Shown piece after piece: positions 1 to 45,560 of a stretch of 45,560 bases of DNA. This DNA comes from Faecalibacterium longum CLA-AA-H243. Lineage in GTDB: Bacteria; Bacillota; Clostridia; Oscillospirales; Ruminococcaceae. The notes beneath the pieces were generated by a model. The model ran no database searches. It was not told the origin of the DNA and saw only the letters and a list, made by a program, of their open reading frames with translations. The position numbers and the translations under genes are program-made. The stretch spans positions 1 through 45,560 of the forward strand of contig NZ_JAJEQG010000021.1 of NCBI RefSeq assembly GCF_020687245.1, read 5' to 3'. Position 1 is the first letter of the stretch; each line of letters starts with the position of its first letter.

Positions 1-18
1 TTTGCTATAATCAGTCAT
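1..18 (-). CDS. 5' end of a gene running off the left edge
   Basis: Only six codons are inside the window (MTDYSK), read leftwards from an ATG at 16-18. A strong ribosome binding site (AGGAGG, about 28-33) sits eight bases upstream, so this is a credible gene start. It begins about 50 bases beyond the point where the VirD4 gene is broken. Large serine recombinases of mobilizable elements often start with a similar short tract before their catalytic Ser motif, and such elements are known to insert in virD4/traG genes. A recombinase is therefore a plausible identity, but this is inference; the sequence itself shows only a start. Confidence 0.4.
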
Positions 19-65
19 GTGCATAACCTCCTGTGCGTCCATGTATGTGTCATTTACACTTAAAA

Positions 66-374
66 TTATGCACTCCAACGTGCGCTGCCGTATTCTGCGC
101 CCTTGCGGTATTTGCGGGCATTTTTCCCTTTGAAATAGACAATCAGACGGATAACCACCGCGCCCACAATGCCAATAAGCAAATCCAACGGGTGAACGCT
201 CGGCAAGGCATTTGAAAACGCTTCGGAAAATCCCTGTGTGATATTGAGTATCTTTTCGGAAATATCCGCGCCGGGGGCAAGCCGCACCGCCTGTCCCACC
301 TTATCAAAGAGATAGACAAAGAACACATACGGGATATTCGGGATTATCAGCTTTTTGTAGTTTATCTGCTTCAT
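66..374 (-). pseudogene. N-terminal fragment of VirD4/TraG-type coupling protein, interrupted
   Basis: The 102 residues match the start of the VirD4-like type IV coupling protein of Gram-positive conjugative elements: an N-terminal membrane segment, a second hydrophobic stretch (about residues 66-80), then the tract ending EYGSARW, which in intact proteins leads into the ATPase domain. After that tract the frame stops within two codons (about base 68). The Walker A and B motifs and the rest of the roughly 600-residue protein are missing. Its start overlaps the PcfB stop codon by four bases (ATGA), the usual pcfB-virD4 order. The break is most easily explained by insertion of another element, whose first gene begins at base 18. 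Confidence 0.8.
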
Positions 375-844
375 ATCTCGCGCCCCCTGTCTATTTTCTT
401 TACCTTGTCGCGGGCGGCGTTAAGCTGCTTCGCCTTGTCCTTTGCTGCGGCAAGGGCTTTGCGGATAGAGGGCTTTTTATCCCTGTTCAGCTTCTTTGCG
501 GAAAACTCTTGAAACGCTGCGGTCATAACGTCCGCGTCCCTGCCTTTGAAAAACACAAGGTAACGGGTCTGTTCGCCCTTAACCTTTTTCAGCGAAAAAT
601 CTATGTTGTATTTCTTCGCGGTACTCTCAAAGGCTTTGATATTGCTGTCGGTGATCTCGATGTTGGAAACCCCCGCATTTTGCTTCATAAGCTGCCGCAT
701 GGTCTGTTTCCCATGCGGTGCTTTGCTTTTCTGCTCCAAAAACTTCTTGATTGCTTTCTGTAACGCCTGTTCGGTAAGCCTTGCCGCGCCTTTTCCCACG
801 TTGACGGATAGGGCAATCGTTTTTTGGGTTACTTCCTCCTGCAA
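371..844 (-). CDS. pcfB: PcfB family conjugation protein
   Basis: A 157-residue basic protein of the PcfB (DUF3801) family, which sits next to the VirD4 coupling protein in Gram-positive conjugative elements and is thought to help bring the relaxosome to the secretion channel. Family features seen: the N-terminal segment with QKTIALSVNVGKGAARLTE, a central LVFFKGRDADVMTAAFQEF segment and a Lys-rich tail. The length is normal for the family. It lies 36 bases after the replication-protein gene and overlaps the VirD4 start by four bases, so the three form one minus-strand operon. The gene looks intact even though its partner is broken. Confidence 0.85.
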   Translation of the reverse strand: MQEEVTQKTIALSVNVGKGAARLTEQALQKAIKKFLEQKSKAPHGKQTMRQLMKQNAGVSNIEITDSNIKAFESTAKKYNIDFSLKKVKGEQTRYLVFFKGRDADVMTAAFQEFSAKKLNRDKKPSIRKALAAAKDKAKQLNAARDKVKKIDRGREI

Positions 845-880
845 GGTATCAACTCCTTTCCCGGTAAACTGCGGCTATGC

Positions 881-1825
881 TCATTTGCTGCCGTAAAAGT
901 CGTGATTGACAAGGGCGGTATAGTAGCTGTCAATGGTACTCGGCGCGTTGAACAGCACCGCTTTTAGATACTGCTTGATGTTGCGGATTTTGGTTGTGTT
1001 CTCCCTCATGCAGTCCAAAACAAACTCAACGTGGCTGCTGTTCAGCTTCATAAACTTTGATTTGACAAGTTCGGCGGGGTAGTCGTCCCCGGCGATACGG
1101 ATTGTCTTTCGGGCTGTGCAGACGGTTTCCAGCATGATTTCTACAATCTCGTCCAAACGGTCTTTATCCATTTTGGGGTCTTGAATGAGAATGTCATAGT
1201 CGATGTTTTCTTTGATGATTTCCCGATAAATCTCTATTGCACTGTTTGTTTTCGCTTCCGTTCTTTTCCTTTCCGGCGGCGCAGCCGCTTCGTCCTGCTC
1301 ATAAGGCAAGGGATTTAGGGAATGGAAAGGAATGGAATGGGTACTTGATAGATCAGTAATTGATTGTTCTTTACTTGATATATCTTTATTTAATTGCGTT
1401 GGATTTTCCAACGTAGGTTTTTCCTGCGTAGGTTTTTCCAACGTTGGATTATCCAATGTTGGATTTTCCAATGTAGGTAAATCCAATATAGGCGGCTGTC
1501 CGCCGCTGGTAGCTGCTTCCGGCTCTCGCGGCTGCGGCTGCTCGTATATGACGTAATCTGCGCCCCGCAAGCGTCCCTTTTCGTCGCGCTCCCGGCTGCG
1601 CACGATATATCCGGCTTTTTCGAGTTCCTTTACCGCTTCGCGGATTGCGTCGATCTTCTCCCGGTTGATATGGGATAAGCCCGCAAGGGTATAATCCCAA
1701 TCTTCGGGCAGCGAAAGCATTTGCGACAACAAGCCCTTTGCCTTTAAGGACAATTCCTTGTTTCGCAAGTGGTGGTTGCTCATAACGGTATATCCCGTAT
1801 TTCGCTCCACTCTGAAAACTGCCAT
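881..1825 (-). CDS. Replication initiator-like winged-helix protein (RepA N-terminal / DUF6017 type)
   Basis: The 314-residue protein starts MAVFRVERNTGYTVMSNHHLR, the typical opening of the helix-turn-helix (RepA N-terminal type) proteins of conjugative elements. A winged helix spans about residues 1-95, a Pro/Thr/Glu-rich linker about 100-150, and a C-terminal helical domain of the DUF6017 kind about 190-314 (DAPK-like tract IDYDILIQDPKMDKDRLDE). The linker is built from short repeats of the LENPT, LDNPT, LEKPT type, encoded by 15-bp DNA repeats. It is the first of three co-directional transfer genes. Its role in replication or in control of the element is inferred from the family; no origin was identified. 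Confidence 0.75.
   Translation of the reverse strand: MAVFRVERNTGYTVMSNHHLRNKELSLKAKGLLSQMLSLPEDWDYTLAGLSHINREKIDAIREAVKELEKAGYIVRSRERDEKGRLRGADYVIYEQPQPREPEAATSGGQPPILDLPTLENPTLDNPTLEKPTQEKPTLENPTQLNKDISSKEQSITDLSSTHSIPFHSLNPLPYEQDEAAAPPERKRTEAKTNSAIEIYREIIKENIDYDILIQDPKMDKDRLDEIVEIMLETVCTARKTIRIAGDDYPAELVKSKFMKLNSSHVEFVLDCMRENTTKIRNIKQYLKAVLFNAPSTIDSYYTALVNHDFYGSK
1401..1490. repeat. Six tandem 15-bp repeats inside the replication-protein gene
   Basis: Six adjacent 15-base units (1401, 1416, 1431, 1446, 1461, 1476) have the form GGNTTTTCCAANGTN with few substitutions. On the coding strand they encode the linker repeats (L/T-E-N/K-P-T). Copy number could vary by slippage without shifting the frame, because each unit is five codons. 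They could also act as iterons, since they lie inside an initiator gene, but that is only a possibility. Confidence 0.75.
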
Positions 1826-1953
1826 ATTTCCTCACTTCCTCTCTTGGTATGCGTGGACAATTAGAAAGCCGTTTTCGGCTGTTTTGGTATTGCAATATGC
1901 CCTTTGCCGTTTTCGCGTCTGCAAAGCCGCATGGCACAAGGGCTTTTGCCCGT

Positions 1954-2172
1954 CTATTTGTCCATGCTGGCGTGCGTTTTCCGCGTCCTTTTGCCGGGGC
2001 AATAGGGACACTCTTTGAAAACGCAAAACTCATATTTCCATTGTGGGCGGTAGAAACGGCAAGTACCGCAATCTTCATCATCTCCGGCACAACCGGATTG
2101 ATAGCGGTCAAATCCCGGCTTCTGCTGCATGATCAGTTCAAACGCCCGCTGCTTGCCCTTTGTGAAATACAT
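1954..2172 (-). CDS. Small Cys-rich mobile-element protein of unknown function
   Basis: A 72-residue protein with six Cys residues, including C-G-D-D-E-D-C-G-T-C and C-V-F-K-E-C-P-Y-C, a pattern suggesting a zinc- or metal-binding knuckle. The start has a good ribosome binding site (AAAGGAGG about 10 bases upstream). Proteins like this occur next to the replication protein in Clostridia conjugative elements; I do not know a function. It is transcribed in the same direction as the downstream replication gene, 128 bases away, and may be first in that operon. A hairpin with a T-run lies just upstream. Confidence 0.55.
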   Translation of the reverse strand: MYFTKGKQRAFELIMQQKPGFDRYQSGCAGDDEDCGTCRFYRPQWKYEFCVFKECPYCPGKRTRKTHASMDK

Positions 2173-2200
2173 TCCGGCTGCGCCTCCTTTCCTGCGGGCA

Positions 2201-2248
2201 TAAAAAAACGGCGTTACTTTCTCCCCAAAAGGGGTTAAGGTAACGCCG
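2201..2248 (-). terminator. Hairpin with T-run, minus strand
   Basis: Arms CGGCGTTAC (2209-2217) and GTAACGCCG (2240-2248) pair perfectly, with an inner CCCC/GGGG pair in the loop. On the minus strand the stem is followed by seven T. No intact minus-strand gene lies upstream of it, so it either ended a gene now lost at the junction or acts as a leader attenuator for the Cys-rich gene. Confidence 0.6.
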
Positions 2249-2249
2249 C

Positions 2250-4274
2250 TTGTGTGCGTATTCAGTTTTTAACACATTCCCTGTCTATCCGCTGTCCGCA
2301 AAACCATTGATTTTATTAGCTTTTTGCCGCTATCGCTATCACACCTCATTATTCAATCGTCCCGGTTTTCAATCTCTAATAAAAGAGGTAGAAGCAGGAA
2401 ATGTCGAAACGCTTATTGTGAAGGATATGAGCCGCTTAGGACGAAATTATCTGCAAGTCGGTTTTTATACGGAAGTTCTGTTCCCACAGAAAAACGTCCG
2501 ATTCCTTGCAATCAACAACAGCATCGACAGCAACAATGCTTCAGACAATGATTTTGCTCCGTTTTTGAATATTATGAACGAATGGTATGCCAAAGACACG
2601 AGCAATAAAATCAAGGCTGTGTTCGATGCCCGGATGAAAGATGGAAAACGTTGCAGCGGCTCTATTCCGTATGGATATAACCGTTTGCCGAACGACAAGC
2701 AGACACTTGTTGTTGATCCTGTGGCATCCGAAGTCGTAAAGCGCATTTTTCTTCTTGCGAACGAAGGAAAAAGCCCACGGGCAATCGCAGAACTGTTGAC
2801 AGGGGAAAAAGTCCTGATTCCTGCTGCATACGCAAAGAAATATCACCCAGAGCAGTACAATGGGACAAAGTTCTCCAATCCGTACCTGTGGGGCACCTCC
2901 TCCGTAAGAACAATTTTAGGTCGGCAGGAATATCTGGGACACACTGTTTTACGAAAATCTGTAAGCACAAACTTCAAACTTCACAAGAGAAAAGAAACAG
3001 ATGAAGATGAACAGTACGTTTTCCAGAACACGCATGAACCGATTATATCGCAAGAACTTTGGGATAGTGTTCAGAAACGCAGATGCCGAGTGAATCGTGC
3101 TTCTGCTTGGGGAACGCACACCAACCGTTTAAGCGGGTATCTGTATTGTGCCGACTGCGGCAGAAGATTGACCTTGCAAACACACTATAGTAAAAAGGAT
3201 GGGTCTACTCAATATTCTTATCGTTGTGGTGGATATGCAAGTCGGGTGAATGGCTGTACTGCCCATTCAATCAGTGCCGATAATGTTGAAGCCCTGATAT
3301 TGGCATCGGTCAAACGCTTTTCGAGATTTGTTCTAAAAGATGAAGAAACCTTCGCTTTGGAACTGCAATCACTTTGGAAAGAGAAACGTGAAGAAAAGCC
3401 GAAGCAGAACCAATCGGAATTGAAACGTTGTCAAAAACGCTATGATGAGCTTTCTGCCCTTATTCGTAGTCTGTACGAAAATCTTATGTCTGGACTGTTG
3501 CCCGAACGACAGTACAAGCAGCTGATGGCACAGTATGATAGCGAGCAGGCAGAATTGGAATCGCAGATGGAAACGATGAAATCCGAAATTGCCGAAGATA
3601 AATCAAGTTCCGCTGATATTCGGCATTTCATTTCGCTGATTCGCAAGTGCAAAAATCCAACAGAAATCTCCGATTCAATGTTTAACGAACTTGTCGATAA
3701 AATCGTTGTTTATGAAGCCGAGGGTGCAGGCAATGCCCGCACACAAAAGGTTGACATTTATTTCAACTATGTCGGCCAAGTCGATATTGCTTATACCGAG
3801 GAAGAACTTGCCGAACTGAAAGCGCAGAAGGAGCAGGAAGAACGGCAGCGCCTAGAGAAGCAGCGCAAACGTGAAAAAGCCTATCGAGAAAAGCGAAAAG
3901 CAAAGATAATCGCTAAAAACGGTGGCGAGATCATTAAAACCAAAACGTGTCCGCACTGCGGGAAGATGTTTACACCTACGAGCAACCGACAGCTTTTCTG
4001 TTCAAGAGACTGCTGGAATCAGGCAAGACAGGGGCAAAAGGAAGCGGCTAGAGAAGCCGAGAAAGGAGGTCATTACTACCGGCAACGTGCCTGTGCCGTA
4101 TGCGGTCACTCCTACTGGCCTACACACAGCCAGCAGGAATTTTGTTCCGATGAGTGCAGGAGAATTAACCACAACAGGAAAACCTTGGAATTCTATCACA
4201 AGAAAAAAGGAAATCCAAAACCTGACCCAGAAGCAGTCCCAACGCCGAAACCAAAGGAGGATAATGCAGCATGA
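2250..4274 (+). pseudogene. Large serine recombinase lacking its catalytic N-terminus
   Basis: From about base 2343 the frame matches large serine recombinases of mobilizable elements: the resolvase-domain tract FNRPGF...VKDMSRLGRNYL...FAPFLNIMNEWYAKDTS, then the recombinase domain with a zinc-ribbon Cys pair (CADCGRR), a coiled coil (about residues 390-460) and a long Lys-rich tail with two Cys4 knuckles (CPHCGK..CSRDC and CAVCGH..CSDEC). The first 60 or so residues of the family, which include the nucleophilic Ser (in the R-x-S motif), are absent. The residues before 2343 do not resemble the family. The enzyme should therefore be inactive. It probably was the integrase of the element formed by the following genes; tnpV begins four bases before its stop. 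Confidence 0.8.
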
Positions 4275-4660
4275 CTACCATGAAAATTTCCATCCATGAC
4301 AACGCTAACGGTCTGGACTACACCCTTGTCAATGACCACTATCTGCCGAATCTGACCGTAGCAGCCCCGACAGAGCAGCACCCTACCGGGCGGTGGGGCC
4401 GCTTACATAAGACGTACCTGAAGGAGCAGAACCCTGTCCGGTACAACCAACTGCTCCTGTCCGGTGAGCTGAGCGGCTATCTTGCCAAGCTGGACAAGCA
4501 GACCGAGGAGCAGCTTGCATTGACCGTCCGGCAGATGCAGGAAGCCGAGGGCGTGACCGAAGCCCTGAGAGCTGCCGATCAACTGGAGTGGGTGCGCCGG
4601 ATGAACAGCATCCGCAACCGTGCCGAGGAGATCATCAAGACCGAGCTGATTTTTGTATAA
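4271..4660 (+). CDS. tnpV: Transposon-encoded protein TnpV
   Basis: The 129-residue protein carries the TnpV hallmarks: NDHYLPNLTVAAP near the N-terminus, PTGRWGRLHKTYLKE in the middle and AADQLEWVRRMNSIRNRAEE near the end. TnpV accompanies serine recombinases in Tn4451-like and related mobilizable elements; its biochemical role is unsettled. The start overlaps the recombinase stop codon region, and the binding site AAAGGAGG lies about 10 bases before the ATG. Length is normal. A second in-frame ATG at codon 4 is possible but is farther from the binding site. Confidence 0.85.
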   Translation: MTTMKISIHDNANGLDYTLVNDHYLPNLTVAAPTEQHPTGRWGRLHKTYLKEQNPVRYNQLLLSGELSGYLAKLDKQTEEQLALTVRQMQEAEGVTEALRAADQLEWVRRMNSIRNRAEEIIKTELIFV

Positions 4661-4673
4661 GGAGGTGCCCACG

Positions 4674-4973
4674 ATGACTGTGCTGAAACCGATGCTGAAA
4701 CTTGCCCTTTTTCCGCTGCTTCTGCTGCTGATTCTGGCGCAGTGGGTGGGCATCTTCCTCACGACCTTCTCCACGATCCTGACGAATCTGCTGGCGGGGC
4801 TGTTCTTCTTCGTGGCTCTGACAAGCTGGATCATGAAGCTGGCAGACGGCGGCGAAGTCCTGAAAATGCTGATTACCGCATTTGTGGTTTTCGTCCTGCC
4901 TTACATAGCGATAGCTGCTATCGCCAAAATCTCCTTTTTCGCTGATGAACTCCGGGATTTTCTCCAATCCTGA
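4674..4973 (+). CDS. Small membrane protein, CD1845-like
   Basis: A 99-residue protein made almost entirely of hydrophobic segments (about residues 8-30, 35-55 and 65-88) with few charged residues, so it should sit in the membrane. It resembles the CD1845 family of conjugative-element membrane proteins, whose function is unknown. The ATG at 4674 is preferred because AAGGAGGTG lies at the right distance; the frame can be extended upstream only to a TTG. It follows tnpV by 13 bases and ends at tandem terminators. A related protein is encoded at 16558-16836. Confidence 0.65.
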   Translation: MTVLKPMLKLALFPLLLLLILAQWVGIFLTTFSTILTNLLAGLFFFVALTSWIMKLADGGEVLKMLITAFVVFVLPYIAIAAIAKISFFADELRDFLQS

Positions 4974-4979
4974 GTTCAA

Positions 4980-5046
4980 GACCGCCCTGCACAACGCACG
5001 GCGGTCTTTTTGCTACATCGGGTCTGCACAGGGCAGGCCCTTTTTT
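4980..5046 (+). terminator. Two tandem terminators
   Basis: First hairpin: GACCGCC (4980-4986) with GGCGGTC (5000-5006), then five T. Second: GGGTCTGC (5020-5027) with GCAGGCCC (5033-5040), one G-T pair, then six T. They end the tnpV and membrane-protein unit just before the next gene. Confidence 0.75.
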
Positions 5047-5065
5047 AATACGGAGGAACAAGCCT

Positions 5066-5383
5066 ATGAAACTGACGTTTGAAGAAAAGAAGCTGCTCTA
5101 CACCTATGGCTGCGCCGATCTGGAACTGACCCGCAAGCGGCTGTACGGAGTTGCCGGGCTGACGGTTGACCCCAATCAGAACAAGATGGTGTATGACTTC
5201 TGCCGGAAGCTGGAGGACGAAACGCTGGCAGACTGGTACGACCAGATGTTCTACTTTGTCCGTGCTGAGATGGAGTGCTACACCAACATGCTGCTCCTGA
5301 TGCAGGACATCGAGGAGGACGAGGACTGGGGCCCGACCATCTTTGACGAATCCGAGGAGGAAGAACTGATTGACGATGTTTAA
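5066..5383 (+). CDS. Conserved mobile-element protein of unknown function
   Basis: A 105-residue acidic protein (MKLTFEEKKLLYTYGC...), with a very acidic C-terminus (EEDEDW, ESEEEE). It looks like the small conserved proteins found between transfer genes of Clostridia elements and weakly resembles the so-called transposon-transfer assisting family, but I cannot assign it firmly. The ribosome binding site GGAGG lies about 10 bases before the ATG. The next gene begins within its last codons (ATG at 5376), which suggests coupled translation. Confidence 0.6.
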   Translation: MKLTFEEKKLLYTYGCADLELTRKRLYGVAGLTVDPNQNKMVYDFCRKLEDETLADWYDQMFYFVRAEMECYTNMLLLMQDIEEDEDWGPTIFDESEEEELIDDV

Positions 5384-5567
5384 GCTGGAAACCATGATCT
5401 ACGCCAGCGAGGACGGAACAAGCAGCGTGTTTACGCTGAATCCTGACTTGCAGAAACAACTTGCCGACCTTGCTATGCGGCATCCGGAGGTGTGTTGCCG
5501 GAAGAAAAGCGGCGATACCGGGGGTCAACAGTATCAATTAAATTCAGCCATGAAAATTTGTATCTGA
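5376..5567 (+). CDS. Small mobile-element protein, probably cut short at a cargo junction
   Basis: The ATG at 5376 overlaps the stop of the preceding gene. The first 50 or so residues (MFKLETMIYASEDGTSSVFTLNPDLQKQLADLAMRHPEVC...) have the base composition of the surrounding element. From about base 5535 the sequence becomes AT-rich and the frame soon stops. The likely reading is that the original C-terminus was replaced when the restriction-modification cargo was inserted. No function can be given. Confidence 0.5.
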   Translation: MFKLETMIYASEDGTSSVFTLNPDLQKQLADLAMRHPEVCCRKKSGDTGGQQYQLNSAMKICI

Positions 5568-5577
5568 TTGCTCTTGT

Positions 5578-5609
5578 CGAAGATGTTAAGGCTTTGCTTA
5601 GCATCTTCG
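5578..5609. repeat. Inverted repeat at the left end of the cargo
   Basis: CGAAGATG (5578-5585) and CATCTTCG (5602-5609) pair perfectly around a 16-base spacer that can itself pair in part. There is no T-run, so it is a poor terminator. It lies just inside the change from element-like to AT-rich sequence. Confidence 0.5.
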
Positions 5610-5690
5610 TACATAAATTGTAACAATTGCCAAATTTGAATGACAGGTTATGTTGGATATGTCAATATCCTAACTGTTGTTAACGAAAAA

Positions 5691-5726
5691 TTGAAAAAAT
5701 CACTTTTTTGTGATATAATTTCACAA
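5691..5726 (+). promoter_or_regulatory. Promoter with palindromic operator for the controller and restriction genes
   Basis: TTGAAA (5691-5696) and TATAAT (5714-5719) are 17 bases apart. A palindrome, TTGTGA (5708-5713) N7 TCACAA (5721-5726), surrounds the -10 box. A dimeric controller bound there would block transcription, as expected for self-regulation by a C protein. Confidence 0.65.
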
Positions 5727-5755
5727 TAATGAATAACAAAAGGGGGTGGTATGTG

Positions 5756-5992
5756 GTGGCAGTAACATATAAACGATTATTTCACCTGATGATCGACCGA
5801 AATATCTCAAATGCTGAACTTATCTCAAAAGCAGGTGTTAGTGCTAATATTTTCACCCGCATGAAAAGAAATCAGTATATCGCATTAGACTCGATTGAAA
5901 AAATATGTTCAGTGTTAGACTGCCAAGTTGATGACATCTTGGAATTTACGTCAGATGATGGTCAATCAAAGGGAGATGTAGAAAATGAATGA
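5756..5992 (+). CDS. Cro/C1-type helix-turn-helix regulator, likely restriction-modification controller
   Basis: A protein of about 78 residues with a helix-turn-helix over about residues 12-50 (AELISKAGVSANIFTRMKR) and the ending typical of small single-domain regulators (SIEKICSVLDCQVDDILEF). The GTG at 5756 is preferred because AGGGGGTGG lies seven bases before it; the ATG at 5729 lies almost on the predicted transcription start. It overlaps the endonuclease gene by eight bases. Position and size fit a controller protein timing endonuclease expression, acting on the palindrome over its own -10 box. The specific role is inferred from context. Confidence 0.75.
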   Translation: MAVTYKRLFHLMIDRNISNAELISKAGVSANIFTRMKRNQYIALDSIEKICSVLDCQVDDILEFTSDDGQSKGDVENE

Positions 5993-7037
5993 AGATAAAT
6001 ATGAGCGCACGATAGATGAGCTTGAGACCCACGCTTGTAAATGGTGGCCGCAAGAAGTTCGTGATGAAGCACAGAAAGTCAGTATATTGCCTGTACTGCT
6101 AAATTCACAAGAAAAATTTATTTCCATATTAAAATTGGCTAATAAAGAAGAACCACTTAGCCTTTTTAGCTTGATTGATGCTTCTCATTTTGCGTATAAT
6201 CTCTTTTTGAAGCATCTGATTCTTTTGGTTGATTTTGGCAGCGAGCCGCTTCAAAGAATTAACAAAGATTTTCGGGAAATATTTCCAAATCGTAAATTTG
6301 TCTTTGATGTTGGAAATGGTCCTTTTGAATATGAATTTTCGGCATTGCCTATTGCTGGCGTTCTAAACAATAAACGCATGAAAACTGACACTTCGGAAAA
6401 TTTGTCTGACACGCGCGTAAATGTGCCGCTTTGCAAAGATTTAATTATGTTATTAACATTTGGCGGTGCAGCCGTAGAGGCCAATGTTCATTCGATTTTC
6501 TTCAGATGCACGCCCTATGAATATCTCGGCGATGACGTGAAAGTTGAAACATTTGTTAGACAGAACTACATTCGCGTGAGTAAAATCATCAGTGGAAAAA
6601 TGGCTTCTGATCTCGGTAATGGTGCACAGCAGTATGTTGTAAAGTACCTAACTCGTTCCTTGGGTAACAATTATTGTGTAAGAAGCAACGGTACTATTCC
6701 GGGGGTTACACAGAACGATGGTGATACTTTAACAAATTTTGATGTTGTGGTAGACCGTGTAGATGACAGTAGCCGTCATAAAAAATATGTTGCCATCGAA
6801 GTGACTTTCCAAGAAACAACCAATAGTACGATTGAGCGCAAAGGTGGTCAGGCTCGCGATAGATTTGAAAAAATAGTTAGTAGTCGAAACTATATTGCCT
6901 ACATTATCGACGGTGCTGGAAACTTTGCAAGGAGATCTGCGGTAAGTGTGCTTTGTGAAAATAGTCATTGTACAGTTGCATATACTCCGGAAGAGTTCCA
7001 GCTGCTGACGGAGTTTATTAAGGAGAGAATTGGATGA
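5985..7037 (+). CDS. Putative type II restriction endonuclease
   Basis: I do not recognise the 350-residue sequence as a named specificity. It lies between a controller gene and an m5C methylase and overlaps the methylase start by four bases (ATGA), which points to a restriction enzyme. The C-terminal half has a PD-(D/E)XK-like pattern: D253 in NFDVVV, then after one strand E272 in YVAIEVTFQ, with Q276 nearby. The usual Lys after the Glu is replaced by Thr. The N-terminal 200 residues are helical and could recognise DNA. The protein would cut foreign DNA lacking methylation by the downstream enzyme. Composition is AT-rich relative to the flanking element. Confidence 0.65.
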   Translation: MNEDKYERTIDELETHACKWWPQEVRDEAQKVSILPVLLNSQEKFISILKLANKEEPLSLFSLIDASHFAYNLFLKHLILLVDFGSEPLQRINKDFREIFPNRKFVFDVGNGPFEYEFSALPIAGVLNNKRMKTDTSENLSDTRVNVPLCKDLIMLLTFGGAAVEANVHSIFFRCTPYEYLGDDVKVETFVRQNYIRVSKIISGKMASDLGNGAQQYVVKYLTRSLGNNYCVRSNGTIPGVTQNDGDTLTNFDVVVDRVDDSSRHKKYVAIEVTFQETTNSTIERKGGQARDRFEKIVSSRNYIAYIIDGAGNFARRSAVSVLCENSHCTVAYTPEEFQLLTEFIKERIG

Positions 7038-8314
7038 TAAGGACAATTGATTTGTTCGCTGGTGTTGGAGGCATCCGTTTGGGCGCTGAAGCGGCACTAA
7101 AAAGACACGGTATTGATTCCAAATGTGTTCTGTCCAGCGAAATCAATGAGAAAGCCTGTGAGACATATCAGCTTAACTTCGGCGAACATCCCTGCGGTGA
7201 TATTCACGAAATCTCTGAGATTGAACCGTTTGACTTTTTGCTTGGTGGGTTTCCGTGTCAACCGTTTTCGTATGCGGGCAAGCGAAAAGGATTTGGTGAC
7301 ACTAGAGGTACGTTGTTTTTTGAAATTGAGCGTATCCTTCAAAAGTACCAGCCAAAAGCCTTTCTTCTCGAAAATGTAAGAGGTTTATATACGCATGATG
7401 AAGGGCGTACTTTTGATACCATCATGTCAAAGCTCCATGATTTAGGATACGGAACTTATGATATGCTGCTCAACAGTTCCAACTTTGGAGTACCTCAAAA
7501 TCGCGTGCGTTTATATATTCTCGGAATTAAAAATGCCACGCCCAAAATGTCACTAAGGACTAATCTGGGCGCGACAGATTCTCACGACTTTAAGCGAAAG
7601 TATAAACAAACAAATTTCTTTGAGCTTGGCAATTCTCAGTCAAAACGGATGGTCAGGGATATAATTGAAGAAACTGTTGACGAAAAATATTACTGCTCTA
7701 AAACCTTTGAAAATCAGTTGAGGTCTGTTGTTGGCGATGATTTGTCAAGATTAAATGGTTACCGACTCATTGACTATCGTGGCGGTCAATCTTTGCACTC
7801 ATGGGAACTCGGAACAAAGGGGCATTGTACTCCCCAAGAAATCAAGTTTATGAACCTCCTTATTCAGAATCGTCGAAAACCGATTTTCGGGAAACAGCAG
7901 GACGGAAAGAAGCTTAGCCTAGAGCAAATACAGACCTTTTATACTGATAAAGATATTCTGGATGTAATAGAGTCTTTGAAGCAAAAGGGCTACCTGAAAG
8001 AAGATAATGGAAGATTTAACCCTGTATGTGGAAATATGTCTTTTGAGGTCTTTAAGTTTCTTGACCCTAATAGCATTTCTATTACGCTAACCTCGTCCGA
8101 TTCCAATCGTCTTGGCGTTGTTCAAAATAACCGACCGAGGCGAATTACACCGAGGGAGTGTGCAAGACTTCAAGGTTTTCCAGACAGTTTTATTGTAAAT
8201 CCCACAGATGCTTTTGCATACAAGCAGTTTGGAAACTCCGTTTCCGTTCCAGTGATCGAAGCTGTTGTAAATGATTTTATTGAGCAGAACAAAGACGTGC
8301 TGAACTGGAAATAA
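7034..8314 (+). CDS. DNA (cytosine-5) methyltransferase
   Basis: All main motifs of the family are present in order: motif I DLFAGVGGIRLG (residues about 6-17), motif IV GGFPCQPFSYAG with the catalytic Cys75, motif VI ENVRGL, motif VIII QNRVRLYILG, motif IX RECARLQGFPDSF and motif X KQFGNSVSVPVIEAV. The variable region between VIII and IX (about residues 180-360) should set the target sequence, which cannot be read by eye. At 426 residues it is a normal length and looks intact. It protects host DNA from the preceding endonuclease, with which it overlaps by four bases. Confidence 0.92.
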   Translation: MIRTIDLFAGVGGIRLGAEAALKRHGIDSKCVLSSEINEKACETYQLNFGEHPCGDIHEISEIEPFDFLLGGFPCQPFSYAGKRKGFGDTRGTLFFEIERILQKYQPKAFLLENVRGLYTHDEGRTFDTIMSKLHDLGYGTYDMLLNSSNFGVPQNRVRLYILGIKNATPKMSLRTNLGATDSHDFKRKYKQTNFFELGNSQSKRMVRDIIEETVDEKYYCSKTFENQLRSVVGDDLSRLNGYRLIDYRGGQSLHSWELGTKGHCTPQEIKFMNLLIQNRRKPIFGKQQDGKKLSLEQIQTFYTDKDILDVIESLKQKGYLKEDNGRFNPVCGNMSFEVFKFLDPNSISITLTSSDSNRLGVVQNNRPRRITPRECARLQGFPDSFIVNPTDAFAYKQFGNSVSVPVIEAVVNDFIEQNKDVLNWK

Positions 8315-8364
8315 CGTAATTTGGTATTTTTGTGGTTTGAGTTTCAGAAAGGAGGTTGGATGCT

Positions 8365-9537
8365 ATGGCAAAATCGATTCCTGCTTTGGTAACGCCAGAG
8401 GTTCTTGTTTGGGCAAGAAAATTAGACGCTATTTCTATTGATGAAATCGCATCTAAAATGAAGATTCCACCTCAGAAAATCGAAGAATGGGAGGATGGAA
8501 AATCTTACCCGACATTGACACAGGCCAAAGAGTTGGCCAAGCAGTATAGGGTTCCATTCGTTTACTTCTATCTTCCTGATACACCCCAAAGAAAAAAGCG
8601 ACTTAACAAAGTGGACTATCGCGCCTTTGGAAACATGGGTGTTCAGAATACGGAATCTCGTGAATTGAGATGGCTTTTAAGGGATATTGAGGATCGCCGA
8701 GACTCCATGTTAACTTTATACGAGGAAATCGGTAAGAAGCCGTTGGATTTCCCGATTAAGGTTGACGTGAAAAGTAGCAATGAGAAAATTGCAAAAGCTA
8801 TTCGAGAGTTGCTAAATCTAAATATGGCTACCCAAAAGAAATTTCGCCAGCCCGAAAAAGCATTATCCCATTGTGTAGAAGCTCTGGAAAAAAATGATGT
8901 ACTTGTATTTCAGGCTGCAAAAATAGAGACGAGTGAAATGCGAGGTTTATCCGTTGCGTATGAACAAATGCCGATAATCGTTCTGAATCGAAAAGACGAA
9001 CCGTCGGCAAGATTATTCACTCTCTGCCACGAACTTGTTCATATAGTCACTCGTACATCTGGAATTTGCACAGATGTATCTGAAAATTCTACTTCTAATA
9101 ATGAGCTGGAGTTACGCTGCAATCAAATTGCAGGAATGGTGTTGGTTCCGAAATCGAGTATTGTCAAGCATCCTGTTATAAAAGATATTCAAGCCTATGG
9201 CTTTGATGACGCGCGTGTCGGCAAAATAGCACGAGACTTTGCGGTAAGCAAGCAAGTTATTCTCCATTGCCTTTGGGAACTAAACATTATCTCTCAGCCT
9301 TTTTATTATGAAACGCTTAATCGGTATTCGGACGAGTATAAAGCGTACAAAGCTCAAAAATCCAAAAAAGGTTTTCTTCCTCCAGTCACCGATACTGGAA
9401 CACAAGTTGGAAAACTATATGCAAAGACCGTACTCAATGCTTACTATGCAGAGAAGATAACGGCAAGAGATACGTCAAGTTATTTACTAAACCTCAAAGC
9501 TAAAAATTTTGGAAAACTGGAAAGGTGGTGCTTCTAG
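8365..9537 (+). CDS. Helix-turn-helix ImmA/IrrE family metallopeptidase
   Basis: A 390-residue protein with an N-terminal Cro/C1-type helix-turn-helix (about residues 12-65: SIDEIASKMKIPPQKIEEWEDG) and a C-terminal ImmA/IrrE zinc peptidase domain. The zinc motif is H222-E-L-V-H226 in LCHELVHIV, followed by the conserved NELELRCNQIAGMVLVP segment. AAAGGAGG lies nine bases before the ATG at 8365. Such proteins are regularly encoded just before DUF4411 (PIN-like) proteins, as here, and are thought to act as the antitoxin or regulatory half. It could equally cleave a repressor. The stop codon overlaps the next start by one base. Confidence 0.85.
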   Translation: MAKSIPALVTPEVLVWARKLDAISIDEIASKMKIPPQKIEEWEDGKSYPTLTQAKELAKQYRVPFVYFYLPDTPQRKKRLNKVDYRAFGNMGVQNTESRELRWLLRDIEDRRDSMLTLYEEIGKKPLDFPIKVDVKSSNEKIAKAIRELLNLNMATQKKFRQPEKALSHCVEALEKNDVLVFQAAKIETSEMRGLSVAYEQMPIIVLNRKDEPSARLFTLCHELVHIVTRTSGICTDVSENSTSNNELELRCNQIAGMVLVPKSSIVKHPVIKDIQAYGFDDARVGKIARDFAVSKQVILHCLWELNIISQPFYYETLNRYSDEYKAYKAQKSKKGFLPPVTDTGTQVGKLYAKTVLNAYYAEKITARDTSSYLLNLKAKNFGKLERWCF

Positions 9538-10001
9538 TGGGAGACAAATATGTATTTGATGCTAACATATTTATCAATCTACATCAGAGGCAACCAAGAG
9601 ACATCTATCCTTCTGTATGGAATAAAATCGACGAACTCATGGCGAATGGGACGATAATATCGAGTCGAGAAGTTTATGATGAGCTGCTAAGAAATGACGA
9701 TTCGTTATCAGGATGGGCAAAAAGTAGGAAAGAATATTTTTTGCCATCTGAAATTCCCATTCAGGAAAAGGTTCGCAAAATTTTATCAGAGCATCGTGGA
9801 CTTGTTGAGGGTGGAAAGAAACAAAACAACGCAGATCCTTTTGTGATAGCTCTTGCGCAAGAACAGCACTGTGTATTGGTTACAGAAGAAGTTCGCACTA
9901 ACAGTCTTAACGCTCCCAAAATTCCCAATATCTGTGATGCCTATGGGGTTACATGTATCAATTTTGTTAGTTTTATCCGTGAGATGAAACTAACCTTTTA
10001 A
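9537..10001 (+). CDS. DUF4411 family PIN-like protein, probable toxin
   Basis: A 154-residue protein beginning GDKYVFDANIFI, with the PIN-type acidic residue D8. Further acidic residues lie in SREVYDELL and NNADPFVIALAQ, and the protein has the conserved VTEEV tract. DUF4411 proteins are PIN-fold nuclease candidates paired with an ImmA/IrrE protein, as seen here. The GTG at 9537 is preferred: AAAGGTGG lies about eight bases upstream and the start overlaps the previous stop (TAGTG). Two GTG codons at 9525 and 9528 are alternatives. It is the last gene of the AT-rich cargo and is followed by a strong terminator. Toxin activity is inferred from the family. Confidence 0.8.
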   Translation: MGDKYVFDANIFINLHQRQPRDIYPSVWNKIDELMANGTIISSREVYDELLRNDDSLSGWAKSRKEYFLPSEIPIQEKVRKILSEHRGLVEGGKKQNNADPFVIALAQEQHCVLVTEEVRTNSLNAPKIPNICDAYGVTCINFVSFIREMKLTF

Positions 10002-10010
10002 TAGTAATAT

Positions 10011-10054
10011 AGCAGGAAGCAACATTCGTATGGGTAGATGCTTCCTGCTTTTTA
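10011..10054 (+). terminator. Strong terminator at the right end of the defence cargo
   Basis: AGCAGGAAGCA (10011-10021) pairs perfectly with TGCTTCCTGCT (10039-10049), followed by a T-rich tail. It closes the controller-endonuclease-methylase-ImmA-DUF4411 unit. Confidence 0.85.
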
Positions 10055-10095
10055 TTTTCCTTACATATACAAATCATAAAAAGGAGCGTGATGCC

Positions 10096-10413
10096 ATGAC
10101 CCAACCCAAAACCGCCCTTGCCTACCTCCGCAGCGAAAAAGCCAAAGCAGAGCAGAAGCTGCGCTCTTGCCAGCACCGGGAGAAGATTCTTGAACGCCAG
10201 ATGTCAGAGCTGAACCGGAGAGAGCGTGTGCACCGTCTTTGTACCCGTGCCGGAATGCTGGAAAGCTTTCTGGTCTGTCCGGGAGAACTGACCGATGATC
10301 AGGTGATGGAACTTTTGAAAATCTCGTTCCGTCAACCGGAAGTCGTGCTGGCGCTTGCAAAGATGGTGCATGACGTTCACGAACGGAGCAACGTCCAAAA
10401 CCCTTTAGAATAA
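10096..10413 (+). CDS. DUF3847 family mobile-element protein
   Basis: A 105-residue basic, mostly helical protein (MTQPKTALAYLRSEKAKAEQKLR...). A coiled coil covers about residues 10-40, followed by LCTRAGMLESFL and LMKISF-like segments typical of DUF3847 proteins, which lie just before MobA/MobL relaxase genes in Clostridia elements. AAAAAGGAG precedes the ATG at 10096, which is chosen over upstream in-frame starts lying in the terminator. It may be a relaxosome accessory protein, judging by position only. It is the first backbone gene after the defence cargo. Confidence 0.75.
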   Translation: MTQPKTALAYLRSEKAKAEQKLRSCQHREKILERQMSELNRRERVHRLCTRAGMLESFLVCPGELTDDQVMELLKISFRQPEVVLALAKMVHDVHERSNVQNPLE

Positions 10414-10462
10414 AGGGCGCAATTATACACCGTTCCGGTGAAATTGCGGTCTTGCAGACGGC

Positions 10463-10530
10463 TCGATGAAATCGAAGCTGGCGTTTGTGCGCCAGCCCGA
10501 TTCCATCCCAAGGAAAACTGCATTTTCCTT
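10463..10530. other. Candidate origin of transfer (oriT): three hairpins upstream of the relaxase
   Basis: In the 270-base gap before the MobA/MobL gene three perfect hairpins follow each other: TCGAT-GAA-ATCGA (10463-10475), GCTGGCG/CGCCAGC (10477-10483 with 10490-10496) and AAGGAAAA/TTTTCCTT (10510-10517 with 10523-10530). Relaxases of this class usually act on an oriT next to their own gene with such repeats. The nick site cannot be fixed from sequence alone. Confidence 0.45.
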
Positions 10531-10625
10531 GCGCTGCTTTGCAACTATCCTTTTGCGGCTCCCGCCTAAGACCGAAGCGCACAGCACTCCGCTCCAAGGC
10601 GGCGAGCAAAACCGAATACGATTCC

Positions 10626-10665
10626 AGACCGTTCATCAAGAGCAATCTTGCTTGGCGGTCTTTTT
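10626..10665 (+). terminator. Hairpin and T-run before the relaxase gene
   Basis: AGACCG (10626-10631) pairs with CGGTCT (10656-10661) around an inner CAAG/CTTG pair, and the stem is followed by five T. It lies about 20 bases before the relaxase start, so it may attenuate read-through into that gene. Confidence 0.5.
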
Positions 10666-10682
10666 GTTTGGGGGTGATGCCT

Positions 10683-12254
10683 ATGCCGTGTCCGCACTTC
10701 AAAATTTCCATCGTAAAACGCAGCCAAGGGCAGTCTGCTGTTGCTGGCGCAGCCTACCAGAGCGGCGAACGGCTGTTCAGCGAGTACGACCAGAAAACGA
10801 AATTCTACAACAAGAAGAAAGAGCTTGTCCACGCCGAAATCATGCTGCCACCTAATGCGCCGCCCGGATATGCAGACCGTGCCACGCTCTGGAACGCCGT
10901 GGAAGCCGTGGAGAACCAGTGGAACTCCCAGCTTGCCCGGCGTATCGTGCTGGCGTTTCCGGTGGAAGTCCCGAAAGAGCGGTATCTGTCCATGATAAAA
11001 GAGTTTTGTCAGGAGCAGTTTGTTTCCAAAGGGATGATCGCTGACTTTGCCATCCACGACAAGGGAGATGGCAACCCACACGCCCACATTCTGCTGACGC
11101 TCCGGGCAATGGATGAGCACGGCAGGTGGCTCCCGAAAGCCCGAAAGGTTTACGACCTTGACGAGAACGACAAGCGCATCCGGCTCGCTTCCGGCAACTG
11201 GAAGTGTCACAAGGAAAACATGGTGGACTGGAACGACCAGAAGTACGCCGAGGTCTGGCGGCATGGCTGGGAGACCATCACCAACCGCTATCTGGAAGCA
11301 GCGGGCAGACCGGAACGTGTTGACCTGCGCTCCTTTGAGTGGCAGGGCATCCAGCAGATACCGACCGTCCATCTCGGCCCCGCTGCACACCAGATGGAAA
11401 AGCGTGGAGTGGAAACCTTTCTCGGCAACCTGAACCGGGACATTCGAGCCGCTAACAGTCTGATGCAGTCCATCCGCAGTGCAATTCGTGGGCTGCAACG
11501 CTGGATCGCAGACCTGACTGAAAAGAAGCAGATTCTTCTGGACGCACTGGAAAAGGCGAAGGAGCCCACGCTGTCCGATCTGCTGGTGGACTACTTCAAT
11601 CTTCGCAATGAGCAGCGCAGCGATTGGTCTGGCAAGGCAAAACTGAAATGCACTGTTCGGGACTTTGAGGAAGTCAAACGGGCGGTGGACTACCTGAAAA
11701 CCCATTCTTTGAACACCATCGAGGATTTGGACACTGCAATTTCTAACCTAAATCAGACCACCGCCCCTCTCCGCAGGCAGTTGAAGCAGAACGAAAACCG
11801 TATGCGGGCAATCGCCCAAATCAAGGATGCTGCCGCCGTCCATGCCAAGCTGAAACCTATCCACGACACCTTTATCAAGAAGAACTTCAAGCTGACCAAG
11901 GACGCTTACGCTGCCCAGCACAAGGAAGAACTGGACACCTTCAATAAAGCTGTCCGCACCCTGATGAAGCTGAACGGCAGCACAGCGGTGGATTTTTCGG
12001 CATTGGATGCCGAATTTTCTGCGCTGCAATCGAGCAGCGCAGAGCTGCGCACCCAACTGGAAACCTTGCAGCCGGACATCTCTGCACTGAAAAATATCCG
12101 TAAGCATATCGACATGGTGCTGAATAAGCAGCAGCTTTCCGCACCGGGCGGCAAGACCCCGGAGAAGGAATCGGTGCTGAAAAAGCTGGAAGAAGCCAAG
12201 GCAGCACAATCCCAGAAGAAAACCGAGCAGAAAAATCACACACAGGAACTTTAA
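10683..12254 (+). CDS. MobA/MobL family relaxase
   Basis: A 523-residue protein that nicks DNA at oriT and leads the strand into the recipient. The N-terminal relaxase domain (about 1-200) has the MobA/MobL opening HFKISIVKRSQGQSAVAGAAYQSGERL, containing the candidate nucleophilic Tyr, and the metal-binding pair H133-A-H135 in GNPHAHILLTLR. The C-terminal half (about 240-520) is helical and Lys/Glu-rich, with coiled-coil character. The ATG at 10683 is preferred over 10677 because of its distance to the GGGGG binding site. The hairpin cluster upstream is its likely substrate. The primase-helicase gene begins 12 bases downstream. Confidence 0.88.
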   Translation: MPCPHFKISIVKRSQGQSAVAGAAYQSGERLFSEYDQKTKFYNKKKELVHAEIMLPPNAPPGYADRATLWNAVEAVENQWNSQLARRIVLAFPVEVPKERYLSMIKEFCQEQFVSKGMIADFAIHDKGDGNPHAHILLTLRAMDEHGRWLPKARKVYDLDENDKRIRLASGNWKCHKENMVDWNDQKYAEVWRHGWETITNRYLEAAGRPERVDLRSFEWQGIQQIPTVHLGPAAHQMEKRGVETFLGNLNRDIRAANSLMQSIRSAIRGLQRWIADLTEKKQILLDALEKAKEPTLSDLLVDYFNLRNEQRSDWSGKAKLKCTVRDFEEVKRAVDYLKTHSLNTIEDLDTAISNLNQTTAPLRRQLKQNENRMRAIAQIKDAAAVHAKLKPIHDTFIKKNFKLTKDAYAAQHKEELDTFNKAVRTLMKLNGSTAVDFSALDAEFSALQSSSAELRTQLETLQPDISALKNIRKHIDMVLNKQQLSAPGGKTPEKESVLKKLEEAKAAQSQKKTEQKNHTQEL

Positions 12255-12266
12255 GGAGGAAGCAAC

Positions 12267-14133
12267 ATGGCCTACACCCAAGCCCAGATCGACAAAGCCA
12301 ATGCGGTGGATCTGGAAAAATTTCTCCGGGCACAGGGCGAAACGCTGGTGCGCAGCGGAAAAGAATACCGCTGGAAAGCCCACGACAGTCTGACCGTCTG
12401 CGGAAACAAATGGTTCCGGCACAGCCGGAGCAAGGGAGGTTTCCCGGTGGATTTCGTGATGGAATTTTACGGCAAGTCCTTCCCCGAAGCGGTGCAGATA
12501 CTGACCGGAGAGCCGGGCGAAGCCCAGCCGGAGGCTGACCCCGCCCCCTCTCCGGCGTTTCGTCTGCCGTTGCGAAATGTCACCAACGCCAACATCCTGA
12601 ACTATCTGGCGCAGGAGCGGAAACTCAGCCCCTCGCTGGTGAACTTCTTCATCGCTGCCGGAGATATTTACGAGGATGCCGCCCACCACAACGTGGTCTT
12701 TGTGGGGCGGGATGCAGACGGGCATCCCCGCTACGCAAGTAGCCGTGGGATTCGGGAAAAGTTTCGGCAGGATGCGGCCGGTGCAGAAAAGGCGTTTGGC
12801 TTTGCCCACCGTGGCACTGACAAGCAGTTGCTGGTCTTTGAAGCCCCCATCGACCTGCTGTCTTTTATCGAACTGTTTCCGAAAAACTGGCAGCAACACA
12901 ATTATCTGTCGCTGGGCGGGGTGTCGGGCAAGGCGCTGCGGCAGTTTCTTTCTGAACGCCCGGACGTGGAGAGGGTATTCCTCTGTCTGGATGCCGATAA
13001 AGCTGGAGAGGATGCCTGCAAGCGGCTGGCGGGGCTGCTGCCGGACACCGTGAGCGTAACCCGCATCCAGCCCTGCATGAAGGATTGGAACGATGTTCTG
13101 GTGCACCGGGCAGAGATTCCGAACCGCAATTATTTCAAAAGTATTGTTCTGAAAGAGCCGCCGAAGAAAGATTCCGTTAAGATCATCCGCATGAGCGACG
13201 TGGAGCTGACCCCGGTGGAATGGCTCTGGAAACCGTATCTGCCTTTTGGAAAGCTCAGTGTTCTGCAAGGCAATCCGGGTGAGGGCAAGACCTATTTTGC
13301 CATGCACCTTGCCGCCGCCTGCACCAACGGAAAGCTGCTGCCCAACATGGAGAGCATGGAGCCCTTCAACGTGATCTACCAGACCGCCGAGGACGGTCTG
13401 GGCGATACGGTCAAGCCCCGCCTGATCGAAGCCGGGGCAGACCTTGACCGGGTGCTGGTCATTGACGACAGCGAGGTGCAACTGACGCTCTCCGATGAAC
13501 GAATTGAAAAAGCCATTGTCGAGAACAACGCCCGACTGGTCATCATCGACCCGATCCAGGCGTATCTCGGTGCCGATGTGGACATGAACCGGGCAAACGA
13601 AGTGCGCCCCATCTTCATGCGGCTGGGACAGGTAGCGCAGCGAACAGGCTGCGCTATTTTGCTGATCGGGCATCTGAACAAGGCCGCTGGAATGCAGAGC
13701 TTGCAGCGGGGCCTCGGCTCCATCGACATTGCTGCCGCCGTCCGCAGCGTCATGTTCATCGGCAAGCTGAAGCACGACCCCACCATGCGCATTTTGACCC
13801 ACGAGAAAAGTTCTCTTGCCCCGCCGGGAGCGTCACTGGCGTTCTCTCTGGGGGGACGAGAGCGGTTTCCGCTGGGTCGGTGAGTACGACATTACCGCAG
13901 ACGAGATGCTGTCCGGCATCGAGCCGCAGCGTGAAACCAAGACCCAGCAAGCCAAAGACCTGATCTGCACCCTGCTTGCCGGAGGAAAGCAGGTGCTCAG
14001 CGAGGACATCGACAAGGCGGCTCTGGAAAGGGGCATCCCCGGTCGAACCGTCCGGGATGCAAAACGGGAACTGGGCGATGCCCTGAAAAGCAAGATCGTG
14101 GAAGGCCGCAAAAAGGTCTTTTGGATGGAATAA
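12267..14133 (+). pseudogene. Primase-helicase (Toprim plus RecA-like ATPase), one-base frameshift
   Basis: Read as one gene, this encodes a two-domain replication protein. Residues about 1-90 form a CHC2/DUF3991-like primase N-terminus (WFRHSRSKGGFPVDFV). Residues about 190-280 form a Toprim domain (FEAPIDLLSF, LCLDADKAGEDA). Residues about 310-530 form a RepA/AAA_25-type ATPase with Walker A GNPGEGKT at 335-342 and LVIIDPIQAYLG as Walker B. The family sequence continues LAFSLGDESGFRWVGEYDIT, but here the run of six G at 13850-13855 puts that text in another frame (13816-14133). Removing one G restores a 620-residue protein with its C-terminal winged helix. It is either a true mutation, slippage control or a sequencing error. 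Confidence 0.85.
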
Positions 14134-14136
14134 GCC

Positions 14137-14209
14137 ATTTGACTGGCAGAAAAATTTGGCTGGCAAGAAAATCATGGTACACCCACAGTTGCCAGTCTGC
14201 CAGTCAAAT
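14137..14209. repeat. Nested inverted repeat with four CTGGCA/TGCCAG copies
   Basis: ATTTGACTGGCAGA (14137-14150) pairs perfectly with TCTGCCAGTCAAAT (14196-14209). Inside, GGCTGGCAA (14158-14166) faces TTGCCAGTC (14189-14197). The four copies are arranged symmetrically over 73 bases directly after the primase-helicase gene. This could be a cruciform, a regulator binding array or a replication origin; there is no T-run. Confidence 0.65.
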
Positions 14210-14239
14210 TCAGAAAATGACGATAAAAGGAGAAATTTA

Positions 14240-14395
14240 ACGGAAAATCAGAATTCGAGTTATTCGGTGCAGATTGGTAAAACCACCTTTATTGTGTGCG
14301 TGAAGCAGTCCGAAACTGCCAAAAAGCCGATTGAAAAGATGTTCAAGGATATGTGCAGACACGAAATTACAAGGGCTTCCTTGCGGACAACCTGA
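14240..14395 (+). pseudogene. TnpW-like remnant without a start codon
   Basis: The frame reads TENQNSSYSVQIGKTTFIVC... then KQSETAKKPIEKMFKDMCRHEI, matching the small transposon-encoded TnpW proteins that close such mobilizable elements. AAAGGAGA (14226-14233) lies at the right distance, but the codon where ATG is expected is TTA or ACG, so the start seems lost. The last eight residues before the stop do not look family-like, which places the element's right junction near 14380-14420. Confidence 0.5.
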
Positions 14396-14398
14396 TGA

Positions 14399-16120
14399 AT
14401 TTAGAAAAATTACCGAAAACCTCTTGACGAAGTCCAGCCCGAAGGTACAGGCTATCGGGCGAGAACGAGATTTGCCAAGTTCTTCAACCTCCCGGAACTG
14501 ATGTCCATGTTCAAGGAGGTTGCGGACATTAAAACATCTGACCAGCTTCATCTGCCTGTGCCCGAAGCAAAGTTTGAAACCGTGGTGGCAAAACCCTCGG
14601 AGATTCAAAAGGAAATGGTGCAGGAACTGAGCAAACGTGCTGCAGAAATCCACTCCGGTGCAGTAGATGCCTCCGTGGACAATATGCTCTGCGTCACAAA
14701 CGACGGCAGAAAAATCGGCTTGGACGTTCGCTTGATGAACCCCATGCTGCCGGATGACCCCAACAGCAAGCTGAACGTCTGTGTGCAGAACGTGTTGAAG
14801 ATCTGGGAGGAGGGCAAAGATCAGAAGCTGACACAGCTTTTGTTCTGCGACCTCTCAACACCAAAGAACGATGGCAATTTCAACGTCTACGATGACATTC
14901 GCAAAAAGCTGATTGCTGCCGGTGTGCCGGAAAACGAGATCGAGTTTATCCACAACGCCGACACCGAAACCAAAAAGGCCGCATTGTTCTCCAAAGTGCG
15001 CTCCGGCGATGTGCGAGTTTTGCTCGGAAGTACAGCAAAAATGGGAGCCGGGACCAACGTGCAATCCCGACTTGTGGCAGTGCATCATCTGGATGTTGGC
15101 TGGAAACCCAGCGACATGACCCAGCGCAACGGTCGTATCATCCGGCAGGGCAATATGAATAAGGAAGTCAAGGTGTTCAATTACGTTACGGAAGGGACAT
15201 TTGACAGTTATTTGTTCCAAACTTTGGAAAACAAACAGCGATTTATCAGCCAAATCATGACTTCCAAATCCCCGGTGCGCTCCTGCGAAGATGTAGACGA
15301 ACAGGCACTTTCCTATGCGGAGATCAAGGCACTTTGCGCCGGAAATCCGCTCATCAAAGAGAAGATGGACTTGGATGTGCAGGTGGCAAAGCTGAAGGTG
15401 CTGAAAGCCGACCACCAGAGCCAGAAATTCCGCCTGCAAGACAAGCTGCTGACCAAATTCCCGGCTGATATTCAGGAGACGAACGCCCACATTGCCGGGC
15501 TGAAAGCCGATGCACAGCTTGCCGCCGCCCACCCGCAGGTGCAAGAGGGTTTCTGCGGCATGACCATCAAGGGCGTGACCTACGACGAGAAAAAGACCGC
15601 CGGTGAGCGACTGGTCCTCGCTTGTTCCGAACTGCCCAACGCCGAAGAAAAGGTCATCGGAAGCTACCGGGGCTTTGAACTGTCCCTGCGGTTCGATACC
15701 TTCCGCAGTGAGTATCAGGCACTTTTGAAGGGGCAGCGGAAGTACACGGTGCCCTTGGGCACCGACCCGCTGGGCAACATTATCCGTCTGGATAATTCGC
15801 TGAACAGCTTCCCGGAGCGCATCACCGCCGCAGAGAACGAGCTGGCTACCCTGCATCAGTAGCAGGCGGCGGCGCAGATTGAGGTGGAAAAGCCCTTCCC
15901 ACAGGAGGAAGAACTAGCAGAGAAGTCCGCTCGGCTTGCAGAGCTGAACGCCCAGTTGGACGTGGACGAAAAGAGCCACGAGCCGGAACAGGAGGAAGAA
16001 CCAGACGAGGATGCACCCCGCCGCCCTTCAGTGCTGGCGGCGTTGGAGGAAAAATCCGATAAGCCGGAGCCTGTGAAGCCCTTCCGCAGTTACTACGACA
16101 AGGATGGTGATGCACGATGA
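14399..16120 (+). pseudogene. 3' fragment of a SNF2-type helicase of a conjugative element, with internal amber stop
   Basis: The frame carries the C-terminal part of the very large SNF2-related helicase of Clostridia conjugative elements: LPELMSMFKEVADIK, VDNMLCVTNDGRKIGLD, the helicase C-terminal motifs FCDLSTPKN, LLGSTAKMGAGTNVQ and QRNGRIIRQGN, then the tail with YVTEGTFDSYLFQTLENKQRFISQIM. Everything before about 14,426, including Walker A, is missing, so this is the downstream part of a gene split by the preceding element. A TAG at 15860-15862 interrupts the same frame; where a Gln codon (CAG) is expected the frame continues for 85 more family-like residues to 16120. It overlaps mobC by four bases. 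Confidence 0.8.
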
Positions 16121-16449
16121 AAGAAAAGCGGGATGAAACCATCATCCTGCGCTTGAGCAAAACTGAAAAGAACCGTATCTATGAAAAGATGCTCAGTATG
16201 GGCATCCGAAGCCTGAGTGCCTATATCCGCAAGATGGCACTGGACGGCTATTGCCTGCACCTCGACTTGAAAGAACTGCAACGCATGGCATATCTCTTGC
16301 AGATGTGCAGCAACAATCTGAACCAGTACGCCAAGCGTGCTAACGAGTGCGGCAAGGTCTACGCCGCCGACATGGAAGATCTGCGGCAGCGTCTGGATGA
16401 ACTGATTGACATTGGCAAGCAAATTCTTTCCAAGCTGGCAGAGCTATAA
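16117..16449 (+). CDS. mobC: Mobilization protein MobC
   Basis: A 110-residue relaxosome protein. It begins with a ribbon-helix-helix-like segment (ETIILRLSKTEKNRIYEKMLSMGIRSLSAYIRKMAL), followed by the MobC signature NLNQYAKRANECGKVY and a helical end. MobC binds near oriT and helps the relaxase open the DNA. The start overlaps the end of the helicase frame (ATGA). The relaxase it would serve is encoded about 700 bases downstream. It appears intact. Confidence 0.88.
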   Translation: MKEKRDETIILRLSKTEKNRIYEKMLSMGIRSLSAYIRKMALDGYCLHLDLKELQRMAYLLQMCSNNLNQYAKRANECGKVYAADMEDLRQRLDELIDIGKQILSKLAEL

Positions 16450-16456
16450 AAATTCC

Positions 16457-16476
16457 CGCAGTTGGAGGACTGCGGG
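16457..16476. repeat. Inverted repeat after mobC
   Basis: CCCGCAGT pairs with ACTGCGGG around a six-base loop. There is no T-run. It is either a weak terminator of mobC or part of an oriT for the second relaxase. Confidence 0.5.
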
Positions 16477-16557
16477 TGTACATATAATGCTTGACATCCT
16501 TGCAACGTAGTAGTCGATACCTTTATAATAAGGGCGAACAGAAAGGAAGTGCTTGAT

Positions 16558-16836
16558 ATGATGTCTATGCTGAAGAAAACTGTTCTTTTCCCGATTTCTC
16601 TCTTTGTGGCGTTTCTAGCTCTGATGGCAAAGTGGCTGCTAACCCTGTCCAGCTATGTAGTTGCTCCGCTGATGCTCTACATCTTCGGCTGCGGCATCTA
16701 CACTGTTTACCGTCAGACTTGGAATCAGTTCTTTATCCTGCTGGTAGCCGAGTTCATCTGCTTCATCCTCTTTTTCGGTGCAACTGCCATCACCGAGGGC
16801 ATCGGGCGTTTCAGTGAGTGGCTTGCAGAACTGTGA
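16558..16836 (+). CDS. Small membrane protein, CD1845-like
   Basis: A 92-residue protein with three hydrophobic segments (about residues 10-30, 33-50 and 58-80), similar in plan to the protein at 4674-4973 and to the CD1845 family of conjugative-element membrane proteins. The ATG at 16558 has GAAAGGA upstream; an upstream GTG is less well spaced. A -10-like TATAAT (16524-16529) precedes it, with no good -35. It may assist the transfer channel, but the function is unknown. Presence of two diverged copies fits two different elements joined in this window. Confidence 0.6.
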   Translation: MMSMLKKTVLFPISLFVAFLALMAKWLLTLSSYVVAPLMLYIFGCGIYTVYRQTWNQFFILLVAEFICFILFFGATAITEGIGRFSEWLAEL

Positions 16837-16844
16837 GGGATGCT

Positions 16845-17102
16845 ATGAGCAAACAGAGGATAGAGGATTGTTATTTTGAACACAACAGCACGATTTTTTC
16901 TGAGATGCTGGGTGAGGATGAAGAGTATCTGCGACTGAAAAAAGCCAAACGAGCAGCTGAGGAAGCCTTGCAGAGCGTTATCAGCAAAGAAGCGTGGAAT
17001 CAATATCTCGCCTTAGATGAAATCTGCAATGAGTTGGAATGCGCCAGATACAAGGCAATGTATCTGGCGGGTGCTGCCGATTACGAAAAATTATCCAAAT
17101 GA
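16845..17102 (+). CDS. Small helical protein of unknown function
   Basis: An 85-residue protein (MSKQRIEDCYFEHNSTIFSEMLGEDEEYLRLKKAKRA...), predicted helical with charged residues throughout. It follows the membrane-protein gene by eight bases and ends just before a terminator, so the two form an operon. Similar small proteins occur between mobC and relaxase genes in gut Clostridia elements. I do not recognise a named domain. Confidence 0.6.
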   Translation: MSKQRIEDCYFEHNSTIFSEMLGEDEEYLRLKKAKRAAEEALQSVISKEAWNQYLALDEICNELECARYKAMYLAGAADYEKLSK

Positions 17103-17107
17103 TCTCA

Positions 17108-17133
17108 ATGCCGCCTCCGGGCGGCATTTTTTC
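17108..17133 (+). terminator. Terminator before the second relaxase gene
   Basis: ATGCCGCC (17108-17115) pairs with GGCGGCAT (17120-17127) around TCCG, followed by six T. Confidence 0.8.
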
Positions 17134-17152
17134 TTTGCAATAGGGGGTGATG

Positions 17153-18538
17153 ATGCTGGCAGCAACACGGCTGATTGCGCTGCACAAAAACAAGGGCATG
17201 ACCGTTGCGGCCTGCCTGAAAAATCGCACGGACTATATTGAAAACCCGGACAAGACCGAGCAGGGGCAGTATGTCAGCAGCTATGCTTGCAGCGCCCTGA
17301 CAGCAGATGAAGAATTTATGCTTACCAAGCGGCAGTATGATCTCGTAAACGGACGCAGGCAGAAGAGTGATGTAATCGCTTATCAGATACGGCAGTCCTT
17401 CCGTCCGGGGGAAATCACCGCAGAGGAGGCTAACAAAGTAGGCTACGAACTGGCCATGCGTTTTACCAAGGGCAAGCACACCTTTGTGGTGGCAACGCAC
17501 ACAGACCGGCAGCACATCCACAACCATGTGATCTTCAACTCTACGGCACTGGATGGCACCAAAAAGTTCCGGGATTTTTTCTTTTCAGCGTTGGCAGTGC
17601 AGCGGTTGAGTGACCTGATTTGCTTAGAGCACCAGTTGTCCGTCATTGAAAAGAAGCCCTACCGGGAGCGGCAGAAGCGTGTTCTCTATCCTCCAAAGGA
17701 GAGCAACCGTGACCGCCTGTGCGGAATCATCGACACCATTCTTGCGGAAAAGCCGAAGGACTTTGAAGTTTTTCTGCAAAAGCTGGAGCGGCAGGGATAT
17801 AAGGCGAAGCGTGGCAAGCACACGGCGGTAAAGGGCAAGGGGCAGAAACGCTTTATTCGATTCCAAACTCTGGGCACCGGGTACAGTGAGGAAGAAATCA
17901 AGGCAGTGCTGGAGGGTAAAGCGAAACATCAGCCGTACCAGAGAACGCTGCCCAAAGAACAGCCCTTCCAGTTGCTGGTGGACATTCAGGGGAAAATGGC
18001 AGAGGGTAAAAGCGTTGGCTACAAAAAGTGGGCAACCAAGTTCAACCTGAAGGAGATGTCCAAGACGCTGCTATTTTTACAGGAGCAGAAAATCGGCAGT
18101 GCCGAGGAACTGCGGGAACGTGCAGCGGCGGCAACGGAACGCTATCATACTATGGGCGATTCCATCAAGGCGGCAGAAGCGAGGTTGACAGAAATCGCCG
18201 TCCTGAAAACCCACATCATCAACTATGCCAAGACCCGCCCGGTCTATGATGCCTACCGCAAGTCTGGGTACAGTAAAAAGTTTTTGGATGCCCACCGGGA
18301 GGAGATCACTCTGCACAAGGCGGCGAAGGCTGCCTTTGACGAGGCAGGATTGCAAAAGCTGCCGAAGGTCAAGGAGTTGGATGCGGAGTTCTCAGAACTG
18401 CTGACCAAGAAGAAAGCCGCTTACCCGGACTACCGCAAGGCACGGAACGAGATGCAAGAACTGGTTCGTGCGCAGAAAAACGTAGAACGTTTTTTTGCAG
18501 AGGAAAAGGACACCGCCGAGAAAACCCAGACTCGATAA
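17153..18538 (+). CDS. Relaxase/mobilization nuclease
   Basis: A 461-residue relaxase of the Relaxase (PF03432-type) family, unlike the MobA/MobL protein at 10683. Candidate catalytic Tyr28 lies in TDYIENPDKT, and the three-His metal motif is H121-I-H123-N-H125 in HTDRQHIHNHVIFNS. Residues about 180-300 form the usual linker and DNA-binding region; the C-terminus is a Lys/Glu-rich coiled coil. An AGGGGGTG sequence precedes two in-frame ATG codons (17150 and 17153); either is possible. It works with MobC to nick its own oriT, probably nearby. The gene is followed by a strong terminator. Confidence 0.88.
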   Translation: MLAATRLIALHKNKGMTVAACLKNRTDYIENPDKTEQGQYVSSYACSALTADEEFMLTKRQYDLVNGRRQKSDVIAYQIRQSFRPGEITAEEANKVGYELAMRFTKGKHTFVVATHTDRQHIHNHVIFNSTALDGTKKFRDFFFSALAVQRLSDLICLEHQLSVIEKKPYRERQKRVLYPPKESNRDRLCGIIDTILAEKPKDFEVFLQKLERQGYKAKRGKHTAVKGKGQKRFIRFQTLGTGYSEEEIKAVLEGKAKHQPYQRTLPKEQPFQLLVDIQGKMAEGKSVGYKKWATKFNLKEMSKTLLFLQEQKIGSAEELRERAAAATERYHTMGDSIKAAEARLTEIAVLKTHIINYAKTRPVYDAYRKSGYSKKFLDAHREEITLHKAAKAAFDEAGLQKLPKVKELDAEFSELLTKKKAAYPDYRKARNEMQELVRAQKNVERFFAEEKDTAEKTQTR

Positions 18539-18544
18539 ACGAAT

Positions 18545-18592
18545 GCCGCCGAGGAGCTTTCCTACTTGGGAAGCGTCCTCGGCGGCTTTTTT
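18545..18592 (+). terminator. Strong terminator after the second relaxase
   Basis: GCCGCCGAGGA (18545-18555) pairs perfectly with TCCTCGGCGGC (18576-18586), followed by six T. Confidence 0.9.
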
Positions 18593-18785
18593 AGTTTATG
18601 TAGCAGCGGTCCTGTTTTATAAGCCAATCTTCACACAGCCGCTGGGCTTCGTCCTTTGTGCAGCAGGTGCAGTTGAAAAGTTTGCCACGGATGGAACAGT
18701 AAGTGTAGTGTACCTTCGGGACTCCATTGGCATCTCGAAAATCAACGCAACGTTCCTCACCGGGCAGCAGATCGATCGTATCCAT
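18591..18785 (-). CDS. Small Cys-containing protein, DUF3873-like
   Basis: A 64-residue protein (MDTIDLLPGEERCVDFRDANGVPK...) with five Cys residues, including C-T-C-C. It resembles the small DUF3873-type proteins of mobile elements, in which a short beta-sheet segment (VHYTYCSIRGKLFNC) precedes a helix (DEAQRLCEDWL). AAGGAGC lies 11 bases before the ATG, supporting translation. It points against the flanking genes and converges on the relaxase terminator. Function unknown; the family call is tentative. Confidence 0.5.
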   Translation of the reverse strand: MDTIDLLPGEERCVDFRDANGVPKVHYTYCSIRGKLFNCTCCTKDEAQRLCEDWLIKQDRCYIN

Positions 18786-19017
18786 GTTCAGCAGCTCCTT
18801 TTACCTTCGTTCATGTGCCAAGGGGCACAACGTTTGCTATTGTACCATGTACCGTTCCAAAAGACCATTGCTTTTTTGACCAAAGATACGCACAAAAATT
18901 TTTCGTCCCAAAAGTATCCAGATGGCGTTGAGTAAACGCTATTGGATTGTGTATAACAAAAATTGCGACAGGTATGCTATTGGTGTGTAACAAACACAAT
19001 TAGAATGTGAGGTCGCT

Positions 19018-19350
19018 ATGAATACGCTTTTGGGTCAACGAATACGAGAACAGCGCAAGGAAAAAGGCTGGACGATTGAACAGTTTGCAGAACGGGTCGA
19101 TTTGTCGGCAAATTATGTTGGAGATTTAGAGCGCGGAGTAAAAATCCCCAAACTGGAAACCTTTATCCGAATCGTAGAGGTGTTGGACGTATCTGCTGAT
19201 GTGCTGATCCGGGATTCCGTTCCATCCGCATCCCATGTGGCAGATGACGAACTGAGCAGAAAGCTGAGCCAGCTCACACCGGGGCAGAAGAAAGCTGCCA
19301 TTGACATTCTGAATGCATACACCGACAACATTCCCTATATTACAAAATAA
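19018..19350 (+). CDS. XRE family transcriptional regulator
   Basis: A 110-residue protein with a Cro/C1-type helix-turn-helix at about residues 6-62 (IREQRKEKGWTIEQFAERVDLSANYVGDLERGVKIPKLETF) and a short helical tail (LTPGQKKAAIDILNAY). It probably controls an element gene set or itself. Two similar motifs, GTGTATAACAAA (about 18949-18960) and GTGTGTAACAAAC (about 18982-18994), lie in the upstream gap and could be operators. The 230-base gap before it is otherwise empty on the plus strand. Confidence 0.85.
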   Translation: MNTLLGQRIREQRKEKGWTIEQFAERVDLSANYVGDLERGVKIPKLETFIRIVEVLDVSADVLIRDSVPSASHVADDELSRKLSQLTPGQKKAAIDILNAYTDNIPYITK

Positions 19351-19360
19351 CACCTATGTC

Positions 19361-19398
19361 AAAGAACGCCAGCAAACGTGCTGACGCTCTTTCTTTTT
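19361..19398 (+). terminator. Imperfect terminator after the XRE gene
   Basis: A 14-base stem with two mismatches (19361-19374 with 19379-19392) is followed by a T-rich tract (CTTTTTG). Confidence 0.55.
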
Positions 19399-19471
19399 GC
19401 CCACAAATAGTCTATAATCAACACTATAAGCGTGCATATAACGCTAACAGTGAGTGTTTGAGGTGAACGAC

Positions 19472-19975
19472 ATGACAATCCTACCCAATATCGAAGAAGC
19501 AATGGAAGATGCCCGGAATGGAAAGCTGAGTCCGTATTGGCAGAACGACCTATACCGTGAATGTCACCGTCAGAAGTTATCGGACGAAGAACAGCAGGCT
19601 CTTTCGGAACTGGAGCGCATTTTGTCCGAAACTCCACAATGGAGCAGCGAAGAAGAATTGCATCATGACATGGCGAACATCGGCGGCAGAGTCTGGTACT
19701 GCCACTACTGGGAGGAACACTACTCCATGGTGCAGTTGACGGAAGATCGCAACGGCAGATTTAATACTGCCTACGTTCTGGACAGAAACACTTCCCCGGA
19801 AATGCGCCGGGAGGCTGCACTGCTGGCGCAGAAGGAGCTTGCGGAATGTATGCAGAAATGGGGCATTACGCTTCTGGATGCGCCTGTTCCTGAACAGATG
19901 AAGTACGATTCTCTTGCAGAAGCCGCTTCTCACCTCATGCAAGTTTTGAACGACTCAGAGCACATCACCGGGTAA
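19472..19975 (+). CDS. Acidic protein of unknown function
   Basis: A 167-residue protein (MTILPNIEEAMEDARNGKLSPYWQNDLYRE...) rich in Glu and Trp/Tyr, with no domain I recognise. It has a mixed helical character, a central tract GGRVWYCHYWEEHYSMVQL and an acidic C-terminus. GAGGTG lies seven bases before the ATG at 19472, which is preferred to the upstream in-frame ATG at 19454. A -10-like TATAAT lies near 19413. It is the last gene before the change to chromosomal-like sequence and may be the last gene of the element. Confidence 0.6.
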   Translation: MTILPNIEEAMEDARNGKLSPYWQNDLYRECHRQKLSDEEQQALSELERILSETPQWSSEEELHHDMANIGGRVWYCHYWEEHYSMVQLTEDRNGRFNTAYVLDRNTSPEMRREAALLAQKELAECMQKWGITLLDAPVPEQMKYDSLAEAASHLMQVLNDSEHITG

Positions 19976-19977
19976 AA

Positions 19978-20089
19978 AGCGTCCCGAAGGGATGCGCAGC
20001 CTGCATTGGAAAATGCAGATCAAAGGGGCTTGGGGCATTCCCCAACAAGCGTTTTGCAACGCAAAATAAGCAGATGTATATACGTCTGC
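19978..20089. repeat. Row of four hairpins in a gene-free stretch
   Basis: Within 112 bases there are four separate short palindromes: GCGTCCC-GAA-GGGATGC (19978-19994, one G-T pair), CTGCATT/AATGCAG (20001-20018), TTGGGG-CATT-CCCCAA (20030-20045) and the near-perfect 20-base palindrome at 20070-20089 (GCAGA...TCTGC). The whole gap to the next gene (19976-20438) holds no credible gene. The row may be a structured RNA, an element end or a transfer or replication site. Confidence 0.55.
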
Positions 20090-20332
20090 ACTGCTTGCTG
20101 GTACAATGTCATCGATGAAACAAAAATAGTTTCATCAAAGACGGTTATATGGTTGTGCCGATTTCCAAAACATAGTAATATTGAAGTACTAACTGGGGCT
20201 GAAAGTGGCAAAACTGCTTGGTTTCCATTCAGGAATTACTAACAGCGTAGACCGTCCGTTCGCTTCGTATACCGTCAGCGTCACAAATTGACACCAATTT
20301 ATCATTCTTCACGAAGTATGTGCTAAAATCTC

Positions 20333-20361
20333 TTGACAGCACCTCACAAAATATGTTATCT
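20333..20361 (+). promoter_or_regulatory. Promoter of the flavin-binding lipoprotein gene
   Basis: TTGACA (20333-20338) is followed after 17 bases by TTATCT (20356-20361), about 80 bases before the start codon. Confidence 0.6.
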
Positions 20362-20438
20362 TTTGTAAACATCCTTGAAAAGGTATGACCTTTTCTGGGG
20401 ACCGAACACAAACCGATTTTTCTCTGGAGGAAAGACCC

Positions 20439-21776
20439 ATGAAACAGGAGATCATCCGCAAACTGAGCGCTGCCGTGGCCATGAGCCTCGTTGTTGGCGT
20501 CTCTCTGGCCGCCTGCGGCGGCAGCAGCAGCTCCACCGCCGCTGGTGTGACTAAGACCGGCTCTGCCGAAGGCTTTGGCGGTGCTGTCACCGCCACCCTG
20601 ACCGTGGATGCCAACGGCACCGTTACCGACTGCAAGCTGGAAGGCGCACAGGAGACCGAGAGCATCGGCGGCGCTGCACTGGAAGAGCTGTCCAAGCAGG
20701 TCGTGGCCGCCAACGGCCCCGCCATCGACGGCGTTGCCGGTGCCACGGTGACCACCAAGGCTGTCCGGAAGGCTGTTGCCGCCGCACTGGGTGTGGAGCT
20801 GGCCGAAGAGGCCCCCGCCGACTCTGCTGCCGCAGCCCCCGCTGAGCCCGCCGCCATCGTCCCGGTGGAAGGCGGCATCCAGATCGGTCAGGCCTATGCT
20901 GCCGCCCACGGCACCAAGTGCTTCACCGAAGCGGTGGCTGTGGTGAAGGATGACGTCATCCTCGCCGCCTACCTCGACGATTTCCAGTTCACCAGCGCCG
21001 ATGCAGGCGTGACCGCCGTGCCCAACTCCGACTCCGACTTTGCCGCAGGCTACGCCGAGGGCAAGGTTCTGATGTCCAAGCGGGCCAACGCTGATTATTA
21101 CAGCAAGATGATGGCCGAAAAGGGCGGCTCCACGGTCGCTCTGGATGCAAACTTCGACGCCATCCAGAACTTTGCTGTCGGCAAGACCATCTCCGAGCTG
21201 GAGGATGTGGCCGCCAAAGGTGCCGAGGCTGTGGACGCCGTCTCCGGCGCAACGCTGGTGGATACCGCCGGTTATCTCTCCGCCATCGTGGATGCCGCCA
21301 AAAATGCCCAGACCACGCAGGCCGTGGAGTTCAACGGCAGCTCCGAGGACCTGAAGCTGAATGTGGTCTATGGGGCCGCACACGGCACCAAATGCTTCAC
21401 CTCCGGCGCTGTCGCCACCGCCGGGGACACCATCGTGCTGAGCTACATTGACGAGTTCCAGTTTGCCGGTTCGGACGCCGGGGTCGTCGGTGTGCCCAAC
21501 TCCGATTCCGACTTCGGCGCAGGCTACGCCGAGGGCAAGGTGCTGATGTCCAAGCGGGTCAACGCCGATTACTACAGCAAGATGATGGCCGAAAAGGCTG
21601 GTTCCACCGTTTCGCTGGATGCCAACTACGACGCCATCCAGAACCACGTGAACGGCATGAGCATTGCCGACGCCGAGGCTCTGAGCAAAGATGAAAAGGC
21701 TGTGGACGCCGTTTCCGGTGCCACGCTGGTGGATACTGCCGGCTACGTTGGTGTGCTGGTGGATGCCGCAAAGTAA
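20439..21776 (+). CDS. FMN-binding lipoprotein with three flavin-attachment motifs
   Basis: A 445-residue exported protein. Residues 1-25 are a signal peptide ending at a lipobox (SLAAC, lipidated Cys26), followed by a Ser-rich linker. Three FMN-binding-type units follow, each ending in the motif to which the ApbE enzyme links FMN through a Thr: DGVAGAT (T103), DAVSGAT (T272) and DAVSGAT (T429). Units two and three are near-identical 135-residue repeats (YAEGKVLMSKR, NADYYSKMMAEK in both). The protein should be anchored outside the membrane and carry up to three covalent flavins, as in flavin-based extracellular electron transfer. Own promoter, a good ribosome binding site (GGAGGAAAG) and a strong terminator make it a single-gene unit. 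Confidence 0.88.
   Translation: MKQEIIRKLSAAVAMSLVVGVSLAACGGSSSSTAAGVTKTGSAEGFGGAVTATLTVDANGTVTDCKLEGAQETESIGGAALEELSKQVVAANGPAIDGVAGATVTTKAVRKAVAAALGVELAEEAPADSAAAAPAEPAAIVPVEGGIQIGQAYAAAHGTKCFTEAVAVVKDDVILAAYLDDFQFTSADAGVTAVPNSDSDFAAGYAEGKVLMSKRANADYYSKMMAEKGGSTVALDANFDAIQNFAVGKTISELEDVAAKGAEAVDAVSGATLVDTAGYLSAIVDAAKNAQTTQAVEFNGSSEDLKLNVVYGAAHGTKCFTSGAVATAGDTIVLSYIDEFQFAGSDAGVVGVPNSDSDFGAGYAEGKVLMSKRVNADYYSKMMAEKAGSTVSLDANYDAIQNHVNGMSIADAEALSKDEKAVDAVSGATLVDTAGYVGVLVDAAK
20880..21774 (+). repeat. Direct repeat of about 0.4 kb inside the lipoprotein gene
   Basis: The DNA from about 20890 to 21300 and from about 21365 to 21774 is highly alike, for example around the shared GCCGAGGGCAAGGT tract at 21054 and 21529. 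It reflects a recent internal duplication and could recombine to change the number of flavin units. Confidence 0.75.
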
Positions 21777-21810
21777 GGCAAGAAAAATAACGTTCCTCTG
21801 AATACAGCAG

Positions 21811-21838
21811 CGCCCGCCGGGAGATTTCCCGGCGGGCG
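21811..21838 (+). terminator. Terminator after the lipoprotein gene
   Basis: CGCCCGCCGGGA pairs with TCCCGGCGGGCG around a short loop, then a T-containing tail. The stretch 21840-21983 after it holds no gene. Confidence 0.8.
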
Positions 21839-21983
21839 TTGCTTATTTATTATATGTTTTATTGTATCCAGAACGGTTCGCCTAAACCGAGGGCCGCGCT
21901 GCGCGCTTCTGACGTTCCTTCTCCCTGTAGCAGGTTTGCCACAACAATGCGGCCTTTCAGGCCGTATTCAACTGCTTTCAGTT

Positions 21984-22148
21984 CTAGTTAAACATGAGTG
22001 CTATCAGGAAGAAAATCATAGCAATCCCCACGAGCCAAGGGATAATTTTCTCTTGATGAAACTCTCGGAATCTCAATGATCTTATAAACAGAACACCCAA
22101 TAGGCCGATGATACACCATGCTGAAACGGTAAGACAGATATCGTACAT
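21984..22148 (-). CDS. Small two-helix membrane protein
   Basis: A 54-residue frame (MYDICLTVSAWCIIGLLGVL...) has two hydrophobic helices, about residues 5-22 and 37-52, joined by a charged loop (RSLRFREFHQEK). The start has GGGAGG about nine bases upstream. It ends the minus-strand gene series, 43 bases after the methyltransferase gene stop. Size, hydrophobic pattern and binding site support a real gene, but no family is recognised. Confidence 0.55.
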   Translation of the reverse strand: MYDICLTVSAWCIIGLLGVLFIRSLRFREFHQEKIIPWLVGIAMIFFLIALMFN

Positions 22149-22191
22149 GTTCCTTGCCTCCCTCGTATCTCTTGTATGGCTTGATTGTATC

Positions 22192-22806
22192 TTATCCCTC
22201 CGATTTCACACATTCGGCATAGGTTAATGGGAACGAGGCTTTCAGGACAGCGCTTTTCCGCACCGTCCAGTCGTTTTGCCGCAGGAAACGCAGGTATTCC
22301 TCGCTCGTCCATCTGCTGTGGAGAGGGAAGCCCGCCAGCTTCATGAAAAATGCCTTGACCTTGCCGGAAAACGAGTTCCCCGCGTGGGTGAAGGTCGGCG
22401 CAATGAGCACGCCGTCCTCTTTCAGCACCCGCTTGATTTCTTGCAGGGCTTTTTCCGGCTGCGGCACGATGTGCAGCGCATTGGACACGATCACCACATC
22501 AAAGGACTCATCCGCATAGGGCAGGCGGAACATATCCTGCACGGAAAAGTGCAGCTTGGCAGAGTGTTTATCACGCTTGGCCTCGGTAATCATCTCCGCG
22601 GAGGCATCCGTCGCCTCGATGTGCGCTACCGCGTTCACAATGTGCTTTGCAATCAGTCCCGTGCCGGTCGCCAGCTCCAGCACCGTTTTGGCTTTCACCA
22701 CCGGCCGGATCAGCTTATACATCTCTTCGTATGCCGCCCGATCCTTTCGCATAAAGCGGTCGTAACGACCGGCATTTTTGTCCCAGAAGGTCTTTCGTTC
22801 TTTCAT
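22192..22806 (-). CDS. Class I SAM-dependent methyltransferase
   Basis: A 204-residue enzyme with the Rossmann motifs of the UbiE/Methyltransf_11 group: motif I VLELATGTGLIAKHI (about residues 42-56), the acidic residue of motif II in IEATDASAEM, and the post-motif ADESFDVVIVSNALHIV. The N-terminus (KTFWDKNAGRYDRFM) is typical. It transfers a methyl group from S-adenosylmethionine to a small molecule that cannot be identified here. It may be co-transcribed with the truncated YgbA-like gene upstream and the small membrane protein downstream. The sequence is complete. Confidence 0.85.
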   Translation of the reverse strand: MKERKTFWDKNAGRYDRFMRKDRAAYEEMYKLIRPVVKAKTVLELATGTGLIAKHIVNAVAHIEATDASAEMITEAKRDKHSAKLHFSVQDMFRLPYADESFDVVIVSNALHIVPQPEKALQEIKRVLKEDGVLIAPTFTHAGNSFSGKVKAFFMKLAGFPLHSRWTSEEYLRFLRQNDWTVRKSAVLKASFPLTYAECVKSEG

Positions 22807-22910
22807 AGCCGTTGCCCTTATCTCTTCTTTATTTTTTGCCGCATTGTGCCTCTCGGAAAGGATTCAAAGTGCCACTAAATTTTCCCGTGCAGGCACCTGT
22901 CCCGCCGCTC

Positions 22911-23033
22911 TCAGGCGTATTCCAGCAGTGCATTGCACGCCGGACAAAGCGCCTCGCCCCTTGTCCAATGCACGCCACAACAATACCGGCGCACCATGAG
23001 GGTAACGGTTTCGATCTCCTTTTCCGTGTTCAA
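22911..23033 (-). pseudogene. YgbA-like (nitrous oxide-stimulated promoter family) gene, cut short
   Basis: The frame reads NTEKEIETVTLMVRRYCCG... with CCGVHW and LCPACNALLEYA, matching the N-terminal half of the small Cys-rich YgbA family, whose E. coli member is induced by nitrosative stress. The likely start is a TTG at 23031-23033 with AAAGGA eight bases upstream. After 40 residues a TGA (22911-22913) occurs where the family has Arg; the same frame then continues ERRDRC, still family-like, until a TAG, and the C-terminal Cys cluster is missing or degraded. The product, if made, is a fragment. Confidence 0.55.
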
Positions 23034-23091
23034 GTTCTGAAGTCCTTTCTGTTTTATACACAGTTAGTCTTTTCTAACCGTCTGGTGGAAG

Positions 23092-23158
23092 AAAAGGCAG
23101 GCCACCTGTATGTAGTCTGCCTTTTGCCTGATGCGAAAGCCCGCAGACACGCGGGGCT
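23092..23158 (-). terminator. Terminator hairpins after ferritin
   Basis: Directly after the ferritin stop, AGCCCGC/GCGGGGCT (23138-23158) forms a hairpin followed on the minus strand by TTT. A second, AAAAGGCAG/CTGCCTTTT (23092-23100 with 23117-23125), follows. Confidence 0.65.
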
Positions 23159-23667
23159 TACAGCACCAGCGAGGGCGCGGTGTAGACCCGTGCCTTCAGC
23201 TCGCTGTTTAGCATATACAGTCCCTTGCTGTCACCGCCGAACAGATCCATCTTGGTAATGAGGTCAGCGGCGTTCTTCTCCTCCTCGCCCTGTTCCTTGA
23301 TGAACCAGTCCAGCATCTGCATGGTGCGGAAGTCCCTGACCTCGTATGCGGCGGCGTAGATGGCATTGATGCTGGCGGTGATCAGCATCTCGTGTTCCAG
23401 TGCTTTTTTCAGCGGGGCCATGTGGTCGCCTCGTTCCCACTCCGGCTTTGCGATAGCCTCAAAGGTGACGTCCTCGCCGTTATTCTGCAAATACTGATAA
23501 AACAGCATGGCGTGATCCCGTTCCTCCTGCGCCTGTACCCGGTACCAGTTCTCAAAGCCGTCCAGTCCGACGGCGGCGTAGTAGTTGGCAAAGTCCAGAT
23601 ACAGATAGGCGGAGTAGAACTCCTTATTGATCTGCTCGTTGAGCAGAAGAGATACGTTAGTGTTCAT
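23158..23667 (-). CDS. Ferritin
   Basis: A 169-residue iron-storage protein: four-helix ferritin fold with ferroxidase-site residues in LLNEQINKEFYSAYLYL (Glu, Tyr), QAQEERDHAMLFYQYL (Glu, Glu, His) and IKEQGEEEKNAADLI (Gln, Glu). It oxidises and stores Fe2+ in a cage, limiting Fenton chemistry. The ATG at 23667 is preferred because GGAGGAG lies about seven bases before it. The open frame runs further upstream into a Fur-family remnant, so a longer fused product cannot be excluded. It belongs to the oxygen-defence gene set. Confidence 0.9.
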   Translation of the reverse strand: MNTNVSLLLNEQINKEFYSAYLYLDFANYYAAVGLDGFENWYRVQAQEERDHAMLFYQYLQNNGEDVTFEAIAKPEWERGDHMAPLKKALEHEMLITASINAIYAAAYEVRDFRTMQMLDWFIKEQGEEEKNAADLITKMDLFGGDSKGLYMLNSELKARVYTAPSLVL

Positions 23668-23841
23668 GATACTTCTCCTCCATAAGATTGTCTTTTCCTG
23701 CTCCCGGAATGGGGGCAGATATACCGTACCCAGAGCGATGCTGGGATGCTCCCTTTTCATCTCCAGGGACACCTGCTCCGCCTTGGGATGCTGCTGCAGC
23801 TCCGTTACGGCGGCCAATATCTCCTCTGCGTATTTTGGCAT
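23668..23841 (-). pseudogene. Fur/PerR-type regulator remnant joined in frame to ferritin
   Basis: The 58 codons before the ferritin start begin MPKYAEEILAAVTELQQHPKAEQV and continue to IALGTVY, which is the N-terminal DNA-binding region of Fur-family regulators up to the start of the recognition helix. The rest of that protein, including metal-binding and dimer domains, is missing; 17 unrelated residues follow and the frame then enters ferritin without a stop. GGAG precedes the ATG by about ten bases and a good promoter lies upstream. It looks like a deletion that removed most of a PerR-like gene and placed ferritin under its promoter. Confidence 0.65.
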
Positions 23842-23888
23842 ACCGCCAATTCTCCAAATGCAAGAATGAACCTTATTATTTTGCTTTT

Positions 23889-23916
23889 ATTATACCTATA
23901 TTTTTTTCTCTGTCAA
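23889..23916 (-). promoter_or_regulatory. Promoter for the Fur remnant and ferritin
   Basis: On the minus strand TTGACA (23911-23916) and TATAAT (23889-23894) are separated by 16 bases, about 45 bases before the ATG at 23841. Both boxes match the consensus exactly. Confidence 0.75.
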
Positions 23917-23973
23917 CAACCACAAAGGGCTTGTGCTCCAAAAGCTGCCTCGAAGCCGATTTTCTCAAATTAT

Positions 23974-23988
23974 GTGACGCCGTCACAG
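23974..23988. promoter_or_regulatory. Candidate Crp/Fnr-type site A
   Basis: TGTGACGCCGTCACA is a perfect 7-1-7 palindrome and matches the pattern GTGACGNNGTYAC shared with sites at 39313 and 40375. It lies about 100 bases upstream of the predicted ferritin transcription start. Confidence 0.5.
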
Positions 23989-24022
23989 TAAAACCGCTTG
24001 TCACGCGGCAATACTACGCATA

Positions 24023-24060
24023 AAAGCACAGCCGCAGAGTACATCTGTGGCTGTGCTTTG
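24023..24060 (-). terminator. Terminator after the thioredoxin reductase gene
   Basis: AAAGCACAGCCGCAGA (24023-24038) pairs with TCTGTGGCTGTGCTTT (24045-24060) with one wobble; the minus strand continues TTTTA. The stretch 23917-24235 holds only this hairpin and the palindrome at 23974; no convincing gene was seen. Confidence 0.65.
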
Positions 24061-24235
24061 TGTTCAGTTGCTCACTGTTGTGTGGACTGGATATGGAGAG
24101 ACAACATATCTCTTGATCTTACATGGGTTATCTTATCTGCCATCACTCTGGCAGTTTGCCTTGCAGATATGTCGGCATCCCCACTGCGGTCGTATCCGGC
24201 CTGACCTTAAACATGGCTTTTTCAATCTACCTCCC

Positions 24236-25165
24236 TTATCGGTTTTCCGCGATATATTTCTCCGCCATGTGGACTGCCACCGCGCCGTCCGCCACGGCGG
24301 TGACCACCTGACGGAGGGGCTTCGTCCTCACGTCGCCCACGGCGTATACGCCGGGAATACTGGTTTCCGTGGTCTCTCCGGCCACGATATAGCCGCCGCC
24401 GTCCAGCGCCAGTTGACCCACCGCCAGCGCCGTGGCGGGCTGTCGGCCCACGCTGACAAATACGCCGTCGCAGTCCACCACGCTTTCCTCACCGGTGACG
24501 GTGTCCCGCAGGCGGACGCCGGTCAGCCTGTCCCCGGAAAGCAGCGCGGAAACGACGCTGTTCCAACGGAATTCCACGTTTTCGGCCTGTGCCAGCGGCT
24601 CGTGATAGATCTTGGTGGCCCGCAGGGTGTCTCTGCGGTGGACGAGGATCACTTTTTTCGCCACGCGGCTGAGAAGGAGGGCATCTGCCGCGGCGGAATT
24701 GCCGCCGCCCACCACGACCACCGTTTTGCCCTTGTAAAACATCCCGTCGCAGGCGGCGCAGTAGGCCACGCCCCGGCCCAACAGCTCCGTCTCTCCGGCA
24801 ACGCCCAGCGTTCTGGGGTCTGCGCCGGTGGCCAGCACCACGGTTTTCCCCCGGAAGATCCCCTCGCTGGTCTCCACGAGCTTGGGAACCGCCGTCAGAT
24901 CCATGCGGAGAACTTCCGCGTATTCGCTGCGTGCCCCAAAACGCTCCGCCTGCTTTTGCATATTCTCCGCCAGAGAGAAGCCGTCGATCCCGTTCTCAAA
25001 GCCGGGGTAGTTGTCGATCTGCTCGGTCAGGGCCATCTGCCCACCGGCGGACAGTTTTTCCAGCACGATGGTGTCCAGCCCCGCCCGTGCCGCGTACAGG
25101 GCAGCGGTGTAGCCGCCCGGTCCGCCGCCCACCACGAGCATATCATAAACATGATTGTTGTTCAT
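24236..25165 (-). CDS. trxB: Thioredoxin reductase
   Basis: A 309-residue flavoprotein that uses NADPH to reduce thioredoxin. The FAD-binding motif GGGPGGYTAALYAARAG opens the protein, the redox-active Cys pair is C-A-A-C in AYCAACDGMF, and the NADPH motif GGGNSAAADALLL and the final ATG-like VYAVGDVRTKPLRQV (FAD) follow. Length is normal. It starts 15 bases after the thioredoxin gene at 25180-25503, so the two are co-transcribed and likely form a pair. It is the last gene of a long minus-strand series. Confidence 0.93.
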   Translation of the reverse strand: MNNNHVYDMLVVGGGPGGYTAALYAARAGLDTIVLEKLSAGGQMALTEQIDNYPGFENGIDGFSLAENMQKQAERFGARSEYAEVLRMDLTAVPKLVETSEGIFRGKTVVLATGADPRTLGVAGETELLGRGVAYCAACDGMFYKGKTVVVVGGGNSAAADALLLSRVAKKVILVHRRDTLRATKIYHEPLAQAENVEFRWNSVVSALLSGDRLTGVRLRDTVTGEESVVDCDGVFVSVGRQPATALAVGQLALDGGGYIVAGETTETSIPGVYAVGDVRTKPLRQVVTAVADGAVAVHMAEKYIAENR

Positions 25166-25179
25166 ATCTGAACCCTCCG

Positions 25180-25503
25180 TTATTTCGCCAAGGCTTCCTG
25201 AATGAAACGGTCGATTTCTGCCTTTGAGCCGGGCGCGATGATGGAATCCACGGCCTTTCCGTTCCGGTACAGCACCAGAGTTGGGATGTCCTCGATCCCC
25301 TCGGCCCCCGCCAGCTGCGGCTCCTCGTCAATATTGATCTTGCCGACAGCAAGGCTGTCCGCGTATTCCTCTCCGATCTTCTCATACGCAGGGCCGATCC
25401 TCCGGCAATAGCTGCACCAGGGCGCCCAGAAATCCACCAAAACAGGCTTTTCCTCCCGGATCAACTGCTTAAACTGCTCCTGATTCATATTCATAGCTGC
25501 CAT
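25180..25503 (-). CDS. Thioredoxin-family protein with a CSYC active site
   Basis: A 107-residue protein with the thioredoxin fold: VLVDFWAPWC30-S-Y-C33 at the active site and the cis-Pro loop DIPTLVLYRNG. The two residues between the Cys pair are Ser-Tyr, not the usual Gly-Pro, which should change the redox potential or partner. AAAGGAG lies at the right distance from the ATG at 25503. Placed directly before trxB, it is probably the physiological substrate of that reductase. A second thioredoxin with the standard CGPC site is encoded at 37915. Confidence 0.9.
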   Translation of the reverse strand: MAAMNMNQEQFKQLIREEKPVLVDFWAPWCSYCRRIGPAYEKIGEEYADSLAVGKINIDEEPQLAGAEGIEDIPTLVLYRNGKAVDSIIAPGSKAEIDRFIQEALAK

Positions 25504-25572
25504 ATCTGTCAGCTCCTTTCCTTTGTTTGGGTATTCTCAAGACTCCGGTCTCGCCCCACACCACATTGTGAC

Positions 25573-25665
25573 CTCATCCTGAGATGACGGTACTCTGCCC
25601 TTGGGACATAAAGCAGATGAGTAAGACCATCATCTGTACGAAAATAGCTGCGGTTTGTTGCAGCT
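25573..25665 (-). promoter_or_regulatory. Inverted repeats between flavodiiron and thioredoxin genes
   Basis: AGCTGC (25646-25651) pairs with GCAGCT (25660-25665) directly at the flavodiiron stop and is followed on the minus strand by ATTTTC, a weak terminator. CAGATGA/TCATCTG (25614-25636) and TCATC/GATGA (25573-25586) follow upstream of the thioredoxin gene and could be an operator. No clear promoter boxes were seen. Confidence 0.35.
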
Positions 25666-26846
25666 TATTCTGCGCAGAGCTCAGCCACCAGAGCGTCCAT
25701 CTGCGCTTCGCTGGTTTGGTTCAATGCACCACGCAGAGACACTACCGTTTCGTAAAGGTGGATATCCTTCATCTCCTCCAATTTGGTGCGCATCAGCCGC
25801 GCGGCAGCAGGTGCCCAAGAGCCGTCTTCAATAAGGCCAACCCGGCGGTTTCGGAATCCCTTTGTCCGTAAATGTTCCAAAAACTCCCTCATGGGCGGAA
25901 ACAGTCCTCCGTCATAGGTGGCGCTGGCTAAAACCAACTTCCCGCAGTAGAACGCACTGGCAACAGCGTAGGAAAGATCTGTCACAGTGAGATCACATAT
26001 GTTGACCTGTACGCCTTTTTTCTCTAATTTACCCTTGAGGGTCTTCGCCGCATGGGCAGTATTTCCATGGATGGATGCGTGAGCGATCAGGATGCCCTCC
26101 GGTTCTTCCGGTTTCCATTGTGACCAGAGATCATAGAGCCGCAGGTACTCCCCCAAGTCTTCTGTGAGCATGGGGCCATGGAGCGGGCAGATCGTTTTGA
26201 TCTCCAGCGCGGAGATTTTTTTCAGCAGAGCCTGCACCTGTGCGCCATATTTCCCGATAATATTGTAATAATACCGTCGGGCCTGCGGCACCCAGGGGGC
26301 ACGGGCAGTCCGTTCCAGTGAGCCAAAGCGTCCGAAGGCATCCGCCGAGAACAGGATTTTTTCCGTTTCCTCATACGCCGTCATCACCTCCGGCCAGTGT
26401 ACCATCGGCGCCAGCAGAAAGCGCAGCCGGTGCAAACCCAAGGAAAGCGTATCTCTTTCGCCAACCTCCAGCATACGGTCTTCCGACAATGCACCTGTGC
26501 CGAAGAACTGCTTGATCAGGGTAAATGTTTTCGCGTTTCCCACGATCTTCATCTCCGGGTACTCTTGCGCCAGCCGCATGAGGCTGCCGGAATGATCCGG
26601 CTCCATGTGTGTAACCACAAGATAGTCGGGGCTGCGCCCCTCCAACACCCGCGCCACATTGGAAAGCCATTCTTCCGTTGCCCGTGCGTCCACGCTGTCC
26701 ATCACGGCGATCTTCTCATCCAGAATGACATAGGAGTTGTAGCTCACTCCCATAGGCTGGACGGAGTACTGGTTTTCAAAGAGTGCCAATGTGTTATCAT
26801 CCACCCCTACATAGCGGATGGCATCTGTTACCGTTTGGATAGCCAT
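25665..26846 (-). CDS. FprA-type flavodiiron protein (first copy)
   Basis: A 393-residue A-type flavoprotein. The N-terminal metallo-beta-lactamase-like domain has the diiron ligands H80-x-E82-x-D84 (THMEPDHSG), a His in PMVHWPEV, Asp in SADAFG and His in CPLHGP. The C-terminal flavodoxin domain starts ILIAHASIHGNTAHAA and binds FMN. Such proteins reduce O2 to water or NO to N2O with electrons from rubredoxin or similar donors. AATAGGAGG precedes the ATG. The paralogue at 31610-32821 has the same ligand set but is clearly diverged, which suggests different donors or substrates. Confidence 0.93.
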   Translation of the reverse strand: MAIQTVTDAIRYVGVDDNTLALFENQYSVQPMGVSYNSYVILDEKIAVMDSVDARATEEWLSNVARVLEGRSPDYLVVTHMEPDHSGSLMRLAQEYPEMKIVGNAKTFTLIKQFFGTGALSEDRMLEVGERDTLSLGLHRLRFLLAPMVHWPEVMTAYEETEKILFSADAFGRFGSLERTARAPWVPQARRYYYNIIGKYGAQVQALLKKISALEIKTICPLHGPMLTEDLGEYLRLYDLWSQWKPEEPEGILIAHASIHGNTAHAAKTLKGKLEKKGVQVNICDLTVTDLSYAVASAFYCGKLVLASATYDGGLFPPMREFLEHLRTKGFRNRRVGLIEDGSWAPAAARLMRTKLEEMKDIHLYETVVSLRGALNQTSEAQMDALVAELCAE

Positions 26847-26975
26847 ATAAAAAAATACCTCCTATTTTCCTTACTCAGACTCTGACTGATAGGTTCTTCT
26901 TTTCTAATGGAACATACGCTCAACCGCAGATCGGCGGTCGCGCATTTTACCGTTGCCTTGCTTCCCCCAGAGTCG

Positions 26976-27839
26976 TTACATGTGGTACACCGCAGCGGAG
27001 CGAAGTCCTTCCGGCAGGCCGTCGGGCGCAGCAGGTGAAAGTTTCCAGCGTACCTGCCCCGCCCACTGGGAGGCGACGGCGGAGAAGTGGAGCATGACAA
27101 TACCGAGATCCAATGCGGCATCCAAATTATCGGTGTAGGCATCCTCCTGCTGCACCAAATAGATGCTGTGATCCTGCACAAGGAAGCCATAGGGCTGACG
27201 GTTGAGATAGCTGGGGGAGAGCGAAGCGGCGTAGAAGGACTGCCAGAGCATATCGTCGTAGAAGTCTATCATCTCGTCAAGCCCAGACTGGTTGCTCCAG
27301 CTCCCCATGTGAACCAAATCGTGCACGCCCTTTTTGGGCGCGTAGTACTGCTGCTCGGCCCGCACATCGATCTGAGACATACTTAGGATATTCAGCCGCA
27401 GCTTTTTTGCGGTCTTTTCCCCGTAGCCAAAGGCAACGATTGCCGCCACCTCTAACGGGGTGGCGAGAGACAGTGCCTTTTTGATTTTGTCGCTGTCGGT
27501 GAAGGTCATCCAGCAGGTGTCAATGTCCAACTCAGTCAGCTTGAGGACGAGATCTTCCATCATGTAGCCGGCGTTGATGGCCGCATAGGAATGCGGGGCA
27601 GACATAAGGAGCAGGTAGTGCGGTGCTCCGATGAGAAATTGATTATAGCCCGCTGAGCTCTCCAGCGCCGGCTGTGCATCCTTGTCCAAGACGATCAACT
27701 CCGTTGCAATCTCCGGGACAAGACGGGGGCAGGTCTTTTCATAGTAGGATCGGAGCTGGCCGATAGCCTCGCTCGGAACTTCCTTTTCGCGGAATGCGTG
27801 AACGGATCTGCGATTTTGAATCATAGCGCTGTAATTCAT
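26976..27839 (-). CDS. Nitroreductase family flavoprotein
   Basis: A 287-residue protein with the nitroreductase opening MIQNRRSVHAFREKEVP (FMN phosphate contacts) and the internal YMMEDLVLKLTELDIDTCWM segment. The second half (QPYGFLVQD, DLGIVMLHFSAVA) looks like the duplicated or swapped half found in the larger TM1586-type members. It probably binds FMN and reduces a small acceptor with NAD(P)H; the substrate is unknown. It lies between nrdB and the flavodiiron gene in the same direction, with gaps of about 35 and 129 bases. Confidence 0.8.
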   Translation of the reverse strand: MNYSAMIQNRRSVHAFREKEVPSEAIGQLRSYYEKTCPRLVPEIATELIVLDKDAQPALESSAGYNQFLIGAPHYLLLMSAPHSYAAINAGYMMEDLVLKLTELDIDTCWMTFTDSDKIKKALSLATPLEVAAIVAFGYGEKTAKKLRLNILSMSQIDVRAEQQYYAPKKGVHDLVHMGSWSNQSGLDEMIDFYDDMLWQSFYAASLSPSYLNRQPYGFLVQDHSIYLVQQEDAYTDNLDAALDLGIVMLHFSAVASQWAGQVRWKLSPAAPDGLPEGLRSAAVYHM

Positions 27840-27873
27840 AGTAGTATCTCCTATTCTGATGTCTTTGGTTTTC

Positions 27874-28917
27874 TTATAAATCGTCTATCAGTGCGGTGCT
27901 CTTGGCGTAGGCGGTACTGCGTGCCTCAAAGAAATCGGTCTTGACCATGTTGGCGTCGGCGTACTGGCTGACCCATTCCATGCTCTCCGGTTCGCTCTCA
28001 AAGCCTGGATACAATGCGGGATAGCCAAGGCTCGTCCAGCGGAGGTTGCCGAGATAGCGGATGTAATCGCTGATCATCTGCCGGTTCAGCCCCGGGATGT
28101 CGTCGCCGATCACATAATGCCCCCATGCGATCTCCTGTTCCACGCCCTCACGCATCATCTCGCGCAGCGCTTGTACGCTCTCGGCGGTGAACAACTCCGG
28201 CTGCTCCTTTTGCAGCTCCGTGATGATATTGCGGAACAGCCACAAGTGCGTGTTCTCATCGCGGTTTATGTAGCGAATCTCCTGCGCCGAGCCGGGCATC
28301 TTCCCGTTTCGGGAGAGATTGTAGAAGAACATAAAGCCGCTGTAAAAATAGATGCCCTCCAAAATATAGTTTGCCATCATCACGCGCAGCAGCGTGGGAG
28401 CGTCCTTCCTCTCCTGAAACTCGTTGTAGCAGTCCCCAATGAAGGTGTTGCGGCGCAGCAGATGCTCGTCCGTTTTCCATTGGTAGAGGATGTCATTGCG
28501 CTCCACGGGGGAACAGATGGTGTCGAGCATATAGCTGTAGCTCTGTGAGTGGACACACTCCTGAAACGCCTGAATGGACAGGCAGAGATTGACCTCGTTG
28601 GCGGTAATGTAGGCGCCGATATTAGGCAGGTTCGCTGTCTGAATGGAATCCAAAAAGACAAGAAAACTCAGAATTTTATCGTAGGCGCTGCGCTCGGCTG
28701 ACAGCAGGCGGGGATAGTCCTTCACATCCTGCGAGAGATTGATCTCCTCAGGGATCCAAAAGTTGTTCATGGCCTGCCGGTACCAGTCGCTGACCCAAGC
28801 GTACTTCATATTGTTGAAGTCGTTGAGGTTGGTGGTATTGCCGCCGATCATGCGCCGCAGGCGCACATCAGGGTCGCCCTCCGGGTTAAAAAGGGGCTTT
28901 TTCTTCAGTTCCGTCAT
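27874..28917 (-). CDS. nrdB: Ribonucleotide reductase class I, beta subunit
   Basis: A 347-residue small subunit, which makes the tyrosyl radical at a diiron (or dimanganese) centre using oxygen or superoxide. All expected residues are present: D90 in FLDSIQ, E120 and H123 in ECVHSQSY, the radical Y127, E188 in EGIYFYSG, and E221 and H224 in RDENTHL. The ATG at 28917 is preferred because AAGGAGG lies just before it. It starts 11 bases after nrdA, so the two are one unit. Assembly of the radical needs O2, which is notable for an anaerobe and fits the oxygen-related neighbours. Confidence 0.93.
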   Translation of the reverse strand: MTELKKKPLFNPEGDPDVRLRRMIGGNTTNLNDFNNMKYAWVSDWYRQAMNNFWIPEEINLSQDVKDYPRLLSAERSAYDKILSFLVFLDSIQTANLPNIGAYITANEVNLCLSIQAFQECVHSQSYSYMLDTICSPVERNDILYQWKTDEHLLRRNTFIGDCYNEFQERKDAPTLLRVMMANYILEGIYFYSGFMFFYNLSRNGKMPGSAQEIRYINRDENTHLWLFRNIITELQKEQPELFTAESVQALREMMREGVEQEIAWGHYVIGDDIPGLNRQMISDYIRYLGNLRWTSLGYPALYPGFESEPESMEWVSQYADANMVKTDFFEARSTAYAKSTALIDDL

Positions 28918-28927
28918 GCTATCCTCC

Positions 28928-31444
28928 TTATGACGAGCAGCTTTCGCAGGCCTCGACCTCAAGGGCCTTGCTGCGGACATAGTAAATGGTCTTGACGCCG
29001 GCCCTCCACGCCTCCAAATACAGGCTGAGCACCTGACGCATGGAATAGTCGTTGGTGATATAGAGATTCATGCTCTGCGCCTGGTCAATATGTCTCTGGC
29101 GAAGGCCCGCGGCGCGTACCGACCAGCTTTGGTCGATCAGATGCGCCGCCTTATAGCACCACCATGTATCCATAGAAAGCTCCGGAGCAACGCGGGGCAG
29201 CATGCTGCCCTTTTTCTCCTCTAAAAAGAATTTCTTCATAATTGGATCTATGCCCGCCGACGTGCCGGAGATGATAGATGTGCTGGAGGTCGGTGCGACC
29301 GCCAGAAGATAGGCGTTGCGCATTCCCTGCACCGCCACCGTTTTCGCAAGCGCCCGCCACTTTTCGGAGGTATAACCCCGCTTTTCAAAATACGCGCCAG
29401 TCTGCCAGTCGCTGCCCTCAAAGAGCGCGTAACGCCCCTTTTCCCGTGCCAGTGCTGTGTCCGCCTTGACGGCGGCGTAGTTGATGAGCTCGAACACTGC
29501 GTCGGTGAAGGCAAGGTGCTCATCGCTCTCCCAGCGGATGCCGCGCTTTGCCAGCATGTGGTGGTAGCCGCTGACGCCCAGGCCGATGCTGCGGTACTTC
29601 TGATTGGAAAGCCGCGCGTATTCCAACGGGTAGAAGTTGAGGTCAATCACATTATCCAGTGCGCGGATGGCCGTTTCCACCGTGCGTTCCATATAGGCCT
29701 CGTCCTCCACCGGCAGATTACCGAGAGACAGACTCGCCAGGTTGCAGACCACAAACTCACCTGGGCGTGTGGCCGTCACCACAATTGTGTCGCCGTTCTC
29801 CGTGTGCACCTCAGTGCTGATGTGCTCGATGGGTGCCATGTTCTGCGCGATCTCCGTACAGAGATTGGAGCAATAAATCATTCCCGTGTGGCCGTTTGGG
29901 TTCATATGATTTACACTGTCGCGATTGAAAGCGAAGGGTGTGCCGGTCTCCACTGCCGAGCGAAGCACCAGCCGCACGATGTCCTTGACGGTGACGCTGC
30001 GCTTTTCGATGCGCGGGTCATTGACGCAGTCCAGATACCGCTTCTCCCATTCTGTACCCCAGTAATCCTCCAGTGCGTAGCCCTTGACCGTGAGGATCTC
30101 ATGCGGACACATGAGATGCCACGGCGCGTCTATGTTCTCCTCCGCCAGTCGCCAGAAGAGATCCGGATAGCACACGGCGGGAAACACATCATGTGCCTTC
30201 ATGCGGTCGTCGCCGTTGTTGGTGCGCAGTTGAAGGAATTCCGGCAGATCCCGGTGCCATGCGTCTAAGTAAACCGCCACAGCGCCCTGCCGCATCCCCA
30301 ACTGATCCACCGCCACGGCGGTGTCGTTGACCAGCCGGATCCAGCGGATAACACCGCCCGCCGCCCCTTGAAAGCCGCGGATGGTGCTGCCTGCAGCGCG
30401 CACCTTACCGAAGTACATCCCCATTCCACCGCCGAATTTAGAGACCTTTGCGAAGTTGTCCAGCGAGCGGTAGATGCCGTCCAGACTGTCCGGCACAGTG
30501 TCCACAAAGCAGCTTGAAAGCTGATGGTAGGGCTTTCGTGCGTTGGACATGGTAGGTGTCGCCATTGTGACCTCCATACGGCTGAGCATATCGTAAAAGC
30601 GTTTTACCCACCCCATGCGGTCAGAGCCTTCGTTCATAGCAAGATGCAGCGCGATACCCAAAAACATCTCCTGCGGTGTTTCCAGCGGCACGCGGCTGCG
30701 TGACTGGATCACATAGCGTTTGAGCAGCAGGTCAAGGCCGGAGTAGGTGAACAGCTCGTCCCGTTCCGGGCAGAGAAAGTCCTCCGCCATGGCAATCTCC
30801 TCGTGGGTATAGTGGGCAAGGATATAGTCACCGTAGAGTCCCTTATCCGTCAGATAGCGAAGCTTGCCATAGAGGTCGCAGACGCCGCGCCCCTCCCATT
30901 CCTGTGCGTTGCGACAGCGAAAGGAGTGGTTCAGAAGCCGCGCCGCGATGAACTCCCACTTGGGTGCCTCTGCCGTAGTCAGCTCTACCGCCGCCTTGGT
31001 CAGTGCCTCAGCCCGCTCATCCTCCGTCATGCCCAGGCGACAGAAACTCTCAAACTTCATTTGAAGCGCCGCGAGGGAGTAGACTTCCTCGGTAAAATCC
31101 ATCTGGATGCGGCGCAGCACCTCGTCAAGCGAGTCATCCCCCACCGTCCGCGCGATGGTATGCCGGACACGGCGCAGCGCAGACCGCTTTTCGCGGTAGA
31201 GGATGTACGCCTTGGCCACCTCATAGTGTCCGCGCTCCATGAGCGTTCGCTCCACCTCGTCCTGCACACGTTCCACGGTGAGCGGCACTGTGACGGAGAG
31301 ATTGTCGAGAACGGTGGCGAGGATCTCATCCATCTCTCTGCTCCCGATCTCCCTGCCCTGTCCGTCAAACGCCTTTTTCATGGCGTTGAAAATTTTCTCC
31401 TGTTGAAAGGGAACAGACTCCCCGTTTCGTTTTCTGATCTCCAT
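28928..31444 (-). CDS. nrdA: Ribonucleotide reductase class I, alpha subunit
   Basis: An 838-residue catalytic subunit that converts ribonucleotides to deoxyribonucleotides. An ATP-cone occupies about residues 1-90 (MEIRKRNGESVPFQQEKIFNAMKKAF), giving control by ATP/dATP. The active-site Cys residues are seen in LSSCFVD, SNLCTEI and VVCNLASLSLG, and the C-terminus ends CESCSS, the swinging Cys pair re-reduced by thioredoxin or glutaredoxin. The ATG at 31444 is preferred (GAGAGG just upstream); a GTG at 31471 has a poorer binding site. nrdB follows after 11 bases. The thioredoxins of this island are plausible reductants. Confidence 0.93.
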   Translation of the reverse strand: MEIRKRNGESVPFQQEKIFNAMKKAFDGQGREIGSREMDEILATVLDNLSVTVPLTVERVQDEVERTLMERGHYEVAKAYILYREKRSALRRVRHTIARTVGDDSLDEVLRRIQMDFTEEVYSLAALQMKFESFCRLGMTEDERAEALTKAAVELTTAEAPKWEFIAARLLNHSFRCRNAQEWEGRGVCDLYGKLRYLTDKGLYGDYILAHYTHEEIAMAEDFLCPERDELFTYSGLDLLLKRYVIQSRSRVPLETPQEMFLGIALHLAMNEGSDRMGWVKRFYDMLSRMEVTMATPTMSNARKPYHQLSSCFVDTVPDSLDGIYRSLDNFAKVSKFGGGMGMYFGKVRAAGSTIRGFQGAAGGVIRWIRLVNDTAVAVDQLGMRQGAVAVYLDAWHRDLPEFLQLRTNNGDDRMKAHDVFPAVCYPDLFWRLAEENIDAPWHLMCPHEILTVKGYALEDYWGTEWEKRYLDCVNDPRIEKRSVTVKDIVRLVLRSAVETGTPFAFNRDSVNHMNPNGHTGMIYCSNLCTEIAQNMAPIEHISTEVHTENGDTIVVTATRPGEFVVCNLASLSLGNLPVEDEAYMERTVETAIRALDNVIDLNFYPLEYARLSNQKYRSIGLGVSGYHHMLAKRGIRWESDEHLAFTDAVFELINYAAVKADTALAREKGRYALFEGSDWQTGAYFEKRGYTSEKWRALAKTVAVQGMRNAYLLAVAPTSSTSIISGTSAGIDPIMKKFFLEEKKGSMLPRVAPELSMDTWWCYKAAHLIDQSWSVRAAGLRQRHIDQAQSMNLYITNDYSMRQVLSLYLEAWRAGVKTIYYVRSKALEVEACESCSS

Positions 31445-31494
31445 TTCGATCCTCTCATCTTCTCCGGTCACTTCTCATGTCCTTTTGAGCAAAG

Positions 31495-31527
31495 AGCGGG
31501 CAAGCGCAGTATCACGCTTGCCCGCTC
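31495..31527. terminator. Strong hairpin between flavodiiron gene and nrdA
   Basis: GAGCGGGCAAGCG (31495-31507) pairs perfectly with CGCTTGCCCGCTC (31515-31527). On the minus strand only three T follow, on the plus strand five, so termination before nrdA may be partial. Confidence 0.65.
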
Positions 31528-31609
31528 TGTTTTTGAAAGCCGGTTTTTCTGCAGCCGACGCGGCGGGGCTGTTTGTTGTCTGTTGTCTTGGTTTTGGCTT
31601 TCCTGCCAG

Positions 31610-32821
31610 TTACTTCATAGATTCCAGAATGGCGTCCGCCAGTGCTTCCAGCTCAGTGCGCTTGTCCGTGCCCATGGACGAGGCGAGGCTGAGCCGCTCG
31701 TTGAGCACCGTCATGTTCTTAAGTTCATTGTTGACGAATTTCTGCATGAGGTCACCGGACTTCACCGCCCATGAGCCGTTTTCAATGATGGCAAAGGTGC
31801 GATTTTGCAGATTCAGTGCCTTCATATCCATGAGGAAGTCATGCATGGCGGGGTAGATGCCGAGGTTGTAGGTCACAGAGGCCAGGACAATGTGACTGTA
31901 CTTAAACGCCTCGGAGATCAGCTGGGAGACATGAGTGGAGGACACATCGTACATCGCCACCTTGCTCATGCCCTTATCGCAGAGCGACGTCGCCAGCGCC
32001 TGCGCCGCGTTCTCCGTGTTGCCATACATAGAGGCGTAGACGATGAGCACGCCCTGGGTCTCAGGGGCATAGCGGCTCCATGTGTCGTATTTTTCGATGA
32101 ACCAGCCCAGATCCTTGCGCCACACGGGGCCGTGGAGCGGGCAGATGTACTTGATCTGATCCAAAACGCCGCTGGCCTTTTTCAGCAGGAGCTGGATGTG
32201 GGGGCCGTACTTGCCCACGATGTTGGTGAGGTAGCGGCGGGCGTCGTCCAGCCAGTCCCGCTCGAAGTCCACCTCGTCGGCGAACAGCTTGCCGTCCAGC
32301 GCGCCGAAGGTGCCGAAGGCGTCGGCGGAAAAGAGGACGCCGTCGGTGACGTCGAGGGTCACCATGGCCTCCGGCCAGTGAACCATAGGCGCGCCCACAA
32401 AGGTGACGGTGTGCTTGCCGAAGGAGAAGGTATCGCCCTCCTTCACCTCGATGCACTCATGTCCGTCCACATGGAAGCCGAACTGCCGCATGAGCATGAA
32501 TGCCTTCTCGTTGGAGATCAGTTTCACCTTGGGATGGCGCAGCAGGATCTCCTCGATGCAGGCGGCGTGATCCGGCTCCAGATGGTTGACCAGCAGGTAG
32601 TCCAGCTCGCGGCCATCCAGCACATACGCCAGATTTTCCAAAAGCTGGCGGCAGGCAGACCAGTCCACCGTGTCAAAGAGCACCGTCTTTTCATCCAGCA
32701 GGCAGTAGGCGTTGTAGGTTACGCCCCGGGGAATGGGAAAGCAGTTTTCAAACAGGGCCAGGCGATGGTCGTTGGCGCCCACCCAGTAGAGGTCGTTCGT
32801 TACTTTACGCACGCAATACAT
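31610..32821 (-). CDS. FprA-type flavodiiron protein (second copy, rubredoxin-fusion partner)
   Basis: A 403-residue A-type flavoprotein with the complete diiron set: H80-x-E82-x-D84 (NHLEPDHAA), PMVHWPEAM, SADAFG and CPLHGP. The C-terminal FMN domain starts VLIVYASMYGNTENAA. It reduces O2 to water or NO to N2O. It begins only 23 bases after the acyl-CoA dehydrogenase-EtfA-rubredoxin gene, with AAGGAGG before its ATG, so the two are co-translated from one message. The rubredoxin domain of that fusion is therefore its most likely electron donor. Similar in size to the copy at 25665 but clearly a separate paralogue. Confidence 0.94.
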   Translation of the reverse strand: MYCVRKVTNDLYWVGANDHRLALFENCFPIPRGVTYNAYCLLDEKTVLFDTVDWSACRQLLENLAYVLDGRELDYLLVNHLEPDHAACIEEILLRHPKVKLISNEKAFMLMRQFGFHVDGHECIEVKEGDTFSFGKHTVTFVGAPMVHWPEAMVTLDVTDGVLFSADAFGTFGALDGKLFADEVDFERDWLDDARRYLTNIVGKYGPHIQLLLKKASGVLDQIKYICPLHGPVWRKDLGWFIEKYDTWSRYAPETQGVLIVYASMYGNTENAAQALATSLCDKGMSKVAMYDVSSTHVSQLISEAFKYSHIVLASVTYNLGIYPAMHDFLMDMKALNLQNRTFAIIENGSWAVKSGDLMQKFVNNELKNMTVLNERLSLASSMGTDKRTELEALADAILESMK

Positions 32822-32844
32822 CTTATCTTGCCTCCTTCACGGCC

Positions 32845-34758
32845 TCAAGCCTTTACAAATTGATCCTTCGTCTCCGCGCACTCGGGACACACCCACTCGG
32901 CGGGAAGCTGCTCAAAGAGCGTACCGGGCGCGATCTCGCCGTCCTCGTCGCCCAACTCCGGCACATACTCGTAGCCGCAGCCGCTGCAGACGTAGCGGTC
33001 GCCGATGGGGGCGGGCTTCGGCGGCGTGGGCCGCTTCATCTTTACCATGGGCGGCGCGGGCAGCTTTTCGCCGCTATCCAGCGCGGCAGTGAGCAGGGGC
33101 AGGATCTCCTCCACATCGCCCACGATGCCGTAGTCGCAGTTCTTGAAGATAGGCGCGTTACCGTTCTTATTGATGGCCACGATGGTGGAGGCGTCCTTGA
33201 TGCCCTTAAGGTGCTGGGATGCGCCGGAGATGCCGCAGGCGATGTACAGATTGCCGGTGAACTTCTGACCGGACATACCCACATAGCGGTTCAGCGGCAG
33301 ATATTTGAGAGTCTCCGCCACAGGGCGGGAAGAACCGATGGCCGCGCCGGCGGCCTTGGCCAGCGACTCTACCAGTTTCATGTTCTTTTTCTCCCCGATG
33401 CCCTTGCCCGCGGAGACCACCCGCTCCGCCTGCGGGATGGGCGTATCCATAGGGATGCCCACGGAGAAGTCGTGACCATCCTTCTTCAGCGCCGCCACAA
33501 GGTCGGCCACCTGCTGGGCAGCATCCCCCTCCCGGAAGATGGTCTTTTTGCGAATGCCGGTGATGGGCGCGGGTTTCTTGGCCGCCGAACGGCTCTCGCC
33601 GCCGGAGCTCTTGCCCAGCCTGCCCAACAGATGAGAGGCGATGACCACCCGCTGGATCTCGTTAGTGCCCTCGTAGAGGGTGGTGATCTTGGCGTCGCGG
33701 TAGGCCCGTTCCACCTCCATGCCCTTGAGGTAGCCGCTGCCGCCGTGGATCTGCAAGGCATCGTTGGTGACCTCCAGCGCGATGTCCGAGGCGTACATCT
33801 TCGCCATGGCGGACTCCATGCCGTAAGGCGCGTGCTGCTCCTTCAGCTCCGCCGCGGAGTAGATGAGGAACCGGGCGCAGCGCAGCTTGGTTGCCATATC
33901 TGCCAGCTTGAAGGCGATGCTCTGCTGGGCCGCGATGGGCTTGCCGAACTGGACGCGCTCCTTGGAATAGCTCAACGCGTGCTCAAACGCGCCCTGGGCG
34001 ATGCCCAGCGCCTGCGCGGCGATGCCGATGCGTCCGCCGTCCAGCGTGGACATGGCAATCTTGAAGCCCTCGCCCTCCTTGCCCAATAGGTTTTCCTTGG
34101 GAACCTTCACGTTGTTGAAGATCAGCTCCGCCGTGGAGGAGGAGCGAATACCCATCTTGTCATAGTGGTCGCCGAACTCAAAGCCCTTCCAGCCCTTCTC
34201 CACGATGAAAGCGGAGATGCCCCGGGTGCCGATGTCCGGCGTGGTGACGGCGAAAACCACATAGGTGTCCGCCTTAGGGGCGTTGGTAATGAAGATCTTG
34301 CCGCCGTTGAGGAGGTAGTAGTCCCCCTTATCCAGCGCCGTGGTCTCCGTGCCGCCGGCGTCGGATCCGGCGTTGGTCTCCGTAAGGCCGAAGGCGCCGA
34401 TCTTCTCGCCCTTGGCCAGCGGAACCAGATATTTCTTCTTCTGCTCCTCGGTGCCATAGGCGAAAATGGGCCATGAGCCGAGGGAGACGTGGGCGGAGAG
34501 GATTACGCCCGTGCCGCCGTCCACACGGGCCAGTTCCTCCACCGCGATGGCGTAGCTCAGGGCATCAAGACCGGCACCGCCGTACTCCTTGGGGTAGGGA
34601 ATGCCCATCCAGCCCAGCTTACCCAGCTTCTTGACAGCCTCCTCGGGAAACTCGTTGTTCTGATCCATTAAAAATGCGAGGGGCTTGATCTCCTCCTCCG
34701 CAAAACTCCGGATCTTCGCGCGCAGCTCTTCGTGCGCCGCCGTGGTTTGAAACAACAT
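32845..34758 (-). CDS. Acyl-CoA dehydrogenase - EtfA FAD domain - rubredoxin fusion
   Basis: A 637-residue three-part protein. Residues 1 to about 380 are a complete short-chain acyl-CoA dehydrogenase ([13 protein letters not shown] site; catalytic base E363 in LYEGTNEIQ). Residues about 430-565 match the FAD-binding C-terminal domain of ETF alpha ([46 protein letters not shown]). Residues about 586-637 are a rubredoxin with C591, C594, C624 and C627. No ETF beta gene is near. The layout makes a wired path acyl-CoA to FAD to FAD to iron, ending on the natural donor of flavodiiron proteins, whose gene follows by 23 bases. An rrf2 gene precedes it by 22 bases. The chain's function is inference. 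Confidence 0.93.
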
Positions 34759-34780
34759 ATGGGTACCTCCTTTTAAAATT

Positions 34781-35212
34781 TTACAGCTTGCTTGTATCTT
34801 GGGGATCGGATCCGCCGGTCAGCAGCCTGCGCAGGCTCACGGCACGGAACGCCTCGTCCTGCTTTTGCTGCAAGGCCGCCAGTTGACAGTGGATGGCGCA
34901 CCGCCCATGCTTGTCCTGCCAGCGGCATTTATATCCCGGCTCCATGCAGGCGCACAGGATGCCCCGCTCCCCCACGACCCCCATGAGATCGTAGAGGGAG
35001 GTCGCGTCCAGATCGCAGGACAGCGCGCAGCCGCCGAGAGCGCCGCGGCTCACCCTCACCAAATTGCCGGCGGAGAGCTTGCGCAGAATCTGGTAGGCAA
35101 ACTGATTGGGGATCAATTCCGTTTCCGACATCTCGGCCACCGAATGCTTCTCCCCGTCCAGCAGCACCCGCAAAATGCGCAGCGCGTAGTCCGTCTCTTT
35201 GGTGATGATCAT
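34781..35212 (-). CDS. Rrf2 family transcriptional regulator
   Basis: A 143-residue winged-helix regulator (MIITKETDYALRILRVLLDG; recognition region PNQFAYQILRKLSAGNLVRVSRGALGGC). The C-terminal half has Cys87, Cys89, Cys96, Cys105 and Cys109. Rrf2 proteins such as IscR and NsrR hold an iron-sulfur cluster on three such Cys and sense iron-sulfur status, NO or oxygen; the spacing here is similar but not identical. The ATG at 35212 is preferred since AGAGGA lies eight bases before it. It heads the operon with the dehydrogenase fusion and flavodiiron protein, and a palindrome over its promoter suggests self-control. Confidence 0.9.
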   Translation of the reverse strand: MIITKETDYALRILRVLLDGEKHSVAEMSETELIPNQFAYQILRKLSAGNLVRVSRGALGGCALSCDLDATSLYDLMGVVGERGILCACMEPGYKCRWQDKHGRCAIHCQLAALQQKQDEAFRAVSLRRLLTGGSDPQDTSKL

Positions 35213-35247
35213 GCTCCACATCCTCTTTTCGCTTGCTTGTTAATACT

Positions 35248-35280
35248 ATCATATCAATCTTGATAAATTTTGTCAAGATT
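35248..35280 (-). promoter_or_regulatory. Promoter and palindromic operator of the rrf2 operon
   Basis: On the minus strand TTGACA (35271-35276) and TATGAT (35248-35253) are 17 bases apart. The palindrome AATCTTGA (35256-35263) N9 TCAAGATT (35273-35280) covers the -35 box and the spacer, so a bound regulator would block RNA polymerase. Confidence 0.8.
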
Positions 35281-35423
35281 ATTTCAAAAAAAAATATTGC
35301 TTTCATACAGACCGCCCCAGCCCGGGTCAACTTCGCTTTCCATTCAGCGAAAAGCCATGTTCCTTACAATTATAGAAGCCGAAAAAGCTGTGCCGTGGCA
35401 GTCCGCCGAAAGCAGAAAAGACT

Positions 35424-35564
35424 ATGCCTGAAAACCAGAAAGCGGAGAAATTGGTTGGGGCTCGCAGGGGTCGCCCATCCAAGGCGGATGAGGCGATCCC
35501 TGGCAAGTCCAAGGCAAGCACCAAAGTGCGTGCTTTTCATTTTATATCCGACGCACTATGTTAA
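35424..35564 (+). CDS. Possible short gene remnant of unknown function
   Basis: A 46-residue frame (MPENQKAEKLVGARRGRPSKADEAIPGK...) resembles the basic, low-complexity N-terminus seen in some DNA-binding or mobilization proteins (RGRPSK). There is no clear ribosome binding site and it overlaps the alarmone synthetase gene by nine bases. It may be a fragment left by an earlier insertion. The rest of the 340-base gap contains only the rrf2 promoter. Confidence 0.2.
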   Translation: MPENQKAEKLVGARRGRPSKADEAIPGKSKASTKVRAFHFISDALC

Positions 35565-36227
35565 GATGTGCAGTAGATGTTCCATTTTTCTGTCCCATTC
35601 TCTGCTGGAATCGGCGCACTCTTTCAATTCAGTTTCGACTTCAGCATTTATCGGCAAGTTTTTCTTGTAGCGGATGGTATGCTCAAGGCTTGCCCAGAAG
35701 TCCATAGCGATTGTACGGAGTTGTATCTCCACTGGCACATGGATCTCTTTTTCCGCAAAGAATACCGGCAGCCGGATCGTCAGGTGCAGACTGCGATAGC
35801 CATTTGGCTTAGGGTGTGAAATATAATCTTTCTCCGTGATGATTTCAATGTCAGACTGATCTTTTAAGCACTTTGCCAAAAAGAACACATCCTCCTCGAA
35901 AGAGCAGATCACCCGCACACCGGCAATATCCATGATATTTGCCTGCATGGTCGGAAAATCCAGAGAAAGTCCGCGCTTCTGCATCTTATTCATAATGCTG
36001 GACGGCGACTTCAAGCGACTTTTCATACTTTCTATCGGATTGCGGTCATGCTGCAATGAAAACTCTTCGTTTAGAATTTCCAACCTGCTTTCCAGTGCTT
36101 TCAGCGCACATCGGTATTGCAGCATGACTTCCTGATACCTGCGATTTTCGCTTAAAAGGCGCTGGCACTGCAGATCATCTAAGCCTTTATCTGCCGCAAC
36201 CGTCAAGCCAAATAAATTTTCACTCAT
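35556..36227 (-). CDS. Small alarmone synthetase (RelA/SpoT domain, RelQ-like)
   Basis: A 223-residue single-domain (p)ppGpp synthetase. It shows the synthetase motifs SRLKSPSSIMNKMQKRG, the metal-binding IMDIAGVRVIC, the segment ITEKDYISHPKPNGYRSLHLTIRLPV and the Glu in VEIQLRTIAMDFWASLEH. No hydrolase, TGS or ACT domain is present, so it resembles YjbM/RelQ. It would make the alarmone that slows growth under stress. The ATG at 36227 overlaps the stop codon of the CoA-disulfide reductase gene (ATGA), which ties its translation to a redox enzyme. It is the last gene of the FTR-thioredoxin operon. Confidence 0.9.
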   Translation of the reverse strand: MSENLFGLTVAADKGLDDLQCQRLLSENRRYQEVMLQYRCALKALESRLEILNEEFSLQHDRNPIESMKSRLKSPSSIMNKMQKRGLSLDFPTMQANIMDIAGVRVICSFEEDVFFLAKCLKDQSDIEIITEKDYISHPKPNGYRSLHLTIRLPVFFAEKEIHVPVEIQLRTIAMDFWASLEHTIRYKKNLPINAEVETELKECADSSREWDRKMEHLLHILT

Positions 36228-37918
36228 AGTTTCTCCATTCCGCAGGGATAGGCGCTCCGCGCTGTCTGCTGCTCTTGTGTTACGACCTGATAAAAACTGT
36301 ATCCGCCGGAGAGATGGGAACAGCTGAAACCATACTGCGTCAAAAGCCGACAGGCCAGATAACTGCGAAGCCCAGTCTGGCAATTCACATAGATAGGCTT
36401 GTCCCGCTCTAACTCGTCCAAGTGCTCCCGCAGATCGTCCAGTGGAATATTGCGGAATCCATTCAAGTGCCCACGCCGATATTGGCCTTCCGTACGGACG
36501 TCCAGCAGCGTCGCACTGCCATCGCAGGGCAAGCCCTCAACATCATTCCAATGGAACTGCTGCACTTTCCCGCTCTCCAAATCCTCGATCATAAAACCGG
36601 CCATATTGACCGGATCCTTGGCAGAGGAATAGGGCGGCGCATAGGAAAGGTCAAGTTCCGTCAGTTCCAAAGCTTTCATTTTTGCGCGAATGGCCGTTGC
36701 CAGTACATCAATACGCTTGTCCACGCCCTCGCCGCCAACGATCTGCGCACCCAGCAGCCGCAGGCTTTCCTTTTCATACAGTACCTTCATTGCCATAGAC
36801 TGTGCGCCGGGGTAATAGGCAGCGTGGGATGCTGGGAAAAGCACGACTTTATCGTAAGCGATTTCTGCTGCCTGCGCCGCTTTTTCATTGATCCCCGTGG
36901 AGGCCGCTGTCAAGCCGAACAGTTTCAGAACAGACGAGCCCTGAGAGCCGTGAAAGTGGCTATTGCCGCCACAGATATTGTCAGCGGCAATGCGTCCCTG
37001 CTTGTTGGCGGGTCCCGCCAGCGAAATCAACGCTTTCTGCCCGGTTACAAAATGGGTGACCTCTACGGCATCGCCCACAGCATAGATGTCCGGCACGGAG
37101 GTTTCCATCCGTTCGTTGACAGCGATGCTGCCACGAATACCCAGCTCAAGTCCGGCCTCTTTTGCCAGATGGGTGTCCGGCGTGACGCCGATGGCCAGCA
37201 AAACCATATCCGAATGCAGCGGCTCACTACCCTCCAACAGGGTCAGCACGGAATCTCCGTCCTGCCGAAATCCGGTGACGGTTTCACCCAACCGCAGAGT
37301 CACGCCGTGTCTGCGCATTTCCGCATGGACAAAGCTCGCCATATCCGTATCCAGCGGCGCTAATAGCTGCTTTGGACGTTGGACGATGGTGACAGAAACG
37401 CCCATTTCTGTAAGGTTTTCCGCCATTTCCAGACCGATAAAGCCGCCGCCAGCCAAAACAGCGTTTTTCGGCTTCTGATCCTCTACAAAGTGCCTAATGC
37501 GGAGGGTATCCTCCACGGTGCGCAGCGTGAAAACACGCTCACTGCTGACGCCGGAAAGCGCAGGAACCGTCGGCTTTGCGCCGGGTGCGAGGAGCAGTTT
37601 GTCATAGGTTTCCGTATAGATCTTCCCGCTGTCCAGTGTGCGGACAGTGACGGTTTTCTCTGCGGGATTGATCGCAGTTACTTCCTGCCGTACCCGTACA
37701 TCAATGCGAAAGCGGTCCCAGAAGCTCTCCGGAGTTTGCAGTGTCAGTTCTTCTTGCTCCTTGATCACACCGCCCACATAATACGGCAGACCGCAGTTGG
37801 CATAGGACACATAGCCACTGCGCTCGATCATGATGATCTGGGCGTGTTCATCCAAACGGCGGATGCGGGCAGCGGCAGAAGCACCGCCCGCCACACCGCC
37901 TACGATCACAACTTTCAT
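36224..37918 (-). CDS. CoA-disulfide reductase with C-terminal rhodanese domain
   Basis: A 564-residue flavoprotein. The N-terminal two-thirds is a pyridine nucleotide-disulfide oxidoreductase of the CoA-disulfide reductase type: FAD motif GGVAGGASAAARIRR, single catalytic Cys42 in SYANCGLPYYVGG, NAD(P)H motif GGGFIGLEMAENL and the dimer domain. The last 100 residues are a rhodanese domain with its Cys in VNCQTGLRSYLACRLL. The fused form is known to act on CoA disulfides, persulfides or polysulfides. It overlaps the thioredoxin gene before it and the alarmone synthetase after it by four bases each. Role: thiol or sulfane-sulfur control during oxidative stress. Confidence 0.92.
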   Translation of the reverse strand: MKVVIVGGVAGGASAAARIRRLDEHAQIIMIERSGYVSYANCGLPYYVGGVIKEQEELTLQTPESFWDRFRIDVRVRQEVTAINPAEKTVTVRTLDSGKIYTETYDKLLLAPGAKPTVPALSGVSSERVFTLRTVEDTLRIRHFVEDQKPKNAVLAGGGFIGLEMAENLTEMGVSVTIVQRPKQLLAPLDTDMASFVHAEMRRHGVTLRLGETVTGFRQDGDSVLTLLEGSEPLHSDMVLLAIGVTPDTHLAKEAGLELGIRGSIAVNERMETSVPDIYAVGDAVEVTHFVTGQKALISLAGPANKQGRIAADNICGGNSHFHGSQGSSVLKLFGLTAASTGINEKAAQAAEIAYDKVVLFPASHAAYYPGAQSMAMKVLYEKESLRLLGAQIVGGEGVDKRIDVLATAIRAKMKALELTELDLSYAPPYSSAKDPVNMAGFMIEDLESGKVQQFHWNDVEGLPCDGSATLLDVRTEGQYRRGHLNGFRNIPLDDLREHLDELERDKPIYVNCQTGLRSYLACRLLTQYGFSCSHLSGGYSFYQVVTQEQQTARSAYPCGMEKL

Positions 37919-38235
37919 CTTGCGCCCTCCACCATTGCGGCAATCTCCGACTTAGGCCGATAGCCGACCGATTTGGTAATGGCCTTTCCATCCTTGAATA
38001 CGACCAGCATCGGGATGCTGGATACTTGAAAACGCATTGCCAGCTCCATCTGCTCATCCACGTTGACCTTGCCCACCTTGAGCGTACCGCTTTTTTCTTC
38101 GGCAAGCTCATGCAGTACGGGAGAGAGCATTTTGCACGGTCCGCACCAGTCCGCATAGAAATCCAGCAGGACGGGCTTGTCGGAATGCAGTATCTCATTT
38201 TCAAAATTCGCAGCAGTAATTTTCAGTTCAGCCAT
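37915..38235 (-). CDS. trxA: Thioredoxin
   Basis: A 106-residue thioredoxin with the standard active site W-C31-G-P-C34 (DFYADWCGPCKMLSP) and the cis-Pro loop SSIPMLVVFKDG. It reduces protein disulfides in the cytoplasm. It lies in one operon with an FTR-like protein and ferredoxin upstream, which suggests reduction from ferredoxin, and overlaps the CoA-disulfide reductase start by four bases. The start is the ATG at 38235; GAAAGG-like sequence lies upstream. Confidence 0.93.
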   Translation of the reverse strand: MAELKITAANFENEILHSDKPVLLDFYADWCGPCKMLSPVLHELAEEKSGTLKVGKVNVDEQMELAMRFQVSSIPMLVVFKDGKAITKSVGYRPKSEIAAMVEGAR

Positions 38236-38263
38236 GAGAAAGGCTCCGTTCTGTTATCTTTGT

Positions 38264-38839
38264 TTATTCTTTGTTTTTCAGCTTGCAAATACTCTGCGTC
38301 ATGGTTCCCATCGGGCAAAACGCACACCATGTGCGGGGCATGTAGAGCACCATAACGATCAGACCCAGCAGCAGAGAGGTCAGCATGAGGCTATAAAAGC
38401 CAAAGCTGAACTGCGCCACCCAGTCAGTGACCGTACCGGCTGTATAAGTCCAGCTCCACGGCACACGGAATGTCCAGAACAGCTTAATGGCCTCCCGCAG
38501 GGACGTAGCACCAGCAGCGACCAGATAGGTCTGGAACACCATGTTGCCGAACATCGTCAGGAAAAAGAGCAAAAAGGCATAACGGAACCACTTGGAGGAC
38601 ATCCAGCGGGGCGTGGGCTTGCAGCGGGAGCATTTAAGGTCTGTCCCCAGCTTGCTGAACAGTTGACCCCGTCCACAGAGGTGGTTGCAAAAGAATTTGT
38701 TCCCGCCAAAGATGGCTAAAAGCAGCGGCAGAAGAAAATCGATCATACCCAGCCACGCGAACAGGATATTGAAAAAGCCCAGTGCAAAATAGATGATGGC
38801 ATATACCCACAGGTAATCGTACCAATGCTTTGCTTTCAT
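38264..38839 (-). CDS. Membrane 4Fe-4S protein (NapH/CcoG-like)
   Basis: A 191-residue protein with four or five membrane helices (about residues 10-30, 32-45, 85-105, 145-170) and Cys clusters facing the cytoplasm: FFCNHLCGRGQLF, CSRCKP and WCAFCPMGTMTQSIC. This resembles the NapH/NosR/CcoG group of membrane iron-sulfur proteins that pass electrons across or along the membrane, but it is shorter and lacks the C-terminal ferredoxin domain. That domain is encoded separately by the preceding gene, which overlaps it by four bases. It may link a membrane electron source to the soluble ferredoxin; this is inference. Confidence 0.8.
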   Translation of the reverse strand: MKAKHWYDYLWVYAIIYFALGFFNILFAWLGMIDFLLPLLLAIFGGNKFFCNHLCGRGQLFSKLGTDLKCSRCKPTPRWMSSKWFRYAFLLFFLTMFGNMVFQTYLVAAGATSLREAIKLFWTFRVPWSWTYTAGTVTDWVAQFSFGFYSLMLTSLLLGLIVMVLYMPRTWCAFCPMGTMTQSICKLKNKE

Positions 38840-39039
38840 GCGTCAGCCCTCACTTTCACCTCAATGCAGCCGACGGGACAGAGCTTTGCGCACTTGCCGC
38901 AGCCTACGCAGCGTTCCGCCTCCACGGCGGCGTAGCAGCCACGGCGCACCTTGACGGCCCCCAGTGGGCAGGTATTTTCACACACACCACAGGCGACACA
39001 CCGCGTCTTATCTATGGCAGCCAGTTTCTTTGACAGCAT
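38836..39039 (-). CDS. 2[4Fe-4S] ferredoxin
   Basis: A 67-residue ferredoxin with two full cluster motifs: C-V-A-C-G-V-C-x3-C-P and C-V-G-C-G-K-C-x3-C-P. It carries electrons between enzymes in the cytoplasm. It lies 18 bases after the FTR-like gene and overlaps the membrane 4Fe-4S gene by four bases, so it is likely the direct partner of both. GGGAGG precedes the ATG. Confidence 0.92.
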   Translation of the reverse strand: MLSKKLAAIDKTRCVACGVCENTCPLGAVKVRRGCYAAVEAERCVGCGKCAKLCPVGCIEVKVRADA

Positions 39040-39057
39040 AGCTTTCCTCCCTTAATC

Positions 39058-39255
39058 CTACAAGGATTTGTAATAGAGCATACAGTGGCAGACCCCCTCG
39101 AAGCCCGGATCTGCAATTGGATTCTTGAACTCCTGGCACATACATTTGGTTGCCTCTGTGCGCTCCCTGCGGCAGGGGCAGTACCCGCCGGTGCGCTTGA
39201 GTCCTTTTCTGATGGTGCTGACAATCTCCTGATCGGGATTGAGCTTGATTTTCAT
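39058..39255 (-). CDS. Ferredoxin-thioredoxin reductase catalytic-like protein
   Basis: A 65-residue protein with three Cys pairs, C26-P-C28 in GGYCPCRRE, C38-M-C40 in KCMCQEF and C56-H-C58 in GVCHCMLYY. These are the six Cys that hold the 4Fe-4S cluster and redox disulfide in the catalytic chain of ferredoxin-thioredoxin reductase, though the spacing differs from the plant enzyme. It is shorter than plant FTR and no variable chain is seen. The next genes encode ferredoxin and, two later, thioredoxin, so a ferredoxin to FTR to thioredoxin route is likely. A Crp/Fnr-type site lies about 60 bases upstream. Confidence 0.8.
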   Translation of the reverse strand: MKIKLNPDQEIVSTIRKGLKRTGGYCPCRRERTEATKCMCQEFKNPIADPGFEGVCHCMLYYKSL

Positions 39256-39284
39256 GTTCGCCAGCTCTTTCTTGATTGTGGCTT

Positions 39285-39327
39285 TATCATACCGCAGGAC
39301 AAAGTCTTTTTCTGTGACGAGGTTACA
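39285..39327 (-). promoter_or_regulatory. Candidate Crp/Fnr-type site B and promoter of the FTR operon
   Basis: TGTGACGAGGTTACA (39313-39327) shares the pattern GTGACGNNGTYAC with two other sites. A possible -10 CACAAT (minus strand, 39285-39290) lies 35 bases from its centre, which would put the site near position -41, typical for activation. Confidence 0.5.
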
Positions 39328-39336
39328 TTGATAAAA

Positions 39337-39367
39337 AAAATCCGGTGCTTTTTGAGCACCGGATTTT
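39337..39367 (-). terminator. Terminator after desulfoferrodoxin
   Basis: AAAATCCGGTGCT (39337-39349) pairs perfectly with AGCACCGGATTTT (39355-39367); both strands continue with A/T runs, so it can work in either direction. Confidence 0.85.
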
Positions 39368-39378
39368 AAGAATGTGAA

Positions 39379-39753
39379 TTACGCTTTCCACAGACTGTGG
39401 AGGTTGCAGTAGGCGTAGACCGCCTCGACCTCATCGCCCTCGCAGAGAGCGAAGCAGACCTCCGGCTTTTCGCCGGGATGCAGTTCCTTACGCTGATTGC
39501 CCTGCTTGGTCTGGAGAGATACCCATTCGATGTAGTGCTCCGGCAGCATGGGGTGCTCTACGGAGCCGACCTTGACATGGACGATGCCGTTTTCCACCGT
39601 CCAGACAGGAACGTGCTTCTCCACGGCGGCGTCGGTGGTGCCGGGAACGATCTCGCTCATCGGCTCACCGCAGCAGACGACAGGGACGCCTACGTCCTTA
39701 ACTTTGGCAATGATGTTACCGCAATGCTTGCAAATGTAAAACTTCTGCTCCAT
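39379..39753 (-). CDS. dfx: Desulfoferrodoxin (superoxide reductase)
   Basis: A 124-residue superoxide reductase with both domains: an N-terminal desulforedoxin domain with Cys8, Cys11, Cys27 and Cys28 (ICKHCG, VVCCGEPM) and a C-terminal catalytic domain whose Fe ligands lie in EKHVPVW, VGSVEHPMLPEHYIEW and AYCNLHSLW (four His and one Cys). It reduces superoxide to hydrogen peroxide without making O2. It follows rubrerythrin by 21 bases in one operon, so the peroxide formed can be removed by its neighbour. Normal length. Confidence 0.94.
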   Translation of the reverse strand: MEQKFYICKHCGNIIAKVKDVGVPVVCCGEPMSEIVPGTTDAAVEKHVPVWTVENGIVHVKVGSVEHPMLPEHYIEWVSLQTKQGNQRKELHPGEKPEVCFALCEGDEVEAVYAYCNLHSLWKA

Positions 39754-39774
39754 GATAATTCTCCTTTTCTTTCT

Positions 39775-40317
39775 TTAATAGTTTTCTGCGTGAATTTCAA
39801 AATAGCTCTGGGGATGGTTGCAGGTGGGGCAAACCTCCGGAGCCTTCTCGCCCACGACGATGTGACCGCAGTTGCGGCACTCCCACACCTTGACCTCGCT
39901 CTTGGCGAAGACCTCCGCCATCTCCACATTGTGCAGCAGGGCACGGTAGCGCTCCTCGTGGTGCTTTTCAATGGCGGCGACCAGGCGGAAACGCTGGGCC
40001 AGCGCATGGAAACCTTCCTCATCGGCTGTTTTGGCAAAGCCGTCGTACATATCCGTCCACTCGTAGTTCTCACCCTCAGCGGCGGAGAGAAGGTTTTCTG
40101 CGGTGTCGCCAATGCCGTTCAGTTCTTTGAACCACAGCTTGGCGTGTTCCTTCTCATTATCAGCGGTTTTGAGGAACAGTGCCGCGATCTGCTCAAAGCC
40201 TTCCTTCTTGGCCTTGGATGCAAAATAGGTGTACTTGTTGCGTGCCTCGGACTCACCGGCAAAGGCAGCCATCAGGTTTTTTTCGGTTTGAGTTCCTGCG
40301 TATTTCGTTTCTTTCAT
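39775..40317 (-). CDS. rbr: Rubrerythrin
   Basis: A 180-residue peroxidase that reduces hydrogen peroxide to water. The N-terminal ferritin-like domain supplies the diiron ligands ([42 protein letters not shown]) and the C-terminal rubredoxin domain has C-R-N-C and C-P-T-C. It starts the rbr-dfx operon. A candidate Crp/Fnr site and a -10 box lie just upstream. Rubredoxin domains elsewhere in the island are possible electron donors. Confidence 0.95.
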
Positions 40318-40348
40318 GGTGGATACTCCTTCCTGCTTTTCTGCTTTT

Positions 40349-40389
40349 ATTGTAGCAAATCTATGATTTTATTCCGTGACGAAGTCACA
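40349..40389 (-). promoter_or_regulatory. Candidate Crp/Fnr-type site C and rbr promoter
   Basis: CGTGACGAAGTCACA (40375-40389) contains GTGAC-GAA-GTCAC and matches GTGACGNNGTYAC. A -10 box TACAAT lies on the minus strand at 40349-40354, 33 bases from the site centre, which places the site near -40, where Crp/Fnr proteins usually activate. It lies right next to the regulator gene. Confidence 0.6.
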
Positions 40390-40396
40390 TTCCTTT

Positions 40397-41053
40397 TTAT
40401 TTTAGACGATTTAGTCTGTTCTTATCCCGCAGCGTGATTGCACCACGCTTCAGCTCCACCAGTCCGTCCTCCGAGAAGCTTTTGAGCATCCGTGCCACTG
40501 CCTCCCGTGCCGAGCTGATGTGCTGGGCGATCTGCTCATGGGTCATACGTATCGTGTCGGAGCCGGTACGTTCCGCTTCGGCAAAGAGAAATTCTGCCAG
40601 CCGCTGATCCAGCCCCTTGAACATGATCTGCTGCATCGCCCACATCACATCAGAAAACCGTTTCGTTGCCAGTTCATAGAGAAAACAGCGGACATGGAGA
40701 TTTTTCTCCTTGAGTGCAGCAATGACATTTGCAGGGATAATCAGAACGTCCGTATCCATTCCGGCCGTCATTTGCGTATCAAAGGTGATCTGACTGATCA
40801 CGCAGGAGGCGGAAAGCACGCATAGCTCGCCCGGATATAGGCGGAACAGCGTTACCTCCCGCCCCTCATCAGAGAGAAGATAAGTGCGGATCTCGCCGGA
40901 AAGAATAAACAGCATTCCGAGACATTCATTGTCGCTGCTGTGAACGAACGCACCCTTTTTATAATGACGGACAAAGGCACTTCGGCGTAGTGTGTCCATT
41001 TCGCGTTCGGTCAAGGATGACCAGAACGGAAGTTGTGTCAGTGTGCGTTCCAT
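40397..41053 (-). CDS. Crp/Fnr family transcriptional regulator
   Basis: A 218-residue regulator with an N-terminal cyclic-nucleotide-binding-type beta barrel (KKGAFVHSSDNECLGMLFILSGEIRTYLLSDEGREVTLFRLYPGELCVLSASCVI) and a C-terminal winged helix (MTHEQIAQHISSAREAVARMLKSFSEDGLVELKRGAITL). There is no N-terminal Fnr-type Cys cluster; Cys residues lie in the barrel region. The ATG at 41053 starts one base after the stop of the NifX-like gene, so translation is probably coupled. It resembles regulators that sense oxygen, NO or redox in anaerobes. The three GTGACGNNGTYAC sites nearby are its likely targets. Confidence 0.9.
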   Translation of the reverse strand: MERTLTQLPFWSSLTEREMDTLRRSAFVRHYKKGAFVHSSDNECLGMLFILSGEIRTYLLSDEGREVTLFRLYPGELCVLSASCVISQITFDTQMTAGMDTDVLIIPANVIAALKEKNLHVRCFLYELATKRFSDVMWAMQQIMFKGLDQRLAEFLFAEAERTGSDTIRMTHEQIAQHISSAREAVARMLKSFSEDGLVELKRGAITLRDKNRLNRLK

Positions 41054-41054
41054 A

Positions 41055-41834
41055 TCAATGGCAGCTATGCTTGCCGCAGCCGTGGTCACCGCAGGAGTGA
41101 CCAGCCTCGCCGTGCTCATGATCATGGTGGTCACAGTGAACATTGGGATCGTAGCCCAGATTTCCGTTGAGCAATGCGCTCACCGCAGCATCAGCGTCCC
41201 CGCTGACACCGCCGTAGAGCTTGATGCCCGCTTCGGCCAGAGCTGCCTGCGCACCGCCGCCGATGCCTCCGCAAATCAAAGTGTCCACGCCGTTCTGCAT
41301 CAGGAAGCCTGCCAGTGCGCCGTGACCGCTGCCGTTGGTGTCAACGACTTTCGCATGAGTGATTTTGCCGTCCACAGCTTCATAAAGCTTGAACTGCTCG
41401 GTGTGACCGAAATGCTGAAAGATTTGACCGTTTTCATAGGTAACTGCAATTTTCATAATGGAATCTCCTTTGCAAGTTTTGCCTAATTTTTCCATGTTGG
41501 TTCTCTGCATCCGGCAGCAACGGCCGCAGTGAGCTGCCTCCTGTCCTCCGCAAATGCGGTAGTTTCCCCCGGTGATGTGCAGCGGTTTCCCGTGGACAAG
41601 ACACGCTGCAATCTTGCGCCGTGTGCCTTCGTAAATCTCCTGCACGGTAGAGCGTGAAATGTCCATCTGCGCGGCACACTGCTCGTGGGTTTGCTGCTCC
41701 AAGTCAACCAGCCGAATGACCTCGTATTCGTCCAGCGTCAGCAGGATCGGCTCGGTATTCTCGCACCCGTTGGGACAGAATGTATCGACCTGTGATACGC
41801 CACAAATTTGACGGCACCGTGGCGGTCTTGGCAT
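41055..41834 (-). CDS. DUF134 - NifX/NifB-like (iron-molybdenum cofactor-binding) fusion
   Basis: A 259-residue frame. Residues 1 to about 115 are a DUF134 protein (MPRPPRCRQICGV, LTLDEYEVIRLVDLEQQTHEQCAAQM, helix-turn-helix ISRSTVQEIYEGTRRKIA). Residues about 127-259 are a NifX/NafY-like domain (KIAVTYENGQIFQHFGHTEQFKLYE, ICGGIGGGAQAALAEAGIKLYGG) ending in a His/Cys-rich tail that should bind metal. An internal ATG with AAAGGAG before it (about 41457) could also give the second domain alone. No nitrogenase is present; such proteins in anaerobes are linked to iron-sulfur or metal-cluster handling. It is followed by the Crp/Fnr gene after one base. Confidence 0.85.
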   Translation of the reverse strand: MPRPPRCRQICGVSQVDTFCPNGCENTEPILLTLDEYEVIRLVDLEQQTHEQCAAQMDISRSTVQEIYEGTRRKIAACLVHGKPLHITGGNYRICGGQEAAHCGRCCRMQRTNMEKLGKTCKGDSIMKIAVTYENGQIFQHFGHTEQFKLYEAVDGKITHAKVVDTNGSGHGALAGFLMQNGVDTLICGGIGGGAQAALAEAGIKLYGGVSGDADAAVSALLNGNLGYDPNVHCDHHDHEHGEAGHSCGDHGCGKHSCH

Positions 41835-41869
41835 GGGAGCTTTCTTCCCTTTGTATTCGGTATATTCCG

Positions 41870-41898
41870 ATTGTAGCACTTTGAGCAGAAAAAAGCAA
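41870..41898 (-). promoter_or_regulatory. Promoter of the DUF134-NifX and Crp/Fnr operon
   Basis: On the minus strand TTGCTT (41893-41898) and TACAAT (41870-41875) are 17 bases apart, about 36 bases before the ATG. The 275-base stretch from 41835 to the next plus-strand gene at 42111 holds only the two divergent promoters. Confidence 0.6.
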
Positions 41899-42050
41899 TT
41901 TTTTTCAAAAGCTGCTACATTTTCCGTCCTCATATGTGTGCCGGCTGATATTCGGAGTCGAATGCTACATGTGAGCTTTGTTCGTAATGCCCACCGAGCA
42001 TGACCGTAGCGGCAGTCACAGCATCCACATGAAAGCGTTCCCGGTAATGC

Positions 42051-42078
42051 TTGCATTTTCGTAAAAAAACGTTATAAT
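42051..42078 (+). promoter_or_regulatory. Promoter of the small membrane protein gene
   Basis: TTGCAT (42051-42056) and TATAAT (42073-42078) are 16 bases apart, 33 bases before the ATG. Confidence 0.65.
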
Positions 42079-42110
42079 TGAGTCAGTTAAATCAAAGGAG
42101 GCACCAAATC

Positions 42111-42317
42111 ATGAAATCACATAAATACTGGGCCTTAGGCGCACTTTTCTGTATGTTGGGATGCATTTATTCTGGAATCAAAAAATCTATGACTGCGCAT
42201 AAATACTTTGCCTATTCTTCATTGATTTGTATGGGCATGTCCATTTATTCCGGTCACAAACTGGTTTCTCCAAAGAAGAAAAAAATCACTAAATCAAATA
42301 ATAGTGAGAATAGTTAA
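42111..42317 (+). CDS. Small membrane protein, DUF6219-like
   Basis: A 68-residue protein with two hydrophobic segments (YWALGALFCMLGCIYSG and YFAYSSLICMGMSIYSG) that are recognisably repeats of each other, each ending in YSG, and a Lys-rich tail. This matches the DUF6219 pattern of small membrane proteins in gut Clostridia. AAAGGAGG lies ten bases before the ATG at 42111, which is preferred over upstream starts that lie in the promoter. Function unknown. It marks the return to plus-strand genes after the defence island. Confidence 0.65.
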   Translation: MKSHKYWALGALFCMLGCIYSGIKKSMTAHKYFAYSSLICMGMSIYSGHKLVSPKKKKITKSNNSENS

Positions 42318-42404
42318 ACAAAAAAAAATTCCTTTCTTTATCTTTATTCTCCTTGCCCTGCGGGACTAGTATGATTTTGAATACGGAACCGATAAAGAGG
42401 TTGA

Positions 42405-42632
42405 CGGTGTGCTGTCATCAACGACAAGTGCAAGGCTCTGGCGCAAAAGGTCAAAGAGATTATCGACACCAAATCTTCGTTTGCTGACTGGCTGAACAAT
42501 CAGAACGTCCGCAATCAGTTGAAGCTGGAGATCAAGATCTGCCTTGTAAAAAACGGCTATCCTCCACAGTACAGCCCCGAAGTTTTCAAAAAGGTCATGG
42601 AGCAGGTCGAGAACTTTGAGGAGAACAATTAA
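42405..42632 (+). pseudogene. Type I restriction enzyme R subunit (HsdR), C-terminal remnant
   Basis: The frame reads KALAQKVKEIIDTKSSFADW, then LNNQNVRNQLKLEIKICLV and YPPQYSPEVFKKVMEQVENF, the conserved end of HsdR proteins. There is no start codon and an in-frame stop lies just upstream at 42402, so only about 70 of some 1,000 residues remain. A near-perfect terminator follows. It records an earlier type I restriction locus, now lost. Confidence 0.65.
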
Positions 42633-42645
42633 ATCATCCATAAAG

Positions 42646-42698
42646 AAAAAAATACAGCTATATTCAGGCTTCACACTGAAATATAGCTGTATTTTTTT
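42646..42698. terminator. Strong bidirectional terminator
   Basis: A long stem (A-run, TACAGCTATATT with AATATAGCTGTA, T-run; arms about 42646-42666 and 42677-42698) with A/T tails on both sides. Confidence 0.85.
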
Positions 42699-42727
42699 TG
42701 CATCGCTAACAATTGTTGTGCTTTCTC

Positions 42728-42756
42728 TTGAAAACAGCGTAAAGATTTATTATAAT
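42728..42756 (+). promoter_or_regulatory. Promoter of the polymerase operon
   Basis: TTGAAA (42728-42733) and TATAAT (42751-42756) are 17 bases apart, about 40 bases before the first ATG. No clear LexA box was seen. Confidence 0.75.
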
Positions 42757-42796
42757 AAGATAAATAGTTGTGGACTTTGCAAAGGAGCTGTGAAGA

Positions 42797-43084
42797 ATGA
42801 ATCGAAACTGCCGTCGCAAAGCGGAAAAGGTCTATGTGAAAGTGACTTCTGATTTTGATGCAACAGGTTATATGCAGCCCCGACAAATTACATGGGGTGA
42901 TGGGCGAACTTATCCCATCGAACAGGTACGAGATTTTCGCCCTGCAAATACCATTGCCGATCTACCCGGCGATTGCTATACTGTAATGGTAAAAGGTCAA
43001 GAAAAGCATTTGTTCTTTGAACGCAGCGACCCACGATTTCCATCCCGGTTTGGAAGATGGTTCGTGGAGGTGGAATCCAAATAA
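42797..43084 (+). CDS. Protein of unknown function upstream of the polymerase
   Basis: A 95-residue basic protein (MNRNCRRKAEKVYVKVTSDFD..., ending RFGRWFVEVESK). It has the look of a small beta-rich domain (ITWGDGRTYPIEQVRDFRP, CYTVMVKGQEKHLFFER) and is commonly found just before Y-family polymerase genes in Clostridia elements. AAAGGAG precedes the ATG. It lies 19 bases before the polymerase gene in one operon with it. No function is known to me. Confidence 0.65.
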   Translation: MNRNCRRKAEKVYVKVTSDFDATGYMQPRQITWGDGRTYPIEQVRDFRPANTIADLPGDCYTVMVKGQEKHLFFERSDPRFPSRFGRWFVEVESK

Positions 43085-43103
43085 CACAAAGGAGGGCTGA
43101 ATC

Positions 43104-44609
43104 ATGGCAACGCAGTACACCTATCTGGCAATCGACCTGAAAAGTTTCTATGCCTCGGTGGAGTGCGTAGACCGTCATCTCGACCCCCTGACCACCAATC
43201 TGGTGGTGGCAGACGCCTCCCGCACCGAAAAGACCATCTGCCTTGCGGTGTCGCCCTCCCTGAAAGCTTACAAGATACCCGGCAGAGCACGGCTGTTTGA
43301 AGCCGTCCAGCGGGTGAAAGAGGTCAACGCCCAGCGGCTGCAGACCGCCATCCAACAGAAAAAGGCAGTCCGGGGAGAGGATGGCAAATACCACTTTGCC
43401 AGCACCTCTTTTGATGCCAATGCCCTGAACTCAGACCCGACGCTGGGGCTGAGCTATATTGTTGCGCCGCCCCGGATGCAGCGGTATCTGGATGTGTCCA
43501 CCCAGATCTACAAGACCTACCTCAAATATGTGTCCCCGGCAGACATTTACCCCTACTCCATCGACGAGGTTTTCATTGATGTGACGGGCTATCTGCCTTA
43601 TTATCACATGAGCGCCCATGAACTTGCCATGACCATGGTGCGGGAGGTGCTGTACAACACCGGCATCACCGCAACGGCAGGCATCGGCACCAACCTCTAC
43701 CTTGCAAAGCTGGCCATGGACATTGTGGCAAAGCACATCCCGGCAGACAAAGATGGTGTCCGCATTGCGGAACTGGATGAGCAGTCCTATCGGTATCTGC
43801 TGTGGAACCACAGACCCCTGACGGATTTCTGGATGACCGGTCCCGGAACCGTCAAGCGGCTGGAAGCTCATGGCATCTACACCATGGGGGACTTGGCACG
43901 GTTCTCCATCCATGGAGAAGATCGTCTGTATGAGATTTTCGGCGTGGATGCAGAAATTCTCATCGACCACGCATGGGGCTGCGAACCCTGCGGCATGGAG
44001 CAGATCAAAAGCTACAAGCCCAGCACCAACAGCATCAGCGAGGGGCAGGTGCTATCCACTCCTTACCCGTATGATAAAGCAAAACTCATTGTCCGGGAGA
44101 TGGCGGAGATTCTGATGTTCCGGCTCACGGAAAAGAAGCTGGTGGCGGAATCCATCACTTTGGAGATAGGCTACGACCGGGAGAACGTGGACAAGGGCGG
44201 CTACCGTGATCTGACCCAGACCGACCGCTACGGCAGAATCATCCCCAAAGCGGCACACGGCACTGTCCGGTTCGATGCCCCTACCAATCTAGGCAGCACC
44301 ATCATCAACGAAAGCGCAAAGCTGTTTGAGCGCATTACTAACCCTGCGCTGACGGTGCGGCGCATTACCATCAATGCCAACAAGGTCACGCCGGACGAGG
44401 GCATCTATCAGGTGGACTTTTTTACCGACACCAAGAAGCTGGAAAAGGAGAAAAAACTCCAGCAAGCCATGCTGGGCATCAAGAACAAGTACGGCAAAAA
44501 TGCCGTACTGAAAGCCAGCAGCTACGAGGAAGGTGCCACCATGCGCCAGCGCAATGCGCAGATCGGTGGTCACAGCGCAGGAGGTCCGGATGGAAAACTA
44601 CAAAAATAG
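43104..44609 (+). CDS. Y-family DNA polymerase (UmuC/DinB type)
   Basis: A 501-residue translesion polymerase. Motifs in order: metal-binding D in YLAIDLKSFYASVEC (about residue 11), the SIDEVFIDVTGY motif with the second acidic pair (about residues 152-155), ATAGIGTNLYLAKLAMDIVAKH, the helix-hairpin-helix-like region (FWMTGPGTVKRLEAHGIYTMGDLA) and the C-terminal little-finger domain. It copies damaged DNA at the cost of accuracy. It is followed by a yolD-like gene that starts inside its last codons. This pairing is known from phage and element DNA-damage operons of Firmicutes. Confidence 0.92.
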   Translation: MATQYTYLAIDLKSFYASVECVDRHLDPLTTNLVVADASRTEKTICLAVSPSLKAYKIPGRARLFEAVQRVKEVNAQRLQTAIQQKKAVRGEDGKYHFASTSFDANALNSDPTLGLSYIVAPPRMQRYLDVSTQIYKTYLKYVSPADIYPYSIDEVFIDVTGYLPYYHMSAHELAMTMVREVLYNTGITATAGIGTNLYLAKLAMDIVAKHIPADKDGVRIAELDEQSYRYLLWNHRPLTDFWMTGPGTVKRLEAHGIYTMGDLARFSIHGEDRLYEIFGVDAEILIDHAWGCEPCGMEQIKSYKPSTNSISEGQVLSTPYPYDKAKLIVREMAEILMFRLTEKKLVAESITLEIGYDRENVDKGGYRDLTQTDRYGRIIPKAAHGTVRFDAPTNLGSTIINESAKLFERITNPALTVRRITINANKVTPDEGIYQVDFFTDTKKLEKEKKLQQAMLGIKNKYGKNAVLKASSYEEGATMRQRNAQIGGHSAGGPDGKLQK

Positions 44610-45087
44610 CAAGATCGGACAAGAGACCGCCCAAAAGTACGGGGACATCATAGAGATGGAACGCACCCAGACCGAAGAATCCCTTCGCAAGCACCCCCGC
44701 ATGACTTTACAGAACCGGGCAAAGATTTTCTCTCCCTTTGCAGCACTGCGGGGTTATGATGAGCAGCTTGCCGCAGAAAAACAGCGCACCGAGCGGGTGA
44801 CCAAGCGCATTTTGACCGAGGAAGAAATGTCGGCTCTGTCCGATCGGCTGATGCAGGTCACCAAGGGCATGACCATCACAGTGCGGTATTTCAAAGAGGA
44901 TACCGCCCACCCGGAGATTCCCGCAGTGGGCAACTACATCACGCTGACCGGAAAAGCGGACCGCATCGACCCGGTGTTCCGCACCTTGCAGGTGGGCGAA
45001 ACCGTAGTGCCCTTTGAAGATCTGGTGGAAATCAGTGGGGAAAGCATCATGGAGATTGACCAATATCTCGGCATTACAGAGGATTAA
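44590..45087 (+). CDS. YolD-like family protein
   Basis: A 165-residue protein with the YolD-like region at about residues 35-80 (MTLQNRAKIFSPFAALRGYDEQLA) and a C-terminal beta-rich part (VRYFKEDTAHPEIPAVGNYITLTGKADRIDPVFRTLQVG). YolD-like proteins are companions of Y-family polymerases in Firmicutes and may act like UmuD. The ATG at 44590 is preferred because GGAGG lies just before it; it overlaps the polymerase gene by 20 bases, so translation is coupled. Confidence 0.85.
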   Translation: MENYKNSKIGQETAQKYGDIIEMERTQTEESLRKHPRMTLQNRAKIFSPFAALRGYDEQLAAEKQRTERVTKRILTEEEMSALSDRLMQVTKGMTITVRYFKEDTAHPEIPAVGNYITLTGKADRIDPVFRTLQVGETVVPFEDLVEISGESIMEIDQYLGITED

Positions 45088-45095
45088 GCACAAAA

Positions 45096-45127
45096 AAGAC
45101 CACCAGCCGGAAACGGCTGGTGGTCTT
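45096..45127 (+). terminator. Terminator of the polymerase operon
   Basis: AAGACCACCAGCCG (45096-45109) pairs perfectly with CGGCTGGTGGTCTT (45114-45127) around a GAAA tetraloop. The A-run before it and T after it make it usable from both sides. Confidence 0.85.
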
Positions 45128-45129
45128 GC

Positions 45130-45331
45130 TTACTTATGCTGTATCGCCGGGAGCTGTTTGATTTTATTTCCGACTTTTTTGCGTTCCAGTGAGAACACCA
45201 TATCTGGAGTACGTTCAAAAAATCCTATATCACGCCGCCAGCTTGTCCCACACTTGCAATGGAACAGCCCTGTGAACTGCTGTTTCATCTTGCGCCCGCA
45301 GTTTGGGCAGATATGTTTACTTGCCCCTCAT
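45130..45331 (-). pseudogene. Zinc-ribbon-like small protein, frameshifted near its start
   Basis: The frame reads KHICPNCGRKMKQQ, then GLFHCKCGTSWRRDIGFFE and TPDMVFSLERKKVG: four Cys in two pairs (CPNC, CKC) and a conserved-looking tail typical of a small element protein. No ATG is in this frame. An ATG at 45329-45331 would join it if one G were removed from the GGGG at 45324-45327. It follows the coiled-coil gene by a few bases. Reading: a recent frameshift, a sequencing error, or a non-standard start. Confidence 0.4.
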
Positions 45332-45337
45332 ATTGCA

Positions 45338-45560
45338 TTACTGGAGCTTTGCAAGGATTTCTTCAGCCGTCATACCGCTGGCAAGCAGCTTCTTCAGCAC
45401 ATCTTCTGCTTCGCCTTTCTTTGCTTCTTCTGCTGCCTTTGCTTCGACGGCAGCTTTTTTGTTTTCGGCTTTGGTAAGTTCCCTGGTGGCGGCTTTCAAT
45501 TCTGCTTTCTTGGCTTTCAGCTGCGTCTTCAGATCATCGAGATTTGCAGTCAGCGCAGCA
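45338..45560 (-). CDS. 3' end of a Lys/Ala-rich coiled-coil protein, cut by the right edge
   Basis: About 73 residues are visible, the C-terminus of a longer minus-strand gene. They form a charged coiled coil rich in Ala, Lys and Glu (KTQLKAKKAELKAATRELTKAENK) and end in LLASGMTAEEILAKLQ, a short helical motif. No domain is recognised; similar tails occur in small element-encoded proteins. The reading frame is open to the end of the window. Confidence 0.5.
   Translation of the reverse strand, partial: AALTANLDDLKTQLKAKKAELKAATRELTKAENKKAAVEAKAAEEAKKGEAEDVLKKLLASGMTAEEILAKLQ

What the first reader, a model, noticed from the sequence alone, without database searches (positions are those of the whole stretch)
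32845..34758. Acyl-CoA dehydrogenase, ETF FAD domain and rubredoxin in one polypeptide, next to a flavodiiron protein
One intact 637-residue frame carries a complete acyl-CoA dehydrogenase (catalytic E363), the FAD domain of ETF alpha and a rubredoxin with all four Cys. The flavodiiron gene starts 23 bases later. Established: dehydrogenases pass electrons to ETF, and rubredoxin is the usual donor to flavodiiron O2/NO reductases. Inference: this is a self-contained wire from an acyl-CoA (perhaps butyryl-CoA) to oxygen or NO reduction, needing neither NADH nor ETF beta. It would be a fatty-acid-fuelled oxygen scavenger.
Basis: partly seen in the sequence, partly recalled or inferred. Interest (0 to 1): 0.85.

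Follow-up and report, generated by a model that had tools for sequence, protein, structure and literature searches.

The report
Butyryl-CoA oxygen reductase on mobile island
A gut butyrate producer carries a fused enzyme and a partner that probably remove oxygen using a butyrate-pathway intermediate, a system already described in another bacterium, but here the genes sit in an oxygen-defence island that appears to have jumped recently between species.

Summary
Window 32845-34758 (-) encodes one intact 637-aa chain: acyl-CoA dehydrogenase (Glu363), the FAD-binding domain of EtfA, and a four-Cys rubredoxin. A flavodiiron protein (FDP) gene follows after 23 bases. This is butyryl-CoA oxygen oxidoreductase (BOOR: BCR + FDP), reported in Fusobacterium nucleatum by Bystrom & Wolthers 2024 (known to me through citing papers). 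Fusobacterium vincentii orthologues are 76% and 66% identical. A 2026 preprint places BOOR beside Rrf2, RNR, thioredoxin and rubrerythrin in Faecalibacterium prausnitzii. NO reduction is not supported: the Fusobacterium complex reportedly lacks it.

New, as far as my searches show: the host is a Faecalibacterium, and the genes lie in a horizontally moving oxygen-defence island. BCR is 99.4-100% identical in 8 of 31 genus genomes; 21 show no fusion. At four-fold sites BCR differs by 0.9-2.7%, core butyrate genes by 12-33%, in the same genome pairs. In one single-contig genome all 16 island genes tested sit in a 42.3-kb element at a tRNA-Leu with its own integrase; other carriers keep 8 to 16. 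Twelve kilobases recur in Oscillibacter at 92-97% DNA identity.

The parts
32845..34758 (-). BCR: acyl-CoA dehydrogenase + EtfA FAD domain + rubredoxin, 637 aa
   Evidence: 75.9% identical to the F. vincentii orthologue
31610..32821 (-). FDP1 (two-domain flavodiiron protein), partner of BCR, all seven expected ligand positions present
   Evidence: 65.5% identical to the F. vincentii orthologue
34781..35221 (-). Rrf2-family regulator directly upstream of BCR
   Evidence: a relative of this Rrf2 lies upstream on the same strand in 45 of 73 homologous loci with over 600 nt of upstream DNA, a lower bound because diverged Rrf2 proteins may be missed; association described in PMC13404960
27874..28980 (-). 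class I-type ribonucleotide reductase small subunit (NrdB)
28928..31471 (-). ribonucleotide reductase large subunit (NrdA)
   Evidence: translation; no profile scan was run on this ORF; identified by inspection and adjacency to NrdB
26976..27839 (-). nitroreductase-family flavoprotein (TM1586 type)
25665..26846 (-). FDP2, second flavodiiron protein, about 41% identical to FDP1, ligand positions H80 E82 D84 H85 H150 D169 H223
24236..25165 (-). thioredoxin reductase-like flavoprotein
   Evidence: Pyr_redox_2; 71% identical to the annotated trxB of L175
23158..23841 (-). ferritin
35556..36383 (-). RelA/SpoT-domain protein (small alarmone synthetase-like)
36224..37918 (-). CoA-disulfide-reductase-like flavoprotein with C-terminal rhodanese domain
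   Evidence: TIGR03385 509 bits, below its 578.8 cut-off
37915..38235 (-). thioredoxin
38264..38839 (-). probable membrane 4Fe-4S protein (Fer4_5)
   Evidence: 'membrane' by inspection of the sequence
39379..39753 (-). desulfoferrodoxin (superoxide reductase)
   Evidence: TIGR00320 114.6 bits, below its 146.9 cut-off
39775..40317 (-). rubrerythrin
   Evidence: NF045767 above cut-off
40397..41143 (-). Crp/Fnr-family regulator
41055..42056 (-). DUF134 / dinitrogenase-cofactor-domain protein at the right edge of the island
10485..12254 (+). MobA/MobL mobilisation protein in the flanking mobile-element DNA
17147..18538 (+). relaxase (MobA/VirD2-like)
2250..4274 (+). large serine recombinase
43104..44609 (+). 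UmuC/DinB-type polymerase on the other side of the island

Best explanation
[quoted passage not shown] The dehydrogenase domain takes two electrons from butyryl-CoA, giving crotonyl-CoA. They pass to the FAD of the EtfA-type domain, then one at a time through the rubredoxin iron to the FMN and diiron site of FDP1, where O2 becomes water. Crotonyl-CoA returns to butyryl-CoA through the cell's Bcd-EtfAB, so O2 is removed without spending NADH directly. The pair is part of an oxygen-defence island (two FDPs, ribonucleotide reductase, thioredoxin reductase and, in most but not all carriers, superoxide reductase and rubrerythrin) that has recently spread between Faecalibacterium species and to or from Oscillibacter, most likely on mobile elements. 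Shown here: domains, active-site residues, gene linkage, orthology, recent spread, and the carrier element in one genome. Shown elsewhere for Fusobacterium: the coupled reaction. Inferred here: substrate, electron path and O2 specificity of this particular pair.
For: Domain architecture and residues. Full-length F. vincentii orthologues, BCR 75.9% and FDP 65.5% identical, genes 27 nt apart. Coupled butyryl-CoA/O2 activity reported for F. nucleatum (passages in PMC12288474, PMC12630350, PMC13404960). Among 204 matching solved sequences (60 listed) the best is 5ol2_C, labelled acyl-CoA dehydrogenase, and butyryl-CoA dehydrogenases 9w60 and 1buc are fourth and fifth. Own genome holds thl-, crt-, hbd-, bcd-, etfB- and etfA-like frames in a row that would make butyryl-CoA (L048, named by inspection) and NQR2/RnfD/RnfE-family genes. 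FDP follows in 76 of 76 informative loci among the best 80 of 449 relatives, 74 within 300 nt. Recent spread: 99% DNA identity over about 8.4 kb in 7 of 7 other close carriers against 90-94% and, for the largest matching pieces, 80-90% at two chromosomal controls; four-fold-site differences 0.9-2.7% (BCR) against 12-33% (core genes).
Against: No activity was measured on this pair. One same-genus relative, G008 (69% identical, 67% by tblastn), has the fusion with no FDP beside it, so linkage is not absolute. Acyl chain-length preference cannot be read from sequence alone; NCBIfam's best dehydrogenase match, acryloyl-CoA reductase, is below its cut-off (492 against 640 bits). For mobility: the tRNA-Leu element was defined in one genome only, its end repeats are similar rather than identical, no empty site was resolved, and island content varies from 8 to 16 of the 16 genes tested among the seven other close carriers, three of them seen only on shorter fetched stretches.
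Confidence: 0.9

Rival explanations
1. Rubredoxin hub: the rubredoxin domain of BCR feeds not only FDP1 but also FDP2, rubrerythrin and the superoxide reductase of the island, so butyryl-CoA pays for removal of O2, H2O2 and superoxide alike.
For: In each of the 10 fusion-bearing genus genomes the fusion is the only PF00301 rubredoxin match. FDP2, desulfoferrodoxin and rubrerythrin lie within about 8 kb of BCR in the window. Rubredoxin is a known donor to these enzymes in other anaerobes (established knowledge; for rubrerythrin also stated in PMC12288474).
Against: 11 of 31 genus genomes have no PF00301 match, yet all 31 have an ODP/FDP-family match and 10 of those 11 a desulfoferrodoxin match, one of the ten weak, so related enzymes run without a canonical rubredoxin. 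Carrier G030 lacks the island's rubrerythrin and superoxide reductase in the 120 kb fetched and has a shortened FDP2. A tethered rubredoxin inside an alpha4-beta4 complex may not reach other partners.
Confidence: 0.2
2. NO reductase: the pair reduces NO rather than, or as well as, O2.
For: FDPs as a class reduce O2 and/or NO (PMC12288474). NCBIfam's best FDP1 matches are NO-reductase flavorubredoxins, far below cut-off (206.6 against 635 bits). The preprint's BOOR-linked Rrf2 regulator is NsrR-like (PMC13404960).
Against: The Fusobacterium complex reportedly had no NO reductase activity (PMC12288474).
Confidence: 0.08
3. Reverse flow: the fusion is an enoyl-CoA reductase that takes electrons from reduced rubredoxin.
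For: The nearest NCBIfam dehydrogenase model is acryloyl-CoA reductase (below cut-off).
Against: The Fusobacterium orthologue oxidises butyryl-CoA when coupled to the FDP. No other PF00301 rubredoxin was found in the genome. A search for a rubredoxin reductase was not made.
Confidence: 0.04
4. Another acyl-CoA (propionyl-, isovaleryl- or glutaryl-type) is the physiological fuel.
For: Acyl-CoA dehydrogenases overlap in sequence, and several specificities score well, all below their cut-offs.
Against: Butyryl-CoA dehydrogenases are among the closest solved relatives, and the host has the butyrate-pathway genes (by inspection).
Confidence: 0.1

Closest known systems
Butyryl-CoA oxygen oxidoreductase (BOOR; BCR FN1424 + FDP FN1423) of Fusobacterium nucleatum (Bystrom & Wolthers 2024, Biochemistry 63:2352; not read, known through citing papers)
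   Same: Domain order Bcd - EtfA FAD domain - rubredoxin; paired FDP gene; F. vincentii orthologues 75.9%/65.5% identical
   Different: Here an Rrf2 gene precedes it and it lies in a larger oxygen-defence island flanked by mobile-element genes; the surroundings in Fusobacterium were not compared
Rrf2 (UniRef50_C0FN14)-BOOR neighbourhoods in gut Clostridia, including F. prausnitzii (preprint PMC13404960, July 2026; passages and one section seen)
   Same: Rrf2 - BCR - FDP with ribonucleotide reductase, thioredoxin and rubrerythrin nearby, as in this window
   Different: The preprint's main text has no hit for 'mobile'; its case-study section mentions horizontal transfer only for OxyR/PerR regulators of other gut bacteria
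Bifurcating Bcd-EtfAB (Clostridium kluyveri type)
   Same: Homologous dehydrogenase and EtfA FAD domain
   Different: The chain contains no EtfB and only the C-terminal part of EtfA, so no bifurcating FAD is expected
Multidomain NADH:O2 flavodiiron proteins (C. difficile, Syntrophomonas wolfei; titles seen in the reference list of PMC12288474; details recalled)
   Same: An FDP reducing O2 with electrons brought by fused redox domains
   Different: Here the electron source is an acyl-CoA, and the rubredoxin is fused to the donor dehydrogenase rather than to the FDP

Membership tests
BOOR (BCR + FDP) | Single chain Bcd - EtfA C-terminal FAD domain - rubredoxin | tested here: met
   (best EtfA model aligned at positions 194-311 of 313 only)
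BOOR (BCR + FDP) | Gene pair with a two-domain (class A type) FDP | tested here: met
   23-nt gap, same strand; ODP + flavodoxin domains; co-transcription not tested
BOOR (BCR + FDP) | Full-length homology to Fusobacterium BCR and FDP | tested here: met
   75.9% over 638 and 65.5% over 403 aligned positions against F. vincentii SB055; FN1424/FN1423 themselves were not available
BOOR (BCR + FDP) | Catalytic Glu, rubredoxin Cys4 and FDP diiron ligands intact | tested here: met
   (ligand roles recalled)
BOOR (BCR + FDP) | Butyryl-CoA-dependent O2 reduction, no NO reduction, alpha4-beta4 complex | not testable with these tools
   reported for F. nucleatum only (PMC12288474)
Integrative mobile element (tRNA-Leu type) carrying the island | Element bounded by att repeats at a tRNA 3' end | tested here: met
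   G011 only: tRNA-Leu 3'-end-like sequence at both ends of element A and at the intact tRNA-Leu(CAA) beyond element B; repeats similar, not identical
Integrative mobile element (tRNA-Leu type) carrying the island | Own site-specific recombinase | tested here: met
   tyrosine integrase L069:1288-2784, at the right end of element A
Integrative mobile element (tRNA-Leu type) carrying the island | Own relaxase or conjugation genes | tested here: inconclusive
   Window contig has MobA/MobL and relaxase genes. In G011 a MobA/MobL was found in neighbouring element B; element A was not scanned exhaustively
Integrative mobile element (tRNA-Leu type) carrying the island | Empty site in a relative | tested here: inconclusive
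   the flanking query hit repeats in many places; no clean empty site resolved

The most novel reading that the evidence does not exclude
The window shows a transmissible oxygen-tolerance module of gut Clostridia. A constant core (Rrf2, BCR, FDP1, FDP2, NrdAB, nitroreductase, thioredoxin reductase) with variable extras such as superoxide reductase and rubrerythrin moves between species and genera on integrating elements and plasmids. On arrival it plugs the recipient's butyrate pathway into O2 removal. Because the fused rubredoxin is the only canonical one found in each carrier, it may also serve the second FDP, rubrerythrin and superoxide reductase. Recent horizontal spread itself I put at about 0.93; the full hub version is what is scored here. 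I lowered it from 0.25 to 0.2 on checking, because one carrier lacks the island's rubrerythrin and superoxide reductase.
Probability: 0.2. Interest if true: 0.7.

Novelty: new member of a known kind. Interest (0 to 1): 0.42.

Why it matters
Faecalibacterium is called extremely oxygen-sensitive, and its decline is linked with inflammatory bowel disease (passages and abstract of PMC6295017). If oxygen handling is a mobile trait present in about a third of its species (10 of 31 genomes, one per species), tolerance would follow element carriage rather than species identity. That can be tested by comparing carriers with non-carriers, and it bears on choosing strains for live products. The enzyme itself is known.

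Tried and rejected
Rfam scan of the window at gathering thresholds: no match. tRNA scan of the window: none. BCR in phage records: 50 records matched, none with one place covering 80% of the query, best listed covering 59%. IMG/VR scan: 69 pattern matches, none confirmed. So phage carriage is not supported. Empty insertion site by searching G011's left flank: uninformative because the flank holds repeats. G026's etfA comparison (42.9% at four-fold sites over 609 nt) was dropped from the quoted range because only a split partial locus was available; its etfB was 'na'. Chance fusion or a frame artefact was rejected: the architecture recurs. Transfer 'between families', which I had written in a draft, was dropped: NCBI places Faecalibacterium, Oscillibacter and Vescimonas in one family, Oscillospiraceae. 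A constant 16-gene island was dropped too: the close carriers G011, G015, G009, G025, G003, G026 and G030 hold 16, 16, 15, 12, 12, 10 and 8 of the 16 genes in the stretches fetched. Structure prediction of domain contacts was not possible.

Literature. Searches were (12 of 19 papers listed). Seen: abstract, section list and named passages of PMC12288474; named passages and one section of PMC13404960; named passages of PMC12630350, PMC6295017 and PMC9674144. Other papers were seen only as search listings. Bystrom & Wolthers 2024 was not read; it is cited through the first three papers named. That mobility of this island is unreported rests only on these searches of an open-licence library.

Full report
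What is there. The frame 32845-34758 (-) is intact and encodes 637 residues. Pfam finds an acyl-CoA dehydrogenase (6-377 in three pieces), the EtfA FAD-binding domain (441-521) and a rubredoxin (588-634), all far above cut-off. The best NCBIfam EtfA model aligns only at its C-terminal third (positions 194-311 of 313), and an alignment with the genome's own EtfA leaves most of that protein's N-terminal part without a counterpart in the fusion. Only the FAD-carrying domain was kept. FDP1 (31610-32821, -) has both lactamase-like and flavodoxin domains and all seven expected ligand positions (roles recalled).

What it is. Papers describe this pair in Fusobacterium nucleatum as butyryl-CoA oxygen oxidoreductase: BCR (Bcd - EtfA C-terminus - rubredoxin) and an FDP form an alpha4-beta4 complex that oxidises butyryl-CoA and reduces O2 to water, without NO reductase activity (review PMC12288474, passages; also PMC12630350, passages). 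The primary paper, Bystrom & Wolthers 2024, was not read. I could compare directly with F. vincentii SB055 (a 2.1-Mb record held among the plasmids): BCR is 75.9% and FDP 65.5% identical over full length, 27 nt apart. A July 2026 preprint (PMC13404960) reports an Rrf2 regulator beside BOOR in gut Clostridia, with RNR, thioredoxin and rubrerythrin in F. prausnitzii neighbourhoods. That is the arrangement of this window.

How general. Of 449 relatives found in named genomes the best 80 were kept. Among these an FDP lies downstream on the same strand within 300 nt in 74, at 474 and 568 nt in two more, and in four the contig ends too soon to tell. A relative of the window's Rrf2 lies within 600 nt upstream in 45 of 73 loci with enough DNA; diverged Rrf2 genes may be missed. 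The set is biased towards close relatives. Within the genus, 9 of 10 fusions have the FDP beside them; the exception is G008, whose fusion is 67-69% identical and has other genes around it.

Mechanism. The most likely path is butyryl-CoA to dehydrogenase FAD, to the FAD of the EtfA domain, to rubredoxin Fe, to FDP1 FMN, to diiron, to O2. Every step is inferred for this protein. The coupled reaction is reported for the Fusobacterium orthologue. The host has a butyrate gene row (L048: thl-, crt-, hbd-, bcd-, etfB-, etfA-like frames, named by inspection) and NQR2/RnfD/RnfE-family genes (31 of 31 genus genomes), so the recycling scheme of the review could operate here.

The surroundings lead to something less well described. 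The host genus is Faecalibacterium: the contigs of two same-genus relatives have the lengths of named Faecalibacterium records, 51,454 (F. hattorii) and 25,448 (uncultured Faecalibacterium sp.). The stretch 22-42 kb is dense with oxygen-defence genes: ferritin, thioredoxin reductase, FDP2, nitroreductase, NrdB/NrdA, FDP1, BCR, Rrf2, a RelA/SpoT-domain protein, a CoA-disulfide-reductase-like protein, thioredoxin, a 4Fe-4S protein, superoxide reductase, rubrerythrin and a Crp/Fnr regulator (NrdA by inspection). To the left lie mobilisation and relaxase genes, a serine recombinase and a BanI-like restriction-modification pair; to the right a UmuC-type polymerase.

Evidence of recent spread. The fusion was found in 10 of 31 genus genomes (9 of 22 that are at least 90% complete and at most 5% contaminated); some of the 21 without it are incomplete. 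In eight, own included, it is 99.4-100% identical; the other two are about 85% and 67%. Window 26900-35300 matches at 99% over at least 8.39 kb in 7 of 7 other close carriers. Two chromosomal controls are lower in the same genomes: 90-94% for the hbd-bcd-etf region (over 4.1-4.5 kb; 2.2 kb in G026) and, for the largest matching piece of a second locus, 90% in G011 and 80-81% in the other six. At four-fold degenerate sites BCR differs from the window's copy by 0.9-2.7% and FDP1 by 1.0-3.1%, while hbd, bcd, etfB and etfA differ by 12.4-32.6%; the G026 etfA (partial, 42.9%) and etfB (not available) values were set aside. The lowest control values are all from G011, the nearest relative. Island segments are arranged differently in different genomes.

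Island content varies. Of 16 island genes tested, G011 and G015 hold 16, G009 15, G025 and G003 12, G026 10 and G030 8 at 85% identity or more, in the stretches fetched (120 kb for four genomes; 27-51 kb for G003, G015 and G026). The eight in all seven are BCR, FDP1, FDP2 (shortened in G030), Rrf2, NrdA, NrdB, nitroreductase and thioredoxin reductase.

Reach beyond the genus. Oscillibacter sp. MSJ-31 (L082) shares 12.4 kb of the island at 92-97% DNA identity, with 7.4% difference at four-fold sites in BCR, less than any of the core-gene values between Faecalibacterium species above. NCBI places both genera in Oscillospiraceae. The annotated plasmid pMM35_02 of Vescimonas fastidiosa carries Rrf2-BCR-FDP-nitroreductase-FDP2 in the window's order, without nrdAB between, then trxB, trx and ferritin, with BCR 92.8% and FDP1 92.1% identical. 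At four-fold sites it is 28-33% away, so it is an older branch.

A carrier element. In single-contig genome G011 the island lies within chromosome positions 2055573 to about 2097843. The left end, an internal junction and the far end of a second, tandem element each carry sequence like the 3' end of a tRNA-Leu; the intact tRNA-Leu(CAA) stands at the far end. Element A, 42.3 kb, ends in a tyrosine integrase, and all 16 island genes tested lie inside it; none of them was found in element B. The repeats are similar, not identical, and no clean empty site was resolved. The window is a whole contig of 45,560 bases, so its own insertion site is unknown.

A bolder reading. In each of the 10 carriers the fusion is the only PF00301 rubredoxin match, so it might serve FDP2, rubrerythrin and superoxide reductase as well. 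Against this, 11 of 31 genus genomes have no PF00301 match, although all 31 have ODP/FDP-family matches and 10 of those 11 a desulfoferrodoxin match, one of them weak; and carrier G030 lacks the island's rubrerythrin and superoxide reductase.

Verdict. This is a new member of a known kind. The added value is the evidence that the oxygen-defence island moves horizontally; I found no report of that in searches, which cover open-licence papers only and of which I opened few.

Noticed in passing
window 20385-21776 (+): FMN-binding-domain protein (463 aa) whose coding DNA contains two diverged direct repeats of about 0.4 kb (about 75-76% identical, seen); at the left edge of the island and shared by several carriers.
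   Followed up: no
window 5985-8314 (+): BanI-like restriction enzyme with a C-5 cytosine methyltransferase, followed by an IrrE/M78 peptidase regulator and a PIN-like ORF (last name by inspection).
   Followed up: no
window 35556-36383 (-): RelA/SpoT-domain protein inside the oxygen island, its frame overlapping the end of the CoA-disulfide-reductase-like gene; absent from the fetched stretches of 4 of 7 other close carriers. A possible alarmone link to redox stress.
   Followed up: no
L047:4067-6136 (G008): A diverged same-genus fusion (67-69% identical to the window's) without a neighbouring flavodiiron gene; its electron acceptor is unclear.
   Followed up: partly
L080:15116-15195 and L023:573: Two tandem integrative elements at one tRNA-Leu in G011, each ending in a similar tyrosine integrase (about 90% DNA identity); the one farther from the tRNA carries the oxygen island.
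   Followed up: partly
L175 (Vescimonas fastidiosa plasmid pMM35_02): Plasmid with a diverged copy of the oxygen island between dockerin-domain proteins and a gene annotated as an AcrIIA9-family Cas9 inhibitor.
   Followed up: no
G030:C1:833828-834256: FDP2 appears shortened in one carrier (open frame 261 aa) while BCR and FDP1 stay intact.
   Followed up: no
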